From Paenibacillus sp. FSL H8-0548 (GTDB lineage Bacteria > Bacillota > Bacilli > Paenibacillales > Paenibacillaceae): a stretch of DNA of 64,000 nt. The DNA lies in NCBI RefSeq assembly GCF_038630985.1, contig NZ_CP152049.1, forward strand, positions 1,321,501 through 1,385,500, written 5' to 3'. The translations under genes and the position numbers were made by a program. Position 1 is the stretch's first letter. Each line of letters starts with the position of its first letter. Positions 1 through 64,000 of the stretch are shown here, one piece after another. Under the pieces are notes generated by a model. That model did no database searches, was not told the DNA's origin, and saw only the letters and a program-made list of their open reading frames with translations.

Positions 1-3000
1 GCGAAGTGGATTGCTAACAACTACACGGTGAGCTTCGACAGTAACGGCGGAACGGCAGTAGCTGCCCAAACGATGTCAGCGGGGGAAGCGCTGAGTAAGC
101 TGCCTGCTCCGACAAAAGTAGGGTATATTTTCCAGGGGTGGTTTAGGGACAGCGATTTTTCGCTAATCTTCGCAGAAGGCAGTACCATTAGCGAGGATAC
201 GAAGTTGTATGCGAAGTATTTGGATAGCGTGGATAATGCCGTACAGACTACGCCTAGCCACTCGGTGCTGGATGTCTCGCCGAACTTCACGATTGCTGTT
301 ATAGATGCATCGGGCAATCTGACGGCATCCGAGGTTAAAGCGGGCATGACGTTTAAGGATACAGCGAATCCCGACTTCGCGGGGATTACCGTCACCGAAG
401 GGAACGGTCACTTCGCGGTAGATTCGGCAGCCGAAGACGGCAAGTTCGTCGAGGGCAACACGTATCAACTTACGTTGAAGGACGACAACCTGAGTTTCCG
501 AGGACAAGATGCGTCGACGCGTATCTATGTGTTTAGCGTTGCCAAGCAAGAAGTCATGAATATTCCGCTCAATCCGAACATGATCTATCTGGCCTTTGCC
601 GAGGTCTCGGATATGATGCTGGATGGCGCGAATGTGGATTCGCCAGCCATACCTGTCGTCACGACGACGGTGGGCAGCAGCGGAAATACGCTGGCTGAGG
701 CGAATGCCAGCAGTGGAACGTTCGTATATAGCGGAAGCGCCGCGATTAAAGTTGGCGATACCGTTGCCATCTATCAAGGGGCATCCCCCGATCTTCGCAC
801 GGTAGAAACAACCGGTGAAGACGATGGTGATGTTGCCTATGTCCAGATTACAGCGGTGAACGGTACGACCTACACCTATGGTCGGGCGGACGCGAATCAA
901 GTGTTGTTCAAACCGGACGTGCTGCCGGTGAGCATAGAGGCAGATACGGATGGAGATCCCGATAACAACTCCATCACGGTTGAGCACTCCGTGATGAACT
1001 ACAGCGACAGTATGTATGAGCCGCTCGGCTTGGATGAGCTGACTACGCTGGATGTGGGCGATTTTATCGGGTTTTATGAAGGCGAGTTCGCCATTAATGG
1101 TGAATTCGCTGATGAAGATTTGAGGGTCGTCAGTTACGGGCGTATCACCTCAGTTACGCGTGCGGCAGAGATGGACATAATTACGTATACCGATGCTACG
1201 GTAGAAGATATCTCGAATTCGTTCAACCTCTATCAGGAGCAAGCGATTAACGGTGACGTGCTGTTGTCGGAAGGGCAGATCGCGCAGCTCGAATCGCAAA
1301 TCGAGCAGCAAGCGATAGACAGCGGATTCGTCGATCAAGCAGCGAACTATCTGAGCGCCATTGCTATGGAGACGAATGACTTCAAGGCACAGTCGAAGGT
1401 AGGTATACTATCGGGAGACACGGTAACGGTGGAGAATCTGACCGTCGTTGCTTCGCTCGGCACGAAGCTGAAGAACATTAACGGCCGAACCTCCGGCGTG
1501 AGCGCTACCTTGCAAGTAGGAGCCGATATTGTCGTCAATGGCGAAGAGGGCGCCCTTGTCATCCATATGACGGGTACCTTCGTTCAGGAGATGAGCTTGG
1601 ATCTCGGCGTTAATTCGGAGACGAAATGGCATTGGTATACCATAAATACTTTTTTTGGAAGGGTCCCTCTTTTCCCCGTCATTGATGATTATGTGATCAC
1701 GGCGAATCTGGATGCCTATAGCTATACGGGGCTCAACATCAAAGCGGAGATGGCTCTTGTCGAACACGACAAGTTGGGAGCTGCACTGGATGACTGGCTG
1801 GATGCGAAGACCTCAGGTCTCTTTAGTCAAGTGCGGGACATCGCGACAGAGATCGAAGCGATCATGGCGGGTGTGCAAGATACCGCCGTGGATGTGGAGA
1901 CTCTGAAGGAACAGTATAAAGAGATGTTGGAGCAAGACACGGAATGGGTTCCGTTAATCGAGCAGGAGATCTTTGAGGCGAGCATGCGCGTAGCTTTAGG
2001 GATTGTAGAAATCAAATTTGAGGCCAAGTTTGTGGTCAGTGCTCAGGTTAACCTAACGATTGGGGCGGATTTCTATTATAAAATGGCAAAGCGTTACTCG
2101 GTGACTTTGCGTGTACTGAGTTTTAGCGGCACGAGTAATACAGTCAGCTTGCCGGGAGACGGCGATTATCAGTTTACCTTCTATGTGATGGGGACGCTCG
2201 GATTACGAGCCGGTATTAATCTGGAGGTAAAAGCGGGGATTGGAAGTGTCGAATTAAATAGTATCGGTCTTTCCGTAGAACCCGGCGTGTATATGAATCT
2301 GTGGGGTTACTTCTATTATCAGTTAAAAAATGTGAGCGGGGTGAAAAGCACTCGGTCTATAGGCGCCCTGTATGTTGAGGTAGGCATCTATTTGGAGGTT
2401 GAACTCGGCGCCCAATTGGGCGATGGCATGCTCTCGACCAGCGTGGAGCTGGTCGATGAAAAGTGGCCGCTGTATACAATCGGGGAGTCCAATAATGTCT
2501 ACAATTTCGTCTATTCGCAGGATGAGTCGCCCATATTGAATATGGCAAGCCGGGCGTCATCCGTCGAAGTTCCGGAGATGCTGTTCACCATGCGTAAGTT
2601 TGATTTGAGGACAGGCGAGACGGATACCGAGACGTATGACCTCTCGAGGTTCGATATCCAAGTGGACAATCCGAATTTCAAGTATGATCCGAAAACCCAA
2701 AAGATCGAAGTGGTGGACAAGAAGATTGCGGTTAGTGAGGGCAATCTGGTCATCACCTGGAAAGGGGCGCCGCTGTCGTTCACGTCGGAACCGCTGAGGC
2801 GCAAGATTCCGTTAAATTGGCTGGCTCGAACTGGCGACTATATTCTACAGCTGTATCCGAGGAACGGCGGAGCAACCCAGGTGATAGCCGCCCCTTATAA
2901 CGCGGCGATCAGCGTAACCGATCTGGAATATACGGGATACACCTTTGACGGCTGGTATACGGCTCCTACCGGTGGAACGAAGATTACGATTCCGAGCCAA

Positions 3001-6000
3001 ATGCCCGCGGAGGATATGATACTGTTCGCGCGCTGGATCGCGAACACGAATACGCCGTATACGGTTAAGCATTACTTGATAGACCCGAACACCGGGACAT
3101 CGACTTCGCCTGTGATTACGGAAAACTTGACCGGAACAACTGACACGAGAATTGTGATCAACTCCGAGAGGTTCAAGGATCAAGGGTATACAAATGGTAC
3201 GGTAAGCGGCGCATTGCTCAAAGGCGACGCCACGACGGCTCTCAGGGTTGAATATTATCCGACGAATCGAAAGATGACCTTCTCTTTGGGCTATGAAGGT
3301 GCGTCGACAGGCAGTTCGATAACGGAACCGTTCGGTAAGAACATCGCTGGTCGGATACCGGTGCCGACAAGACCGGGTTATACGTTTGCCGGTTGGTCGC
3401 CGGAGGTTCCAAGCGTAATGCCGACTACGGACACGACTTATACGGCAAGGTGGACAGCCAAAACGGACACGCCTTACCAAGTCGTACATTTGCAGCAAGA
3501 TATAAATATTCATAGTGGCACTTATACCGTTGTGGATAAAGAATCGTATCGCGGCACAACCGATACCACGGTAAATTCGGCGGATGTAACGCCAAAGGTA
3601 TATGAGGGTTTTACCTTTGATCCGACTGCTGCGCAGACAGCTAATATAGCGAGCGACGGTTCAACGGTGCTGAAGCTGTATTACAAGCGCAATAGCTACG
3701 CCATGACGATAAATTACAATGGTTCTGGCGAAGCGAGCAAGGTCGTTAACGTGCCGTTCGGGGCAACGACAGGGATTTACCTTGGCACTCCGGTCTGGCA
3801 GGGGAGTACATTTACAGAATGGTTGTCGAACCCTCCGTCAGCGACGCCTTCGGCAACGATGCCTGCCCATAATGTCGAGTTTACCGCACAGTGGACGCGG
3901 AACGGCTACACGGTAAGCTTCAACAGCAACGGGGGGTCGCCGGTGAGCAACCAGACGGTAGAATATGGCTCCCAAGCAAGCAAACCGGATCAACCGACGA
4001 AGGAGGATTTGGTGTTCGGCGGCTGGTATCGTGACAGCAACTTGCAGACTGTCTACGTCTTTAGCGCACCGATCACAGCTAATCTCACGCTATATGCGAA
4101 GTGGCTGCGCGGTTACACGGTAAGCTTCGACAGCAACGGCGGGTCGGCGGTGGCTGACCAGAAGGTGAACGAGGGAGACAAGGCTGCGGCGCCTGCCGCA
4201 CCAACGAAGGAAGACTTTGTGTTCAGCGGCTGGTACAGCGACAGCGATTTGACGATCGCCTATGACTTCGAGGTCAATACGGTGACCCGCAGCTTCCCGT
4301 TGTATGCCAAGTGGACGAGTACTCCAAAAGTCAGCTACACGGTGAGCTTCAACAGCAGGGGCGGGTCGCAGGTGGCCCCTCTGACGGTGTACGAAGGCGC
4401 CGTAGCTGCGCAACCTGTCGCACCAACGCAAGAAGGACTTACGTTCGTAGGCTGGTACGATAGCAGCAGCTTGACGAACCCATTCAGCTTCTCGACACCG
4501 ATCGTTCAGAACCTCACGCTGTATGCGAAGTGGACGGATAACATCTACACGGTGAGCTTCAACAGCAACGGCGGGTCGGCGGTGGACAGTAAATCGGTGA
4601 TTCATAGAAATACGGTGGCGCAACCTACCGCACCAACTCGGGAAGATCATAGGTTCGATGGCTGGTTCAGCGATATCGAACTGAACAATAGGTACATCTT
4701 CTCGACATCGGTGATGGCTGACCTCACCTTGTACGCGAAGTGGACGGCTATTTACACGGTGAGCTTCAACAACAACGGCGGACCGCCTGTGGCTGATGTG
4801 AAGGTGCCAAGGGACATCATGGTTTACCCGCCTGATCCAACGACGCGAGCAGGTTATACGTTCGGCGGCTGGCACAGCGACAGCGAGTTGACGAACCGCT
4901 ACAGATTCGATACACCGGTGACGGGCAATCTGACCTTGTACGCCTTGTGGACATTAAACGTCCACACGGTGACCTTTAACAGTAACGGTGGGCCAGTCGT
5001 GGAGAGCCAGGCGGTGGTTCCAGGAAGCAGCGCTGTGGCGCCTGCCGTACCGAATCGGGTCGGCTACAAGTTCGAGGGTTGGTACAGCAACAGCAATTTG
5101 ACGACGGTCTATAACTTCTCGGCAAAGGTGACGACTAACCTCACCTTGTACGCGAAGTGGACGGAAACATCGTGGCTGAAAGTTGGAGACGCGACGAACG
5201 CGGGAGCGCGGAATCTGTCAAAAGTCGTATTAGACAGGCAAGGCACTCCTTATGTGGCTTATGTGACGCGCACCAATGAATTATTCGTGCTTAAATACGC
5301 GAATAACGAGTGGCTGCCTGTTGGTGGTTTGAACGCTCTCGATCAACCAGCTAGTACGAGTGGCATAACGCTCGCCATAGACAGCCAGAACAACCTTTAC
5401 GTGGCCTATCTTGCTCAGTCCCTGAAATTTATCGTGAAGAAATATAATGGGGACATTTGGGAATCGGTAGGCAGTATAGAAGAAAGGGGGAATTATCCTT
5501 CCATTGCCTTCGACAAGGCTGACATTCCTTATATGGCTTATATCGATGAAGCTGAGGTCACCTCTAAGACCGTGTATGTCGTAAGATATAAAGACGGCGC
5601 ATGGGAGAAGATAGATAGCAGATGGGAGAGTTCGGCCAGTAATCCGGTCATCGCGGTAGACCGGAGCAATATCCCGTATCTATTCTATACGTATCGATCC
5701 AGCTCAGGCGTTAAAACAACTGTAGTGAAATACGAGGGCGAGGATCTTACTCAGAATTGGATCAGTGATTCTGAATTCTCGACAATTGGCATGTGGGATG
5801 CATCATTCGCGCTTGATCCAAGCGGCGTACCTTATGTGGCCTATATGAGTAGTTCTTCCAAAGTGACCGTGATGAAATATATGGGTTCCACTTGGGAGCC
5901 TGTAGGAACTTCCGGATTCTCGATAACATCGGATTCTTCGAATGACTTACTTACAAGTATCGCCTTTGACAGCCTTGGTAATCCTTATGTTGCTTATCGA

Positions 6001-6213
6001 GATGCTGCACATGGAGGCAAGGTGACTGTGATGAAATATGGGGGTGGTAGTTGGAGCCCCGTAGAGTATGCCGGTATCTCCGACGATAACGTTTTTTGGA
6101 TACGCCTTGCCGTAGACAGCAACAACGACATCTATGTGAGTTATATTGCAGGCCCCTATAGTGAAGGTAAAGTGTCCGTGATGAAGTATGATCCGGATTT
6201 ACATCAACCTTGA
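1..6213 (+). CDS. Giant secreted/surface protein with InlB-type B-repeats (5' end outside window)
   Basis: The reading frame is open from base 1, so the real start lies upstream; the GTG at 28 sits inside a repeat motif and is not a start. The visible part is about 2,070 residues. It opens with the end of one B-repeat (AKW) and another full one (YTVSFDSNGG ... LYAKY). A long unrecognised middle follows, roughly residues 80-940. Next come two Flg_new/MucBP-like segments (YTVKHYL, PYQVVHL), then six tandem B-repeats of about 208 bp between 3904 and 5163, each with a TVSFxSNGG start, GWY centre and LYAKW end. The last 350 residues hold propeller-like repeats with the recurring motif PYVAY. B-repeats are known from Listeria internalins and many Firmicute wall proteins. 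No SLH, LPXTG or membrane anchor is seen before the stop, which is odd for this class; an SLH stub lies just downstream. Function is presumably adhesion or matrix binding (inference). Confidence 0.85.
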   Translation, partial: AKWIANNYTVSFDSNGGTAVAAQTMSAGEALSKLPAPTKVGYIFQGWFRDSDFSLIFAEGSTISEDTKLYAKYLDSVDNAVQTTPSHSVLDVSPNFTIAVIDASGNLTASEVKAGMTFKDTANPDFAGITVTEGNGHFAVDSAAEDGKFVEGNTYQLTLKDDNLSFRGQDASTRIYVFSVAKQEVMNIPLNPNMIYLAFAEVSDMMLDGANVDSPAIPVVTTTVGSSGNTLAEANASSGTFVYSGSAAIKVGDTVAIYQGASPDLRTVETTGEDDGDVAYVQITAVNGTTYTYGRADANQVLFKPDVLPVSIEADTDGDPDNNSITVEHSVMNYSDSMYEPLGLDELTTLDVGDFIGFYEGEFAINGEFADEDLRVVSYGRITSVTRAAEMDIITYTDATVEDISNSFNLYQEQAINGDVLLSEGQIAQLESQIEQQAIDSGFVDQAANYLSAIAMETNDFKAQSKVGILSGDTVTVENLTVVASLGTKLKNINGRTSGVSATLQVGADIVVNGEEGALVIHMTGTFVQEMSLDLGVNSETKWHWYTINTFFGRVPLFPVIDDYVITANLDAYSYTGLNIKAEMALVEHDKLGAALDDWLDAKTSGLFSQVRDIATEIEAIMAGVQDTAVDVETLKEQYKEMLEQDTEWVPLIEQEIFEASMRVALGIVEIKFEAKFVVSAQVNLTIGADFYYKMAKRYSVTLRVLSFSGTSNTVSLPGDGDYQFTFYVMGTLGLRAGINLEVKAGIGSVELNSIGLSVEPGVYMNLWGYFYYQLKNVSGVKSTRSIGALYVEVGIYLEVELGAQLGDGMLSTSVELVDEKWPLYTIGESNNVYNFVYSQDESPILNMASRASSVEVPEMLFTMRKFDLRTGETDTETYDLSRFDIQVDNPNFKYDPKTQKIEVVDKKIAVSEGNLVITWKGAPLSFTSEPLRRKIPLNWLARTGDYILQLYPRNGGATQVIAAPYNAAISVTDLEYTGYTFDGWYTAPTGGTKITIPSQMPAEDMILFARWIANTNTPYTVKHYLIDPNTGTSTSPVITENLTGTTDTRIVINSERFKDQGYTNGTVSGALLKGDATTALRVEYYPTNRKMTFSLGYEGASTGSSITEPFGKNIAGRIPVPTRPGYTFAGWSPEVPSVMPTTDTTYTARWTAKTDTPYQVVHLQQDINIHSGTYTVVDKESYRGTTDTTVNSADVTPKVYEGFTFDPTAAQTANIASDGSTVLKLYYKRNSYAMTINYNGSGEASKVVNVPFGATTGIYLGTPVWQGSTFTEWLSNPPSATPSATMPAHNVEFTAQWTRNGYTVSFNSNGGSPVSNQTVEYGSQASKPDQPTKEDLVFGGWYRDSNLQTVYVFSAPITANLTLYAKWLRGYTVSFDSNGGSAVADQKVNEGDKAAAPAAPTKEDFVFSGWYSDSDLTIAYDFEVNTVTRSFPLYAKWTSTPKVSYTVSFNSRGGSQVAPLTVYEGAVAAQPVAPTQEGLTFVGWYDSSSLTNPFSFSTPIVQNLTLYAKWTDNIYTVSFNSNGGSAVDSKSVIHRNTVAQPTAPTREDHRFDGWFSDIELNNRYIFSTSVMADLTLYAKWTAIYTVSFNNNGGPPVADVKVPRDIMVYPPDPTTRAGYTFGGWHSDSELTNRYRFDTPVTGNLTLYALWTLNVHTVTFNSNGGPVVESQAVVPGSSAVAPAVPNRVGYKFEGWYSNSNLTTVYNFSAKVTTNLTLYAKWTETSWLKVGDATNAGARNLSKVVLDRQGTPYVAYVTRTNELFVLKYANNEWLPVGGLNALDQPASTSGITLAIDSQNNLYVAYLAQSLKFIVKKYNGDIWESVGSIEERGNYPSIAFDKADIPYMAYIDEAEVTSKTVYVVRYKDGAWEKIDSRWESSASNPVIAVDRSNIPYLFYTYRSSSGVKTTVVKYEGEDLTQNWISDSEFSTIGMWDASFALDPSGVPYVAYMSSSSKVTVMKYMGSTWEPVGTSGFSITSDSSNDLLTSIAFDSLGNPYVAYRDAAHGGKVTVMKYGGGSWSPVEYAGISDDNVFWIRLAVDSNNDIYVSYIAGPYSEGKVSVMKYDPDLHQP

Positions 6214-6225
6214 CAGATCAGTCTG

Positions 6226-6263
6226 GCAGAACAGCCTACTCCCATCGGAGTAGGCTGTTCTGC
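6226..6263. terminator. Perfect hairpin after the giant surface-protein gene
   Basis: A 17-bp perfect stem (6226-6242 with 6247-6263) encloses a CATC loop, starting 12 bases after the stop codon. There is no T-tract on either side, so it may be a transcript-end or processing structure rather than a classic intrinsic terminator. Confidence 0.6.
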
Positions 6264-6264
6264 T

Positions 6265-6552
6265 GTGAGCCCGGCATGGACAATAACTTGGCGTATGAGA
6301 TCGAGTGCAATCTTGCGGAAAGTGACAGGGCTTAGCGATCAACTTCCTGCTCAGGATTTGAACAAGATCCTTCAATCCTATGACGATGCGAAACAAGTGT
6401 CGTTGTGGGCGAGGGACAGTGTTGCAGATGTGTTGCAGGCTGGAATTATCACAGGTAGAAGCAGTTCACAGCTTGCTCCGCAGGCATTCATCACACGAGC
6501 AGAAGTAGCGTTGATCATCCAGAGACTTCTTCAGCAGTCTGAGTTAATCTAA
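6265..6552 (+). pseudogene. Orphan C-terminal SLH-domain stub
   Basis: The 3' part of this frame encodes roughly the last SLH motif of an S-layer-anchored protein. From about 6360 it aligns by eye with the end of the SLH protein at 45936-49634: a WxxDSVADVLQAGIITGR segment, then APQAFITRAEVALIIQRLL, and both end in a short S-x-L-(I/V) tail. The upstream 25 or so codons do not look like SLH and overlap the hairpin at 6226-6263, so there is no sensible start. It is in the same frame as the giant protein upstream, separated by one stop codon and 50 bases. I read it as the left-over anchor of a surface-protein gene whose 3' end was exchanged. It is probably not translated as a useful protein. Confidence 0.7.
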
Positions 6553-6563
6553 CATATCACATC

Positions 6564-6617
6564 AGCCACTTTCCTTGACGGTGCTTGGGTACTGCAAAGG
6601 ACGGTGGCTTTTTGTTT
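6564..6617 (+). terminator. Terminator after the SLH stub
   Basis: An imperfect inverted repeat (AGCCAC..TCCTT with AAGGA..GTGGCT, two mismatches) is followed by TTTTTG. It probably ended the original SLH-protein transcript. Confidence 0.6.
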
Positions 6618-6959
6618 GAAAAATATCTCCGGAGGTGAATCGACTGGTGGTTCATCTGGACAACGATAAACCGGGGCGATTGGCGGCTGCAACATACAGC
6701 GGCTCATCTGCCCCACCCTACTCCTATCTGATAAGCCGTTACCTCACCAATTGAAGGATCGATACCGATTTGATCAGCTTTACACCCGCATTCGAAACAT
6801 ACACCTGAATAATTCCATGGCTACAACGTGCCCACATTTTTGCCCACGAACTCTTCGCACACATCATACACACACGGATTAATTGAACTAATTTCTGAAG
6901 ATTATCGGATAAAATCGCCACATAAAGACTCAAAAAACATATAAAAACGTATTTCTCTC
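6618..6959. other. Intergenic stretch, no supported gene
   Basis: There is no reading frame here with both a ribosome site and recognisable content. A minus-strand frame of about 64 codons exists (6739-6933) but resembles nothing I know and has no good start context. The stretch looks like decayed DNA between the surface-protein gene and the integration scar. Confidence 0.4.
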
Positions 6960-6997
6960 ATGGGCGGCATGATGTAATAAGGGTAACAAACCCTTAT
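6960..6997 (+). other. GroEL-like 3' tail (MGGMM-stop) plus hairpin, possible attachment-site scar
   Basis: Bases 6960-6977 read ATG GGC GGC ATG ATG TAA, i.e. MGGMM-stop, the typical ending of GroEL in Firmicutes. The stop is followed at once by a hairpin (ATAAGGGT / AACCCTTAT, 6977-6997). Nothing before 6960 looks like GroEL. A bare gene tail next to a tyrosine-recombinase remnant is what an element integrating at a gene's 3' end leaves behind. The match is short, so chance is possible. Confidence 0.35.
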
Positions 6998-6999
6998 GC

Positions 7000-7097
7000 A
7001 TTAAAGGTTTCCTGAGAAGGAAACACCATTTGGCTACATCGTGTAAAAAGAAGAGACCTTTCATGAGTTCATTGAACTTTTGGGAGGTCTCTTTTTT
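7000..7097. repeat. Recurring double-hairpin element, copy A
   Basis: Two stems: GTTTCC/GGAAAC (7007-7024) and AAGAGACCT/AGGTCTCTT (7051-7093) around an inner AGTTCA-T-TGAACT palindrome, ending in T6. Related copies are at 7588-7645, 23561-23652, 25928-26018 and 52781-52826. It can act as a bidirectional terminator. The minus strand reads TSQKFNELMKGL, like the C-terminus of tyrosine recombinases. Confidence 0.75.
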
Positions 7098-7108
7098 CGC
7101 ATAATGAT

Positions 7109-7134
7109 TTGATTTTTGATCTCTGTGGTATAAT
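7109..7134 (+). promoter_or_regulatory. Promoter of the antitoxin gene
   Basis: TATAAT at 7129-7134 is preceded by TGG, an extended -10 (TGnTATAAT). A TTGATT at 7109-7114 lies only 14 bases upstream, so the extended -10 is probably what matters. The surrounding 45 bases recur at 38660-38707. Confidence 0.5.
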
Positions 7135-7164
7135 AGAAAGAAGAATCGAAAGGCGGTGTTAGGT

Positions 7165-7443
7165 ATGAGTGTGAACCGCGATGAATTAAAACGGATGATT
7201 GACCAAATACCTGATCAGGACGCTGTTGAAGTGCATGACTTTTTTGGATATTTGAACCTAAAGCGTGAGCGTGAAGCTGCTCAAGGATTAGATGTTGAGC
7301 AACTGTCTACAGATGAAGGACTTATTCGGCAAGTTGGGCAAAGTCGTGAGGACAGACAACTTGGTCGTGTTTATGACCAAGAAGCGGGGCTCGATTATCT
7401 TCGAATGAAGGTGGAGGAATTCGAGCGTGGACAAAATTTATAA
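7165..7443 (+). CDS. Antitoxin-like small protein of a type II toxin-antitoxin pair
   Basis: A 92-residue, highly charged, soluble protein. The ATG at 7165 is preferred over GTG 7156 because AAGGCGG ends 8 bases before it. The first 40 residues (RDELKRMIDQIP ... DFFGYL) look like the short helical N-terminus of proteins paired with RelE/ParE toxins; the remainder is acidic and probably binds the toxin. The next frame begins inside its last codons (7427), the usual translational coupling of antitoxin then toxin, and that frame starts like a RelE/ParE toxin but is cut short. The antitoxin may therefore persist alone. Family assignment is by context and general character, not by a diagnostic motif. 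Confidence 0.6.
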   Translation: MSVNRDELKRMIDQIPDQDAVEVHDFFGYLNLKREREAAQGLDVEQLSTDEGLIRQVGQSREDRQLGRVYDQEAGLDYLRMKVEEFERGQNL

Positions 7444-7558
7444 AGTGCTCTGGTCGCAAACCGCTTTGGATGAGTTAGCAGGTATTCTCGCATATCCGCC
7501 TGATTGGATAGATGGAATTAAACATAAGCGTGAAAATGTATACTGGAAGCAGAAGTAA
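7427..7558 (+). pseudogene. Truncated RelE/ParE-type toxin
   Basis: GTG at 7427 opens a 43-residue frame, VDKIYKVLWSQTALDELAGI..., overlapping the antitoxin's end by 17 bases. The beginning matches the standard start of RelE/ParE mRNA-interferase or gyrase toxins (K-V-x-W-S-x-x-A-x-x-D-L/E). Real family members are about 90-110 residues and carry their catalytic or target-binding residues in the missing C-terminal half. The frame loses similarity after about residue 25 and stops just before hairpin copy B, so the toxin was probably deleted by the rearrangement that brought in the integrase tail. Expected to be inactive. Confidence 0.65.
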
Positions 7559-7587
7559 TGCATTACCTCATACATCAGGATAAAAAA

Positions 7588-7645
7588 GAAAAGAGGCTTC
7601 TCATGAGTTCGGATTATTGAACTTAATTGAGAGGCCTCTTTTTTC
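7588..7645. repeat. Recurring hairpin element, copy B (tail of the integrase remnant)
   Basis: Stem AAAGAGGC/GCCTCTTT with T6, around ATGAGTTC...ATTGAACTTAAT. On the minus strand it is continuous with the integrase frame (KKEASQ...), which suggests where the hairpin family comes from. Confidence 0.7.
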
Positions 7646-7945
7646 ATGGTTTTTGTAACGTAAAGATAAACACGGTTTGTGATCTCATCGTCCTGATGTC
7701 CTAAACGCTCCATGATCTCATGAATTCCTACCCCCGCTTCGTTGTCGTAATAAATATCCCGATTCAACATCTTTAATTCGTTTTGTATTGCTTTGAGTTT
7801 CTCTAGTTCATTAAATGCACTAGGATCAAGCTCAATAGTCCTTCTTGAGGTACTTGTTTTAGGCGTCAGAAGTTGATATTCGGTAGTCTTGTTTTTGGAT
7901 TGTAATAAGTCTTTGTAATGCTTACAGTATGCTCTATAAATGATA
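7594..7945 (-). pseudogene. Tyrosine recombinase (phage integrase), C-terminal remnant
   Basis: Read on the minus strand, 7945 to about 7620 encodes EYQLLTPKTSTSRRTIELD, an integrase-like strand region. It then jumps to GVGIHEIMERLGH and NRVYLYVTKTMKKEAS, the LGH box and the catalytic-Tyr region of phage and ICE integrases. The stretch between, which should contain the HxxRH box (HGLRHTHAS-type), is missing, so about 60 residues were deleted internally. The rest of the gene resumes at 8606-8812 on the other side of a 660-bp insert. It cannot make an active recombinase. Its tail forms hairpin copy B. Confidence 0.75.
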
Positions 7946-8605
7946 TATAAGTTGAACTAAACATTTACGTTTTGGTCGCTGCGCGAGAAGATCATTCTGA
8001 AGGGTCGCTGTTGCAGCAAGATTCTTTGATTTTCTAAGACATTTAAAGGTAAGAATATGGCTGTAAAGGCGAACACTTCGTTTCCCCAGAAGGATCTTCT
8101 CGCTTCGCTAAATCTTCATTTTTTTAAAATATAGGAAAGGATGTCATTTCGCCATACTTTCTCTATATTTCTCGGAATGAAACGCGCTGTCGCCGCCAAA
8201 GGACGGCGATAGCCGTTTCACCATGGTTCAAGGTATATCCTTTAATGAGAAGCAGCATAGCCTGCACTTCGTACAATAGAAACCTCACATGAGAGCTGTT
8301 TCGGATGGCTACATTGTACTATTGCAGGAGATTTAGCTCTAAACCAACGCATATCTCCCTAGAATAGGCAATCTATTGCACAAACTACAGTGTACGTATC
8401 GAGTCAGGCAAGTAACGTCGGTTACGTTGTAGAAACTGCAGCGTAGCCTCGTCCGATAGCGCTATTTCCTTAACGAACTAACCCAGCAATATCAGTTGAA
8501 CCAAAGAAATTTCATCCCTGCCTGTTCGAATTATTTTCTTTCTTATTACACATGCAGGTCGTTATTTCTTTACCATAGCTTTCTAAAACCTAAGTTCAAC
8601 TTATA
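7946..8605. mobile_element. 660-bp non-coding element with 13-bp terminal inverted repeats (MITE-like)
   Basis: The ends TATAAGTTGAACT (7946-7958) and AGTTCAACTTATA (8593-8605) are perfect inverted repeats. The element interrupts the integrase frame and contains no convincing gene. Inside it are more inverted repeats, e.g. GCGAGAAGATC near 7988 against GATCTTCTCGC near 8094, and GTACAATAG/CTATTGCA-type pairs around 8270-8370. Related pieces are at 38577-38654 and 45765-45834. A short AT-rich target duplication is possible but not resolved. The autonomous parent is not in the window. Confidence 0.7.
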
Positions 8606-8812
8606 AAGATCTCTCCATTTCATAGCACATAACTCACCAACCTTTAGACCGCTATAAGCTAGAGTTGTAAAAATGGCATAGTCACGTTCCAGCCCTTGTC
8701 CCTTGGCTGTTTGTAGAAAACGTGCCAATTCTTCTTTTTCAAGATATTTGATTACCTGTTCTTCGTTTTCTATTTCTTCCGCTAAAGCCCATAATTCTCG
8801 AAACCAACACAT
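8606..8812 (-). pseudogene. Tyrosine recombinase, N-terminal/central remnant
   Basis: About 70 residues on the minus strand: EEELARFL then ERDYAIFTTLAYSGLKVGELCAMKWRDL, the start of an integrase catalytic domain. The first catalytic residue should be Arg in the (T/S)GLR-x-x-E box; here it is Lys (SGLKVGEL), a sign of decay or of loss of function before the insertion. The arm-binding N-terminal domain is absent. The frame runs directly into the right end of the 660-bp element and resumes at 7945. Confidence 0.7.
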
Positions 8813-9154
8813 TTTTATGAAAACGCATACATGTTATTCTTGATTTTATCATTTACGGCTGCTTTGAGGAGTTGTCTGCCATTCCAAAACGATTGGTAAA
8901 ACTTGCGGAGGCCGTAAAATCGGGGGTTTTTCGGACAAAAATGACACATTATTAAAATTGTCAGAATAGTCAAACTTTAAAATCGGCTGGAGTTTACCCT
9001 TATAAGTATGCGCTTTCATGCGATATTGAAAATGACATATATACGGGAATTCCTTTTGTCGGCTATTGTTGGAATTGTAAGCGATAGCAATTCACTTACC
9101 TGTCGCCAATCACAAAACAAAAGCAAAAATACGAAACCAGGAAGGAGTGATTCT
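8813..9154. other. Upstream region of the sugar-importer operon
   Basis: No supported gene. A frame open from 9008 merely extends the permease upstream and lacks a ribosome site. The stretch has AT-rich promoter-like sequence around 8950-8985 (TTGTCA, TAAAAT, but only 14 bases apart), so no firm promoter is called. Confidence 0.4.
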
Positions 9155-10117
9155 GTGCAGGAGGTTAAAGGTATAGCAGCGGGAAGCGCGCTTCCGGAGC
9201 CGGGTAAAATGAAGGGCAGAATGGGAAAGAGAGTTTTTCAGAACTGGGAGCTGTATCTATTTATAGCACCCGCATTTTTCTACTTTCTAATTTTCTCTTA
9301 CGTTCCCATGTACGGCATACAAATTGCATTCAAAAACTTCATACCTACAAAAGGGATTTTAGGAAGCCCTTGGGTCGGATTTGATCATTTTGTCCGATTC
9401 TTTGATTCTTACTACTTTTGGGACTTGATATGGAACACGTTGAGTATTAGCCTTTATGAATTGGCTATCGGTTTTCCGATTCCTATTATACTGGCGCTGG
9501 CCTTCAATGAGCTGAAGGGCGGTTACTTTAAGAAGATGGCTCAGACCGTCACTTATGCGCCGCATTTCATTTCTGTCGTCGTAATGGCGGGTATGATTAT
9601 TACGTTCTTGTCGCCTTCGACAGGGATTGTCACACACCTCATTCAATGGCTTGGGTTTGATGCACCTGATTTTCTGACCGATCCAAAATGGTTCAAGACG
9701 ATGTATGTATTCTCGGGTGTCTGGCAAGGAGCAGGATGGGGCACCATTATTTATTTGGCAGCGCTATCTGGCGTAGATCCAGGCTTGCACGAAGCTGCCA
9801 TTATTGACGGTGCTTCGCGTTTCCAACGCGTTCGTCATATTAACATTCCGACGATTGTCCCAACGATGACCATTCTATTGATTTTGAATATGGGAAGCCT
9901 ACTTGGGGTAGGATTTGAGAAAATACTATTGCTGCAAAACCCACTAAACATGGGATCGTCGGATGTCATTTCGACATTCGTTTATCGCTCGGGGCTTGTA
10001 GATGCCCAGTATAGCTTCTCGACGGCAATCGGCTTGTTCAATTCCGTTATTAACGCCGTTATTCTTGTTGGTGTGAATCAGATTGTACGACGGACCAATG
10101 AAAACAGCTTGTGGTAG
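9155..10117 (+). CDS. Sugar ABC transporter permease, LplB-like
   Basis: Inner-membrane permease of a CUT1-type importer, about 320 residues. GTG 9155 is chosen because GAAGGAG (9141-9147) stands 7 bases before it; upstream in-frame starts have no such site. After a short cytoplasmic head come six predicted membrane segments, beginning at LYLFIAPAFFYFLIF. The EAA loop is visible as the stretch around HEAAIIDGASRFQRV, which docks the ATPase. The family sits with a second permease (10136) and a lipoprotein (11086) and uses a shared ATPase (MsmX type) encoded elsewhere, since none is present here. Context suggests import of the glycan fragments attacked by the enzymes at 15.2-23.6 kb. Confidence 0.93.
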   Translation: MQEVKGIAAGSALPEPGKMKGRMGKRVFQNWELYLFIAPAFFYFLIFSYVPMYGIQIAFKNFIPTKGILGSPWVGFDHFVRFFDSYYFWDLIWNTLSISLYELAIGFPIPIILALAFNELKGGYFKKMAQTVTYAPHFISVVVMAGMIITFLSPSTGIVTHLIQWLGFDAPDFLTDPKWFKTMYVFSGVWQGAGWGTIIYLAALSGVDPGLHEAAIIDGASRFQRVRHINIPTIVPTMTILLILNMGSLLGVGFEKILLLQNPLNMGSSDVISTFVYRSGLVDAQYSFSTAIGLFNSVINAVILVGVNQIVRRTNENSLW

Positions 10118-10135
10118 AAGAAGGGGGTGCGACCG

Positions 10136-11044
10136 ATGACTAGTGCCGTTAAAGAGAGCGGACGGGATAAAGTATTTCTGATATGCAACTATATTTATGT
10201 GTTTTTGGCTTTTATTGTTGTAGCTTACCCTGTCATTTACATGATCAGTGCTTCTATAAGCGATCCGAAGTTGGTCGGTTCCGGAGAAATGTGGCTGTGG
10301 CCAAGAGGCATTACGTTTGAAGGTTATCAAAGAGTATTCCAGAACTCGAGCATATGGACGGGATATGGAAACACCATCCTTTATACGGTCGTAGGTACGA
10401 CGATCAATTTATTGGTTACGCTGCCTGCAGCCTACGCGCTAAGCCGCAAAGATTTTGTAGGACGCAACTTTTTTATGGGAATGTTCATGGTTACGATGTT
10501 TTTCGGCGGCGGCCTCGTGCCAAGCTATTTGCTCGTCAAGGAACTGGGAATGGTCAATACGATGTGGGCGATTGTCATCCCTTCAGCCGCATCGATCTGG
10601 AACATCATTGTAGCTCGCACGTTCTTTCAGTCTTCCATTCCAAAAGAGCTACAAGAGGCTGCACAGATTGATGGCTGCACGAATATACGGCTGTTCTTGA
10701 AAATTATTTTGCCGTTATCGATGCCGATCATTGCCGTTATGGCTTTGTTCTACGGCGTAGGGAACTGGAACAGCTACTTCTCGGCGCTCATTTATTTGAA
10801 TGACGCAGCGAAATACCCGCTGCAGCTTGTCCTGCGTCAAATTCTTGTATTGCAGGAGATGTCGGCTCAAGGCGGGGGCGCGCTGGATGCTTCTAGCGCA
10901 GCTGCTCTCAACAACAAAGCTGAAATCGCTTCACTGGTCAAATACGCCGTTATTATCGTAGCGACAGCGCCTATTATTGCGGTTTATCCTTTCTTACAGC
11001 GTTACTTTGTGCAAGGTGTCATGATTGGTTCTGTAAAGGGCTGA
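10136..11044 (+). CDS. Sugar ABC transporter permease, LplC/YtcP-like
   Basis: Second permease subunit, 302 residues. ATG 10136 follows AGAAGGGGG (10119-10127) at good distance; the GTG at 10127 lies in that site. Six membrane segments are predicted. The EAA motif reads ELQEAAQIDGCTNIRLF, and the C-terminus ends in the family signature (YFVQGVMIGSVKG). It starts 18 bases after the first permease, so the two are co-transcribed and form the heterodimeric channel. Its closest paralogue in the window is the product of 60950-61816, which belongs to a different importer. Confidence 0.93.
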   Translation: MTSAVKESGRDKVFLICNYIYVFLAFIVVAYPVIYMISASISDPKLVGSGEMWLWPRGITFEGYQRVFQNSSIWTGYGNTILYTVVGTTINLLVTLPAAYALSRKDFVGRNFFMGMFMVTMFFGGGLVPSYLLVKELGMVNTMWAIVIPSAASIWNIIVARTFFQSSIPKELQEAAQIDGCTNIRLFLKIILPLSMPIIAVMALFYGVGNWNSYFSALIYLNDAAKYPLQLVLRQILVLQEMSAQGGGALDASSAAALNNKAEIASLVKYAVIIVATAPIIAVYPFLQRYFVQGVMIGSVKG

Positions 11045-11085
11045 TCTTGCTCATAAATGATATGAAAAAGGGAGAGGGATTTTGG

Positions 11086-12696
11086 ATGAAAAAGCTTCAT
11101 AAAGCATCATCGTTGTTGCTCAGTCTTACGCTGCTTGTCTCAGTAATGGCAGCTTGCGGCTCGCCAAACGAAGACAAAACAAATGGCAGCAATGCCGGGT
11201 CCGAAACATCGACATCCAATCAAGCTGAAGGGGTCAGCAAGGAAGGTTTTCCGATCGTTAAAGAACCGATCACGCTCAAAATGATGTCACAGGACGTTGG
11301 CGTAGCGGATTGGAACAAAATGCCTGTACTACAAGAGATGGAGAAATTGACAGGCATCAAATTGCAATTCCAGAACGCACCGCTTGACAGCTTTGCAACG
11401 AAGAAAAACCTTGTCTTTGCCAGCGGCGATTTGCCGGATATGTTCTACGCTGCGGATCTTAAGCCAGCAGAGCAGGTAACTTACGGCTCGCAAGGCGTTC
11501 TTGTCCCTCTCGAAAAATATATTGATGAGGGTTATGCACCTAATATCAAAAAAATATTTGATGACCATCCCGATATCCGCAAGTCATTCACAACGCCAGA
11601 CGGTCATATTTATGCGCTGCCTACGGTCGATCTAGCAGCGGTTTGGTACCGTGGTCCGATGTGGTACAACGGTAAATTTTTGAAAACGCTTGGGGCATCA
11701 GAGCCAAAAACGACAGAAGAACTATATACCTATCTGAAGCGCGTTAAGGACGAAGATGCGAATGGAAATGGGAAAAAGGATGAAATTCCGCTCACTTCCG
11801 TCAAACTGAATGATTTGCGCATGTACTTCCTTGGCTTCTGGGGCATTTACGATGAGGTCGTTTACGCGGATAAAGATGGCAAAGTGCATTACACACCGCA
11901 AGAAGAAGGATACAAAGGATATTTGACCTTCCTAAACCGTCTATGGAAAGAAGATCTGCTTGACCATGAGACATTCTCGCAAACAGACGAGCAGAAGAAA
12001 GCGAAAGGCAAAAACAATCAAGTTGCTGTGTTCAATGACTATTTCCCTTACTTTACGCTAGGCGGCGAGCCAAGCGAAGACAATCCATTGATGACGCCTG
12101 TGAAAAGTGAAATCGCTGACTCGCCGGTTTACGGCAAGCACCCTGGTATTTCGGCAAACGGTACATTCGCAATCACAAGCAGCAATCCCGCACCAGAGGC
12201 AACGATGCGTTGGGTAGATTACCTGTACAGCTATGAAGGTGCTACGTTATTCGGCCAAGGCCCGGAAAACCTGCTGTGGACATATAAGGACAAAGAAAAA
12301 CACGAGAAAGAATGGCTTCCGGTTCCAGGCGGCGGCGACCGTGAAGAATACAAAGGCACGATTACGCCAAACTACGGCATTCTTACGCCGGGCATGAATT
12401 CAAGCGAGCTTGCGATTGGACTTCGGAGCGACTTTGATTTATGGATCGATGAGCAAAATGCAGAGAAGCTGGTGCCAATCGCCAAAGCGCCATTCCCTAA
12501 CGTTTACTTGACGAATGATGAGCAAACCGAAGCTTCTACTTTGTTGTCCGATCTGAACACGTATGTTCAACAGATGGAAGCGAAGTTTGTAACAGGCCAG
12601 GAGTCGCTCTCCAATTGGGACAAGTATATCGAACAAATTAAAAAAATGGGCGGCGATCGTATCGCCGAGCTTTATCAAAGCGCATATGACAGATAA
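11086..12696 (+). CDS. Extracellular solute-binding lipoprotein, LplA-like
   Basis: Binding protein of the importer, 536 residues. ATG 11086 follows GGAGAGGGA. A signal peptide ends in the lipobox VMAAC, so Cys is acylated and the mature protein stays on the outer face of the membrane. A Ser/Thr/Asn-rich linker follows, then a long type-1 solute-binding fold typical of LplA proteins (500-550 residues). Features include SGDLPDMFYAAD early in the mature domain and several surface aromatic residues. It is separated by 41 bases from the permease gene and ends at a strong bidirectional terminator. Substrate is not readable from sequence; the neighbouring GH29 and GH18 genes suggest a fucosylated or GlcNAc-containing oligosaccharide. 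Confidence 0.92.
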   Translation: MKKLHKASSLLLSLTLLVSVMAACGSPNEDKTNGSNAGSETSTSNQAEGVSKEGFPIVKEPITLKMMSQDVGVADWNKMPVLQEMEKLTGIKLQFQNAPLDSFATKKNLVFASGDLPDMFYAADLKPAEQVTYGSQGVLVPLEKYIDEGYAPNIKKIFDDHPDIRKSFTTPDGHIYALPTVDLAAVWYRGPMWYNGKFLKTLGASEPKTTEELYTYLKRVKDEDANGNGKKDEIPLTSVKLNDLRMYFLGFWGIYDEVVYADKDGKVHYTPQEEGYKGYLTFLNRLWKEDLLDHETFSQTDEQKKAKGKNNQVAVFNDYFPYFTLGGEPSEDNPLMTPVKSEIADSPVYGKHPGISANGTFAITSSNPAPEATMRWVDYLYSYEGATLFGQGPENLLWTYKDKEKHEKEWLPVPGGGDREEYKGTITPNYGILTPGMNSSELAIGLRSDFDLWIDEQNAEKLVPIAKAPFPNVYLTNDEQTEASTLLSDLNTYVQQMEAKFVTGQESLSNWDKYIEQIKKMGGDRIAELYQSAYDR

Positions 12697-12744
12697 GGCA
12701 CTGATAAATAAACGCAAGCAAGCATGAAGCAATAAGCAAAAATA

Positions 12745-12780
12745 ACCCGGTCATGCGAAATCATGACCGGGTGTTGTTTT
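12745..12780. terminator. Bidirectional terminator between importer operon and AraC sensor
   Basis: An 11-bp perfect stem ACCCGGTCATG/CATGACCGGGT (12745-12772) with a 6-base loop, followed by GTTGTTTT on the plus strand. It serves the convergent genes on both sides. Confidence 0.9.
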
Positions 12781-12781
12781 A

Positions 12782-15082
12782 TTATTCGTCATCCAGATCG
12801 GATGCCGTATCGACTTTTCCGTTCTCTCCGAACAACTTGCGGAATTGGCCAGGCGTATGCCCGGTTTCCTTCTTGAACTTACGGATAAAGTTAGGCGTAT
12901 CCAAATAACCGACTTGAATAATGATGTCTTTAAGCGGAGCATTCGTTGTTTTTAAATGATGCATAACCTCTTCCAGTCTTTTTTGCCAAATATATTGGAC
13001 GAAGTTGATGCCTGTCTTTTCCTTAAACGACCGGCTGACATGAGAAGGTGAAATAGTGAACTCGAAGGCGACCGTTTCAAGACTGAGCGTATGGTTCATA
13101 TAGTGATCATCGATATAGGATACGATCCGATCGATTTGCGACTGCTCTTCCTTCTGGTTGTTGCGCTCCACTTGATTGCAGATCCGGGAGGCTAGATTCA
13201 AAAAGCCGCTTTCCAGCTCATCTAGCGTATTGCTGTAAATCATATTCGGAGCTATTTCTTGTATCAAATTATGAATGCCAAGCTCGGATGCGGTTTTCAG
13301 CATCGTATTCAAAATATCGAAGCATATGCAGCGTTTGAGTAATGCGGACAGATCGGATGATTGCAAACTCCTGATGGACGGGCTGATGATCTGTTCTGCC
13401 ACATCATAGCTTCCTTGCTTCAGACTCTGAGCGAGCTTCAACAGCGAGTTGTTTGGGATCCAGAACGTATGATCCGGCGTGAAATGCAGCTTCTCGAAAT
13501 AAGTGACGGTGCCATGACCGCTGGATGCCCGCAGTTCAAAGGCAGAGCAAGCTTCGATAAAAGATTGATTTAGCTGGTTTGGACTAGAATAGCAGGTTCC
13601 AACGCCAATTGTAGGAGTGGCATCAAACGTTTCCAGCAAACAGCTGAGCACCGCTTCGACAATGCGGCGGATAGGAGTGAATTCCTCTTCCGCGTCATTC
13701 GTATTGAAGCTGATAATAAGCGCGAGTTGATCGAGCTGCGGGAGCTCTACGCCGTAGGCGTGCGCTTCCAATTCCGGGAACTCGATTTGGGCAAGCAGTT
13801 CGATTATTTCTTGTCGTTCATGCATCTCTTCGTGATTATCGCTCATTTCGTCCCAACCTATCACCATAACAAAGTGATGCGTGCGGTCAAAATGAAGATC
13901 GAATGCCTCTTGCAGCTCTGGCGTAAGACTTTGCGCATTCCCGTACTTGAGCAGCATAGACAGAAAGTGATTGCGGGCGTATGGCTCTTGAAGGTCTACA
14001 CGCGAGCTGTATTCCTGCAGCGCTGTCCGGATATGATCAAGCTCGTTGCCGGTGAGGGCAGATTCATTTGCTTGATTTTTCGGTTTGGTTTTGGAATTGG
14101 CAAACTCCAGAAGCGTAGAGATCGGTTGGTATTGCATTCTGGCGAGCACGAGAGCAATGGCTGCTCCAACAAGAACAACGATGCAAAACAGCATGACGAT
14201 GAAGCTGCGAACATGCACGACACTGCTAAAAAACTGTGAGCTCGGCATAACGGTGACATACGTCCAGCCGTTGTTTTCCGAAGTTACGGATACGATCGAG
14301 TGCGGCTTGCCATTTAATATTTTATCGTGAATGCCGGGCGTGAGACCGAAAAGGGACTTCGCATCCGTAATCGATAAGGCCTCGCCCTGTCGATTGTCTA
14401 CTAGAATTTGGCCATTGTTGTCTAAAATATAAGTTAATCCTTGATAGTTTCCTAGAATCGAATCGATTAAGCTCGTAAGCTCGGATTCCTTGATCAGATA
14501 CATGATCGTTCCGTGCGGAGTAGGGCTGTACGGCGTAATGGGAACAAGATAGGCCAGCATCGAGTCCTGCAGGGTAGAGTTGCGAATAACAGTATCGGCA
14601 GGGCGCATCGTTGGAAATTTAGTAATGTTCAAGTCTTGGAAAACGGTTTCTTTGTTCCAGTTGTGGAAGCTGAAGCTGCTTGTGAATACGTCAAGACTGG
14701 ACAGACCCTGCGAAGAGTAAATATTTCCATCCTTGTGAAAATACAAGAACATTTCGCTGATAATTGAGCTTGTCGCTTTGTATTGATCGAGCGCTTGAAT
14801 AGCTTCTCCGCTGAAATAAGAATCGTGAACCCGAAACGGAGTCAGTCGCTTGTCATAGGAGACGCGGGATGCAATTTCGTTCAGTTCCTTCATTCGCCCG
14901 TCAATAATGACTTTGGTTTGCGTTAATTGGCTAAGGTGGGATTGTTCAATTTCGGAACGCAGATTTGTAACTGCGCTTTGATAGATGAATATGGTCATCA
15001 GCACCAATGGAATAAGCAAAATGAACAAGTAGGACCAGATATATTTTAAAAACAATTTGGATTTAAAGTAGTTCCGTTTCAC
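12782..15082 (-). CDS. Membrane-bound AraC-family transcriptional regulator
   Basis: A 766-residue one-component sensor-regulator. GTG 15082 (minus strand) is preceded by AGGGGG. A first membrane helix (about residues 13-33) and a second (about 290-312) flank an extracellular domain of 250 residues, probably Cache-like. A cytoplasmic linker follows, and the last 100 residues are a double helix-turn-helix AraC DNA-binding domain (HTLSLETVAFEFTISPSHVSRSF and the second helix near DIIIQVGYLDTPNFIRKFKKETG). Such proteins in Paenibacillus lie next to Lpl-type importers and switch them on upon sensing an extracellular ligand. It is transcribed away from the GH29 operon start, with a 132-bp shared upstream region, and convergent with the importer operon. 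Confidence 0.9.
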   Translation of the reverse strand: MKRNYFKSKLFLKYIWSYLFILLIPLVLMTIFIYQSAVTNLRSEIEQSHLSQLTQTKVIIDGRMKELNEIASRVSYDKRLTPFRVHDSYFSGEAIQALDQYKATSSIISEMFLYFHKDGNIYSSQGLSSLDVFTSSFSFHNWNKETVFQDLNITKFPTMRPADTVIRNSTLQDSMLAYLVPITPYSPTPHGTIMYLIKESELTSLIDSILGNYQGLTYILDNNGQILVDNRQGEALSITDAKSLFGLTPGIHDKILNGKPHSIVSVTSENNGWTYVTVMPSSQFFSSVVHVRSFIVMLFCIVVLVGAAIALVLARMQYQPISTLLEFANSKTKPKNQANESALTGNELDHIRTALQEYSSRVDLQEPYARNHFLSMLLKYGNAQSLTPELQEAFDLHFDRTHHFVMVIGWDEMSDNHEEMHERQEIIELLAQIEFPELEAHAYGVELPQLDQLALIISFNTNDAEEEFTPIRRIVEAVLSCLLETFDATPTIGVGTCYSSPNQLNQSFIEACSAFELRASSGHGTVTYFEKLHFTPDHTFWIPNNSLLKLAQSLKQGSYDVAEQIISPSIRSLQSSDLSALLKRCICFDILNTMLKTASELGIHNLIQEIAPNMIYSNTLDELESGFLNLASRICNQVERNNQKEEQSQIDRIVSYIDDHYMNHTLSLETVAFEFTISPSHVSRSFKEKTGINFVQYIWQKRLEEVMHHLKTTNAPLKDIIIQVGYLDTPNFIRKFKKETGHTPGQFRKLFGENGKVDTASDLDDE

Positions 15083-15148
15083 GTATTCTGCCCCCTGTTA
15101 TATGCTAAGCCATTTTATTGATTCTAATCATAACAACAAATTTACAAT

Positions 15149-15176
15149 TTGGACATAGATTCGAAAATACTAAAAT
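15149..15176 (+). promoter_or_regulatory. Likely promoter of the fucosidase operon
   Basis: TTGGAC (15149-15154), 16-base spacer, TAAAAT (15171-15176), 38 bases before the GH29 start codon. It lies in the divergent region shared with the membrane AraC regulator, which probably binds nearby. Confidence 0.5.
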
Positions 15177-15214
15177 TAATCAAAATATAAATTTTGTAAA
15201 ACTGGAGGCTTACG

Positions 15215-16600
15215 ATGAGCGAGACGAAAATCGTCGAAGAACAAGAAGAAGTGGTTGAACAGGGCGTTCACAACTACAGCGGTGAAGAGCAATGGGTAAA
15301 GCCCGAGGACCCGCTTCTGCTTGAACGCCTTGAATGGTTCAAGGATCAGAAGCTTGGCCTTATGATGCACTGGGGACCGTATTCTCAGCTTGGCATCGTA
15401 GAATCATGGGCGCTCAGCGACACGGATGAAGAATGGTCGCGCAATGAGATCGATTGGGATGTAGACGCAGAGGAATTGAAAAGGCAGTATTTTGGACTAA
15501 ATAAAACGTTTAATCCACTGCGCTTTCAGCCTGAGCTATGGGCAGACCTAGCTGCGGAAAACGGCTTTAAGTATTTGAATTTTACGACGAAGCATCATGA
15601 TGGCTTCTGCATGTGGGATACCCATACGACTGACTACCGCATCACAGGTCCAGATTGCCCCTTCCATACGCACAAGTATGCCGATATTTGCAAGCAGCTG
15701 TTTGATGCTTTCCGCGCGAGGGGATTAGCGATCTCGGCTTACTTCTCGAAGGCCGATTGGCACACGCCTTACTACTGGGCACCGGGTATGGAGCGCGGCA
15801 ACGTGACGTCGCGAGGGCCTTCCTATGACCCGAAGGAATACCCTCACCTTTGGGAGCAATTCGTGCAGTTCACTCACAAGCAAATTATGGAGCTGATGAC
15901 TCGCTATGGGCGAATCGATATGCTTTGGCTCGACGCAGGCTGGGTCAATGACTATCGCGACCAAAACATCAGACTGGGTGAAGTGGTTGACAAGGCGCGT
16001 GAATATCAGCCTTGGCTCCTTTCGGCGGACCGTACCGTCGGTGGACCGTACGAAAATTTAATTACACCGGAGCAGACACTGCCTGATCGTCCGCTGAATG
16101 TACCGTGGGAAAGCTGTATTACGATGGGCTACGCGTTCTCTTACCGCTATGAAGATCAATATAAATCCGTTCGCCAGCTGATTCATCTGCTCATTGAAAT
16201 TGTAGCGAAAGGCGGCAATTTGGCTCTAAACGTCGCTCCACAGCCTGATGGAAGACTGTCTCCAACCGCCATTTCCAGGATTAAGGGAATGGGTGCCTGG
16301 TTGAAGGTTTACGGCGAAGGAATCTATGGAACGCGTAGTTGTGAGCCGTATTCCGCTCACAACTGCCAGTTTACGAGAAAAGACGATATAGTCTATGCGT
16401 TCTACTTATACAAGGATGAGCAAGAGAGTGTGCAAGAAGAACTGCATATTCCAATCCCGCAAGCCTTCAGCCAAATCGATCTCGTTGGCGGCCAAGACAA
16501 TCTGCAATACCGTAGAACGGACAACGGAATAATAGTGCTTTTACCAGAAAATGAACGGCTAGAACAAGCGCCAATCGCGCATGTCTTCCGGATTAAATAA
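15215..16600 (+). CDS. Alpha-L-fucosidase, GH29 (first copy)
   Basis: Retaining exo-glycosidase that removes alpha-linked L-fucose, 461 residues. ATG 15215 follows CTGGAGG. The catalytic barrel begins at WFKDQKLGLMMHWGPYSQLG, a classic GH29 opening. TTKHHDGFCMWDT is the conserved His-His substrate pocket. The nucleophile is Asp240 in MLWLDAGW. No signal peptide is present; the N-terminus is acidic, so it should act in the cytoplasm on imported sugars. First gene of a tight run of six (gaps of 6-48 bases) ending at 23600. Its sequence is clearly different from the second GH29, so the pair may split linkage types. Confidence 0.93.
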   Translation: MSETKIVEEQEEVVEQGVHNYSGEEQWVKPEDPLLLERLEWFKDQKLGLMMHWGPYSQLGIVESWALSDTDEEWSRNEIDWDVDAEELKRQYFGLNKTFNPLRFQPELWADLAAENGFKYLNFTTKHHDGFCMWDTHTTDYRITGPDCPFHTHKYADICKQLFDAFRARGLAISAYFSKADWHTPYYWAPGMERGNVTSRGPSYDPKEYPHLWEQFVQFTHKQIMELMTRYGRIDMLWLDAGWVNDYRDQNIRLGEVVDKAREYQPWLLSADRTVGGPYENLITPEQTLPDRPLNVPWESCITMGYAFSYRYEDQYKSVRQLIHLLIEIVAKGGNLALNVAPQPDGRLSPTAISRIKGMGAWLKVYGEGIYGTRSCEPYSAHNCQFTRKDDIVYAFYLYKDEQESVQEELHIPIPQAFSQIDLVGGQDNLQYRRTDNGIIVLLPENERLEQAPIAHVFRIK

Positions 16601-16620
16601 CGAAAGCGGGGAAATGAGTT

Positions 16621-17907
16621 ATGCAAGAGTGGTTTAAAGAGGCAAAGCTCGGTATTTTTATACACTATGGCATTTATGCGGTTGATGGAGTTGCGGAGTC
16701 ATGGTCCTTCTATAACGGAAGAATGCCCTATGATGCTTACATGAAACAGTTAGACGGCTTTACGGCTGCGAACTTCGATGCGGACAAATGGGCCGATTTG
16801 ATTGAACAATCAGGGGCGAAGTACGCAGTTCTTACGACTAAGCACCATGACGGAGTTGCCTTGTGGGATACGCAGTACAGCGACTTAAACGTTGTGAAGA
16901 AGACACCGGTGAAACGGGATTTAATTAAAGAATATGCGGAGGCCGTTACGAGCAGAGGGATTCGGCTTGGCATGTACTATTCGCTGATTGATTGGTCGCA
17001 TCCCGATTATCCGTCTGTTTTTGAAGGTGGCAGGGTACCGGAGGATCTGAGTACGGTGAATAAGTTTTCAAGTCCTGTCGATGGCATTCAGGATGAAGAG
17101 AAATGGAATAAGTTTTTGCAGTTTAACAATGACCAGCTGCGGGAGATTTTGACGAACTACGGGAAGGTTGATCTGCTATGGTTCGATGGGGACTGGGAAC
17201 GCAGCGCGGAGCAGTGGAATTTGCCTGCGTTCAAGCAATACCTGCAATCGTTCAATCCGGATATTATTATCAACTCGCGTCTGCAAGGCTATGGCGACTA
17301 CAAAACGCCGGAGCAAGGCATTCCGATTACGCGGCCGGAGGGACCATGGGAGTTCTGCACGACGATCAACAGCTCTTGGGGATATGTGCCGACGGATAAC
17401 AAATACAAATCATTAAATCAGATCATCCGAATGTTCTGTGATTGCATTACCTTGGGGGGCAATATGCTGCTCGATATAGGCCCTATGGAGGACGGAACGA
17501 TCGATAAGAGACAAGAAGATATTTTGCTCGGGCTGGGCGATTGGATTCGAACGCATGAGGAAGCGGTATTCGGCACGGAAGAAGGCATTATGCCACGTTA
17601 CTATTTAGGCGGCAGCACCGTCTCGAAAGATAAAAAGACATTGTATCTCTTTGTTTATGACGATCCGAAGGAGAATTTGTGTCTGAAAGGATTATGTAAT
17701 CCGATCAAAAAAATTACGGTGCTTCACTCCGGCAAAGAGCTTACGCATGAAATTCATGGCGGCGTGCCGTGGTTCAACATTCCGGGAACGACATGGATTC
17801 ATATGACTGGGGAAGACACCCATAATCAAGTTACGGTGCTTAAGCTGGAATTTGATGAAGAACTGGATATGTACGGCGGTTCTGGAGCTGTTGTAACGCA
17901 TAACTAG
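16621..17907 (+). CDS. Alpha-L-fucosidase, GH29 (second copy)
   Basis: Second GH29 enzyme, 428 residues, starting at ATG 16621 almost directly with the barrel (EWFKEAKLGIFIHYGIYAV). TTKHHDGVALWDT marks the substrate pocket and Asp189 in LLWFDGDW is the predicted nucleophile. It lacks a signal peptide. The weak GCGGGG ribosome site and 20-base gap to the first fucosidase suggest co-translation. Compared with the first copy it has no N-terminal extension and the C-terminal beta-sandwich is short. Which fucose linkages it cleaves cannot be told from sequence. Confidence 0.92.
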   Translation: MQEWFKEAKLGIFIHYGIYAVDGVAESWSFYNGRMPYDAYMKQLDGFTAANFDADKWADLIEQSGAKYAVLTTKHHDGVALWDTQYSDLNVVKKTPVKRDLIKEYAEAVTSRGIRLGMYYSLIDWSHPDYPSVFEGGRVPEDLSTVNKFSSPVDGIQDEEKWNKFLQFNNDQLREILTNYGKVDLLWFDGDWERSAEQWNLPAFKQYLQSFNPDIIINSRLQGYGDYKTPEQGIPITRPEGPWEFCTTINSSWGYVPTDNKYKSLNQIIRMFCDCITLGGNMLLDIGPMEDGTIDKRQEDILLGLGDWIRTHEEAVFGTEEGIMPRYYLGGSTVSKDKKTLYLFVYDDPKENLCLKGLCNPIKKITVLHSGKELTHEIHGGVPWFNIPGTTWIHMTGEDTHNQVTVLKLEFDEELDMYGGSGAVVTHN

Positions 17908-17940
17908 CAAGGAGGCATGCTCTCCAAGGAGGAAGAAACG

Positions 17941-18819
17941 ATGAAAATTGGATTAAGCTCATACAGTTTATTAAACGCGATTAAATCCGGAGAGCTGAGC
18001 ATTCTTGATGCCATCCGCTGGATTGCGGATAACGGCGGGGAGCATATGGAGATTGTTCCTTATGGCTACACGCTAGTAGACAACCCGGAGCTGGCGGATG
18101 CCGTTCGGGAGACAGCTAAGGAAGCTGGGATCGCTTTATCTAACTACTCGATGCCGGCTAATTTTGTGCAAGAAACGGAAGAATTGTTCAACGAGGAAGT
18201 TGCGCGAGTCAAGCTGCATGTTGATCTTGTACACCGGCTTGGCATGAACCATATGAGGCATGACGTGACCGCTTTTACCCTTCCGGAAGAAAAGATGACG
18301 ATCAAATGGTTCGAGGATCATCTGCAGCTGATGGTGAAGGGCAGCCAGCTCATAGCGGATTATGCCTCACAGTACGGCATAACGACAACGATTGAAAATC
18401 ACGGCTTTAGCGTACAGTCGAGCGACCGCGTACAGCGTGTTCTTCACGAGGTAGACCGTCCGAATTTCAAGACGACGCTGGATATCGGAAACTTCATGTG
18501 CGTGGATGAGAATTCGATCATCGGCGTTAAGAAGAACCTGCCTTATGCTTCGCTCATCCATTTCAAAGATTTTTATTTCCGTCCGTACGATCAGCCTCCG
18601 GGTGGCGGCGACTGGTTTTTGACGTCGAATGGGAACTATTTGCGCGGTGCGATTGTTGGACACGGTGACATTGAAATCCGCAAAATCGTCAAGCTCATTA
18701 AGGAGTCGGGTTATGACGGGTACATCACGATTGAGTTTGAAGGCATGGAAGAATGCAAGGCGGCATCCCGCATCGCAATGGACAACCTGCGCCGCTTCTG
18801 GAATGAATGCCAACGATAA
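17941..18819 (+). CDS. Sugar phosphate isomerase/epimerase, AP-endonuclease-2-like TIM barrel
   Basis: A 292-residue protein starting at ATG 17941 (CCAAGGAGG 5-13 bases before). It belongs to the xylose-isomerase-like TIM-barrel superfamily: metal ligands are suggested by ENHGF, TLDIGNF, HFKDF and the late TIEFEG. Members isomerise or epimerise sugars, inositols or keto-acids using a divalent metal. Cytoplasmic. In this operon it would handle a monosaccharide released by the hydrolases, or a modified sugar, but substrate cannot be assigned. It sits between the fucosidase pair and the CBM9-like gene. Confidence 0.85.
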   Translation: MKIGLSSYSLLNAIKSGELSILDAIRWIADNGGEHMEIVPYGYTLVDNPELADAVRETAKEAGIALSNYSMPANFVQETEELFNEEVARVKLHVDLVHRLGMNHMRHDVTAFTLPEEKMTIKWFEDHLQLMVKGSQLIADYASQYGITTTIENHGFSVQSSDRVQRVLHEVDRPNFKTTLDIGNFMCVDENSIIGVKKNLPYASLIHFKDFYFRPYDQPPGGGDWFLTSNGNYLRGAIVGHGDIEIRKIVKLIKESGYDGYITIEFEGMEECKAASRIAMDNLRRFWNECQR

Positions 18820-18867
18820 GCGAGCTTCATTGATAAATATAAATTTAGATGACCCGGAGGAGATCAC

Positions 18868-19893
18868 ATGAATGTAAGCGGAGTACCGGAGCCTAATATC
18901 GAATATGCTCCCAAGCATTATATATGCAGACGCGCGGCAGGGGAGCTCGTTCTCGATGGCCGTGTCGATAAGCCTTTCTGGGCTGCGGCGAACTGGACGA
19001 ATGATTTTGTCGATATCGAAGGCGACCTGAAACCAAAGCCATCTAAGCAGACTCGGGTAAAAATGCTGTGGGACGATGATTATTTTTATTTTGCGGCGGA
19101 ATTAATGGAGGATCAGATTTGGGCGACGTTGACGGAGCGGGATTCGGTCATTTTTTATGATAATGATTTTGAAATTTTCATCGATCCCGACGGAGATACC
19201 CATAACTATTACGAATTTGAAATTAACGCCTTGAACACCGTTTGGGATTTGCTGCTTGTTAAGCCTTACCGCGACGGAGGTCCTCCGGTTAACGGCTGGG
19301 ATATTAGCGGACTTCAGACGGCGGTGCATATTGACGGAGAGTTGAACAAGCCGGGTGCGTTGAATCGAAAGTGGAGCATCGAGGTGGCGATGCCTTGGAA
19401 AAGCTTGCGCGAGTGCGCGGCTGAAAGCAGGCCGCCAGCGAAGGGCGAGTTTTGGAGAGTCAATTTCTCTCGCGTTGAATGGCGCGCCGAAGTGCAGGAT
19501 GGCGAGTTCCGCAAAGTCATTAATCCGGATACGGGGAAGTCTTACCCCGAGGATAACTGGGTATGGTCGCCGATGGGGCTTATTAATATGCATTATCCTG
19601 AGCTTTGGGGTTATGTCGTGTTTGAGGAAGGAGACGCAGCGGATTCTTTCGAGCTGCCGCCGGACGAGCGTATCAAGTGGGAGCTGCGCAAGCTTTATTA
19701 TCGTGAACGCAATTACTTCGCAAGTCGTGGGGCGTTTACGAAAGAAGCGAGCCTGTTAATGAACGACAATGAAAATTGGAGCATTTCGCCAACAATTGAA
19801 ACGACCCGCTCCTTATTTCAAATTTCAGCGCCGTCAACGGATGGAAAGGCTGTCTACTGTATCAGAGAAGACGGCAAGCTATGGAAGGAGTGA
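18868..19893 (+). CDS. Carbohydrate-binding family 9-like protein
   Basis: 341 residues, ATG 18868 after CCGGAGGAG. The pattern LDGRVDKPFWAAANW, then YFYFAAELMEDQIWAT, NDFEIFIDPDG and YYEFEINALNTVWD is that of CBM9/DOMON-like beta-sandwich domains that bind sugar ends. The domain spans about residues 25-250; the C-terminal 90 residues are unassigned and end in a possible second small fold. There is no signal peptide, unusual for a carbohydrate-binding module, and it fits the idea that the whole operon works inside the cell. It could present or position glycan substrates for the neighbouring enzymes (inference). Confidence 0.8.
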   Translation: MNVSGVPEPNIEYAPKHYICRRAAGELVLDGRVDKPFWAAANWTNDFVDIEGDLKPKPSKQTRVKMLWDDDYFYFAAELMEDQIWATLTERDSVIFYDNDFEIFIDPDGDTHNYYEFEINALNTVWDLLLVKPYRDGGPPVNGWDISGLQTAVHIDGELNKPGALNRKWSIEVAMPWKSLRECAAESRPPAKGEFWRVNFSRVEWRAEVQDGEFRKVINPDTGKSYPEDNWVWSPMGLINMHYPELWGYVVFEEGDAADSFELPPDERIKWELRKLYYRERNYFASRGAFTKEASLLMNDNENWSISPTIETTRSLFQISAPSTDGKAVYCIREDGKLWKE

Positions 19894-19899
19894 AATCGA

Positions 19900-22524
19900 A
19901 TGACCTTGCAAACCTCCGTATTTTCTTTAGATGATAGAGCAATGGAGCTCATTGATCGTAAATTCCGCGAGAAGCAGCTGGTTGCTCAGGCTAGAGCGCA
20001 TGAGCTGTTCGATATCTTTCAGCAGGGGCTGACTGAGGAAGAGACTTGGGCGCTCAAATATTTATTCGCTTATATGCCAGTGAACGACATGGCCGATTAT
20101 GACGGAGACTTATTTTTGAGCCATGTGCGCCATACCTTGGAAATTCGGGGTCAAGTGCCTTGGGGAAGACGTGTTCCCGATCACCTGTTTTTGCATTTTG
20201 TCCTGCCATACCGTGTAAATACGGAGGATATCGAGGACTCCCGCGGCATTCTGTATAGTGAACTAGCTGCCAGGACCGCGCATTTGTCTATGGCAGAAGC
20301 GATTTTGGAGACGAACTACTGGTGCCATGAGAAGGCCAACTACATTGGCAGCGACTTGCGAACGATCTCGCCACTGACGATGATTCGCAATGCGCGGGGA
20401 CGCTGCGGCGAGGAGTCAACGCTTGCAGTTGCAGCGCTTCGCAGCATTGGCATCCCAGCCCGCCAAGTGTATACGCCGCGCTGGGCACATTGTGATGATA
20501 ACCACGCATGGGTGGAAGCGTGGGCTGACGGCAAGTGGCATTACATCGGCGCTTGCGAACCGGAAGCTCGCCTTGACCAAGGCTGGTTCAGTCCGCCTGC
20601 ACGGCGCGCGATGCTGATCAACACGCGGGTTTTTGCGAATTATCGAGGACCCGAGGACATTACGCTTGCCGCCGAGTGGTTCACAGAAATCAATTTGCTG
20701 GAAGGTTATGCGCCTACGCGGAGCATTGCCATTGTGGTGAAGGATGAGCAAGGACAACCGGTTAGCGGGGCCGATGTTTATTTTGAGCTGTATAATATGG
20801 CTGAATTTTATCCGATTGCAGCACTCAAGACAAATGTGCTTGGCGAGGCATCGTTTAAGACGGGCTTCGGAGATCTGTTGATCCGTGCTGTTAAGGATGG
20901 CAGCTATGGCGAAGAGAAGATTACTGTCGCTGACGGCGAGCGCTTCGAGGTTATTTTGAATCAGTCGCAGCAGCCAGATGGTATAAGAGACTTTGACATG
21001 GTTCCTCCGCCGGAACGTAACGGTGAATCTTCAGATCCAGTGTCCGAGGAATGTTTAATGCGGCACAATAATCGAATTGAAGAGGGAACGAAGATTCGAA
21101 CCAGCTATGAAGATACATTTCTTGGCGAAGCGCAAGCGACGGAGCTTGCGGTGGCTTTCGGTCTTCCGCAGGAGCGGGTGTGGGATGTATTGCGCAAGGC
21201 GCGCGGAAATAGCCGCGAGATAGCCGCCTTCCTGCAAGAGAACTCTTCCGAATATGGAGAGTGGCCACTGAGGCTGCTGGAGAGCATGAAGGAGAAGGAT
21301 TTCATTGATACTCTCCGCCCAGCACTTATCGATCATCTCGTAGGTTCCATGTCACAACGCGGAGAGCTTGAGGAAGATACGTTCGTTTCGTATATCCTTT
21401 GTCCGCGCGTATTGCATGAAATGATCGTGCCCTATAAGCATTTTTTTCAAAATGCGTTTACCGAAGAGGAGGCGGCAACGTTCCGCCAAGATCCTTCGGT
21501 GCTTGTTCGCATACTGGATGGGCAGTGGGGCAAATGGGAGGATCTTCCCAACTTAATGGGCAAAGGAAACCCAGTAGGCACCTTTAAAATGAAAAAAGGA
21601 GATCCGCTTTCCGTCGATATTTTGTTCGTGGCGCTTTGCCGCAGCTTGGGCATTCCGGCGCGGCTGCATCCGAGCGAGCAGAAGCCGCAATATATGGCGA
21701 ATGGCAGCTGGATGGATGCGTTATTCACGCATGGAACGATGCTGCAAAAGGAGAAGGCGGAGAGCGGTACGCTGCAGCTCCTTCGGGATAGTGCAGCGTT
21801 GGCAGACTCACCTGCTGCCTCGTATTCGGGCAGTTTTACGTTTGCACGGTTGGAAAACGGCGTGTATAAAACGTTGTTCTACCCCTACGGGAAATCGGAT
21901 GTGTACGATGAACCGTTCGAGGTGGAACAAGGTGCTTATCGTATGACATCAGGTGTCCGTCTGAAGGATGGCACGGTACGAGTGCGCTTTTCTTATTTCA
22001 CGGTGCGCGCAGGGGAACAAACGGGAATTTCGCTTACATTCCGTGAGGCGCAGCAAGATATTCCTGTGCTTGGGTCGATGAATCGGAGCAATACAGTCGC
22101 CTATCTTGACGGAACGAGCGTGGCACTCGGAGATCTGATCGGGATGAACGGAGCGGTAGTTGCCTGGATAGAACCGGAGCGAGAGCCGTCCAAGCATTTG
22201 ATTCGAGAAATTAGCGAGTTGGCCGAACCGTTTGCAGAGCTGGGTGCGCCAATCGTTCTCATCGTGGGCGATTCGGAGTGGACCGCGTCGTTTGATCCTT
22301 CGCGATATTCGAAGCTCCCTTCTGGCACCGTATTTGTCCGGGATTCGACCTATGCTTCGTTACCAGGCTTTATTGCGGAGCCTCCGACGAGTGAAGCGGG
22401 CTTCCCGCATCTCTTCGTGCTGGACAACCAAGACCAGATTCGCTATACAGCATCAGGCTACAAGATTGGAACCGGGCAGGAAGCGTTGCAGCTTCTAACA
22501 GGCGTATGGCAGCAACCACTTTAA
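19900..22524 (+). CDS. Transglutaminase-fold protein, possible peptide/glycan amidase
   Basis: A large cytoplasmic protein of 874 residues; ATG 19900 follows GGAAGGAG and starts 6 bases after the previous stop. The N-terminal 160 residues are helical. The transglutaminase core is clear: GRCGEES with Cys169, IGIPARQVYTPRW, and DNHAWVEAW with His202. The following WHYIGACEPE segment has Gly217 where the usual catalytic Asp would stand, with Glu220 and Glu222 close by. A beta-sandwich follows (PVSGADVYFELY). Around 21600-21700 a second, weaker core-like stretch (ALCRSLGIPARLHPSE) lacks the Cys. The C-terminal 150 residues may be a thioredoxin-like fold. The same superfamily contains peptide:N-glycanase, and the GRCGE/HxW/CE layout is reminiscent of it, but the family also includes proteases and cross-linkers. 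Context is glycan breakdown. Confidence 0.8.
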   Translation: MTLQTSVFSLDDRAMELIDRKFREKQLVAQARAHELFDIFQQGLTEEETWALKYLFAYMPVNDMADYDGDLFLSHVRHTLEIRGQVPWGRRVPDHLFLHFVLPYRVNTEDIEDSRGILYSELAARTAHLSMAEAILETNYWCHEKANYIGSDLRTISPLTMIRNARGRCGEESTLAVAALRSIGIPARQVYTPRWAHCDDNHAWVEAWADGKWHYIGACEPEARLDQGWFSPPARRAMLINTRVFANYRGPEDITLAAEWFTEINLLEGYAPTRSIAIVVKDEQGQPVSGADVYFELYNMAEFYPIAALKTNVLGEASFKTGFGDLLIRAVKDGSYGEEKITVADGERFEVILNQSQQPDGIRDFDMVPPPERNGESSDPVSEECLMRHNNRIEEGTKIRTSYEDTFLGEAQATELAVAFGLPQERVWDVLRKARGNSREIAAFLQENSSEYGEWPLRLLESMKEKDFIDTLRPALIDHLVGSMSQRGELEEDTFVSYILCPRVLHEMIVPYKHFFQNAFTEEEAATFRQDPSVLVRILDGQWGKWEDLPNLMGKGNPVGTFKMKKGDPLSVDILFVALCRSLGIPARLHPSEQKPQYMANGSWMDALFTHGTMLQKEKAESGTLQLLRDSAALADSPAASYSGSFTFARLENGVYKTLFYPYGKSDVYDEPFEVEQGAYRMTSGVRLKDGTVRVRFSYFTVRAGEQTGISLTFREAQQDIPVLGSMNRSNTVAYLDGTSVALGDLIGMNGAVVAWIEPEREPSKHLIREISELAEPFAELGAPIVLIVGDSEWTASFDPSRYSKLPSGTVFVRDSTYASLPGFIAEPPTSEAGFPHLFVLDNQDQIRYTASGYKIGTGQEALQLLTGVWQQPL

Positions 22525-22538
22525 AGGAGTGAGACAAG

Positions 22539-23600
22539 ATGACGAAGCAAAAATATATTGTGGCGGGCTACGCCGTGGATTCCAAGCTTCCTGACATGAC
22601 GCGGGAAGATTTGATGAAATTAACTCATCTGAATGTGGCATTTGGCCATGTGCGCAATGATGAGATTACACTAGAGCATTTGAAAAATATGGATGATATT
22701 TGGAAAATTAAACGTGAGTTTCCTGAGCTGACGATTCTATTATCCGTTGGAGGCTGGAGTGCCGGCGGCTTCTCCGAAGCAGCGTCTACAGAAGAGGGAA
22801 GAGCAAGCATGGCGGAATCGGCAGTTCGCATAGTGACCGACTGTCCGTTCGACGGTATCGATCTAGACTGGGAATACCCTTGCTACGGCGAAGCCGACAT
22901 TGCATCCAGTCCAGACGACAAGAAGAATTTTACGCTGCTTCTTAAGACGATGCGCGAGGCATTGGATCGTCAAGGCGCGAGCGACGAACGGCATTACCTG
23001 CTCACTATTGCTGCAGGAGCGGATCAATATTACGTAGACGGCACGGAGATGGACCAGGTTCAGCAGTACTTGGATTTTGTTCAGTTGATGACTTATGATA
23101 TGCGCGGGGGCTTTCAAATTTTGACGGGGCATCATACGAATTTGTATACAGCAACCGGTGACTTGTTCCGCATCAGCGCAGAAGCATCTGTTAGCCTATT
23201 CATCCGTGCAGGAGTGCCGAAGGAGAAGATCGTCCTTGGTGCGGCATTTTATTCACGGGTATGGCGTCATGTTCCCGATCGCAATCATGGTCTGCATCAA
23301 ATGGCGGGAAGCACCGGAGGATATGGACCGGATTTCACGACTCTTGCGGCAGAATACATCGATAAAAACGATTATGTTCGATACTGGGACGACGAAGCGA
23401 AGGCACCATATCTCTTTAACGGTTCCAGCTTCATTTCCTATGAGGATGAAGAGTCGCTGCAGCATAAATGCGAGTACGTAAAGCTTAATGAGCTGGCTGG
23501 CGTTATGTTCTGGGAATACGGCTGCGACGAGACTCATCGTCTGCTCGATGCGATCTATAAAGGGCTTCTCCTTGAGGGGAAAGACTGCTTGACCACATAG
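22539..23600 (+). CDS. GH18-family glycoside hydrolase (chitinase/ENGase-like)
   Basis: 353 residues, ATG 22539 after AAAGGAG. The GH18 signature DxxDxDxE is complete (Asp105, Asp108, Asp110 and catalytic Glu112 in FDGIDLDWEYP). SVGGWSAGGF is the upstream SxGG strand, and LMTYDMRGGF plus the late FWEYG supply substrate-side residues. GH18 enzymes cleave beta-1,4 bonds next to N-acetylglucosamine by substrate-assisted catalysis; the family includes chitinases and endo-N-acetylglucosaminidases acting on N-glycans. No signal peptide is seen, so the substrate is probably an imported oligosaccharide. The last 15 or so codons run into hairpin copy C, so the C-terminus (LEGKDCLTT) may have been supplied by that repeat. 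Confidence 0.9.
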   Translation: MTKQKYIVAGYAVDSKLPDMTREDLMKLTHLNVAFGHVRNDEITLEHLKNMDDIWKIKREFPELTILLSVGGWSAGGFSEAASTEEGRASMAESAVRIVTDCPFDGIDLDWEYPCYGEADIASSPDDKKNFTLLLKTMREALDRQGASDERHYLLTIAAGADQYYVDGTEMDQVQQYLDFVQLMTYDMRGGFQILTGHHTNLYTATGDLFRISAEASVSLFIRAGVPKEKIVLGAAFYSRVWRHVPDRNHGLHQMAGSTGGYGPDFTTLAAEYIDKNDYVRYWDDEAKAPYLFNGSSFISYEDEESLQHKCEYVKLNELAGVMFWEYGCDETHRLLDAIYKGLLLEGKDCLTT

Positions 23601-23652
23601 TGCAAAAATGAGAGACCTTTTAAGAGTTCATTGAACTTTTGGGAGGTCTCTC
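23561..23652. repeat. Recurring double-hairpin element, copy C; terminator of the glycan operon
   Basis: Perfect stem GAGAGACCT/AGGTCTCTC (23610-23652) around AGTTCA-T-TGAACT. The upstream part, CTTGAGGGGAAAGACTGCTTGACCACATAG, matches copy D across TGCTTGACCACAT and lies inside the last codons and stop of the GH18 gene. Confidence 0.75.
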
Positions 23653-23683
23653 ATTATTTTTGAAAATCAAGTTATTGCCCCAA

Positions 23684-23788
23684 TGTTCATTCTGCCCCAT
23701 TTTCCTTATAATGATAAGGTATGTCAGTTTTGAAGAGTTACAGAAGCATTGTGGGAATAATCCTTCAATACATGAATGGTTGCTGTAA
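23684..23788 (+). repeat. Two-copy repeat with conserved micro-ORF, copy 1
   Basis: About 100 bp starting TGTTCATTCTGCCCC, with roughly 80% identity by eye to 29629-29740. A frame from ATG 23711 to TAA 23788 gives MIRYVSFEELQKHCGNN followed by PSIHEWLL; the other copy gives MKRHVYFEEIHKHCENN. The second copy's frame overlaps a gene start. There is no clear ribosome site. Could be a gene fragment or a leader. Confidence 0.6.
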
Positions 23789-24030
23789 AGTATGGATTCT
23801 CATGACAAGAGTCGTTTACACGAGCATTCAACAAGGCTTGTCAGCTACCCCTGCAGCCTACCAAAAAGCTCCCCGACAGGAGGCAGCATGGATGACTCCC
23901 GAGGGGGAGGATTCAAATGGATTGTAGTTGGTTGTAAACAGTGTTACTCTAACAAGGGTAAACTCAAAATCTATGTTTTGCAATACATCTAATAATAGTC
24001 ACTACTTTAGTTATAAAGAAAGGTAACACT
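23789..24030. other. Leader region of the ABC-F gene, nothing firm
   Basis: A 66-codon plus-strand frame (23792-23992) lacks a ribosome site and resembles nothing known. No clear attenuator hairpin was found, although antibiotic-inducible ABC-F genes often have one. AT content rises sharply from about 23940. Confidence 0.35.
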
Positions 24031-25770
24031 ATGATAAAAGTTGATAACTTATCCTTCTCATTTCCGCAAAAAGAACTATATAATAACATTTCATTTACGT
24101 TAGAAGAGGCACAACATTGCGCTTTTATAGGAACAAGTGGCAGTGGGAAAAGTACGTTGATAGATATACTGATGGATCCAGAAAGATATTTGTTCGAGGG
24201 CATATTAGAAATAGACCCGACTTGCAAAATTGGGCATGTAAGTCAATTCTCACAACTAGACAAAACGAAAGAAACAACCGTTTTTGAATATATCGGGGAA
24301 AATTTTATTAAGATACAAAATGAAATAACATCTATTTGTACTGAAATGGAAACATCATCGGATATGGATTCGTTATTGGAAAAGTATCAATTAGCTTTAG
24401 ACGCATTTGATTCAATCGGTGGGGATGATTTTGAAAGCAACATTAACAAGAAACTAAATCTAGCAAACCTCATGAAGCTAAAAGATCTTAGGGTATCCGA
24501 CCTGAGTGGTGGGGAATTCAAACTTATTCAAGTGATGAAGGAAATGCTTAGTAGTCCAGACTTAATGATTATGGACGAACCAGATGTATTTTTAGACTTT
24601 GAAAACCTAAATGCGCTTAAAAATCTTATTAATTCTCACAAAGGAATACTGCTAGTTGTTACGCACAACCGATATCTATTGAATCATTGTTTCAACAAAA
24701 TTATACACCTTGAAAACACGGAGATCCAAGAGTTTGATGGGCGATATATTGATTATAACTTCTCATTACTTCAGACTAAAATTGAGTTGCAAGAACTCGC
24801 AATCGCTGATGATGAAGAAATTAAGAGAAACGAGAAAACAATCGTTAATCTTAGAATTATCGCAACTTATAATTCAGAAGCATCTAGAGGGAAAGCATTA
24901 AAAGCTAGAGTTAGGTTTCAAGAAAGATTGGAAGCACGTAGAATTAAAGCGCCATTTGTTGCTATTAAGCAACCGAATATTAGTTTTGGTATTGATAATG
25001 AAATTGAAGACACCATTGTTATAAATGTCAATAATTACAGTGTTGCCTTTGGTGAGTTGCTTTTAGACAATGTTAACTTTGAGATAAAATCTACTGATAA
25101 AGTAGCCATTATTGGTTCAAACGGTACGGGGAAAACGACTTTACTCCGAGATATCTTTAAAAATAATCATGATTCAATTGAAATAAATGCTGATGTTAAA
25201 ATGGCTTATTTATCTCAGATTCAAGGCGAAATGCTAAAGGATTCTAATACAATACTAGAAGAATTCATCGATGCCGGGTTTAAAACTTATGATGAGATTA
25301 GATCGTATATTTCAAACTATGGCTTTGAAGGAGAAATCGTTCATCAAAAGATAGGCTCTTTATCAGGTGGAGAAAAAAATATGCTTCAATTGGCTAAAGT
25401 ATCTGCCAGTAAAGCAAATGTATTGCTTCTTGATGAGCCGACAAGCCATTTAGACACCTATACACAAATAGCGCTGGAGAAAGCCATTGAAGACTACAAA
25501 GGTGCGATTCTCATGATTTCTCACGATTTCTATTCTGTTGTAAATGGTATGGATTATGTTTTAATCATTGACGATAAGACGATCAGAAAAATGAGTATGC
25601 AAAAATTTAGAGAGATGATTTATGCTAGTCATTTTGATAAAGACTATCTAGAAAATGAACAAAATAAAAAATCAGTTGAAATGAAAATAGAATTGGCTTT
25701 AAAAGATACTGATTTTGAACTTGCAAAAGTATTGGTTGATGAGCTGGAAGAGCAGATTAAGTTGCTTTAA
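24031..25770 (+). CDS. ABC-F family ATPase, probable ribosome-protection protein
   Basis: 579 residues, ATG 24031 after GAAAGGTAA. Two ATPase cassettes are fused without membrane segments, the ABC-F layout. Cassette 1: Walker A GTSGSGKST, signature LSGGE, Walker B LMIMDEPDVFLD. The second cassette has GSNGTGKTT, LSGGEKN and LLLDEPTSHLD. Between them lies a charged linker of about 90 residues that would reach into the ribosome's exit or peptidyl site. Members displace lincosamide, streptogramin A, pleuromutilin or macrolide antibiotics, or act as translation factors. Cassette 1 has an unusual DEPDVFLD instead of DEPTNHLD. The gene reads distinctly AT-rich compared with the glycan operon and is flanked by repeat copies, so recent acquisition is likely. 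Exact resistance spectrum is unknown. Confidence 0.88.
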   Translation: MIKVDNLSFSFPQKELYNNISFTLEEAQHCAFIGTSGSGKSTLIDILMDPERYLFEGILEIDPTCKIGHVSQFSQLDKTKETTVFEYIGENFIKIQNEITSICTEMETSSDMDSLLEKYQLALDAFDSIGGDDFESNINKKLNLANLMKLKDLRVSDLSGGEFKLIQVMKEMLSSPDLMIMDEPDVFLDFENLNALKNLINSHKGILLVVTHNRYLLNHCFNKIIHLENTEIQEFDGRYIDYNFSLLQTKIELQELAIADDEEIKRNEKTIVNLRIIATYNSEASRGKALKARVRFQERLEARRIKAPFVAIKQPNISFGIDNEIEDTIVINVNNYSVAFGELLLDNVNFEIKSTDKVAIIGSNGTGKTTLLRDIFKNNHDSIEINADVKMAYLSQIQGEMLKDSNTILEEFIDAGFKTYDEIRSYISNYGFEGEIVHQKIGSLSGGEKNMLQLAKVSASKANVLLLDEPTSHLDTYTQIALEKAIEDYKGAILMISHDFYSVVNGMDYVLIIDDKTIRKMSMQKFREMIYASHFDKDYLENEQNKKSVEMKIELALKDTDFELAKVLVDELEEQIKLL

Positions 25771-25927
25771 ATGATAACCCTCTTTCCTTTCTCTACGGGC
25801 ACCGACCCGAAGAAGCGGGCCGTTGGCTTTAAGCTTCCTGATTCGATGATAAGCGGTAGATTTCATCGCCGATGGAGCAGAATAACGCTCCATGCGGTAA
25901 TCAGGCTGAAAAGCCTGTAGCATCAAG
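25771..25927. other. Post-ABC-F intergenic stretch
   Basis: No gene is supported. A GC-rich imperfect hairpin (GACCCG...CGGGCC near 25805-25825) may terminate the ABC-F transcript. A minus-strand frame covers the stretch and continues the conserved frame of hairpin copy D, but I cannot assign it to a family. Confidence 0.35.
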
Positions 25928-26018
25928 GGTTTCCTTGAGAGGAAACACTGCTTGACCACATGGCGCAAAAATAAGAGGCCTTTCATGAGTTCATTGAACT
26001 TTTGAGAGGTCTTTTTTT
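25928..26018. repeat. Recurring double-hairpin element, copy D
   Basis: GTTTCC/GGAAAC stem (25929-25946), then AAGAGGCCT...AGGTCTTTT around AGTTCATTGAACT, ending in T7. Read on the minus strand it gives TSQKFNELMKGL followed by a stretch also shared with copy A (...RKPLM), with many of the base differences synonymous. Confidence 0.75.
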
Positions 26019-26023
26019 GTTTT

Positions 26024-26206
26024 ATGGGGTCATTAGTAGGGATGTACTTGTTATTAACAAGGGGATACAAACGAATTAAGACCTTACCTTTTGGTCCTTT
26101 TATTACGTTTGCTTTATTTATTAGTTATCTATGGGGCGATTATTTTTATAATATATTATTTTGGATAACATTCAATTATAGATCACTAGCGGTGTATAAA
26201 CTTTAA
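26024..26206 (+). pseudogene. Prepilin peptidase (ComC/PilD-like) C-terminal remnant
   Basis: About 60 codons encoding a hydrophobic tail with LPFGPFITFALFISYLWG. The K-x-(I/L/M)PFGPF motif followed by a small-residue membrane helix is the standard C-terminus of type IV prepilin peptidases, the membrane enzymes that cleave pilin and competence pseudopilin leaders. The two catalytic Asp regions and the preceding helices are absent. The remnant starts within a few bases after hairpin copy D's T-tract, so the hairpin marks the breakpoint. Not expected to be functional. Confidence 0.6.
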
Positions 26207-26333
26207 AACTCAATGAGACTGAAAATTGAAAAAGTTATATTTATTCGCTCAACAAACGAGATTAAGAAAATGACCTCCTAAACAACAAATATCTAAAAAT
26301 CAGCCAAATAAAAAGAATAGAGAATAAAAATAA
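26207..26333. other. AT-rich spacer
   Basis: Very AT-rich, no reading frame or structure of note before the terminator at 26336. Confidence 0.4.
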
Positions 26334-26335
26334 AA

Positions 26336-26372
26336 AAAGGCACAGCGAGGTTATTGCTCGTTGTGCCTTTTT
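26336..26372. terminator. Bidirectional terminator
   Basis: Stem AAAGGCACAGCGAG/CTCGTTGTGCCTTT (26336-26370, one G-U pair) with A-runs before and T-runs after. It ends the minus-strand SUKH gene and any plus-strand transcript. Confidence 0.9.
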
Positions 26373-26374
26373 TT

Positions 26375-26908
26375 TTAAAGAGGTGGTTTAAAGGTCGGCC
26401 ATAACCAATATTCAGAACCTTGAGAAACGATAAACAAGTCAAACCACGTTTCAAAGTTCATTCTCAAATTAAGCTTTTCATCATGTTTATCATAGCAACT
26501 TTGCCAAAACATATACTCAGAGGATTTTTTGCTCTCTTCCGAATCAATCATTAATATTGCTGCATTATAGAAGCCAATTGGATAACAATGATCGGGAAAC
26601 ATATATCCATAATCGTTGATATAGGGAAGGATATGTTTTAATGAGAGAAGTTCCAACCCGCCACCGTTTTTCGGGTCTTCAAATAATGTCGCCCCATCAT
26701 GCTCTCGTAAAAACTGCGCATAGTCTTCAGGAACATTCCAGTTATTTTCTTTAAAAAAGTCGTGTATCATACCAGTGTCAGCCGGCGGATTGAAAGAGAA
26801 AGTCTTCCTGGATAAATCTCCTTTTTCCATTTGAACAAGTATTACTTTTTCATCTGATTGATTGAGGCGAATCTTTAGAGCATTTAAACACGATAGTAGT
26901 TCACTCAA
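26375..26908 (-). CDS. SMI1/KNR4 (SUKH) family protein, probable immunity protein
   Basis: 177 residues; the minus-strand TTG at 26908 follows GAGGGA at a 6-base spacing. The core matches SUKH proteins: FFKENNWNVPEDYAQFLREHDGA is the helical entry, followed by GGLELLSLKHILPY and a YPIGFYNAAILMIDSEE strand pair. SUKH domains in bacteria are mostly immunity proteins that bind and block nuclease toxins of polymorphic toxin systems. It lies 18 bases downstream of a gene with an HNH-nuclease end on the same strand, the usual toxin-then-immunity order. The toxin gene is frameshifted here, but the immunity gene is intact. Partnership is inferred from position. Confidence 0.85.
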   Translation of the reverse strand: MSELLSCLNALKIRLNQSDEKVILVQMEKGDLSRKTFSFNPPADTGMIHDFFKENNWNVPEDYAQFLREHDGATLFEDPKNGGGLELLSLKHILPYINDYGYMFPDHCYPIGFYNAAILMIDSEESKKSSEYMFWQSCYDKHDEKLNLRMNFETWFDLFIVSQGSEYWLWPTFKPPL

Positions 26909-26926
26909 GCTAATTCCCTCATTTCA

Positions 26927-27490
26927 TTAATAATAAGACCACCAACGTGTAAGGAAAGCATGTTTAGGGATTACTGCGTGGGAATTCGTGCCATTCATTA
27001 ACGGAATCAGATTAGATACTGCATTGCTTCCACCATATTTTAGCGGACGCATATGGTGAATGTCTACTTGATTCCAAGTGAATTTAGTAGGTGTGCCCCA
27101 ATTTGTTTCATAATGATTTATAAGATCGGCACGATATGTGCTGTTTCGCACTTGTACATTGACAGCCAAGTTAGCAGGGGGGTGTATAGGCTGATGCCTG
27201 ATTGCGGGTCAGAATAGAAAAGTGGATATTCCTTACCGTAAGTATTGAGAAGGGTAGGTCCACCGCTACTACTTGCTGCTATGACTAACGAACCATTTTC
27301 ATTTGCAATGGTAGTGCCGCTCCACTCCCAGAATTTCGTGGTATTTATTCTGATAACAAGTGCTACATCTTTTCCTTTCTTAACAGTTCCAGATTTTCCT
27401 TGGAAATAAGTATAGGGTCCAATGAAGGTGTTAGAGGTGCGTGTTTCTAACTGAACCAAATAATCATCTGGGCAATGATATTTTTTTCAT
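26927..27490 (-). pseudogene. HNH-nuclease toxin gene with two homopolymer frameshifts
   Basis: On the minus strand a good AGGAGG site precedes ATG 27490, then an A7 run (27481-27487). With six A's the frame reads MKKYHCPDDYLVQLETR and continues into the long open stretch ending near 27180. There a C6 run breaks the frame again; with seven C's it continues NLAVNVQVRNSTYRADLINHYE into the nuclease part. The end holds the HNH-type motif (DIHHMRPLKYGGSN ... NLIPL ... HAVIPKHAFLTRWW), as in toxin domains paired with SUKH immunity proteins. Repaired length would be about 188 residues. Both lesions are in single-base runs, so sequencing error, phase variation or true decay are all possible. Confidence 0.75.
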
Positions 27491-27791
27491 ACAATCCTCC
27501 TGGTTTAATAGATTAATTTAGAATGCTAGTCACATGTCTGGTAGATGATTAACTCCACTACCCACCTTTTATTAGTATTAAGTACATAAATCATGTGGAT
27601 ATATATTATAATTCCATTTTTTCTAAATATATGAAACGAAAGATTAATTAGTATTTACCGAAGAAACTTTTGCGGGACGCAACTAAGACCTTGTATCTGT
27701 TAAATTAAAAGTACACCATGTAATCATTTAAAGCTCCCCTACCTACCGATTACCTCATAGGGATAGAATGATGATGTGGGGAGCGGGAGAG
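27491..27791. other. AT-rich upstream region of the toxin/immunity pair
   Basis: No gene supported. It presumably holds the promoter of the minus-strand toxin gene around 27500-27660, but no clear -35/-10 pair could be fixed. Confidence 0.35.
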
Positions 27792-27962
27792 ATGATCAAC
27801 TTGCTTCAAAAACAGAATATTAACTTGGTGAATTACCGAGAAGGAATATCTCAAAGAGAAATTAGTAGAATGACGGGGGTAGATTGAAAAACCATTCGTA
27901 AATACATTGAGAAATATGAAGATCGAAGAAAGGAGTTTGCTCCAAGGGGGAACGAAACGATA
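27792..27962 (+). pseudogene. IS21-family IstA transposase N-terminal remnant
   Basis: From ATG 27792 the frame reads INLLQKQNINLVNYREGIS then QREISRMTGVD-stop-KTIRKYIEKYED. This is the helix-turn-helix start of IS21-type IstA (REI-R-TG(V)-(R)KT(V/I)RKY). The stop is a TGA where CGA (Arg) is expected, a single base change. Only about 55 codons survive before similarity is lost, and there is no IstB. The element is dead. Confidence 0.65.
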
Positions 27963-28146
27963 AATTGCATATACCCGAATGGTATAGTTAGGATAATCAG
28001 AAGTTGTTATGCGACTACACATGGTTGGACTATCGAGTTCAGCTAGATATTTAATACGCCCGGCAGCGGCGGGCGGTATAGGCCGGAACGATGGGCATCT
28101 TCGGTATTTCTTCTATATTTACTACTATTGTTCATTGTACTTTAAA

Positions 28147-28188
28147 ATAAGACACACCCAGTACCTAAATGGTTTGGGTGTGTTTTAT
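28147..28188. terminator. Hairpin terminator
   Basis: ACACACCCA/TGGGTGTGT stem (28152-28183) with flanking A- and T-rich arms. It lies just before the end of a minus-strand gene fragment. Confidence 0.75.
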
Positions 28189-28219
28189 CTTTCATTGTTT
28201 GCTCTATTAGAAAATAATA

Positions 28220-28440
28220 TTATTCCAATCTATGAGTTCCAACTACATCCCATACACTGTCTTTAATATTTATTTTTACGGTATCCTCCTTTATAGTTCC
28301 ATTGGTATATTGAATACTAAAATTAAAATTGTAATTACCATCTTTTAATTTATCAAAATCGTTCTTCCATAGGGATCCTTTCCAGTTAATTTGATTACTA
28401 GAAGATTCCTTAAAAATACTTGTTTTAACAGCAAGTCTTT
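28220..28440 (-). pseudogene. C-terminal fragment of a beta-rich, probably secreted protein
   Basis: Minus-strand frame ending at the TAA at 28220-28222, about 70 codons, opening after an in-frame stop near 28440. It encodes a pattern of alternating polar/hydrophobic strands (INWKGSLW, LKDGNYNFNFSIQYTNG, TVKINIKDSVWDVVGTHRLE). The G-x-Y-x-F-x-F spacing resembles C-terminal beta-sandwich domains of secreted peptidases and FlgD-like folds, but I cannot name a family. No start or ribosome site precedes it, so it is the tail of a gene lost by deletion. The terminator at 28147-28188 may have been its own. Confidence 0.5.
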
Positions 28441-28465
28441 TTAATCATGTACAGGTGGGTATGAT

Positions 28466-29443
28466 TCAATCTAATTCTTGATCTAAAACAGGAAGTACTA
28501 AACGACGTACTTCATCAGTTGACCTAGTGTCCATTAATTGGTTTCTTAGTTCTCCTGCGCCTCTAAATCCACGAACATAGATTTTGAAAAAGCGAAGAAG
28601 TGGTTTAAATGGACGTGGTTCGGTTTCTTTTGAATATTTATCGTGAAGATCCAACTGCAAAAGTAGTAAATGGAGAAAATCCTTCGCGCTATGTTCTTTA
28701 GGTTCTTTCTCAAAAGCAAATGGATTGGTGAAAATGCCGCGGCCAATCATGACTCCATCAACGCCGTATTGTTCTACTAATTTTAATCCTGTTGCGCGGT
28801 CAGGAATATCTCCATTAATCGTTAACAACGTATTTGGAGCAACTTCATCGCGTAATTTTTTTATTTCAGGGATGAGCTCCCAGTGTGCCTCTACTTTACT
28901 CATCTCTTTTTTTGTACGAAGGTGAATGGAAAGATTCGCAATATCTTGTTTCAATATATGTCCTAACCAATCGCGCCACTCGTCAATATGATGGTAGCCC
29001 AATCTTGTTTTAACACTAACCGGCAATCCACCTGCTTTTGCTGCTTGAATAATTTCGGCTGCAACTTCAGGATGTTGTATTAATCCAGAACCCTTTCCAT
29101 TGGATGCGACGTTTTGGACTGGGCATCCCATGTTTAAATCAATACCACGAAAACCTAGTTTTTTCATATCAATACTCATCTGTTCAAAAAATGCAGGTTT
29201 ATTGCCCCAAATATGAGCGACAATCGGCTGCTCATCTTCTGTGAACGTTAACCGGCCACGAGTACTGTCTCTTCCTGCAGGGTTACAATAACTATCTGTA
29301 CTTGTGAATTCCGTGAAAAATACATCTGGTTTTGCGGCTGAACTAACGACGTGACGAAATACAACATCTGTGACATCTTCCATTGGTGCTAATATAAAAA
29401 ACGGCTTTGGTAAATCAAGCCAAAAGTTTTGTTCGTTACTCAT
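28466..29443 (-). CDS. tRNA-dihydrouridine synthase family protein (Dus)
   Basis: 325 residues on the minus strand; ATG 29443 follows AGAGGAGAT. Dus enzymes reduce uridine to dihydrouridine in tRNA using FMN and NADPH. The barrel opens with [13 protein letters not shown], the FMN-binding start. [19 protein letters not shown] contains the catalytic Cys and the conserved N-x-G-x-G. VKTRLGY and TINGDIPD are further cofactor strands, and [17 protein letters not shown] closes the phosphate site. The C-terminal helical RNA-binding domain is present ([14 protein letters not shown]). Paenibacillus normally carries other Dus copies, so this may be an extra, acquired one. A Bacillus-like origin is possible but unproven. 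Confidence 0.9.
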
Positions 29444-29558
29444 ATTATCTCCTCTTGTTGCAACATTTAAAAACGATATAAGCTATAGCAAAGTCCTTTA
29501 CCCATCCTACATAATATCATTTTTTTTCGTTTGATGCACAGAAGCAATTGTGTGAGCG

Positions 29559-29579
29559 GCAGACACATTAATGGTGTCT
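29559..29579. other. Small hairpin upstream of the Dus gene
   Basis: CAGACAC/GTGTCTG stem with a 6- to 7-base loop in the divergent region. It could be an operator or a leftover terminator; no T-tract is present. Confidence 0.35.
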
Positions 29580-29628
29580 GTCACCCATCACACATCAAAC
29601 CTGATATTGTTGAGCTTGTCTGAAGTGC

Positions 29629-29752
29629 ATGTTCATTCTGCCCCATTTTCATTATAATGAAAAGGCATGTCTATTTTGAAGAGATACACAAGCATTGTGA
29701 AAATAATCTTTTCATACATGAATTGACTGTTGAAAGGGGAATCATTCCTTGA
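29629..29752 (+). repeat. Two-copy repeat with conserved micro-ORF, copy 2
   Basis: Matches 23684-23788 from TGTTCATTCTGCCCC through the YMN/IHE region. The frame ATG 29657 to TGA 29752 encodes 31 residues (MKRHVYFEEIHKHCENN...ERGIIP). Its stop overlaps the TTG start of the methyltransferase (TTGA), so translation could be coupled. Confidence 0.6.
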
Positions 29753-31143
29753 CTAATATAAAAGAACAAACGCTCGTCGCGGAAATTGACCATTTGGATG
29801 AAAAAGGAAATGGACAAGCTGTGATTTGGCGTGAGAGTGATAAAGGTTCCAATCCTAGAAAGCTGAAGTTAACGATTCCGCAGACGCTCATAGGGGAGTC
29901 AGTACAGGTCGTCGTCGATGATCCTGATAAGAAACGAAAAAAAGTAATCCCTGAAGAGATTTTAGTCGCAAGCCCCGAACGGACGAATGCACCTTGTCCT
30001 CATTTTGAGCTTTGCGGAGGTTGTGTATGGCAACACTGGACGTATGAAGGTCAATTAAAGCATAAGACTAATCATGTGAAGGACGCATTGAAACGTGAAG
30101 GATTAGATTCAGAACTGGTACTGGATACGATCGGCATGGACGACCCTTGGCATTACCGTAATAAGATGGAGTTCACATTTTCCCCTGAGGGGGATATTGG
30201 AATGCATGAACAAGGGGATTTTCGTAAGATCATCCCACTGGAAACGTGTCTGATTGCAGGCCGGAATATGGTTGATGGCATGTTGGAAGTGGGCGAATGG
30301 GTAAAAGAGTACGGCCTTAAAGGTTATGACAAAGATGCACATGAGGGGCTTCTTCGTCATTTGATGGTGCGGGAATCGTTTGCGACCGGCGAAATGATGT
30401 TGGCATTATTTGCTACAAAAACGCCTGACGGTGAATTAGCGTCAGCAGCCCGAAATCTTGTAGAGCGGATCACGAAGAAGTTCCCGAATGTGAAAAGCCT
30501 TCTTTGGCTTGTGAACACAGACTGGGCGGATCGTACACAATCCGAGGATACGCATCAGTTAGCAGGGCGTGATTTCATTTATGATGAAATGGCAGGCTAT
30601 CGCTATCGTCTATGGTTCGATACATTTTTCCAGACGAACCCTTTACAGGCCCAAAAGCTTGTGGACCTTGCGCTTGAGATGGGGAAACCAAAGGAAGATG
30701 AGAAAATGATCGACCTGTTTTGTGGTGTCGGTACGTTCTCATTACCGTTTGCGGCACGTGTGAAGGAATTGGCGGGAATCGAGATTGTCGAGAAATCTAT
30801 TGAATCCGCAAAACGGAATGCCATCGATAATGATTTGCATAACACGACATTCCTTGCCCGTGATGCACGCAGGGGTCTAGATGAGATGCATGATCATTTT
30901 GGATTCGCAGATATTCTGTTGATAGACCCACCACGTAGCGGAGCTGGAGGGAAAGTGATGCGCCGCATTGGACGCTCCAAACCAAAACGGATCGTCTATG
31001 TATCATGCAATCCTGACACATTCGCAACGGACGTAACTGAATTGCTGCCATTCGGCTACATTCTTCAAACCGTGCAGCCTGTCGACCTATTCCCGCATAC
31101 CGTGCACGTTGAGTGTGTGGCTTGGTTAGAGCTGAAACTGTAG
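29749..31143 (+). CDS. RumA-like RNA (uracil-5-)-methyltransferase
   Basis: 464 residues. The TTG at 29749 is chosen because GAAAGGGGA stands 8 bases before it. It transfers a methyl group from S-adenosylmethionine to C5 of uridine in rRNA (RlmCD/RumA type). A TRAM RNA-binding domain occupies about residues 1-75. The iron-sulphur cluster Cys are seen in CPHFELCGGC plus a later ETC. The Rossmann domain has DLFCGVGTFSLP, DPPRSGAGG, and the catalytic Cys in VYVSCNP. Its last residues, FPHTVHVEC, recur in a separate gene tail at 31190-31264. That suggests that this copy arrived beside a resident homologue. Precise target base cannot be read from sequence. Confidence 0.92.
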   Translation: MTNIKEQTLVAEIDHLDEKGNGQAVIWRESDKGSNPRKLKLTIPQTLIGESVQVVVDDPDKKRKKVIPEEILVASPERTNAPCPHFELCGGCVWQHWTYEGQLKHKTNHVKDALKREGLDSELVLDTIGMDDPWHYRNKMEFTFSPEGDIGMHEQGDFRKIIPLETCLIAGRNMVDGMLEVGEWVKEYGLKGYDKDAHEGLLRHLMVRESFATGEMMLALFATKTPDGELASAARNLVERITKKFPNVKSLLWLVNTDWADRTQSEDTHQLAGRDFIYDEMAGYRYRLWFDTFFQTNPLQAQKLVDLALEMGKPKEDEKMIDLFCGVGTFSLPFAARVKELAGIEIVEKSIESAKRNAIDNDLHNTTFLARDARRGLDEMHDHFGFADILLIDPPRSGAGGKVMRRIGRSKPKRIVYVSCNPDTFATDVTELLPFGYILQTVQPVDLFPHTVHVECVAWLELKL

Positions 31144-31189
31144 ATCTACAATATAGTCTATTGAATAACTTGAGTTGCTTAAACTCTAG

Positions 31190-31264
31190 GTTAATATGTT
31201 ACCGCATACGGTGCATGTGGAGTGCGTGGAGGTGTTGGTTTGGAACGGAACTGAAGAGAAGTAA
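31190..31264 (+). pseudogene. 3' tail of a second RNA methyltransferase gene
   Basis: The frame VNMLPHTVHVECVEVLV ... NGTEEK-stop lies 47 bases after the intact methyltransferase and matches its C-terminus (VDLFPHTVHVECVAWL). It is a duplicated or replaced gene's tail, with its own terminator downstream at 31269. Not translated on its own. Confidence 0.75.
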
Positions 31265-31268
31265 CATT

Positions 31269-31294
31269 AACAGCTCTTCTAGCGAAGGGCTGTT
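31269..31294 (+). terminator. Terminator following the methyltransferase tail
   Basis: AACAGC-T-CTTC / GAAG-G-GCTGTT stem with a TAGC loop. The T-tract is poor (ATATCGTTT), so efficiency is uncertain. Confidence 0.6.
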
Positions 31295-31348
31295 ATATCG
31301 TTTATACTGATAAAACCAATTTACTTCTTAGGAGTTGTCTAGCGAATC

Positions 31349-32515
31349 ATGATAAAGAAAGAAGTCGCGCATATACGCAAGCAATTTAAGCTGGATCACG
31401 ATATGATGAATATTAACGACATTCTCAACGTGTATATTATGAAGGATAGCAACGAGGTCTATCATTGGGAGCGCCAGGCGTTTTCTCTTGTGGATAGAGA
31501 GAAGCAGGAGCTGTATGTGGGAAATTTCAAAAAACTGCTGACCGGAGAATTGGATCAGAAGTTGTTCGAGTTGAAGTTTCAGGAGGAAGCAGAGGATCCA
31601 ACGCGAGTGCTACTTCACCAAGGTTTAGCGACAGGCGATCCTGAAGAATGGAAGGACCTGATGCTGTTGTTGGTGGATAAAATGTTGGTGGATGCCAAGA
31701 ATGAACAGGATACGGTAGTCACGTTCGTTCGTGGACAGTATTTCCGGCCGACCAAGGGCAGAAATGAAGAAGCCGAAGAGAGCGGGAAGGACGAACTGTT
31801 CGCGCATCCGTTCATTCTATGCAGCGTGAATTCCACGGAGAAGCAAAAGAAAACTCTCTTGTTCGATTATGTGGAGAGGGAATTTAAGTACAATGTCATT
31901 GTAGATCCGATTATCAAGTTAAGTTCGCCGGAGCACGGGTTCTTTTATCCTAGCGTGACGGATAACTATTCCGATGTGAACCGCATTCTGTATTGTACGG
32001 CAAAATCGAATTATCCAGATCCGCACTTCATCGGACAGGTCTTAAATGCCGAAAGATCCATGACGGCAATGGAAGAAAGGGCTATTTTCGAAGACATCGT
32101 GAAGGAAGTGGTGGGCGAACAACTCGACGTAGCCACTCTCGCACAGGTGTACGAGGAGATCCACCAGGTAATCGAAACCAACGAAGATGAGGAAGAACCC
32201 CCGAAGTTGGATTATAAAGATGTGGAACGTGTGCTGACAGTAAGCGGCATAGAGAACGTGACGACGGAAAAAGTGGAACGCGCGTTTCAAACGATCGTCG
32301 ACGATAGGAACTATGAAATGAAGGCAAGCAGCGTTATGCCGAAATTCACTTCAAAATCAATTAAAATCGATACAAAGGTAGCCTCGATTTCGGTCAGCCC
32401 GCAGGATTTAAAGTATGTGAGACAGGTGAATTATCAAGGGAAACGATGCATCCTGATTGAGATCGACGAAGATGCCGTAATCGAAGGATTTACGCTTAGT
32501 ACAGAGACTTTATAG
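31349..32515 (+). CDS. DUF4317 family protein
   Basis: 388 residues, soluble, acidic. It begins with MIKKEVAHIRKQFKLDHDMMNI, the standard start of the Firmicute DUF4317 family (KKEI-IR--FK). It has DTVVTFVRGQYFRP and SVNSTEKQKKTLLF strands and a Glu-rich hinge (EDEEEPPKLDY) before a last small domain. No enzyme motif, membrane segment or signal peptide is visible, and the family's function is unknown to me. It stands alone between terminators, with only a weak AGGAG site 13 bases before the ATG. Reads like ordinary resident chromosome again after the patchwork upstream. Confidence 0.85.
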   Translation: MIKKEVAHIRKQFKLDHDMMNINDILNVYIMKDSNEVYHWERQAFSLVDREKQELYVGNFKKLLTGELDQKLFELKFQEEAEDPTRVLLHQGLATGDPEEWKDLMLLLVDKMLVDAKNEQDTVVTFVRGQYFRPTKGRNEEAEESGKDELFAHPFILCSVNSTEKQKKTLLFDYVEREFKYNVIVDPIIKLSSPEHGFFYPSVTDNYSDVNRILYCTAKSNYPDPHFIGQVLNAERSMTAMEERAIFEDIVKEVVGEQLDVATLAQVYEEIHQVIETNEDEEEPPKLDYKDVERVLTVSGIENVTTEKVERAFQTIVDDRNYEMKASSVMPKFTSKSIKIDTKVASISVSPQDLKYVRQVNYQGKRCILIEIDEDAVIEGFTLSTETL

Positions 32516-32668
32516 ACTCAGTTGACAGCGTTGGTTGATGTGATAAGACCTAAAATACACAAAGCTTCTTGTCAGAAGCGAAAACGGTATGCGCACCAAT
32601 CTTCCAATAGAAAGCGTTTCTGTCAATGAAGAAGTCAGAGGTTGAATATCTTAATCCAAGATGAACAT

Positions 32669-32702
32669 GCAAAAAGCACCGAGATTCTCGGTGCTTTTTG
32701 TA
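32669..32702. terminator. Bidirectional terminator
   Basis: Stem AAAAAGCACCGAGA/TCGGTGCTTTTT with a tiny loop, between the convergent DUF4317 and SLH-protein genes. Confidence 0.9.
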
Positions 32703-32721
32703 TGTTTAAACTTCAATAATG

Positions 32722-35700
32722 TTAGGATTGACGATCTGTGTGCAATAGCCAGCGATATAAAATCGCTGATAGCTCTGCTCTAGTCATCCATTCCTGCGGG
32801 GCAATTTGTCCATTGCTGCGACCTTGGATGATTCCAGCAGAGATTGCTGCTCCAACATCTGCTTTTGCCCAAGACGAAATTTGACTTGCATCCTCAAAGG
32901 AGGTTAGAGCAGAAAGCGCATCCTCTTCTCTAGTTCGGATACCTGTCAATATGGCGATACGATTTAGAACGACTATGGCTTGCTCACGAGTTACTGGGCT
33001 GTCTCCTTGGAAGCTGCCGTCATCATAGCCTTGTAACAAGTCAAATGCTACCGCAGCCTCCAACTCATTGGCATACCATGCTTCTGGACTGACATCCTTA
33101 AATCGGTTTTTGTAGCTGACTTCGCCTAATCCCAAAGCTCTTGCAGTTAGTGCAGCCAGCTGTGCTCTAGTAATATTTTGATTCGGCTGGAAGCCTCCAT
33201 TCGCAAAACCATCGATCACACGGCGGTTTGCGAGCTCTTGCATTTGTTTCTCTGCCCAATGCCCTTGAATGTCATTAAAACCCTTCGAGTATTGAATCAT
33301 TATGAAGCTGCCATTGCTAATGAGACTTAGCTCAGCAAGGGGGCTCCCATTTTGAGTGATGAATTTGGTCGGAATATGGACAATTCCCTCCTCATCCAAA
33401 CGAACAGCGGTAGTTAAATCTGTCGTATCAATTGGGAAACGAAGCTGTGCAAAGCTATTAAAGCGTTCAATCACAACTGATTTCTCTCCTGCTTGGATTT
33501 CCAGCTTGAGTTTAATGAGTTTTCTTTTGCTGACTACTCCTGCTGGCAGCGAACCGGGTTGAATGCTTTGTTCATCAACTTGCAGATGCAATACGACGGA
33601 ATAGATCGACTGTTCTGAAAGATCCAACTGCTGCTTCATTTGATCTGTAATGACATTGTGGACAGGGAAGCGATATTCGATCCCTTGATGCTCTAGCTGT
33701 ACAAAGCCTTGAGGAACAAATAGCTCTGTCCAAGCTTTCTGTGAGATCTCCAGCTTAATGTCCTCTACTTCTGTGGAGGATATAATCTTCCATTCTTCAT
33801 TAAGGTTAGTGGCTTTGACACCATCGCCATTAATCCAAATATCAAATGTATTCGTTGGAGCATTGATAGTTGTTTGTGGTTCTTCCACAACTTGCCCTGC
33901 GCTTGGTGTAACCGCATTGGAAAGAGCGGATTCATGTCCATCACCTGCTGCCGTTACCGCATGTACCTTGAACCGATAACTCGTTCCATTAGTTAGTCCA
34001 GTCACTTCAATTTCTGTGGTCGTTCCCTCAGCCACAATATTCCCAGGCTGTGAAGTCACCACATATTTATCAATTGGATAGCAGCCGCTGTCGGCTGGTG
34101 CGTCAAATCGCACGGTTGCGGCACCATTACCTGCACTAGCAGTCACATTCGTTGGTGCTGCTGCAAGGCGTGCTGCTTCTCTAATTACGAGTATTGTGGA
34201 ATGGATGGTACCGACAGCATCTGTTAAAGAAGATGTTATCGTATTCAAACCAACGTTTAGTGGGATATCTGTTCCCCAGGCATAAGGATCACCTTCGACC
34301 CAAAGTTCTGCTGAGGTAATGCCTTTCGTTTGATCATAGGTAGCATTCGTTACGGATAATTCATAGGGAACGGTTGCTGAATATACATTAGCGGTTACCG
34401 TAGGAGAAAAATTAACGTTTCTCAGCTGTAGTCGGTGTTCAAATACTTCTGTTGTGAATGATCTTTGTTGGCAGTATCGGGTCTGAGTGCCGTCTGTAGC
34501 AAAAGCTCTGGCATAGTATACGGTATCGGGCTGCAGTCCATTAATCGTATTGTGCATTACTGCTTGATTAGGGGCAGCAACAACAATTATTTCATCCTCT
34601 ACAGTTGGATTCGGAGAGGTGCTTACAGTAACGCCAGCCTTTTGGAAATAACTCAGATTCAAAGTGTCCAGTGTCACTTGCGCCAATGTTGTAGCATAGG
34701 TTGTATTGCTGACTGCTAGATCAATTGTCCAGATCTTAAATGCAAATTGTTGCGTATCAGACATCACAATTTCAGCGGTTGCTGTATTCACCGCCAGCAC
34801 CTTCCAATAGTAAGGTGTACCTGGTACCAACGGTAAGGTGCTCAAATTGTAGCTGGTCTGACCCGTCACATCCATCTGCTGATAGCTATTAAAGTTAGGA
34901 TCTGTAGAAAGCAGCAAATACTGCTTGTCATAGTTGGCAGAGTCATTGGAATTTGTCCACTCGAGAATGACTTCATCCTCATTTGCGTCGAAAAGCTCTT
35001 TATCTACAGGAGCATTCAGTACAGGAGCTGTAAGTGTATTTCCCGTTTTCAATAAGATAGAAATATACTCTCTGCCGCGATTAGCAATAAACGAATCTTT
35101 CACAAGATTTATGCTTTGTGCTGCACCTGAAGGGAATCCACGGTAGCTTTCATTTCCTTGATGGCGATAAGTATATACCTCCATCGAAGTGGTGGGCTGA
35201 TGAGTTTCAGCCTGCATGACAATTTCACCAGTTTCCTCAAAAAAGATAATTTGCAATGTTCCGCTATTCCACGAATTTTTGATATTTGAAAACTGGATAA
35301 CAGCCATTCTTTTGCCAATTTCGCTGCCGATTACAGCATGATAAATGGCATCAGGCACGTCAGTCACAATTCCCGTCTCAGGATGACCCGTGAAAAATAA
35401 TTTTTTATCGCCGTATTGGTCTGTAATTTGAATTTCATTTAGCGTTGTTCCGTTAAAGGGAAAGTTAATTCCTAAGTCTAATATCGTACCCGTGACAGGC
35501 ACCGCGGGATACACTGGGGTTTCAGAGACCGTTGTAAATGAAGCCTCATGGTCCGAATCAGGTATCGTCATTTGCACAAGAACAGGAATCATTTTATAGT
35601 TTTGAGAAGCAGAATCATATACTTTTTTGGGAACGAGATAGGTATCTTCTGAATAATAACTCCAGTTGTTATTAGAATAAAGTTTATTTTTAGATTGATA

Positions 35701-36267
35701 GACAGCCCCATAATTCGGTTCAATGATGGAAAAGGCTCCCCAATCATAGGAGATAAGATGACCTGAGCTGTCCATAACACCATTGCCATAGCTAAGCTGA
35801 AATGTTGTATCTTCGTATTGAAGCGTATTAGGATTCATTATATACATATTTAAGCTGTTTTTTTCAGTGAAAGTAATCTGTTCTCCATCGCCATGCATAT
35901 TCAGGTTATACCCACCTACCGGATAGGTATGTTCTATTACTAACTCTTTGGTTGCGGCATTCCACGAATATTGTTCTAGTTTATTGTTATAAATAGCCAG
36001 AAACTGCCCATTTGGCGTCCATAAGATGTCATTTGGATTGATCAAGACCGTCTTTAGAAGAGTGAAATCGTCAGCGGATATAATGCCCATATTAGGGGCC
36101 CCCTCACTTAAGAGGGTGAAAAAGTACCCATCGTGGTAAGCCACTTTTCCAACATCGTTCGAAAAAGCTTTGCTACGAATATAAACGCCTTGTTCGTCAA
36201 ACTCATCAAGCTTACTGTAATATAGATCAACAATAAGAAAATGGCCGTTATCAGGATTTACGTGGGA
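32722..36267 (-). pseudogene. SLH-anchored surface protein, 5'-truncated
   Basis: At least 1,140 residues on the minus strand. The frame continues upstream of the GTG at 36144 as sensible protein (GHFLIVDLYYSKLDEFDEQG) until a stop at about 36267, with no start codon or signal peptide; the true 5' end is lost. The visible N-terminal 330 residues look like a propeller (WTPNGQFLAIYN, SSGHLISYDWG). Two fibronectin-III-like domains follow (around TPYYWKVLAVN and PTNVTASAGNG...LSNAVTPS), then a coupling region. Three SLH motifs end the protein: FNDIQGHWAEKQMQEL, FKDVSPEAWYANELEAA and SFEDASQISSWAKADVG. SLH domains hold proteins on the cell wall by pyruvylated polymer. Without a leader it should not be exported. 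Its head meets a truncated pentapeptide gene. Confidence 0.8.
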
Positions 36268-36494
36268 TTAAATTTTTTGAAGCAGATTTGTCAGGGGCGA
36301 ATTTAGAAAAGGCTGATTTAAGAGATTGTGATTTGACTATGGCAATACTGGCAAAAGCGAACCTGCAGGGTGCTGATGTAAGAGGGGCAAAAATGGAAGG
36401 AGTGGATTTTAAATCACTTACCATTACAGGAATGAGAATGGATAGAGAACAATCTGTATTATTTACGCTCGCTCATGGTGCAAAGGTAGGTTAA
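36250..36494 (+). pseudogene. Pentapeptide-repeat protein, 5'-truncated
   Basis: Plus-strand frame with consecutive A(D/N)LxX pentapeptides (DLRGI-KFFEA-DLSGA-NLEKA-DLRDC-DLTMA), then a degenerate end KMEGVDFKSLTITGM. About 75 residues, whereas family members with a right-handed beta-helix are usually over 150. The repeat pattern already runs at the junction with the minus-strand SLH gene, so the start is missing. The TTG at 36288 has no ribosome site. Some pentapeptide proteins protect gyrase from quinolones, but nothing here proves that. Confidence 0.7.
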
Positions 36495-36607
36495 TGAAAA
36501 TCGTATGCCCAGCAAATAATAGTAGGAGGAGGTCGCTTGGCTCCTACCTCATCCAATATAATGTATCTGGAATATTATATTGAGGATTGACTATTTTAAT
36601 CTAAATA

Positions 36608-36637
36608 TTGACATGGCGTACAAATGTTCGGTATATT
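36608..36637 (+). promoter_or_regulatory. Promoter of the MFS exporter gene
   Basis: TTGACA (36608-36613), 18-base spacer, TATATT (36632-36637), 59 bases before the TTG start. Confidence 0.6.
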
Positions 36638-36696
36638 TTTCTGTGTAACTCTGAAAATCGTCCATACAAGTACACATCATCGAAGGAGGGATATCC

Positions 36697-38166
36697 TTGA
36701 ACGGCCCTAATATGGAAGTTAAAACAAGTCTAGATTTGAGCACGATCAAGAAAGGGCCGATTGTCGCCGCGCTGATTATCGGCGCATTCGTTTCCATTCT
36801 GAATGAAACGTTGCTGAACATCGCTTTTCCGGAGCTCATGGTCTATTTTGGCATCACGGAAACGTCTGTTCAATGGCTGGCTACCGCCTATATGCTCGTT
36901 GTCGGCATCCTTGTTCCCGTAACAGCACTGTTGCAACAGTGGTTTACCACACGTCAAATGTTTCTCGGGGCTATGATCTTGTTCCTGCTCGGCACGGTAA
37001 TTTGTGCGATAGCGCCAGTATTTGAGCTTCTGTTGGTTGGGCGCATTGTACAAGCACTAGGAACTGGATTGATGCTGCCTGTATTGATGAATACGATCCT
37101 GATCATATTCCCACCGGAGAAGAGAGGCGGCGCGATGGGATTGATCGGTCTGGTCATGATGTCCGCTCCGGCTATTGGGCCAACTTTGTCTGGTCTTATC
37201 GTTGACTCTCTAAGCTGGAGATGGCTGTTTATTCTGGTCATTCCTTTAGCATTAATCTCCATCGTATACGCAGCGATTTATTTGAAAAATGTCAGTGAGC
37301 TGACTAGACCAAAGGTCGACATCGTTTCCATCCTTCTTTCCTCAATCGGTTTTGGAGGCATTGTTTATGGCTTTAGCAGCGCTGGGGAAGGAAGCTGGTC
37401 GGATCCGAAGGTAGTATGGTGTCTCGTTATAGGAGGGATCAGCTTGATCCTTTTTGTATGGCGTCAGCTTGCGGTAAAGGAACCGATGCTGGAGCTGCGA
37501 GTCTTTCGTTATCCGATGTTTTCACTCGTTACGGTGCTCATGCTCGTGCTGATGATGGCTATGTTCTCCACGATGATTATGCTCCCGTTATTTTTGCAAA
37601 ATGTAATGATGCTTACTGCGCTGAGCGCAGGTCTCGTCTTGATGCCAGGCAGTATTTTAAACGGGATTATGGCGCCGGTCTCCGGTTTGTTATTTGATAA
37701 ATTCGGACCGAGGGTGCTTGTCATACCTGGTCTGATTCTGATGAGTGTGTCTATCTGGCTGTTCTCGGGAATTGATGCAGCATGGTCGAGCGGATATGTT
37801 ATCTTCCTTCATATCTTAATGATGATCGGCATCTCGTTAGTGATGATGCCAGCGCAGACGACAGGGCTGAATCAATTGCCGCGCAGGCTGTATGCTCATG
37901 GTACGGCGGTGATGAGCACGCTGCAGCAAGTTGCGGGTGCGATCGGCGTTGCTTTATTCGTTAGTATTATGTCGTCTGGCATGAGAGATTATATGACGAC
38001 GTCTCCTGATCCTACTAATCCTGCCGAAGGAGTACCTGCAATGGTGGCCGGGCTCCACAGTGCGTTTGTAGTAGGGGGAATTCTCTCCATCCTAGCATTG
38101 CTCATCGGTCTCTTTATTCGCAGAACGAAGGCACCTGAAGAGGAAGCGCAGAAGCAGCCAGCTTAA
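36697..38166 (+). CDS. MFS drug exporter, DHA2 (14-TM, EmrB/LmrB-like)
   Basis: 489 residues, TTG 36697 after CGAAGGAGGG with ideal spacing. About 14 membrane helices. Motif A-like GAMILFLLG is followed by LVGRIVQALGTGLMLPVLMNTI, and motif C (GLVMMSAPAIGPTLSGLIVD) marks an antiporter. The family pumps lipophilic drugs or toxic metabolites out of the cell using the proton gradient. A TetR or MarR regulator often sits next to such genes; none is here. Single-gene transcript with its own promoter and a perfect palindromic terminator. Confidence 0.92.
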   Translation: MNGPNMEVKTSLDLSTIKKGPIVAALIIGAFVSILNETLLNIAFPELMVYFGITETSVQWLATAYMLVVGILVPVTALLQQWFTTRQMFLGAMILFLLGTVICAIAPVFELLLVGRIVQALGTGLMLPVLMNTILIIFPPEKRGGAMGLIGLVMMSAPAIGPTLSGLIVDSLSWRWLFILVIPLALISIVYAAIYLKNVSELTRPKVDIVSILLSSIGFGGIVYGFSSAGEGSWSDPKVVWCLVIGGISLILFVWRQLAVKEPMLELRVFRYPMFSLVTVLMLVLMMAMFSTMIMLPLFLQNVMMLTALSAGLVLMPGSILNGIMAPVSGLLFDKFGPRVLVIPGLILMSVSIWLFSGIDAAWSSGYVIFLHILMMIGISLVMMPAQTTGLNQLPRRLYAHGTAVMSTLQQVAGAIGVALFVSIMSSGMRDYMTTSPDPTNPAEGVPAMVAGLHSAFVVGGILSILALLIGLFIRRTKAPEEEAQKQPA

Positions 38167-38207
38167 TCGGATTTATCTAGGGTGCTGGTAATGGTGTTCC
38201 AATCGAA

Positions 38208-38244
38208 ACGACCGACAACTAATTAGTTGTCGGTCGTTTTTTTG
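38208..38244. terminator. Perfect palindromic terminator of the exporter gene
   Basis: A 30-base perfect palindrome (38208-38237; arms ACGACCGACAACTAA) followed by T7. Confidence 0.92.
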
Positions 38245-38314
38245 TTGTTTAGGAGTAACTATGCATTCCCCGAACCTGTTGATAACGATGCTGCACCAGC
38301 AGCCGGAGAAGGGA

Positions 38315-38520
38315 TAACGAAAGCTAACGGAAGCTAACGGAAGCCAGAGACGCTAAAGTTGCAATTTGGGTTAGCGTCACATTTTAACGGAACAGGGAGA
38401 CGCTATTACGCAGAAATGAAGCTCGTTCCGGCATGTAGAGTACAAATAGAGGCCTGTGGTTCCGTTACAATCTTGAAATGAACAATAAAGGCTATTTAGC
38501 GTCTGTGGTTTCCGTTAGAA
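38315..38520. repeat. Nested palindromic intergenic repeat (REP-like)
   Basis: Outer arms 38336-38357 and 38495-38516 are inverted repeats (AACGGAAGCCAGAGACGC against GCGTCTGTGGTTTCCGTT). Inner arms AACGGAACAGGG (38386-38397) and CCTGTGGTTCCGTT (38453-38466) nest inside. TAACGGAAGC is also directly repeated near 38325-38343. No coding content. Such TAACGGAA/TAGCGTC repeats look like a dispersed genome family. Confidence 0.7.
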
Positions 38521-38576
38521 GTGTGATCAGATGTGTCTGTGATTTCCAATCACCTCTAAGGGTGATTTTGTTCCTC

Positions 38577-38654
38577 TATATGTTGGACTTGAAAAAATGA
38601 AGAATGATCTTCTCACGCAGCGCCCAAAGCGTAAATTTCCAGTTCCATTTATAT
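38577..38654. mobile_element. Short copy of the TIR-bounded non-coding element
   Basis: In reverse orientation this 78-bp stretch matches the left end of the 660-bp element: TTTACGcTTTGGgCGCTGCG then GAGAAGATCATTCTTC. Ends TATATGTTGGACTT and AGTTCCATTTATA are imperfect inverted repeats. It looks like a solo internal-deletion derivative. Confidence 0.65.
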
Positions 38655-38659
38655 CGGAG

Positions 38660-38707
38660 TCTTCTTTTTTTGTATAATGATTTGAATATTGCTCTCTGCG
38701 GTATAAT
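38660..38707 (+). promoter_or_regulatory. Promoter region of the two-component/PepSY operon
   Basis: TATAAT at 38702-38707. The whole stretch (TCTTTTTTT.GTATAATGATTTGA...CTCTGCGGTATAAT) matches 7088-7134 in front of the antitoxin gene, an unexpected shared module. Confidence 0.55.
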
Positions 38708-38763
38708 GAAAAGAGGTATTGAAATCGGATGGATGGACTGCCTGCGGGGAGGATAGTGGAGTT

Positions 38764-39459
38764 ATGAATAAGAACATATTGGTTGTTGAGGATGAGCGCA
38801 AAATTGCAAGACTGCTCCAGATTGAATTGGAAAGCGAAGGATATCGAGTGCGGCTCGCGCAGGATGGCCTAGAAGGATGGACGGCATTTCAAGAGTATGA
38901 GGCGGATCTTATTTTGTTGGATGTGATGCTGCCGGGCATTAGCGGAATTGAACTGCTCAGACGGATTCGATCTATAGACGAGGACGTTCCCATTCTGTTG
39001 TTAACGGCTAAGAGCTCAGTTGAGGATAAGGTATCAGGGCTTGATCTTGGGGCCAACGACTATTTGACCAAGCCATTTGAGATAGAGGAGCTGTTCGCCA
39101 GAATTCGAACCTCTCTTAGGCTATCAGCTAGGACGAATCGAACAGATAATACAGAGGAATGGCTGACAGCGGCAGACTTAAAGCTTAATTTGAATACTAG
39201 AGAAGTGATGAGGGGCGGTAAGCTGCTTCAATTAACGCAGCGCGAATTCGACTTACTCGCTTATCTGATGCGCAACAAAAAGCTTGTGATGAATCGCGAT
39301 CAGATTTTGTCCGAGGTTTGGGGCTACGATTATGATGGGAATACGAACGTTGTTGATGTATATATCCGCTATGTACGCAAAAAGGTGGACGAGGGTTTTG
39401 GGACCGAACTGATTCAAACGATTAGAGGCATCGGCTACGTTCTGAAGGATCCACAATGA
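38764..39459 (+). CDS. OmpR-family response regulator
   Basis: 231 residues. ATG 38764 starts exactly at the receiver domain (NKNILVVEDERKIARLLQ), downstream of GGGGAGG. The phosphate-accepting Asp53 lies in LILLDVMLPG, with Lys in TKPFEIEELFAR. The C-terminal winged helix ends VDVYIRYVRKKVDEGFG...TIRGIGYVLKD, the normal OmpR DNA-binding fold. It overlaps the kinase gene by 4 bases (ATGA). The two PepSY-protein genes directly downstream are probable targets or partners, as in other envelope-stress type systems with PepSY proteins. Confidence 0.93.
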   Translation: MNKNILVVEDERKIARLLQIELESEGYRVRLAQDGLEGWTAFQEYEADLILLDVMLPGISGIELLRRIRSIDEDVPILLLTAKSSVEDKVSGLDLGANDYLTKPFEIEELFARIRTSLRLSARTNRTDNTEEWLTAADLKLNLNTREVMRGGKLLQLTQREFDLLAYLMRNKKLVMNRDQILSEVWGYDYDGNTNVVDVYIRYVRKKVDEGFGTELIQTIRGIGYVLKDPQ

Positions 39460-40856
39460 AGCTGAGAACGAAGACGCATCTCTATTCCTCCGTTTTGTTC
39501 GCGATACTGCTGCTGGTGGCTAATCTTACTGTTTATTTTATTTTTTATTCATTAACGCTTGACCGGGAGCTGGATCAAATCCTTGCTGAGACGCAGCAGG
39601 CATCTATGGCGATCCGCGAGGCTGATAATAATATCGCAACTGTAGAGCTGCTTCGTGCCTATGTGCCCTTAAACGGCATGATGAGGATTGTGAATGAAAG
39701 AAATAAGGATAAATTCACTGTACCGCTTGTCACCTCTTCAACTGAAACAGTGCTAAGTGACCAGTCAGCCGTCTTTTATCCGAAACGGCAAGCGTTGCGG
39801 ATTGAGATTAATGGGAAAAGCTACGGCTTCGTATCGATTCCGTTTATCGGAGCTGATGGAAATGTTGCAAATGTGCAGGCTACAAAAAGCATGGAGGAAT
39901 TAATGACGCTGCTTGGCATTTTACGCATCGTGCTTTTATGTGTATCTGCTGCTGTAATGATACCGACAATTATATCGAGCGGTATTTTGGGAGGTCTCAT
40001 TATGCGACCGATAGCTGCGATGACGAAGACTATGCAGGAGGTCGCCCGCAGCGGGAAATTTGTGAAGCTGAAGCAGGATGGCCGATCAAAGGATGAGCTT
40101 GTTGAGATGGGCGAAACGTTTAACGAAATGATCGGTCTGCTGGAGATAAGCTTCAGCAAGCAGGAACAATTTGTATCCAATGCATCGCATGAGCTGAAAA
40201 CACCTTTGACGATTATTGAAAGCTACGCCAGTCTCTTGAAGCGGAGAGGACAGCAGCGTCCGGATCTCTTCATGGAGTCAGTGGAGGCGATCCACTCGGA
40301 AGCGGTCCGTATGAAGGTGATGACCGATCAGCTGCTTCTGCTCGCCAAGCCGCATCGGCACTGGCTGCTTGAAATGAATAGGATCGAGCTGCTTCCTCTA
40401 GTGGAACAAACGATCACCAGCTTTCGCAATACTTATCAAAGAGAGATTACCCTGTTTCCGGTAGGTGATAAGCCGCTTATTGCTTTTACAGATACAGATC
40501 TGCTGAGGCAGCTGTTATTTATTTTGCTCGATAATGCCAGAAAATATAGCAGAGATGAAATTACGGTTAAGGTGGGTACAAATATCAGCAGCAGTTTTAT
40601 CGAAGTGACTGATCGTGGAATTGGTATTCCAGCGGCCGAGCTGCCGCTTGTCTTTAATCGTTTTTATCGAGTAGACCAGGCGAGGAGCAAAGAAGCTGAA
40701 CAGGAAGGAGGAGCCGGACTAGGCCTGTCGCTGGCAAAAGAAATTTCGGAAGTGATCGGAGCAAAGATTATGCTCGAAAGCCGTGAAGGTGAAGGTACGA
40801 CCGCTATCCTGTCTCTCCCACTTAAACTGACGAATCAAACAGGGCTTTCTCAGTAA
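39456..40856 (+). CDS. Sensor histidine kinase
   Basis: 466 residues, partner of the preceding regulator. One membrane helix at about residues 10-32 and another at 150-180 frame an extracytoplasmic sensor of about 115 residues. A HAMP linker follows, then the HisKA dimer helix with His245 in SNASHELKTPLTIIE. The ATP-binding domain shows DNARKY (N box), DRGIGIP (G1) and GAGLGLSL (G2). All catalytic motifs are intact. Ligand unknown; the acidic PepSY proteins encoded downstream may act at the same membrane surface. Confidence 0.93.
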   Translation: MKLRTKTHLYSSVLFAILLLVANLTVYFIFYSLTLDRELDQILAETQQASMAIREADNNIATVELLRAYVPLNGMMRIVNERNKDKFTVPLVTSSTETVLSDQSAVFYPKRQALRIEINGKSYGFVSIPFIGADGNVANVQATKSMEELMTLLGILRIVLLCVSAAVMIPTIISSGILGGLIMRPIAAMTKTMQEVARSGKFVKLKQDGRSKDELVEMGETFNEMIGLLEISFSKQEQFVSNASHELKTPLTIIESYASLLKRRGQQRPDLFMESVEAIHSEAVRMKVMTDQLLLLAKPHRHWLLEMNRIELLPLVEQTITSFRNTYQREITLFPVGDKPLIAFTDTDLLRQLLFILLDNARKYSRDEITVKVGTNISSSFIEVTDRGIGIPAAELPLVFNRFYRVDQARSKEAEQEGGAGLGLSLAKEISEVIGAKIMLESREGEGTTAILSLPLKLTNQTGLSQ

Positions 40857-40901
40857 AATGTAATAAACAAAGGTTATGATGTGGAAAAGCCAATAAAGGG
40901 G

Positions 40902-41539
40902 ATGATCGTATACCATTTCAAATAACACGCAGAATTTGGATAATAGCTGCATTCCTCTTCCTCGCCATCCTGCTTCTCGCTGCTGTCATTGCTCTGATCT
41001 TTCGCTCAGGCAATAAGGAAAGTCTAACGCTTAATGAGGCCAAACAAGAGGTTCTAAGTCAATATGAGGGTGAGATCGTAAGTGCAGAGCTAAATGGCCG
41101 AAACTACCTTGTTCGCTTGAAATCTGAAGCTGGTTTATATGAGCTCCATGTAGACAAGGAGCATGCCGGCATTACGGAGATCAAAAGTGTTGAACGTTAT
41201 GAGAGCAGTAAGCCCGGCGAAACGGCATCCCCAAGTTCGAATCCGTCGAACGAGCAGGAGATCACCGCTCCGCTGCCAACACCCTCTATAGACTCACCCA
41301 ATAATGGAGCAACAGCTAATCCTGCTTTACTGCTGAATGAAGATGAGGCTGCGAGGCTAGCTTTGGGCCGGGTGAATGGGACCGTCACGGATGTTGATAT
41401 CGATAATGTTCAGGGGAAGTGGTATTACTTTGTCGAGATCGATACACAGGGTGGGCGTGAAGCAGAGGTTCAGTTAAATGCGGCTTCTGGAGCGATCATA
41501 TCTGTAACATGGGACGATAATGATAACGATGACAAGTGA
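40902..41539 (+). CDS. Membrane-anchored PepSY-domain protein (start region defective)
   Basis: About 210 residues: a short basic head, one membrane helix (IAAFLFLAILLLAAVIALIF), then two PepSY-like domains (SLTLNEAKQEVLSQYEGEIV and LNEDEAARLALGRVNGTVTDVDID) joined by a Pro/Ser/Asn linker, and an acidic end. PepSY domains are thought to bind or restrain extracytoplasmic peptidases or sense the envelope. The frame has no ATG, GTG or TTG before the helix. A well-placed ATG at 40902 behind AAAGGGG is one base out of frame: adding a single base after ATGAT would give MIRIPFQITRRIWIIAA. So either a frameshift or a sequence error lies at about 40905. The part downstream is intact. Confidence 0.75.
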
Positions 41540-41663
41540 AATGGAGACTTTTTCGACATCATGTTTATCATCAAATTCTAATGTAGCTGTAATCTTGCTC
41601 AAAGATAGCTAGGTTAGAGTATTAGTATGCTAACAAGCAGCTACTATAAGGAGGAAGATAAAC

Positions 41664-42239
41664 ATGAATAAGAAAAAGTGGATCATGACAATAGTCATTG
41701 CAACGGCAATAGCGGTGCCAGGATCAGCGATTGCAGCGAATGCCGTTTCCAGCAGCATCGACAAGGAAAAAGCGAAGGCGATTGCATTAAAAGAAGTGCC
41801 GGGTACCATCACGGATATTGAACTTGAGCGTGAAAATGGCGTTGTCTTCTATGAAGTAGAAATGACTAAAAAAGGAAGCTTTGAAGAGGTGGATGTTTAT
41901 GTCGCTGCGGATTCAGGGGCAGTGTTGTACACGAAAACTGATGATGACGACGAACGTGATGCAACGAATTCATCTGTAGCGCCAAACACTAAAGCTGCCG
42001 GCGGTTCACAAAATGCAATTACAAAAGAGCAGGCAGGCAAGCTGGCTTTAACTGCGGTTAAAGGCGAAGTGTTGAAGGTAAAGAGTGATTGGGATGACGG
42101 AATACAGCAGTACGAAGTAAAGATCAAGACAAGCAATGGAATTGCCGAAGTAGACCTTGCTGCAGCTGGCGGCAGTATTCTTTCGATCGATTATGACGAC
42201 AATGACGATGATAAAGATGATGATAACGATAACGACTAG
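41664..42239 (+). CDS. Secreted PepSY-domain protein with acidic tail
   Basis: 191 residues, ATG 41664 after AAGGAGGAAG. A signal peptide (KKKWIMTIVIATAIAVPGSAIAA) is followed by two PepSY units (DKEKAKAIALKEVPGTITDIELE and TKEQAGKLALTAVKGEVLKVKSD), each ending in a strand pattern, and a tail made almost only of Asp and Asn (DDNDDDKDDDNDND) that could bind calcium or other cations. It repeats the design of the upstream gene without the membrane anchor. Probably co-transcribed with, or controlled by, the two-component system before it. Confidence 0.88.
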   Translation: MNKKKWIMTIVIATAIAVPGSAIAANAVSSSIDKEKAKAIALKEVPGTITDIELERENGVVFYEVEMTKKGSFEEVDVYVAADSGAVLYTKTDDDDERDATNSSVAPNTKAAGGSQNAITKEQAGKLALTAVKGEVLKVKSDWDDGIQQYEVKIKTSNGIAEVDLAAAGGSILSIDYDDNDDDKDDDNDND

Positions 42240-42374
42240 AAATTATGCCAGTATTATTTTCATCTAACGTTTATTTGAAGTTGGTTAGATCTCTAATATG
42301 AGGTGGCCGACCATTGCCATGGCATCATGGATTATGTTACATTAAGGATATTAGTTTTGAAGGGGGTGAGGTAG

Positions 42375-42518
42375 GTGAATCACGAAATGGCCAACAACCG
42401 TATTAGCCAGCTGCCAATTGCTATGGCTGGCATTGTTCATACATTTTCCGCTAACGGGATCAGTCTGTCCAATTATATTCATACGTTTGATCCATTCGCG
42501 AGAAGATGCCTACCTTAA
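42375..42518 (+). CDS. Leader ORF upstream of ABC-F gene (probable translation-sensing leader peptide)
   Basis: GTG 42375 follows AGGGGGTGAGG and opens a 47-residue frame, MNHEMANNRISQLPIAMAG...ending FARRCLP. It lies between the PepSY gene and the ABC-F gene and is followed by an intrinsic terminator at 42545-42578, 27 bases after its stop. That order (leader ORF, terminator, ABC-F gene) is typical for antibiotic-induced attenuation: a drug-stalled ribosome on the leader prevents the terminator. Function is inferred from layout. Confidence 0.6.
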   Translation: MNHEMANNRISQLPIAMAGIVHTFSANGISLSNYIHTFDPFARRCLP

Positions 42519-42544
42519 CCACAACGGATAGTTTTACAATCCTA

Positions 42545-42578
42545 AGGGTCGCAGGCTTATTGCTGCGGCTCTTTTTTT
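42545..42578 (+). terminator. Attenuator terminator before the ABC-F gene
   Basis: AGGGTCGCAG/CTGCGGCTCT stem with a short loop and T7, located in the 5' leader 44 bases before the ABC-F start. Confidence 0.8.
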
Positions 42579-42621
42579 GTGTACTCAGGCTGGGGTCTTC
42601 ATCTAACAGGAGGCTCTTAAA

Positions 42622-44547
42622 ATGATCATAGTTAATGTTCAAAATATAAAGAAATATCATGCAGCAAACCTAGTTCTGGACGGAATAACGCTTCAGCTTA
42701 AGGATGATGAGAAGGTTGGATTGATCGGCCGCAACGGAAGCGGGAAATCAACGCTGCTTCGCTTAATTTCAGGCCATGAAAAAGTAGACGAGGGTATGCT
42801 TGCGATTCAGAAGGATTTGCAAATCGGTTATTTGCCACAAATTCCTGCTGAGTTTGAGGAACTGAGTGTGTATGAGGTGTTGTCCTATGGTTATCGACAA
42901 CTCATGGTCACGAAGCAGGAAATGCTGGCCTTAGAGCAACAGATGTCAAGCGCCGAGGCGGCAGCAAATCCGGAAATGCTGGATAGGCTGCTCCAGGCCT
43001 ATGCAGTAGTTCAGGATCGCTTCGAGCAAGGCGGCGGCTATGAAATGGATACAGCTATTGACCAAGTAGCGAACGGATTGCAAATTGATCAAAGCAACTA
43101 TCAGCGTAGTTTCGGAAGTTTGTCTGGTGGGGAGAAGACACGAATTGTTCTGGCATCACAGCTGGTTGTCCGTCCTGATTTGCTTTTATTGGATGAGCCG
43201 ACAAACCACTTGGATCTTAAGGGGATAGAGTGGTTGGAGCAGTTTCTTCAGCGATATGAAGGCGCCTGTGTCATCGTATCGCATGACCGCTATTTTCTTA
43301 ATACCGTCGGTACAAAAATGATCGAGCTGGAAGACGGAGAGGCATTTACGTATCATACCAACTACAACGGGTATTTGAAGGAGAAGGAAGAGCGTCTTCT
43401 GCAGCAGTTCGCACAGTTTCAAGAGCAGCAAAAGACGATGAAAAAAATGAAAGAAACGATTCGACAACTGGAGGAATGGGGAGGCATTGGTGGAAACGAG
43501 AAGTTTTTCAAACGAGCAGCTTCCATTCGCAAAGCTTTGGAGAAGCTGGAGGCGGTAAAACGTCCCGTCATGGAACGAAGATCGGCAGATTTCGAGCTTA
43601 ATCCACTCGATCGCTCAGGTCGCAAGGTCATTACCTTCGAAGGTGTGACCAAGAAATTTGGAGAGAAAATGATTTTGAATGGAGCCGAGGGCAATCTGTT
43701 GTATGGTGAGAAGATTGTACTATTGGGGGATAACGGCTCAGGGAAAACAACGCTCTTTAAGCTGCTTCAAGGAATGATTACCCCGGACGCTGGTGTGGTG
43801 GTGCAAGGAGCTCGTGTGGAGATTGGGTATTTGGCTCAGCAGGAGTTGGTAAAGGATAACAAGCTGACTGTACTGGAACATTTTAAATCGGAAGGGAATT
43901 TAGAGGAAGGCGAAGCTCGAAATATGCTGGCAAAATATTTATTCTATGGAGCTGACGTATTCAAGCCGCTGCAAATGCTCTCGGGCGGAGAATGGTCTCG
44001 TCTGAGGTTAGCCTTACTTGTGATGCGAAAGCCAAATCTGCTTTTGTTAGATGAGCCTACAAATCATCTCGATATGGCTTCACGCGAAGCATTGGAGGAG
44101 GCTTTGGAGGATTTTCCAGGAACGATACTAGCGATCTCCCATGATAGATATTTTATAAATCGTTTGGCAAAATGTGTATGGGAGCTGAAGCAAGGCACGA
44201 TTTCCACATATCTCGGTAATTATGATGATTTTAAGGAGCATTATAGAGACCGAGCGTCTGAAGATTGTATGCCTGTAAGCGGAGCACCGCGTAAACCTGT
44301 TCGACAGCAGCGGAATACGAAAGTGGTTGCAAGCAGCACGGCTTCACTTACTAATGAACGTAGATGTGAAAAGTTGGAGCTTGAAATCGCTGCGCTTGAA
44401 GAGAAGCTGACAATTTCGGATGCAGATCTGCAGCATGTAGATCAAATTGGTGACGCGGCTCTGCTTGAATCAAAGTGGCTAGAACGAGAGGAGCTGCAGT
44501 CACAGCTTGATACACTTATCGCGTTATGGATGGAGCTGTCGAGTTAA
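42622..44547 (+). CDS. ABC-F family ATPase with C-terminal coiled coil
   Basis: 641 residues, ATG 42622 after AACAGGAGG. Two fused cassettes: GRNGSGKST, LSGGEKTR, LLLLDEPTNHLD and then GDNGSGKTT, LSGGEWSR, LLLLDEPTNHLD. The linker between them (KEKEERLLQQFAQF... through EKLEAVKRP) is long and charged; this is the arm that reaches into the ribosome. A C-terminal helical extension (LELEIAALEEKL..., about residues 570-640) is a coiled coil as in the YdiF/Uup-like and VmlR-like groups. The leader ORF and attenuator upstream favour a drug-induced resistance role over a housekeeping one. It is a different subgroup from the ABC-F at 24031. Confidence 0.9.
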   Translation: MIIVNVQNIKKYHAANLVLDGITLQLKDDEKVGLIGRNGSGKSTLLRLISGHEKVDEGMLAIQKDLQIGYLPQIPAEFEELSVYEVLSYGYRQLMVTKQEMLALEQQMSSAEAAANPEMLDRLLQAYAVVQDRFEQGGGYEMDTAIDQVANGLQIDQSNYQRSFGSLSGGEKTRIVLASQLVVRPDLLLLDEPTNHLDLKGIEWLEQFLQRYEGACVIVSHDRYFLNTVGTKMIELEDGEAFTYHTNYNGYLKEKEERLLQQFAQFQEQQKTMKKMKETIRQLEEWGGIGGNEKFFKRAASIRKALEKLEAVKRPVMERRSADFELNPLDRSGRKVITFEGVTKKFGEKMILNGAEGNLLYGEKIVLLGDNGSGKTTLFKLLQGMITPDAGVVVQGARVEIGYLAQQELVKDNKLTVLEHFKSEGNLEEGEARNMLAKYLFYGADVFKPLQMLSGGEWSRLRLALLVMRKPNLLLLDEPTNHLDMASREALEEALEDFPGTILAISHDRYFINRLAKCVWELKQGTISTYLGNYDDFKEHYRDRASEDCMPVSGAPRKPVRQQRNTKVVASSTASLTNERRCEKLELEIAALEEKLTISDADLQHVDQIGDAALLESKWLEREELQSQLDTLIALWMELSS

Positions 44548-44578
44548 TCGAAAGAACAATCGTGCTATTTGAAAAGAC

Positions 44579-44606
44579 TTGTTTTAATCTCAGATGGATG
44601 TATAAT
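44579..44606 (+). promoter_or_regulatory. Promoter of the guanidine riboswitch transcript
   Basis: TTGTTT (44579-44584), 16-base spacer, TATAAT (44601-44606), 28 bases before the aptamer. Confidence 0.65.
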
Positions 44607-44633
44607 TTAAAATAATTAAATAAATAAATGTTT

Positions 44634-44724
44634 TCTAGGGTTCCGCGGCACATATGTTGGTCTGGTCCGAGAGAAAACTCACAGCTATGCTGTGTCACGG
44701 AAGGATAAAAGCCTGGGAGAAACT
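44634..44724 (+). promoter_or_regulatory. Guanidine-I riboswitch (ykkC)
   Basis: The conserved ykkC aptamer is present: TCTAGGGTTCCG, then GGTCTGGTCCGAGAGAAAAC, then ACGGAAGGATAAAAGCC-type core up to GGGAGA. It binds free guanidinium. The aptamer 3' part overlaps the terminator stem at 44710-44751, so ligand binding should prevent termination and switch on the SMR exporter genes. Confidence 0.93.
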
Positions 44725-44758
44725 GTTTGCATAACAGTTGTCTCTTGGGCTTTTTTTT
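44710..44758 (+). terminator. Riboswitch-controlled terminator
   Basis: AGCCTGGGAGA/TCTCTTGGGCT stem (with G-U pairs and an inner TGTT/AACA) followed by T8. Its 5' arm is also needed for the aptamer. Confidence 0.85.
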
Positions 44759-44793
44759 ATTTTGGTAATAATAAAAAGCGGAGGTGTATTTTC

Positions 44794-45135
44794 ATGAATA
44801 CAAACTGGATTAAAGTATTTATTGCTGCATTTTTTGAAGTGTTTTGGGTTATTGGCTTAAAACATGCAGATGATTTATGGTCTTGGACAGGAACTGTTGT
44901 TTCTATTATTATCAGCTTTTATTTAATGATTATGGCAGGACGAAAGCTTCCTGTAGGGACTGTGTACGCGGTTTTTGTAGGACTGGGTACCGCAGGGACT
45001 GTCTTTTCGGAAATTATATTTTTTGGAGAAGCATTTAAAGTGGGTAAAATTGTTTTAATCCTAATCTTATTAGTAGGTGTCATTGGGTTGAAGCTAGTTA
45101 CAAAAGACAAACCTCAGGAAGGAGCTGAGTCCTAA
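44794..45135 (+). CDS. ykkC: SMR-family guanidinium exporter subunit, YkkC-like
   Basis: 113 residues, ATG 44794 after GCGGAGGTG. Four membrane helices of the small multidrug resistance fold. [14 protein letters not shown] has the membrane-embedded Glu in helix 1 needed for proton/substrate exchange, and [19 protein letters not shown] is the signature loop of the Gdx/SugE-like group. Guanidinium riboswitch upstream, together with the paired YkkD, makes a heterodimeric guanidinium exporter the best call. The final ten residues are acidic. It overlaps the next gene by one base (TAATG). Confidence 0.93.
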
Positions 45136-45449
45136 TGGCATGGGTATCCTTGATACTAGCTGGGCTTTTTGAAATGTTTGGTGTAGCAATGATAAATAAA
45201 ATGCACAAAGACCGTAATTGGCAATCCTTAGCTCTGTTGATTGCTGGATTTGGTGCTAGTTTTCTATTTCTTGCTTACGCGATGAAAACTCTGCCTATGG
45301 GGACAACGTATGCTATATGGACAGGAATTGGCGCTTCTGGCGGTGCGATATTAGGAATGTATTTATATGGCGAGTCTAAAGACTGGAGAAGAATCTTTTT
45401 TATAGCTATGGTTTTAGGTGCTGCTATAGGATTGAAACTCATCTCGTAA
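45135..45449 (+). CDS. ykkD: SMR-family guanidinium exporter subunit, YkkD-like
   Basis: 104 residues. ATG 45135 shares its first base with the stop of ykkC, so translation is coupled. It has four helices, the conserved Glu in LAGLFEMFGVAMI, and the loop LPMGTTYAIWTGIGASGGAILGM. The two subunits insert in opposite directions and form one antiporter in related systems. GGAGCTGAG inside the end of ykkC serves as ribosome site. Confidence 0.93.
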   Translation: MAWVSLILAGLFEMFGVAMINKMHKDRNWQSLALLIAGFGASFLFLAYAMKTLPMGTTYAIWTGIGASGGAILGMYLYGESKDWRRIFFIAMVLGAAIGLKLIS

Positions 45450-45640
45450 CAGAAGTAGTATCATGAATTCAAAATCTCACGTAAAACGACCGCATATTGG
45501 ACGATAAATAGCTTTTAGTCATTTATAGTAAAAATCTAAATGAATGAGACAATGAACCAACTTAATCGTATTATATTTGGAATAGTAAAGGTATGTAAGA
45601 ACGGAAGACGATAGATCTGGATTAAAGAGGGGGATACACC
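45450..45640. other. Intergenic stretch
   Basis: No frame or strong hairpin. AT-rich, possibly containing the promoter of the small membrane peptide. Confidence 0.35.
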
Positions 45641-45733
45641 ATGAATTCAATATTGTTTATTGCAGGTTGGGCTATTGTTGGAATTTGCATCGGAGGTTTA
45701 ATTGTGATTTTGAAATCTAGGTCTAAGAAGTAG
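45641..45733 (+). CDS. Small single-pass membrane peptide
   Basis: A 30-residue frame, MNSILFIAGWAIVGICIGG...KSRSKK, preceded by AAAGAGGGGG at good distance. One membrane helix with a strongly basic end, so N-out/C-in by the positive-inside rule. No family is recognised. It lies alone between ykkD and the repeat-rich SLH gene. The strong ribosome site and clean hydrophobicity argue for a real gene; small toxin-like or regulatory membrane peptides look like this, but there is no direct evidence of function. Confidence 0.55.
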   Translation: MNSILFIAGWAIVGICIGGLIVILKSRSKK

Positions 45734-45764
45734 TATGAAATAAAGATTTTTAAGGAGCAATGTA

Positions 45765-45834
45765 GTAGGCACTTTGTTTCTCCAGAACGCTCTTCACGCT
45801 TCGCTTACACTTCATTTTTCAAGTTCAACTAATA
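45765..45834. repeat. Partial third copy of the TIR-bounded element
   Basis: GTTTCTCCAGAACGCTCTTC then CGCTTCGCTTACACTTCATTTTT matches the segment at 8078-8124 of the 660-bp element, ending in AAGTTCAACTAATAA, like its terminal repeat. It lies just before the SLH repeat gene. Confidence 0.6.
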
Positions 45835-45935
45835 AAGTTTCAAAAAAATACTAATTTTTCATTTTTTATCAAGGATTTTGTAAGGTTATGACGAATATTA
45901 ATACTACATCTTATATTGACTTGGGAGGGGTTATT

Positions 45936-48900
45936 TTGCAGGGACGAGCAGTTGGAAACAGAATATGGTCAACCAAGATTCAGAAGAAATCAATAGCTAT
46001 CTTGTTAACTATTGTCATGATTTTGCTTAATTTTCAGGGGCAATTTGTACACGCAGCGGTACCGTCAACGCTAAGCTTATCGGTAACAGGTACACACACA
46101 TTTGATGCTCGTAACGTAGGATACGGGTTCTACGGGGCTCCGCTTGCCTTGACCTTAACAAAGGTAGGCACGGAGCCGATCACGAATCTAGCGATCAGCT
46201 ATAGCGGAAATGCATTTATGGCAGGAACACTGCCAGCGGATACATTAGGGGCAGGAACGAATTCGGCGATTCTCCAAATTCGACCGAAGACAGGATTGTC
46301 GGCAGGTACCCATACGGAGACCGTGACCTTTACCGCGGATAATGGCATCAGCCAGAGCTTTCAAGTGAGCTTTACCGTGAACTCTGTGCCGTCAACGCTT
46401 GGCTTATCGGTGACAGGTACCCACACATTTGATGCTCGAAATGTAGGATACGGGTTCTACGGGGCTCCGCTTGCCTTGACCTTAACAAAGGTAGGAACGG
46501 AGCCGATCACGAATCTAGCGATCAGCTATAGCGGAAATGCATTTATGGCAGGAACACTGCCAGCGGATACATTAGGGGCAGGAACGAATTCGGCGATTCT
46601 CCAAATTCGACCGAAGACTGGATTGTCGGCAGGCACCCATACGGAGACCGTGACCTTTACCGCGGATAATGGCATCAGCCAGAGCTTTCAAGTGAGCTTT
46701 ACCGTGAACTCTGTGCCGTCAACGCTAAGCTTATCGGTGACAGGTACCCACACATTTGATGCTCGAAACGTAGGATACGGGTTCTACGGGGATCCGCTTG
46801 CCTTAACCTTAACAAAGGTAGGGACGGAGCCGATCACGAATCTAGCGATCAGCTATAGCGGCAATGCATTTATGGCAGGATCACTGCCAGCGGATACATT
46901 AGGGGCAGGAACGAATTCTGCGATTCTCCAAATCCGACCGAAGACAGGATTGTCGGCAGGTACCCATACGGAGACCGTGACCTTTACTGCGGATAATGGC
47001 ATCAGCCAGAGCTTTGAAGTGAGCTTTACAGTGAATTCTGTACCGTCAACGCTAGGCTTATCGGTGACAGGTACCCACACATTCGATGCTCGAAATGTAG
47101 GATACGGGTTCTATACGGATTCGCTGGCCTTGACCTTAACAAAGGTAGGGACGGAGCCGATCACGAATCTAGCGATCAGCTATAGCGGCAATGCATTTAT
47201 GGCAGGATCACTGCCAGCGGATACATTAGGGGCAGGAACGAATTCTGCGATTCTCCAAATCCGACCGAAGACAGGATTGTCGGCAGGTACCCATACGGAG
47301 ACCGTGACCTTTACTGCGGATAATGGCATCAGCCAGAGCTTTGAAGTGAGCTTTACAGTGAATTCTGTGCCGTCAACGCTAGGCTTATCGGTGACAGGTA
47401 CCCACACATTCGATGCTCGAAATGTAGGATACGGGTTCTATACGGATTCGCTGGCCTTGATATTAACAAAGGTAGGCACGGAGCCAATCACGAATCTAGC
47501 GATCAGCTATAGCGGCAATGCATTTATGGCAGGATCACTGCCAGCGGATACATTAGGAGCTGGAGTGAATTCTGCGGTTCTCCAAATCCGACCGAAGACT
47601 GGATTGTCGGCAGGCACCCATACGGAGACCGTGACCTTTACTGCGGATAATGGCATCAGCCAGAGCTTTGAAGTGAGCTTTACAGTGAATTCTGTGCCGT
47701 CAACGCTAGGCTTATCGGTGACAGGTACCCACACATTTGATGCTCGAAACGTAGGATACGGGTTCTACGGGGATCCGCTTGCCTTAACCTTAACAAAGGT
47801 AGGGACGGAGCCGATCACGAATCTAGCGATCAGCTATGGCGGAAATGCATTTATGGCAGGAACACTGCCAGCGGATACATTAGGGGCAGGAACGAATTCT
47901 GCGATTCTCCAAATTCGACCGAAGACAGGATTGTCGGCAGGCACACATACGGAGACCGTGACCTTTACCGCGGATAATGGCATCAGCCAGAGCTTTCAAG
48001 TGAGCTTTACCGTGAACTCGGTACCGTCAACGCTAGGCTTATCGGTGACAGGTACCCACACATTCGATGCTCGAAATGTAGGATACGGGTTCTATACGGA
48101 TTCGCTGGCCTTGACCTTAACAAAGGTAGGCACGGAGCCGATCACGAATCTAGCGATCAGCTATAGCGGCAATGCATTTATGGCAGGAACACTGCCAGCG
48201 GATACATTAGGGGCAGGAACGAATTCTGCGATTCTCCAAATTCGACCGAAGACAGGATTGTCGGCAGGTACCCATACGGAGACCGTGACCTTTACCGCGG
48301 ATAATGGCATCAGCGAGAGCTTCGAAGTGAGCTTTACAGTGAACTCGGTACCGTCGAATTCAACTACACCAGAGAAATTGGACACGAGCATCGACGTTCT
48401 AATCAATGGTAAAGTTGAGAGTTTTGGTAAGGCGATTACAACCAATATAGCTGGTCAAACAGTGACAACAGTTATCCTCGATCAGGACAAATTGATAGAG
48501 AGGATCGCGGATGAAGGTCTATCTACAGTAGTCACGATACAAGTAAACGGTAATTCAGATAAGATTAAAGTTGATCTGAATGGTCAGATGGTCAAGCTCA
48601 TGATAGACAATCTGACCATTCTAGCCTTGCATACTGATAAAGCTACGTATACGCTTCCTATTGATCAAATCGATTTAGATTTTGTATCTGAGCAAATCGG
48701 AAAGTCAATTAATTTGCTGGATATCACTTTCCAAGTCGAGATTTCTCTACCAACTGCAGATATGATTAAAATAGTTGAAAATGCAGCGAAGATTGGAAAT
48801 TTTACAATTGTATCACCGACAATTAACTTTACTGTAAAGGCTGTATATGGCGATGTTATCGTTGATGTATCAGCGTTCAAGGACTACGTTGTACGAACTA

Positions 48901-49634
48901 TCGCGATTCCAGAAGGTGTGGATCCTAATAAGATTACAACAGGCGTAGTTGTTGAGATGGACGGAACTGTTCGACATGTTCCAACCCAAATCATCCAAGT
49001 GGATAAAACATACCACGCAAAAATTAGCAGTCTGACCAACAGTATGTACACGGTTGTATGGAATCCAATTATATTCTCGGATGTGGACAAGCATTGGGCC
49101 GAAGAAGCGGCGAACGATATGGGTTCTCGCATGGTTATAAACAGAGTGGGTACGGATAGTTTTAATCCCAATCAAAATATTACTCGTGCTGAATTTGCGG
49201 AAATTATTGTTCGTGGATTGGGACTGAAATTGGAGAATAGTGTAACTCCATTCACAGATGTAAGGCAATCGGAGTGGTATAGCAGCTCAATTAATACAGC
49301 TTATCTGTACCAATTAATTAGTGGCTATGAAGACGGAACCTTCCGTCCTAATGATCTGATTACCAGAGAACAGGCGATGTATATTATTGCAAAAGCGATG
49401 GAAATTACAGGTCTGAAAGAGAAATTGCTGACACAGCCTGCGGGAGAGTGGATAAGCTCATTTGAAGATGCGGCTAGTGCATCGCAATGGACAAAGGAGA
49501 GTATAGCAGACGCTGTACAAGCTGGAATTATTATAGGTAGACCTAATGAGCTTCTTGCTCCCAAAGCATACCTTACGCGAGCAGAGGTTGCAGTCATGAT
49601 CCAACGGCTTCTTAAAAAGTCTGATCTTGTTTAA
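45936..49634 (+). CDS. SLH-anchored surface protein with seven near-identical Ig-like repeats
   Basis: 1,232 residues. The TTG at 45936 is preferred over the ATG at 45888 because GGGAGGGG stands 5 bases before it and a normal signal peptide follows (KKSIAILLTIVMILLNF...VHA). From residue 42 come seven copies of a 109-residue unit, VPSTL(S/G)LSVTGTHTFDARN...SFTVNS, similar to ASH/choice-of-anchor-D beta-sandwich domains. A 230-residue non-repeated part follows, then three SLH motifs (FSDVDKHWAEEAAND, FTDVRQSEWYSSSINTA, SFEDAASASQWTKESIA) that fix the protein to the wall polymer. The repeats are almost identical at DNA level, so copy number may vary between strains. Likely a stalk or adhesin. 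Confidence 0.93.
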   Translation: MQGRAVGNRIWSTKIQKKSIAILLTIVMILLNFQGQFVHAAVPSTLSLSVTGTHTFDARNVGYGFYGAPLALTLTKVGTEPITNLAISYSGNAFMAGTLPADTLGAGTNSAILQIRPKTGLSAGTHTETVTFTADNGISQSFQVSFTVNSVPSTLGLSVTGTHTFDARNVGYGFYGAPLALTLTKVGTEPITNLAISYSGNAFMAGTLPADTLGAGTNSAILQIRPKTGLSAGTHTETVTFTADNGISQSFQVSFTVNSVPSTLSLSVTGTHTFDARNVGYGFYGDPLALTLTKVGTEPITNLAISYSGNAFMAGSLPADTLGAGTNSAILQIRPKTGLSAGTHTETVTFTADNGISQSFEVSFTVNSVPSTLGLSVTGTHTFDARNVGYGFYTDSLALTLTKVGTEPITNLAISYSGNAFMAGSLPADTLGAGTNSAILQIRPKTGLSAGTHTETVTFTADNGISQSFEVSFTVNSVPSTLGLSVTGTHTFDARNVGYGFYTDSLALILTKVGTEPITNLAISYSGNAFMAGSLPADTLGAGVNSAVLQIRPKTGLSAGTHTETVTFTADNGISQSFEVSFTVNSVPSTLGLSVTGTHTFDARNVGYGFYGDPLALTLTKVGTEPITNLAISYGGNAFMAGTLPADTLGAGTNSAILQIRPKTGLSAGTHTETVTFTADNGISQSFQVSFTVNSVPSTLGLSVTGTHTFDARNVGYGFYTDSLALTLTKVGTEPITNLAISYSGNAFMAGTLPADTLGAGTNSAILQIRPKTGLSAGTHTETVTFTADNGISESFEVSFTVNSVPSNSTTPEKLDTSIDVLINGKVESFGKAITTNIAGQTVTTVILDQDKLIERIADEGLSTVVTIQVNGNSDKIKVDLNGQMVKLMIDNLTILALHTDKATYTLPIDQIDLDFVSEQIGKSINLLDITFQVEISLPTADMIKIVENAAKIGNFTIVSPTINFTVKAVYGDVIVDVSAFKDYVVRTIAIPEGVDPNKITTGVVVEMDGTVRHVPTQIIQVDKTYHAKISSLTNSMYTVVWNPIIFSDVDKHWAEEAANDMGSRMVINRVGTDSFNPNQNITRAEFAEIIVRGLGLKLENSVTPFTDVRQSEWYSSSINTAYLYQLISGYEDGTFRPNDLITREQAMYIIAKAMEITGLKEKLLTQPAGEWISSFEDAASASQWTKESIADAVQAGIIIGRPNELLAPKAYLTRAEVAVMIQRLLKKSDLV
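46059..48347 (+). repeat. Seven tandem 327-bp repeats inside the SLH gene
   Basis: Exactly 7 x 327 bp. Differences are few and shared in blocks: units 3-5 share the same silent changes (CCAAATCCGACCG, ACAGTGAATTCTG), units 4, 5 and 7 carry YTDS instead of YGAP/YGDP. That points to recent duplication and gene conversion. The unit is in frame, so gain or loss keeps the protein intact. Confidence 0.95.
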
Positions 49635-49681
49635 GTTAAATGAATATGGTTTTCTCACAAGTTCAATCTGAACTTGGATAG

Positions 49682-49738
49682 GCTCCCCTTCAGTTAGACA
49701 GGTAAGTAATAAAACCTGCTGCCTGAAGGGGAGCATTT
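49682..49738 (+). terminator. Terminator of the SLH repeat gene
   Basis: Perfect 12-bp arms GCTCCCCTTCAG (49682-49693) and CTGAAGGGGAGC (49723-49734) then ATTTTG; inner ACAGGT/ACCTGC may pair too. Confidence 0.85.
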
Positions 49739-49819
49739 TGATGTCTTAAATACCAAATACAAGGATTTTAGCCAATTTTGTCGAATGATAGACAAATCGA
49801 AAAAAGGGAGGGCGCCGTC

Positions 49820-51652
49820 ATGGACACACGACAATGGATGTCGATACTGCTATGCTTTGCGACGGCGCTGATGTTATTCGTGTCGTTCTTGTCCTACCGG
49901 AAACGCCATTTGCTGGTGGCGAGAACGATGCTATATATGATGATAGCGGCGTCCTGCTATGCGCTCGGTTATGCGTTCGAGATTACGAGCGGCAGCTTAA
50001 GGGGCGTGAAGCTCTCATTTCAAATCGAATATTTGGGCATCTCCTTCGTCTCCGCGTTCTGGCTTCTGCTGGTCATCCAGTTTACCGGTGCTGCAGCTCG
50101 TAATCGGAAACTGATCACGGTACTGTTGTTTCTCGTTCCGACGGTAACCTACCTCCTCCATCTTACCAACGATTGGCATCATCTTATTTATAAAGAATAT
50201 GTCTTGAACGTGAATGATACGGTTCCGTTGTACAACACCGTGAAAGGATCATGGTATGCGGTTCATGCGGTCTACAATTACACCATTTTGCTGCTGGGCA
50301 TCTTTCTGTTTATTCCCATGTACCTGCGGGCATTGCCTATCGTACGGAAGCAGATCGTCGTCCTCATTCTGGGAGCGGCAACCCCTATGCTGTTTAATGT
50401 CGGCTACATGTTCAGCAAAATCATCGATTTCACGCCATTCGGATTTGCTGTGTCGGGAGTAGTATATGCTTGGGGTATTTTCCGCTTCGGGCTGCTGCGT
50501 TTAACACCGCTTGCTCATGCCAAAATGTTCGATACGATTCGGGAAGATGTTATTCTGCTAGATTATGAGGATCAGATCGTGAACCACAATCAAGCGGCTG
50601 AAGAGGTGTTTCCTGAACTCGGACTTGTGCAGAGCTTTCCTGCGCCAGGCAAGGAGTTGCTGTCGGCTAGTCCCGAGCTGATTGAGCGGATGGACAAAAT
50701 GATTTATCAAGATGAGCGGTTTTCTCTACAGCGTATATTCGATGATCGGCACAGCTATTATATTTGCAGCTTAACTTATATTTACGACACGGGAGTGACT
50801 CCCATCGGGAAAATGTTAATGCTAAGCGACATTACAGAGATGAAGGAGAAGGAGGAGCGGCTGCGGGAGAAGTCTGAGCAGCTATCCCAGCTCAATGCCT
50901 TCAAGGACAAGCTGTTTACTGTGATGGCTCACGACATACGTGATCCGATTGCTCTTCTCGTTAGTTTGACCGAGCTGCTGGCTGAAGAACCTACGGATAC
51001 GGATATCGCGAGTGCCGAGGTTTTTCAAGAGATTAGGCGGCAAGTCCGCAGCACCTTCCATCTCGTTGACAATCTGCTGGATTGGTATCGCAGTCAGAAT
51101 GGAGAAGTTGCTTTTCGCCCCCTTGATTGGAACTTACAGCAGGTTGTACGTCAGGCGTTATCGCTTGCGAGTGCAAGAGCAGGTATGAAGAATATTCGTA
51201 TGATGGAAACAATCGATGAGAGGCTTACTATAAACGCGGATAAAGAAATGCTTGATCTGATTTTCCGCAATCTGCTGTCTAATGGGATGAAATATACCGA
51301 AATTGGTGGAGAAATCGAGATCGGAGCGTCCATCGAGGGAGATTTGGTGACCGTATTCGTAAGGGATAACGGTATTGGCATTAGTGATGAGACTGCGGAG
51401 CTCCTTCGTCATGATGAGCTGTTCTTCAAGGAGCCTAGATTCGCTAGCGGAGAAGACGGGGGAGAGATGAGGTTCGGTCTCGTGCTTACCCGTGAATTTC
51501 TACGGATGCATGGCGGAAGTCTGCGTTTTGAGAGCACGCCAAGGCAAGGGACGACATTTTTATTCACGCTGCCTGGATCCGCAAGCGGCAGAGGTATGAA
51601 TGATAGCGAAGGAGCGGAGGTGAAAGCGTATGAAAGTCATTTTAGTAGATGA
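49820..51652 (+). CDS. Histidine kinase with N-terminal 7TM sensor
   Basis: 610 residues. ATG 49820 is preferred because AGGGAGGG precedes it. The first 230 residues contain seven membrane helices of the histidine-kinase N-terminal 7TM type, followed by a PAS-like domain (DVILLDYEDQIVNHNQAAEEVFPELG). The HisKA helix has His371 in VMAHDIRDPIALLVS, and the ATPase part shows NLLSNGMKYT, DNGIGI and a modified glycine lid (GEMRFGLVLTREFL). Such kinases sense membrane-soluble or extracellular small molecules. It overlaps the regulator gene by 23 bases, so the two form one unit. Confidence 0.9.
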   Translation: MDTRQWMSILLCFATALMLFVSFLSYRKRHLLVARTMLYMMIAASCYALGYAFEITSGSLRGVKLSFQIEYLGISFVSAFWLLLVIQFTGAAARNRKLITVLLFLVPTVTYLLHLTNDWHHLIYKEYVLNVNDTVPLYNTVKGSWYAVHAVYNYTILLLGIFLFIPMYLRALPIVRKQIVVLILGAATPMLFNVGYMFSKIIDFTPFGFAVSGVVYAWGIFRFGLLRLTPLAHAKMFDTIREDVILLDYEDQIVNHNQAAEEVFPELGLVQSFPAPGKELLSASPELIERMDKMIYQDERFSLQRIFDDRHSYYICSLTYIYDTGVTPIGKMLMLSDITEMKEKEERLREKSEQLSQLNAFKDKLFTVMAHDIRDPIALLVSLTELLAEEPTDTDIASAEVFQEIRRQVRSTFHLVDNLLDWYRSQNGEVAFRPLDWNLQQVVRQALSLASARAGMKNIRMMETIDERLTINADKEMLDLIFRNLLSNGMKYTEIGGEIEIGASIEGDLVTVFVRDNGIGISDETAELLRHDELFFKEPRFASGEDGGEMRFGLVLTREFLRMHGGSLRFESTPRQGTTFLFTLPGSASGRGMNDSEGAEVKAYESHFSR

Positions 51653-52772
51653 TGAGCCTGTCATGCACTTGATTATGCGGAAAATGCTAGGGAAATATCC
51701 CGAGCTGCAAATAGCGGGAGTATTTACAGATACGCATGCTGCAGCAGCTTTTCTGCAGGATCATGCCGACGTAGAGCTTGCGTTCGTGGATATCTCTATG
51801 CCGGGTGACAGTGGACTAACGTTCGCTGCCAAGCTGGATGCAGCCGGCTGCAAGACACAAATTGTATTCATCACCTCACATAAGGATTACGCCTTAAAGG
51901 CTTTCGAGTTGTCCGTACTAGATTATTTGGTGAAGCCAGTTACCCAGGAGCGTCTTGAGAGGACGATTAACCGTGCTTTTGAAAGCAGAAAAACGGTTCA
52001 AGCGCAGCAGCCTGCTAATGTTAGCCGGGTTAGTGTTGCTGTACTAGGTGATTTCTTCGTACGGAACGAAACGGGACGCGTGAAGTGGATTTCCAGCAAA
52101 AGCGCGGAGCTCTTTGCTTACTTGCTGTTGAACCGTGGCAGACGAATCTCACGCTCTCGACTGGTCACGGATATTTTTGCAGGGATGGAAAGAATAAGTG
52201 CTGAGAAATATTTGAATACAACCGTCTACCAGCTGCGCAAGTCGCTCGAGCCTATTGGGCTTCGCGAAACCATTCGATCGGAGAATGACGGTTATGTACT
52301 CGAACTGAATGCTGCGGTCATCGACTACGAAGAATTTGAGCGTCTAGTGGGTAAACTTGGAAATATTGGCTCTGATAGCGAATGCATCGAGGAAGCGCTT
52401 ATGGTCGAAAAGCTTTATACTGGAGAACTATTTGGCAGCAAGGCGTACGTTTGGGCCATCCATGAAACGGATCGATTGGCCGAACGATATGCTGCCTTCG
52501 TTATCAAGCTAGTTGAGACGCTTCTTGCTCTATCGAATACGGCTACGGCTTCCAAGCTTCTGCTCAAACTTCATGAACGCAATCCGCTTGATGAATCAGT
52601 CGTTGGACTGCTCATGAGGAAGCACGCTATTGAAGAAGACAAGAAGGGGCTAACGGCTCGATATATTGATTATGTGAAACATCTTAAGAAGGAATTGGGC
52701 ATTCGTCCATCCAAAAAGCTCCTTCTATTGTATGATTCCCTAGTGAGTGGACGATCTGAGGGTGTAAAGTAA
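51630..52772 (+). CDS. Response regulator with SARP/BTAD-type output
   Basis: 380 residues; ATG 51630 after GCGGAGG. Receiver domain 1-120 with Asp54 in AFVDISMPGDSG and Lys in LVKPVTQERL. A winged-helix DNA-binding domain follows (WISSKSAELFAYLLLNRGRRISRSRLVTDIF). The last 150 residues are TPR-like helices of the bacterial transcriptional activation domain (YTGELFGSKAYVWAIHETDRLAERY, LHERNPLDESVVGLLMR). This is the architecture of SARP-type activators fused to a receiver, uncommon compared with OmpR or NarL regulators. Targets are unknown; the gene is followed by hairpin copy E. Confidence 0.9.
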   Translation: MKVILVDDEPVMHLIMRKMLGKYPELQIAGVFTDTHAAAAFLQDHADVELAFVDISMPGDSGLTFAAKLDAAGCKTQIVFITSHKDYALKAFELSVLDYLVKPVTQERLERTINRAFESRKTVQAQQPANVSRVSVAVLGDFFVRNETGRVKWISSKSAELFAYLLLNRGRRISRSRLVTDIFAGMERISAEKYLNTTVYQLRKSLEPIGLRETIRSENDGYVLELNAAVIDYEEFERLVGKLGNIGSDSECIEEALMVEKLYTGELFGSKAYVWAIHETDRLAERYAAFVIKLVETLLALSNTATASKLLLKLHERNPLDESVVGLLMRKHAIEEDKKGLTARYIDYVKHLKKELGIRPSKKLLLLYDSLVSGRSEGVK

Positions 52773-52780
52773 ACGAGCTG

Positions 52781-52826
52781 CAAAGAGGCTTTTCATGAGT
52801 TCACCGAACTTAGGGAAGCCTCTTTG
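52781..52826. repeat. Recurring hairpin element, copy E (terminator of the kinase/regulator pair)
   Basis: Perfect 10-bp stem CAAAGAGGCT/AGCCTCTTTG around TTTCATGAGTTCACCGAACTT. On the minus strand it reads KFGELMKSLF, similar to copies A, C and D. Confidence 0.75.
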
Positions 52827-52958
52827 TTCATTGTATTGGTCATGAGCAGCTAATAAATCGTAGTTTCATACAAATTAATGTAGAAGCATCCATCGACTAG
52901 CATTCACTTGGAATCGTAAAATGAGAGGGACAAACTAAGGTTGATGGAGGTTATTCGA

Positions 52959-53963
52959 TTGTTAAGCCATTATTCAAGAAGCAATCCAGTTGATATTTTA
53001 ATTGTGGGAGGCGGCCCTGCAGGCTTGTTCGCTGCCTTTTACGGTGGAATGCGTCAAGCCACGGTTAAGTTGATTGAAAGTATGCCGCAGCTGGGCGGGC
53101 AGCTTGCAGCACTTTATCCCGAGAAATATATATATGATGTTGCCGGTTTTCCGAAAGTGACCGCACAAGAGCTAGTTGACCGTTTAAAGGAGCAATTAAG
53201 CCATTTTCCAACGGATATAGCTCTGGAGGAGAAGGTGCTGAATATCATTAAGCATGACGAGCGTCTCTTTGAGGTCGTAACGGATAAAATGGTGCATTTT
53301 GCAAAAGCAGTTATTATTACAGGCGGTGTAGGCGCATTTGAGCCTAAGCGGCTAGAGCATCCCGCAGCGGCACGATTTGAGAAGAAAAATTTGCATTATT
53401 TCGTGGATGATTTGCAGCGCTTCAAGGGAAAGAAGCTGTTGATCAGCGGAGGCGGGGACTCTGCGGTGGACTGGTCGCTTATGCTGGAGCCCATCGCGGA
53501 GCAGGTAACACTCATCCATCGCCGAGATAAATTCCGTGCACATGAGCACAGCGTTGAGAATCTTATGAAATCAAAGGTTCGTGTTCTTACGTTGAAGGAG
53601 ATTACAGCGCTTCATGGTGATGAAGCAATTGAATCCGTTACGCTTGCGGATGTGAAGACGAAAGAAGAAACAAGGCTGGACGTTGACGCAGTTATCGTCA
53701 ACTATGGCTTTGTATCGTCGCTTGGACCTATTGCGTATTGGGGAATCGATATTCAGAATGGCTCTATCGTGGTCGATACACGGATGGAAACGAATATTTC
53801 TGGTATTTTCGCGGCAGGAGACATTACGACCTATCCGGGCAAGCTGAAGCTAATCGCTGTGGGATTTGGTGAGGCCCCAACCGCGGTTAATAACGCCAAG
53901 GTATATGTGGACCCTGCTGCCAAGCTCTCCCCGGGACATAGCAGCAATATGAAGCGGGCGTAA
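52959..53963 (+). CDS. Ferredoxin/flavodoxin-NADP+ reductase, thioredoxin-reductase-like (YumC type)
   Basis: 334 residues. TTG 52959 is chosen because ATGGAGG lies 8 bases before it; the upstream TTG/ATG at 52941/52944 have poorer sites. FAD site [18 protein letters not shown], then the [21 protein letters not shown] region typical of this reductase. The NADPH site is [17 protein letters not shown], and the closing FAD strand is [14 protein letters not shown]. There is no CxxC redox pair, which separates it from thioredoxin reductase. It passes electrons between NADPH and ferredoxin or flavodoxin. Single gene with its own terminator. A Rieske protein is encoded 1.1 kb away and might be a partner (speculative). 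Confidence 0.9.
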
Positions 53964-54040
53964 GGAATGAATAAATAGGGAGCTTGAAGAAATAAGTTTC
54001 CATCGATTAGCACTGTCATAGCCCTGATTTTACATTAACT

Positions 54041-54084
54041 AAAAAAGCAGCTCGTTCCTCAGGTAGAGGACGGGCTGCTTTTAA
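54041..54084. terminator. Bidirectional terminator
   Basis: AAAAGCAGC...GCTGCTTTT stem (54042-54083) with inner GTTCCTC/GAGGAC pairing, between the reductase gene and the minus-strand AraC gene. Confidence 0.8.
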
Positions 54085-54199
54085 ATATATTCACGTACGA
54101 AAAAAAATGAATGATTAGTGTAGAAACATACTAAAAGAAGTGATTTCATATATCGTTCTCTTTTCATTGCAAGCGTATACTTTTCTTATACCCGATAAG

Positions 54200-54964
54200 T
54201 TAATTGTGATTAACAACGGAAGGGGGATAACCCATTAGTTTCTTAAACATTTTATTGAAATGCGATTGATCACTGTACCCTAAGAGATCGGATACTTCTC
54301 GAATGGTAATAGGTGATGTTTGCAATAATTGAATGGCTGTTTGAATGCGTAAATGATGAACATAAGATATAGGCGTAAATCCAGTAATCTCTTTATAAGT
54401 ATTTGTAAGATAATTTGGTGTTCGATTGAGCTCCGAGGCTAGAGCTGAAATACTTACTTTTTCTTTAAAATGATGGAGCAAATAGCTTTGCATTTCTTTT
54501 ACTAATCTAACCTTAGTGGGAGAGAACTGTTTCATCTGACTATCACGTGCTACATGGCCAAGCATCTCAATTACGATGCCTTCGCAAATAACAGGATACT
54601 CGGGTAGTTTAGTCAACCATTGATGCACAAGAAATGAGAAGCGCTGCTGCATGTAGTTGAATAAATTAAGCTTAATTTTAAACGGTTTTTTATTCTGATA
54701 GAAGGGAAGCTTCGCAGGTTCATTAATTAAAAAATGAGCAGAATATTTTTTGTGAGGACCAGCTAAGCTGTTTTTTCCAGAGCGGACAGTGCCAGCAGGG
54801 ATATATAAGAGATCCCCTTTCGATAGCTCTATCGTTTCACCATCAATGAAGTAGAGAGCCTCACCTTTTAATTGAAGGATGAGAATATGGAATGGTGTGG
54901 CAGCTTCTTCAATACGCCAGTTAGGATGCATATCATCTAGATGAACAGAATGTAGTTCCAGCAT
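54200..54964 (-). CDS. AraC-family regulator with cupin sensor domain
   Basis: 254 residues on the minus strand, starting at ATG 54964. N-terminal cupin-like ligand domain (FHILILQLKGEALYFIDGE...LSKGDLLYIPAGTVR). C-terminal double helix-turn-helix: VSISALASELNRTPNYLTNTYKE and ITIREVSDLLGYSDQSHFNKMFKKLMGYPP. AraC/cupin regulators usually control the neighbouring, divergently transcribed catabolic genes; here these encode a Rieske protein and an amidohydrolase, starting 91 bases away. It reads AT-rich. Ligand unknown. Confidence 0.9.
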   Translation of the reverse strand: MLELHSVHLDDMHPNWRIEEAATPFHILILQLKGEALYFIDGETIELSKGDLLYIPAGTVRSGKNSLAGPHKKYSAHFLINEPAKLPFYQNKKPFKIKLNLFNYMQQRFSFLVHQWLTKLPEYPVICEGIVIEMLGHVARDSQMKQFSPTKVRLVKEMQSYLLHHFKEKVSISALASELNRTPNYLTNTYKEITGFTPISYVHHLRIQTAIQLLQTSPITIREVSDLLGYSDQSHFNKMFKKLMGYPPSVVNHN

Positions 54965-55055
54965 AGGATCACCTTCAGGTTGTTAGAATAAGTAGTCTCA
55001 ATCATATAACAAAAAATAATATTTTGTAATATTTATTACGATGGAGGTGTGGCAG

Positions 55056-55412
55056 TTGGCATTGTATGAGGTCGCGAAAGTTCAAGACATTCCAACTGGG
55101 GCCAATATTGTCGTTGAAGTAGAAGGGCGCTCCATTGGTGTGTACAATGTACATGGAACCTTTTATGCCGTCCACAATTACTGCCCTCATCAAGGAGCAG
55201 AGCTCTGCAAGGGACCGGTATGCGGAACAAATTTGGAATCTAACGTATACGAGTTTATCTATGGTCGTGATCAAGAGATTATTAGATGTCCTTGGCACGG
55301 CTGGGAGTTTGATCTAAAGACGGGGAAATCATTATTTAGTGAAAAAGTCAGAGTACGCAGCTATCCCGTAGAAGTGGCCGACAACATAATCTATCTCTCA
55401 ATAGGAAAATAA
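55056..55412 (+). CDS. Rieske [2Fe-2S] ferredoxin-like protein
   Basis: 118 residues. TTG 55056 lies 7 bases behind GATGGAGGTG; the ATG at 55041 is part of that ribosome site. Both cluster motifs are present: CPHQGAELC (Cys-x-His) and CPWHGWEFD (Cys-x-x-His). Between them is an insertion of about 25 residues (PVCGTNLESNVYEFIYGRD) typical of ferredoxin partners of such hydrolases. Cytoplasmic electron carrier, or small subunit of an oxygenase; no oxygenase alpha subunit is nearby. It starts a two-gene operon with the amidohydrolase (12-base gap). Confidence 0.9.
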   Translation: MALYEVAKVQDIPTGANIVVEVEGRSIGVYNVHGTFYAVHNYCPHQGAELCKGPVCGTNLESNVYEFIYGRDQEIIRCPWHGWEFDLKTGKSLFSEKVRVRSYPVEVADNIIYLSIGK

Positions 55413-55424
55413 GGAGGTTTATTT

Positions 55425-56489
55425 ATGATTCAAGAAACACAAGCTTTATCGATTATTGACTGTGATGTGCATAATACGTTTCGATCGATTGATGACTTGC
55501 TGCCCTATATGGATGAAACGTGGAGAAGCCAGGCCTTTCTTCGCGGAGGGGGGCTTCCTTATGTAAGTCCGATCGGCAATAAACGGAAGGATGCCAATCC
55601 GCCTGGCGGATTTCCAGTGGGCTCAGATCCTGATTTTATGATTAAGCAGCTGATTGAGCCCTACAATATGGACTATGCGATTCTTTGCTGCGATGCTATT
55701 ATTGGTGTTTCTTCCTTCGCTGATGCAGATTATGCGGCTGCACTGTGCCGGGCATATAATGATTACATGATTGCAGAATGGCTGCCAAAAAGCTCGAAAT
55801 TCAAAGGTTTGCTCTGTATAGCTACCCAAGACCCCTATCAGGCAGCTTTAGAAATTGATAGAATAGCACCACATCCCGATGTGGTTGGTGTAACGATCGT
55901 TGGCGGCTCTCGTATGCCGTATGGACAACGTTTTTTTCATCCGATCTACGAGGCCTGCCAACGTAATAATGTCCCATTGGTCATTCATCCCGGTGCCGAA
56001 GGAGCAGGTATATTTAATCCACCGACAGCTGTTGGCTATGTATCGAATTATTTAGAGTGGCATACGTGCTTGCCTCAGACTTACATGGCGCATCTAGTAA
56101 GCTTTGTATGTGAAGGGGTATTCGAGAAATTCCCTAACTTCAAAGTGGTATTTAGTGAAGGCGGAGTTGCATGGCTGCCTCCCCTGCTTTGGAGATTAGA
56201 TAAAAACTTTAAAGCGCTGCGAGCAGCGAATCCGTGGCTGAAAAGAATGCCAAGCGAATATGTACGCGATCATTGCTTCCTAACGACTCAACCGATCGAA
56301 GAGCCGGATAATCCGAAGCATTTAAAAATGATATTTGAAATGTTTGATGCGGAAAATATGCTGCTATTCTCTAGCGATTACCCGCACTGGGATTTCGATG
56401 ACCCAACTAAAATTTTGAAGCAATTCCCCATTGAGGTTCGTCAAAAAATCTTTAGTGAGAACGCCCGCAAGCTATTTAAATTGGCGTAG
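55425..56489 (+). CDS. Amidohydrolase-2 family metal hydrolase/decarboxylase
   Basis: 354 residues, ATG 55425 after TAAGGAGG. Metal site residues of the COG2159 barrel: DCDVHN (D-x-D-x-H variant of D-x-H), VPLVIHPGAEG, and SSDYPHWDFD near the end. A further conserved stretch, FPNFKVVFSEGGVAWLPPLLWRLDKNFK, is characteristic. The family includes decarboxylases and hydrolases of aromatic or heterocyclic acids. Pairing with a Rieske protein is often seen in loci for breakdown of cyclic compounds. Control is likely by the divergent AraC/cupin regulator. Substrate not assignable. Confidence 0.88.
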   Translation: MIQETQALSIIDCDVHNTFRSIDDLLPYMDETWRSQAFLRGGGLPYVSPIGNKRKDANPPGGFPVGSDPDFMIKQLIEPYNMDYAILCCDAIIGVSSFADADYAAALCRAYNDYMIAEWLPKSSKFKGLLCIATQDPYQAALEIDRIAPHPDVVGVTIVGGSRMPYGQRFFHPIYEACQRNNVPLVIHPGAEGAGIFNPPTAVGYVSNYLEWHTCLPQTYMAHLVSFVCEGVFEKFPNFKVVFSEGGVAWLPPLLWRLDKNFKALRAANPWLKRMPSEYVRDHCFLTTQPIEEPDNPKHLKMIFEMFDAENMLLFSSDYPHWDFDDPTKILKQFPIEVRQKIFSENARKLFKLA

Positions 56490-56495
56490 TCAAAT

Positions 56496-56525
56496 AAAAA
56501 GAGTGACATGATGTCACTCTTTTTG
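56496..56525. terminator. Terminator of the Rieske/amidohydrolase operon
   Basis: AAAAAGAGTGACA/TGTCACTCTTTTT perfect stem with a TGA loop. Confidence 0.9.
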
Positions 56526-56564
56526 CTGTTTTCTATTAATGGCCTATCTATTCAGGAGGATTGA

Positions 56565-58289
56565 ATGAAACTTAAAATGACAAGGCATTCCATTCAGTTA
56601 AAGCTAACCATAACGTTTTTACTCGTGTTATTGCCGCTCATTGCGACAAGTCTATTTGCCAATTATTATTCGCAAAGGGTGATGTATGATCAAATTTATG
56701 AGCGAACTAGAGGTGCGCTATTAACGACTCTGGAGTATGTAGATCAATTGGTTAGAAATATGGATCAACAAACCTTATTGATCAGTACAAATCCGAATCT
56801 TGTTGATGTATGGAAAGGAAATGATTCTCCGCTGGAAGATGAGCTCCTATATGATGTGCATGTTGTTCAACAACAGCTATCGGCTTTTACGAATATAAAT
56901 TCGATTATACAAGAAGCGGCAATCCTTCATGGGGAAAGTGGAACCGGAGTCTCTACGCTGCAAGGAAGCATGAAGTGGGAAAATATTTCCGAGGAAAAGT
57001 GGTTTGCAGATACGGTGAAAGCAGGGGGCGCACTTGTCGTTCATATTCCATTAATAACTGATTCGAATACGAATGATCACTTAAAGCAGGGTCACATCTA
57101 TTTTACAAGATCATTGGATTTCTTTAATGGCGGTGACGAATCTAATATTATTATGCTTGTTGTAGATAAGAGTTCAATCGAGAAGACGATTCAGAACTTA
57201 TATAGTACGACGAATACAGACATATCTCTGTATTATAATGGATTGCCAATTATAGAAAATGTGAAGCAGTCCAGTTTACAGAACTCGGATTTTTATATAG
57301 AGGAGCAATTTGGAAATTGGTCAATAAAGTTTCAGCAGTCTAAGAAAGAGCTGTTTGAACAGCCAGAAAGCATTAAGAAAATAACCTATTTGATTATTCT
57401 CATAAGCGGCTTATTAGCGATTATTATTGCATGGTTTGTATACAACGAGATTTCGAAGCCGCTGCATATCATTTCTTCTGCGTTAAAAAAGTTTAGCAGC
57501 GGGATGTTAAGTTTCAATATTAAGCACAATCGAAAAGATGAGTTCGGTTATCTGATGAATTCTTTTAATGCGATGGCTATGGCTCAAAAACAATTGATTG
57601 AAAATGATTATGAAAAAGAATTGCGGTTGGCCCGTTCAGAATTTACATTATTGCAGTCACAAATTAATCCGCATTTTCTATATAACACATTAGATTTGAT
57701 CTATTCAGTAGCAATCAAAAATAATATTACTGAAATTAGTGAAATGGTTATGAACTTAGCTCGTTTTTTTCGGTCAAGCTTAGGGAAAGGACGAGAAACC
57801 TTTACAGTCGAAGAAACCATCACACACCTCAATTATTACATCCGCGTGCAGCAAATTAGACTTATTCATTTTACCGTTGCGTATGAGATTGATGAGGATA
57901 CCAAAAATATTGAAATCGTAAAGCTTATTTTGCAGCCTATTGTAGAAAATGCGATCGTTCATGGCTTAGGTAGAATGGTGTACGATGGGGAATTAATCGT
58001 TCGAGCCAAGCTTGTAGCGGATGATTTGCATATTGAGGTCGAGGATAGCGGGGTCGGAATAGAGGGACAAGAGCTAATGAAAATTCATGAGCAGCTAGCA
58101 AAAATAACGAGTAAATTTTATCTTAACGATCATACGAGTGATTATAATTCCTATTATGGCTTAAAAAATGTGAAGTCCAGATTGAAGTTTTATTATGGCG
58201 AGACTGCTGATTTACTCATAGAAAGTAAACCAGGGATAGGCACAAAAACAACGTTGATCATACCAGGCAGCAGGAGGAACAATCGATGA
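56565..58289 (+). CDS. YesM-like sensor histidine kinase
   Basis: 574 residues, ATG 56565 after TCAGGAGG. Membrane helix 1 (about residues 13-33), a long extracytoplasmic Cache-type domain, helix 2 (about 275-297), and a HAMP segment (ISKPLHIISSALKKFSSG). The His_kinase domain has the phosphoacceptor in QINPHFLYNTLD, with ATP site QPIVENAIVHGL, DSGVGI and YGLKNVKSRL. Family members sense extracellular sugars and signal to a YesN-type AraC regulator, here overlapping by 4 bases (ATGA). It controls the importer genes that follow. Confidence 0.93.
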   Translation: MKLKMTRHSIQLKLTITFLLVLLPLIATSLFANYYSQRVMYDQIYERTRGALLTTLEYVDQLVRNMDQQTLLISTNPNLVDVWKGNDSPLEDELLYDVHVVQQQLSAFTNINSIIQEAAILHGESGTGVSTLQGSMKWENISEEKWFADTVKAGGALVVHIPLITDSNTNDHLKQGHIYFTRSLDFFNGGDESNIIMLVVDKSSIEKTIQNLYSTTNTDISLYYNGLPIIENVKQSSLQNSDFYIEEQFGNWSIKFQQSKKELFEQPESIKKITYLIILISGLLAIIIAWFVYNEISKPLHIISSALKKFSSGMLSFNIKHNRKDEFGYLMNSFNAMAMAQKQLIENDYEKELRLARSEFTLLQSQINPHFLYNTLDLIYSVAIKNNITEISEMVMNLARFFRSSLGKGRETFTVEETITHLNYYIRVQQIRLIHFTVAYEIDEDTKNIEIVKLILQPIVENAIVHGLGRMVYDGELIVRAKLVADDLHIEVEDSGVGIEGQELMKIHEQLAKITSKFYLNDHTSDYNSYYGLKNVKSRLKFYYGETADLLIESKPGIGTKTTLIIPGSRRNNR

Positions 58290-59887
58290 GGATGTTAATT
58301 GTTGAAGATGAGTATTATGTTCGAGAGAGAGTCGCTGAGGGAATCGATTGGCATATTCATCAGGTTGAGGTTGTCGAAGCGGTTGGTAATGGAACAGAAG
58401 CAATCGCTGTACTGCTGAGAGAACATATTGATTTGATTTTGACAGATATTAATATGCCCGATATGAGCGGGCTTGAGCTGGCAAAATATACGAATGAGCA
58501 CTATCCCGCTATTAAAATTATTATTTTAACAGGCTATGATAGCTTTGAGTTTGCCCAAGAAAGCATTCAATACAATGTTCACAAATATTTGATTAAGCCT
58601 GCGACGAATGAAGAGCTGGAAGAGGCTGTGCTCGAGATTAAGGAAGTTCATGAGAAGGAATTAATTGAAGAGCATAAACTTTCGTTGCTGCAAAAAAGCT
58701 GGGGAGAGCATCTTCCGTACTTGCAGCAAGCCTTTTATAAGGAATGGTTGTATGGGAGATATGCATTGTGGGAAATTGAGACGAAAAGTAAAAAATTATC
58801 CATTCATCTTGATTTTAAATATGCTTGGCCTATGACGATTGATATGGATCCTATATCAGAAACGAATACTAGATTTTTTAATGAGGATCGGGCACTCGTA
58901 CAATTTTCACTATATACGTTAAGCAGAGATATTTTTCAGGATATGGATGGAGTGGTATTGCAGAATAATGATGGCATGACGATTGTTTTATTATTTTGTG
59001 TAGAGGAAAGCGAGCTTAGTATTTGGAAAACAAAAGTAAATACTCATTTGGAGAAGCTGTTTAGTGCGGTCAAGGACACGATGAAGCTTACAGCTAGTGT
59101 AGGGATAGGCACGATTGTAAATCATATTTTGCATGTTGCTGAAGCCTATAAGCAATCGACGATGGCACTTCGGGAAAGAATCGTACTAGGGAACGATGTG
59201 CGAATTCAGTATCGACATGAAGTGCCGCAGCAGGATAGCTGGCTCGTATTCGATGATTTGGAGAAGCAGCTGGAGCTGGCTGTTGAAATAGAGGATTTGT
59301 CAAAAATAAACGACATTGTCCATAAAATTATGGAGCTTCGCTTTAATGAAGGAGTGGCGTCGTTTGAAGCGAAGGAAATATTACTCCGGCTGATCAATGT
59401 ATTTATTCGGGTATCACATACACACGGCTGGTCGATGAGAGAGCTGCTTGCCGATAAATATCAACTATTTGAAGAGTATCAGCTATTGCTCAGCAAAAAT
59501 CAAATCGCGGAATGGTTGCAGAAGATGGCCGTAATCATCAGTATGGCCATATCGAAAAGAAGAAAAATTAGTACTCAAATTAGTAAAGCGGAGATTGTCC
59601 AGTATATCAATGAAAACCTGCACGAGGATACACTAAGCCTCTATGAGCTATCAGATCGTTTATATGTGAACTATTCCTATCTCAGTCGTATATTCAAAAA
59701 AATTATTGGCGAATCATTTTCTGAATATGTGCTTCGCTTGCGAATGGAGAAGGCAAAGGAACTATTGCATGCCGGCTATTTGGTTTATGACGTTGCGGAA
59801 CAGGTCGGCTATAAGCATGTGAATTATTTTTCTAAGCTGTTTTCTAAGTATTGGAATGGAATTAAACCAAGCGAGATGAAAAAGTAA
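58286..59887 (+). CDS. YesN-like AraC-type response regulator
   Basis: 533 residues. Receiver domain with Asp54 in LILTDINMPDMSG and Lys in YLIKPATNEEL. A long middle region of 280 residues follows, then the C-terminal AraC DNA-binding pair (HEDTLSLYELSDRLYVNYSYLSRIFKK and YLVYDVAEQVGYKHVNYFSKLFSKY). Partner of the upstream kinase. Expected to activate the permease/lipoprotein operon that begins 111 bases downstream. Confidence 0.93.
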   Translation: MRMLIVEDEYYVRERVAEGIDWHIHQVEVVEAVGNGTEAIAVLLREHIDLILTDINMPDMSGLELAKYTNEHYPAIKIIILTGYDSFEFAQESIQYNVHKYLIKPATNEELEEAVLEIKEVHEKELIEEHKLSLLQKSWGEHLPYLQQAFYKEWLYGRYALWEIETKSKKLSIHLDFKYAWPMTIDMDPISETNTRFFNEDRALVQFSLYTLSRDIFQDMDGVVLQNNDGMTIVLLFCVEESELSIWKTKVNTHLEKLFSAVKDTMKLTASVGIGTIVNHILHVAEAYKQSTMALRERIVLGNDVRIQYRHEVPQQDSWLVFDDLEKQLELAVEIEDLSKINDIVHKIMELRFNEGVASFEAKEILLRLINVFIRVSHTHGWSMRELLADKYQLFEEYQLLLSKNQIAEWLQKMAVIISMAISKRRKISTQISKAEIVQYINENLHEDTLSLYELSDRLYVNYSYLSRIFKKIIGESFSEYVLRLRMEKAKELLHAGYLVYDVAEQVGYKHVNYFSKLFSKYWNGIKPSEMKK

Positions 59888-59998
59888 GATTTCTTCCGAA
59901 AGTAAAAATAGTTGCGTTTAAACTCAAATTTAGTGAATATGAAAGATCGATAAAGCTTTGTATAGTTAACATATGCCGAATGGAGCAAGGAGGGTGAA

Positions 59999-60928
59999 AT
60001 GATTAACATCGGGAAGAAAGGTTCCTTGCGTAGAGGAACAACGTATTTGAAATACTGGGATTTGTATCTCATGCTCGTTCCAGCACTGTTATTTATACTC
60101 GTGTATAAATATTTACCGATGTATGGTGTAGTCATTGCCTTCAAAGACTTTAATATTATGAAAGGAATTATGAATAGCCCCTGGGTAGGCTTGAAGCATT
60201 TTCAAGAGCTCTTTACGTTTGCTGAGTTCCCTAGAGTTATTCGTAACACGGTAGTGATTAGTTTAATGAAATTAGCGTTTGGTTTTCCGGCGCCGATCTT
60301 ACTCGCATTAATGCTTAATGAAATGATATTCAGTCGATTTAAACGTCTAGTTCAAACGGTGACGTATATCCCTCACTTTATTTCTTGGGTTGTTGTTGGC
60401 GGAATCGTTATTGATCTTCTTTCACCAAGCAGTGGCATGATTAATAAATTTATTGAGCAGTTAGGCTTTGAGCCGATTTTCTTCATGTCAGATGAACGAT
60501 ACTTCCGTTGGATGTTAGTCATTACTGACAATTGGAAAGAAGCGGGCTGGGGAGCCATTATTTATTTGGCTGCATTACTCGGAATTAATGATGAAATATT
60601 TCAAGCAGCTAAGGTAGATGGCGCGAATCGCTTAAGACAAATTTGGCATATCTCTTTACCAGGCATTCGTTCAACGATTGTGATTTTATTGCTGCTTCGA
60701 ATTGGTAACGTTTTCGATGCTGGTTTTGAACAAATTTTAGTTATGTACAATGCAACGGTATATAACGTCGCCGACATTATTGACACGTATGTGTTTAGAG
60801 TAGGCTTAGGGCAAATGCAATTTGGCTTAACGACAGCTGCGGGCTTGTTCAAATCAGCGATTGGTTGTGTTCTTCTTCTTATTGCTAACAGCATAGCACG
60901 CCGTTCAGGAGAAGAAGGTATATTTTAA
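59999..60928 (+). CDS. Sugar ABC transporter permease, LplB-like (second system)
   Basis: 309 residues, ATG 59999 after GCAAGGAGGG. Six membrane helices starting at LYLMLVPALLFILVY. EAA loop around QAAKVDGANRLRQIWHI. Paralogous to the 9155 permease but with clearly different sequence. A basic head (NIGKKGSLRRGT) precedes the first helix. Works with the 60950 and 61838 products; the ATPase is again absent and presumably shared. Confidence 0.93.
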   Translation: MINIGKKGSLRRGTTYLKYWDLYLMLVPALLFILVYKYLPMYGVVIAFKDFNIMKGIMNSPWVGLKHFQELFTFAEFPRVIRNTVVISLMKLAFGFPAPILLALMLNEMIFSRFKRLVQTVTYIPHFISWVVVGGIVIDLLSPSSGMINKFIEQLGFEPIFFMSDERYFRWMLVITDNWKEAGWGAIIYLAALLGINDEIFQAAKVDGANRLRQIWHISLPGIRSTIVILLLLRIGNVFDAGFEQILVMYNATVYNVADIIDTYVFRVGLGQMQFGLTTAAGLFKSAIGCVLLLIANSIARRSGEEGIF

Positions 60929-60949
60929 AGTGCAGGTGGTGGGTATCCA

Positions 60950-61816
60950 TTGATTAGAACACGAAGCGAAAGTATCTTCCAATATGTAAATGCTGCTCTC
61001 CTAACGCTGCTATCGCTTTCAATCATTTTACCATTTATTCATATTATAGCTAAATCGTTAAGCAGTGAAGCCTACGTTCTAGCTAAAGAAATTGTATTTT
61101 GGCCTAAAGGATTTAATTTTCTTTCTTACGAGTATGTACTGCAAAATAAACAGTTCTATCATTCTCTGACAAACTCGATCTTTTTGGCAGTAGTAGGTAC
61201 GCTGATTAGTATGATTATTACCGTATTAGCAGCTTATCCGCTATCGCGAAAACATCTTCCATTGTCCAGAATGTTTATGCTGTTGATTATTATCACGATG
61301 TTCTTCAGCGGTGGAATTATTCCCACTTATTTAATTGTTAAAGAAACAGGCCTGCTAAATTCGATTTGGTCCTTAATTTTGCCTGTCGCATTATCACCAT
61401 TCAACTTGATATTGATCCGGAACTTTTTTCAAGCGGTGCCTGACTCCTTAGAAGAATCTGCACGAATTGATGGAGCCTCCAATATACGAGTGTTAATGTC
61501 GATCTATCTTCCTTTATCTGTTCCTTCGATTGCTACAATATCGATGTTTTATGCAGTAGGCTATTGGAATAGTTTCTTTCAGGCGATGATGTATATTACT
61601 GAGCGTCGATGGATGCCGATGCAGATGTATTTATTACAGCTTGTAACGGATGAGCGGACAGCAGACTTGAATATTAGTGATGTATTCCGGGAAATTACGC
61701 CTGAGACGATTAGAGCTGCGGCTATCCTTTGCGCCGTAATCCCAATCCTTTGCGTGTATCCGTTTATTCAAAAATACTTTGTTCAAGGTATTATGCTAGG
61801 TGCTGAAAAAGGATAA
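60950..61816 (+). CDS. Sugar ABC transporter permease, LplC/YtcP-like (second system)
   Basis: 288 residues, TTG 60950 with AGGTGGTGGG upstream. Six helices; EAA loop SLEESARIDGASNIRVL; terminal motif YFVQGIMLGAEKG. Starts 21 bases after the preceding gene. Forms the channel heterodimer. Confidence 0.93.
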   Translation: MIRTRSESIFQYVNAALLTLLSLSIILPFIHIIAKSLSSEAYVLAKEIVFWPKGFNFLSYEYVLQNKQFYHSLTNSIFLAVVGTLISMIITVLAAYPLSRKHLPLSRMFMLLIIITMFFSGGIIPTYLIVKETGLLNSIWSLILPVALSPFNLILIRNFFQAVPDSLEESARIDGASNIRVLMSIYLPLSVPSIATISMFYAVGYWNSFFQAMMYITERRWMPMQMYLLQLVTDERTADLNISDVFREITPETIRAAAILCAVIPILCVYPFIQKYFVQGIMLGAEKG

Positions 61817-61837
61817 TAAAAAATAGGGGGAATAATC

Positions 61838-63310
61838 ATGGTAAAACGAAAAATTATTACTGCATTACTCGCTTCAATGCTGGTGATCACACTCTTATCA
61901 GGATGTGGTTCTAATGATTCTAAAAATACTGGAGCATCAGAATCGGGTTCGTTAAAAATTATGAGAACCTATCATACAGGGCTAGAACAATTTACTGGTA
62001 ATGATAATATTAATAACAATAAATTAGTCAACCTATTGAGTGAATGGTCAGGCCTTAAGCTGAACTACGAGCCATTGCCAAAGGATAACGTGTCACAAAA
62101 AATCTCAGTGTTGCTCGCTTCGGGTGATGTGCCGGATATACTCTGGATTCCAGGTAAATCTGATTATTTCAAGCTGGCACAACAAGGTGCATTTGAGCCG
62201 TTAGACGATTTAATTGAACAAAAGATCCCTAATATTTCGACTGTATTCTCACAGGATGAACTAGATGCAGCTAAATTAGATGGTGTAGCTTATGGTATAC
62301 CTATTAGGGTTGCTCAAAAAGTAGGAAATGGTCTGTTAGTGCGTACAGATATACTAAGTGAGCTTGGTTTGCAAGCGCCTACAACATTGGATGAGATGCA
62401 CACAACTTTAAAAACAATTAAAGAGAAGAATGGCATTGCGCCATTTACAGTGGCTACGTCCAATCCAGGAGCATTTAAAGCAGGCTTTTCTCCAATGGCT
62501 GGTGCATTTGGTGTAGATACATCAACCATTGTCAAGGATGGAAAATTGGAATTTTCTTGGGTACAGCCAGAATTCAAACAATTTCTAGGAACAATGAAGA
62601 ATTGGTATGACGAAGGACTCATCGATAAGGAATTCGCGATTAATAAAGATGTTAAAGACAAGATGATCAACGGTACTGCAGTGATGACTACGACCTATTG
62701 GGCAGATGCGATGAGAATAGATCAATCTATTGAAGAGAAAGGTAAATCAGATACGGTACATTTCATTGCACCGCCAGTTGGGCAAGACGGTAAATCAGGT
62801 TTGCCAGAGGAATCATTAGCGACGACCTATTTAGTTATTCCAAAGGAAGCTAAAAATAAAACTAACGCTGCCGAATACTATAATTTTTTACTTGAGGACA
62901 AAACAGATATGTTAATTACCTTCGGAATCGAAAATGAGGATTATACGATCGAGAATAACGAAGTGGTTCAAACAGCGGAGCAAAGCAATCAAATACCGTG
63001 GAGAACATTGTACTTTTCACTAGATACGGATAAAAGCTTTAACTCAAGATTAGCAGCAAAAGGATTTTTGCCGTACTACAACGAGCTGCTTCCATTTAAG
63101 CAAAATAGAGAAGAGACGGGGTATGCTCCATTTGTAGAGGCATGGGATACGAAGTTCACAGAGCTGCAGAATTATATGGAAGAAAATGCAATGAAATTTA
63201 TTATGGGTAAACGTGATCTGTCCGAATTTGATAAGTTTGTGGAAGAGTTTAATGCTAAAGGTGGAGAAACAGCAATTAAAGCAATGAATGAATGGTTCGT
63301 AAAGCAATAA
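61838..63310 (+). CDS. Solute-binding lipoprotein (second system)
   Basis: 490 residues, ATG 61838 after AGGGGG. Signal peptide with lipobox LLSGC (KRKIITALLASMLVITLLSGC). The type-1 fold shows ASGDVPDILWIPGKSDY near the sugar cleft. It is shorter than the 11086 homologue by 46 residues and diverged, so it presumably binds another oligosaccharide. Ends 10 bases before the next gene, which encodes a LamG-domain protein. Confidence 0.93.
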   Translation: MVKRKIITALLASMLVITLLSGCGSNDSKNTGASESGSLKIMRTYHTGLEQFTGNDNINNNKLVNLLSEWSGLKLNYEPLPKDNVSQKISVLLASGDVPDILWIPGKSDYFKLAQQGAFEPLDDLIEQKIPNISTVFSQDELDAAKLDGVAYGIPIRVAQKVGNGLLVRTDILSELGLQAPTTLDEMHTTLKTIKEKNGIAPFTVATSNPGAFKAGFSPMAGAFGVDTSTIVKDGKLEFSWVQPEFKQFLGTMKNWYDEGLIDKEFAINKDVKDKMINGTAVMTTTYWADAMRIDQSIEEKGKSDTVHFIAPPVGQDGKSGLPEESLATTYLVIPKEAKNKTNAAEYYNFLLEDKTDMLITFGIENEDYTIENNEVVQTAEQSNQIPWRTLYFSLDTDKSFNSRLAAKGFLPYYNELLPFKQNREETGYAPFVEAWDTKFTELQNYMEENAMKFIMGKRDLSEFDKFVEEFNAKGGETAIKAMNEWFVKQ

Positions 63311-63320
63311 GGAGGCCGCG

Positions 63321-64000
63321 ATGAATAAGTTAACAGCAAGTGATTCATTTATAAAAACAGAGGGCTTGGTTTCTTTATGGGACTTTCAGGAAAAAGAAGG
63401 CGATAGCTTTATCGCTAAAGGACCTTATCCATATAAGCTGCAAGAAATGAATGGTGCGGTTGACGTTCTCGAGGCTCCTATAGCAGGTGGAAAAGCGATT
63501 GATTTATCTGATCATAGATGGCTCAGCATCGCTAGAGATGAGTGCCCGATGTTAAACATTCATGGTGCAGCTGCTCAATTTTCGGTCACGGCATGGGTCA
63601 AAAGAACGGAAAGAACGAGCAGCGGCTGCGAGTTTGTGGCAGGCATTTGGAATGAAACGAATAAACTGCGTCAGTACGGACTATTTATTAATTTGGAAAT
63701 TTGGGATAGCTCCGAGCAAGCATGCGGCCATGTATCAGCCGTTGGAGGGCCTACACCAGGGTATAAATATTGTATGACTAGTGCAATTGGTACGACACCG
63801 GTTGCAAAGGATGAATGGCACTTCATCGTGTTTACCTATAATGGAAGCGAATCAACGATTTATTTAGATGGCGTCCTGGATCGTCGAGAAGGCTATAATC
63901 CATTTCCTTACCCTGATGGTATATTTGATGGAGGTAAGGATGGAGCGGATTTTACCGTAGGGGCTGTGAATCGTTCAGGTGAAATCGGTAATTTTTATCA
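63321..64000 (+). CDS. LamG/concanavalin-A-like domain protein (3' end outside window)
   Basis: ATG 63321 follows AAGGAGGCC; 226 codons are visible and the frame is open at the window edge. The domain (about residues 15-226) has the laminin-G/ConA jelly-roll pattern: EGLVSLWDFQEKEGDSF at the start, FSVTAWVKR mid-way, and DEWHFIVFTYNGSESTIYLDGVLD, the usual LamG_3 end strand. No signal peptide. By position it is the first enzyme or binding gene of the second sugar locus; a glycoside hydrolase domain may follow outside the window. Confidence 0.85.
   Translation, partial: MNKLTASDSFIKTEGLVSLWDFQEKEGDSFIAKGPYPYKLQEMNGAVDVLEAPIAGGKAIDLSDHRWLSIARDECPMLNIHGAAAQFSVTAWVKRTERTSSGCEFVAGIWNETNKLRQYGLFINLEIWDSSEQACGHVSAVGGPTPGYKYCMTSAIGTTPVAKDEWHFIVFTYNGSESTIYLDGVLDRREGYNPFPYPDGIFDGGKDGADFTVGAVNRSGEIGNFY

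Follow-up and report, generated by a model that had tools for sequence, protein, structure and literature searches.

In described bacterial pathways for N-glycans, release of the glycan from the protein usually takes place extracellularly (reviewed in PMC10154615). Streptococcus pneumoniae frees it with EndoD (GH85) before import (PMC5215778), and therefore needs no amide-cleaving step inside the cell. For the Cutibacterium acnes pathway that acts on the Man3GlcNAc2 core, the authors report that no amidase gene was found (PMC6160142). The alf-2 system of Lactobacillus casei, which handles fucosyl-GlcNAc-Asn, relies on an Ntn-type glycosylasparaginase, AsnA2 (PMC6960285). Cytosolic peptide:N-glycanase (Png1/NGLY1) has a catalytic triad, Cys191, His218 and Asp235 in the yeast enzyme (PMC2791212), and a zinc-binding Cys motif (PMC9102325).

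Here we describe an operon of Paenibacillus sp. FSL H8-0548, located in a 64,000-nucleotide stretch of its genome (the window), which may, in our tentative reading, form the cytoplasmic end of N-glycopeptide catabolism. In this operon a pair formed by a CBM9-like protein and a transglutaminase-fold protein (TG) would hydrolyse the innermost GlcNAc-Asn bond.

Results

A first-pass annotation had described six closely spaced genes, lacking obvious signal peptides and placed behind an Lpl-type importer and an AraC sensor; the ORFs, Pfam matches, gaps and hydrophobicity all agree with it. Besides the GH29, CBM9-like, TG and GH18 genes named there, the operon contains a second GH29 and an isomerase-like gene. 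The features of the region are as follows:

9008..10117, plus strand: LplB-type permease of the importer (PF00528, BPD_transp_1, E 9.2e-16), kept upstream of TG loci
10127..11044, plus strand: LplC-type permease of the importer (PF00528, BPD_transp_1, E 8.7e-12)
11047..12696, plus strand: solute-binding protein of the importer (PF01547, E 1.1e-11)
12745..12772, no strand assigned: two-way terminator-like hairpin of 11 pairs, separating the importer from the convergent regulator gene
12782..15082, minus strand: membrane Cache-AraC regulator, transcribed away from the enzyme genes (HTH_18, E 1.6e-19; dCache_1, 6.1e-6, below the Pfam cut-off)
15215..16600, plus strand: GH29a, predicted cytoplasmic alpha-L-fucosidase (PF01120, E 1.2e-82)
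16621..17907, plus strand: GH29b, predicted cytoplasmic alpha-L-fucosidase (PF01120, E 1.7e-92; nearest PDB entry 6gn6)
17917..18819, plus strand: sugar isomerase/epimerase-like TIM barrel, accessory (PF01261, AP_endonuc_2, E 5.6e-27)
18868..19893, plus strand: CBM9-like protein (PF06452, CBM9_1, E 1.1e-9)
19900..22524, plus strand: TG (PF01841, Transglut_core, E 1.1e-24)
22539..23600, plus strand: GH18, predicted cytoplasmic N-acetylglucosaminidase (PF00704, E 9.5e-71)
23608..23654, plus strand: terminator-like hairpin of 20 pairs after GH18, closing the operon

The six enzyme ORFs all lie on the plus strand, separated by 20, 9, 48, 6 and 14 bp (range 6-48 bp). Since the gene order is conserved across Paenibacillaceae in the neighbourhood comparison, the arrangement is not due to chance. 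Terminator-like sites in the region number 11, against 11.2 expected by chance, and the hairpins at 23608-23654 and 12745-12772 are the longest two. No ATPase gene lies beside the importer permeases and solute-binding protein. In the PDB comparison the nearest solved chains to the solute-binding protein are 5g5y-5g62 and AlgQ1/AlgQ2, which do not settle its ligand; the NgtS entries 5SWA and 5SWB are absent from its 14 PDB matches (E <= 0.001), a result that leaves room for an NgtS type.

No signal peptide was found in the six enzymes by N-terminal hydrophobicity and an upstream-frame check, as the first-pass annotation had expected. Within the first 45 residues, the most hydrophobic 11-residue stretch has a mean of 0.05-1.43 in these enzymes, versus 2.5-3.2 in the importer proteins and the regulator. 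At most five open codons precede each of the six starts, and a hidden signal peptide therefore does not fit.

The GH18 had earlier been taken as a possible endo-beta-N-acetylglucosaminidase, an assignment ruled out by its score of 22 bits against NCBIfam Endoglyc_H (cut-off 300) and by its kinship to PDB entry 6inx, deposited as 'N-acetylglucosaminidase' (E 1.6e-179; 74% identity). The 6inx protein itself matches the GH18 adjoining TG in P. barengoltzii (L069) at 100% identity across 340 residues. By this kinship, the GH18 is placed in the N-acetylglucosaminidase group, not the endo-type.

The importer operon at hand is joined by a second one, 0.6 Mb away in the same genome (L157:5506-16271; C1:708-719 kb), which carries two alpha-mannosidase families, GH125 and GH38, and a GH42-like enzyme, the fold of which is predicted to be similar to that of beta-mannosidases. 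The same three kinds of enzyme also occur within the TG operon in some relatives, GH125 and GH38 doing so in loci L009, L013, L015, L021 and L048, and in five relatives the partner operon starts no more than 5 kb from the TG operon; in genome G566, on the one side examined, no partner-operon gene was found in the 16.6 kb beyond GH18. The idea that a single operon was cleanly split into two in our genome is weakened by the presence of two GH42-like copies in five out of six further genomes that were inspected. The sixth, that of L013, has one copy only, inside the TG operon and split into two reading frames. GH3 is a further member of several Paenibacillus GH125 operons, and in four genomes with a stand-alone CBM9-TG pair a GH29a homologue sits in a GH3-GH38-GH125 operon. 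In a sample of 392 genomes, GH125 was present in all 125 that bear TG, a group from which 8 matches out of 133 (E 6e-12 to 6e-4) had been set aside as not family-level; the GH10 control gave 98 and no such bond. The GH125 of L159 was not recovered by the BLAST labels used for the operon comparison.

The core of the gene set is the CBM9-TG pair: of 113 distinct TG loci, 91 have a CBM9 gene as the nearest upstream neighbour of TG. The 113 were obtained from 124 loci by leaving out three without a called TG ORF (L046, L146, L148) and merging eight at 97% identity. Neighbour counts are lower bounds, as the simple ORF caller misses some genes that antisense frames overlap, and they omit opposite-strand genes (GH38 at L122; GH18 and GH123 at L123). 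The proposed association of TG with GH29 and GH18 stands overall, at least one of the two being near TG in 81 of the 113 loci, but it fails for TGs under 50% identity, where GH29 is near 9 of 30 and GH18 near 6 of 30. The isomerase-like gene is found at 11 of the 113. In several lineages CBM9-TG occurs alone, away from GH genes. The nearest PDB entry to the CBM9-like protein is a xylanase CBM9 (1i82, E 0.0031).

Relatives have further genes next to TG or within the partner operon, namely GH125, GH38, GH84, a BNR (sialidase-like) protein, GH35, GH123 and peptidases. Together with the GH125 present in all TG genomes of the sample, these genes support the earlier proposal that fucosylated, GlcNAc-containing N-glycans or glycopeptides are handled in the cytoplasm. 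Open-access literature listings on TG with N-glycan loci or CBM9 yielded no account of this gene set, in keeping with the earlier remark that no described system with just these genes is known.

TG was modelled by AlphaFold2 with a pLDDT of 89.3. Its domain limits are estimates, drawn from Pfam, a PDB profile, the model, fold comparison and conservation in 124 sequences. The transglutaminase core (~60-265, with Cys169 and His202) is followed by an Ig-like domain (277-353), a helical linker, a second TG-like region (~445-606), a beta domain and a thioredoxin-like domain (~720-873), which dominated the fold search with the full model. The second TG-like region lacks Cys and His at the matching places, and the thioredoxin-like domain lacks Cys. 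In the core, Cys169, His202 and the surrounding motifs do not vary in any of the 124 homologues.

The first-pass annotation had connected TG with peptide:N-glycanase. The shared superfamily core is well supported by the PF01841 match, but membership of the Png1/NGLY1 family is ruled out. The link to the cytosolic enzyme in the PDB profile is weak (1x3w 167-231 aligned to TG 151-219, E 0.02), and TG is not in that family because Gly217, conserved as Gly in 124 of 124 homologues, stands at the position of the catalytic Asp. The zinc motif of the cytosolic enzyme has a paired CxxC form; TG, with cysteines only at 142, 169, 198, 219, 385, 501 and 580, has no CxxC. Nevertheless, TG could do the same job as peptide:N-glycanase from outside that family.

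With at least 8000 candidates at E 0.001, the TG family is large. One homologue (P0103) is carried by Paenibacillus sp. JDR-2; the text of the carbohydrate transcriptome paper on that strain (PMC4765114) makes no mention of transglutaminase, GH29, GH125, GH38 or N-glycan.

Discussion

The families in the gene set account for the linkages in a core-fucosylated N-glycan, which is why we place the operon in cytoplasmic N-glycopeptide catabolism. Expected genes for such a locus were found: GH125 and GH38 under an importer, and signal-less GH29 with a predicted chitobiose-cleaving hexosaminidase. The Lpl-type importer would take up trimmed core-fucosylated N-glycans still attached to Asn or a short peptide. 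Mannoses would be removed by three enzymes of the second operon (GH125, GH38 and the GH42-like candidate beta-mannosidase), fucose by the GH29 enzymes, whose family is clear and whose linkage is a prediction, and the GlcNAc-GlcNAc bond would be cut by GH18. TG would then attack the GlcNAc-Asn amide through Cys169-His202, with the glycan positioned by the CBM9-like protein. Some relatives encode aminopeptidases or an asparaginase next to TG or within the partner operon, and these may handle the leftover peptide or Asn. With more reserve, we suggest that TG-CBM9 could be a new bacterial N-glycan amidase family, with a Cys-His dyad, no triad Asp and a separate glycan-binding partner, which frees GlcNAc from Asn in the cell.

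Searches of the genome with PF06089 and with PF01112 (glycosylasparaginase), the family to which AsnA2 presumably belongs, gave no match; as a control, the PF01112 search was positive in 5 of 14 genomes. PF09113 (PNGase F) likewise had no match in the genome, nor in any control genome. The first two results bear on the main rival to the amidase role, an unlikely one in our judgement, in which the pathway is the same, TG is a cysteine peptidase trimming the peptide around the glycosylated Asn, and another enzyme cuts GlcNAc-Asn. For its catalytic domain the TG profile matches 3isr best, an entry deposited as a putative cysteine protease; asparaginase II lies beside an aminopeptidase near TG in loci L071 and L072, and alf-2 is described as pairing a peptidase, albeit a dispensable one, with its separate glycosylasparaginase (PMC6960285). 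However, the operon holds no other candidate enzyme that might cleave the amide, the genome matched neither of the first two profiles, and the pairing of TG with CBM9 suggests an enzyme that recognizes glycans.

TG-CBM9 might instead have a binding, sensing or scaffolding role in a glycan pathway and no action on this bond, the transglutaminase core being kept for other amide or acyl transfer. The lack of an acid at the usual triad position, the residues missing from the second TG-like and thioredoxin-like domains, and the lineages with CBM9-TG alone would fit; the complete invariance of Cys169, His202 and their motifs would be unusual for a dead domain, and we regard this role as improbable. 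Lastly, the operon might serve another fucosylated GlcNAc glycan, such as fucosylated chito-oligosaccharides or O-glycopeptides, with the mannosidases incidental. The GH18 clade of 6inx is known from chitin conversion (PMC8471714), and genes for GH123, a sulfatase or an M60 peptidase occur at some TG loci. Yet GH125 and GH38 lie within or adjoining the operon in some relatives, the bond of TG with GH125 is not seen for GH10, and a GH29a homologue accompanies GH38-GH125 in four genomes, making this reading very unlikely.

If the amidase proposal is true, import of glycopeptides and possession of their own amidase would change the view of glycoprotein use by Paenibacillus-type Firmicutes. TG-CBM9 would then serve in feeding as the bacterial equivalent of cytosolic peptide:N-glycanase, and would supply the amidase for which no gene was found in the C. 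acnes pathway. It would also suggest what a large protein family does, and might provide deglycosylating enzymes of a new class. The operon and its partner form a small, testable gene set.

Among known systems, alf-2 resembles the predicted system in that a cytoplasmic GH29 acts on a core-fucosylated glyco-amino acid alongside a peptidase gene and an enzyme that cleaves the amide, but it uses an MFS permease and AsnA2 (PMC6960285) where we find an ABC importer and TG-CBM9, in a genome without PF01112. The pneumococcal locus with its NgtS-P1-P2 importer shares ABC import of N-glycan fragments and GH125, GH38 and GH29, and differs in the prior release by EndoD (PMC5215778). C. acnes has signal-less GH38, beta-mannosidase and hexosaminidase with transporter genes, and a separate GH29; however, GH20 takes the place of our GH18, and GH5_18 that of the GH42-like enzyme of the partner operon (PMC6160142). 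The plant N-glycan loci of Bacteroides massiliensis likewise link a PNGase, alpha-mannosidase, GH3 beta-1,2-xylosidase and GH29 core fucosidase, but with a PNGase F-type enzyme and SusC/D systems (PMC9522356). Finally, Png1/NGLY1 has in common with TG the transglutaminase core, the active-site Cys and His and a Cys-Glu motif, and is set apart by its catalytic Asp, its CxxC motifs and its different accessory domains.

Results

All six genes that the first-pass annotation had placed in the operon are there, tightly packed and in the same direction by their ORF coordinates; Pfam identifies them as two GH29 genes, an isomerase-like gene, a CBM9-like gene, the transglutaminase-fold gene (TG) and a GH18 gene. 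Its remark that obvious signal peptides are absent was also borne out. None of the six enzymes has a hydrophobic leader, nor could any start further upstream supply one; in the same comparison, the N-termini of the importer proteins and of the regulator are hydrophobic. The operon ends in a long terminator-like hairpin, on a genome assembled as a single contig of 7.35 Mb, which the nearest homologues place in the Paenibacillus group. Directly past the terminator lies an ABC-F-like ATPase with two ABC domains (24031-25770, + strand).

To the best 80 TG loci among the matches listed, each up to 22.8 kb, we added 43 stretches from other genomes, 41 of them picked from the less similar TG matches and two representing a distant family, f46. 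Together with the short locus of the window itself, the set came to 124 loci; a TG gene was called in 121, and 113 were distinct at 97% identity. Neighbours were counted in these 113, on the same strand and within 9 kb. The combination of TG with GH29 and GH18, seen earlier in the window alone, proved usual but not obligatory: GH29 was found in 67, GH18 in 73 and both in 59 loci. At least one of the listed glycosidases was present in 87, an importer gene in 75, and a GH125 or GH38 mannosidase in 17, while CBM9 stood directly 5' of TG in 91. A listed glycosidase lay nearby in 55/57 loci at TG identity of at least 60%, in 20/26 at 50-60% and in 12/30 below 50%. Given these counts across identity classes, CBM9-TG is the core unit, and fucosidases and GH18 are its usual, non-obligatory companions.

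Some relatives have longer operons or additional genes.

Gene orders and added genes at TG loci of relatives
GH29b-GH125-GH42-like-GH38-CBM9-TG-GH18: L009, L021
GH29a-GH29b-GH125-CBM9-TG-GH18: L057, L058, L059, L061, L075, L117
GH3-GH38-GH29a-GH125-CBM9-TG: L041
GH84: L111
BNR-repeat sialidase-like protein: L151
GH35: L124
GH123: L006; also L123, there on the opposite strand
Sulfatases: L135; also L123, there on the opposite strand
M60 (enhancin-like) peptidase, between importer and TG: L121, 5544-7877

GH125 occurs within the stretch in 14 of the best 80 loci; by chance, a rough estimate made without regard to kinship predicts well under one. The M60 gene suggests that some TG loci handle other glycopeptides. 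Two loci (L071, L072) have no glycosidases; the space from the regulator to CBM9-TG is taken there by asparaginase II and an M17 aminopeptidase. In both f46 genomes examined, GH38 comes after TG. At L126 an M3-family peptidase (12950-14647) lies immediately 3' of GH18, and a few related loci have ORFs there that are similar as judged by length and place alone. At L013 (3039-6205) the GH42-like gene of a fused TG operon is broken into two reading frames.

Of the two GH125 genes in the window's genome, one is part of a second importer operon, which lies about 0.6 Mb from the first and has genes for a sensor kinase and an AraC-type response regulator in front of it:

G000:C1:708505-719270 (L157:5506-16271): GH125, GH42-like, GH38

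The GH42-like protein belongs to clan GH-A and is a possible beta-mannosidase. In five of the best 80 loci (L001, L002, L003, L012, L039) the orthologous operon follows the TG operon in the same direction, starting at most 5 kb further on, its kinase, regulator and binding protein being 82-96% identical. In the L012 genome it begins 0.9 kb past GH18 and includes GH125, GH42-like and GH38; the other four stretches end before its GH genes. This bears on the substrate, not on the activity of TG, and therefore leaves the odds of the readings unchanged.

Four genomes (G105, G460, G589, G612) have a stand-alone CBM9-TG, with GH29a elsewhere, in an M29 aminopeptidase-GH3-GH38-GH125 operon (M29 called by Pfam in two, by near-identical starts in the other two). 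In three further genomes examined (G470, G731, G724) the GH125 operon contains GH38 and not GH29a. GH3-GH38-GH125(-GH42-like) operons occur at L161-L164, L166 and L168, with GH29a and the M29 aminopeptidase added in L161-L164.

In a comparison of 392 genomes from the order, TG, counted at family level, is present in 125, every one of which also has GH125; of the 267 genomes without TG, 162 do. The control, GH10 xylanase, has a similar overall frequency (285/392; GH125, 287/392) and is found in 98/125 and 187/267, respectively. This contrast across the same genomes suggests that use of TG presupposes an alpha-1,6-mannosidase, in counts that ignore kinship.

Other features of the window

Residues 720-873 of TG (about 22057-22518) form a thioredoxin-like domain with zero cysteines and an invariant E-P-x-x-H (Glu762, Pro763, His766) at the place of the redox motif. 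Elsewhere we noted:

28-6213, + strand: protein of 2061 residues, matching the Listeria-Bacteroides (Flg_new) repeat eight times and BNR weakly; its start may lie before the first base of the window
44624-44721, + strand: guanidine-I riboswitch (84.3 bits)
55425-63310, + strand: genes for an amidohydrolase, an AraC-HTH response regulator and a solute-binding protein; the ORFs in between suggest a further importer operon

Discussion

Cytoplasmic catabolism of N-glycans or N-glycopeptides is a probable function, well supported by gene context. The GH3 of the relatives' GH125 operons is a possible beta-xylosidase acting on plant-type N-glycans, by analogy with the plant N-glycan loci of Bacteroides massiliensis, in which GH3 is a beta-1,2-xylosidase (PMC9522356). 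Since this GH3 is found in relatives and its NCBIfam matches all fall under the cut-offs, the plant-type reading is only a hint. For TG-CBM9, an amidase is the best single guess, a tentative one. We chose this putative role because the window's own genome has no glycosylasparaginase or asparaginase II match, and because peptidases or asparaginase serve the peptide side in relatives. Comparable loci are already known in pneumococcus (PMC5215778), C. acnes (PMC6160142) and L. casei (PMC6960285); relative to these three, what is new is the TG-CBM9 step.
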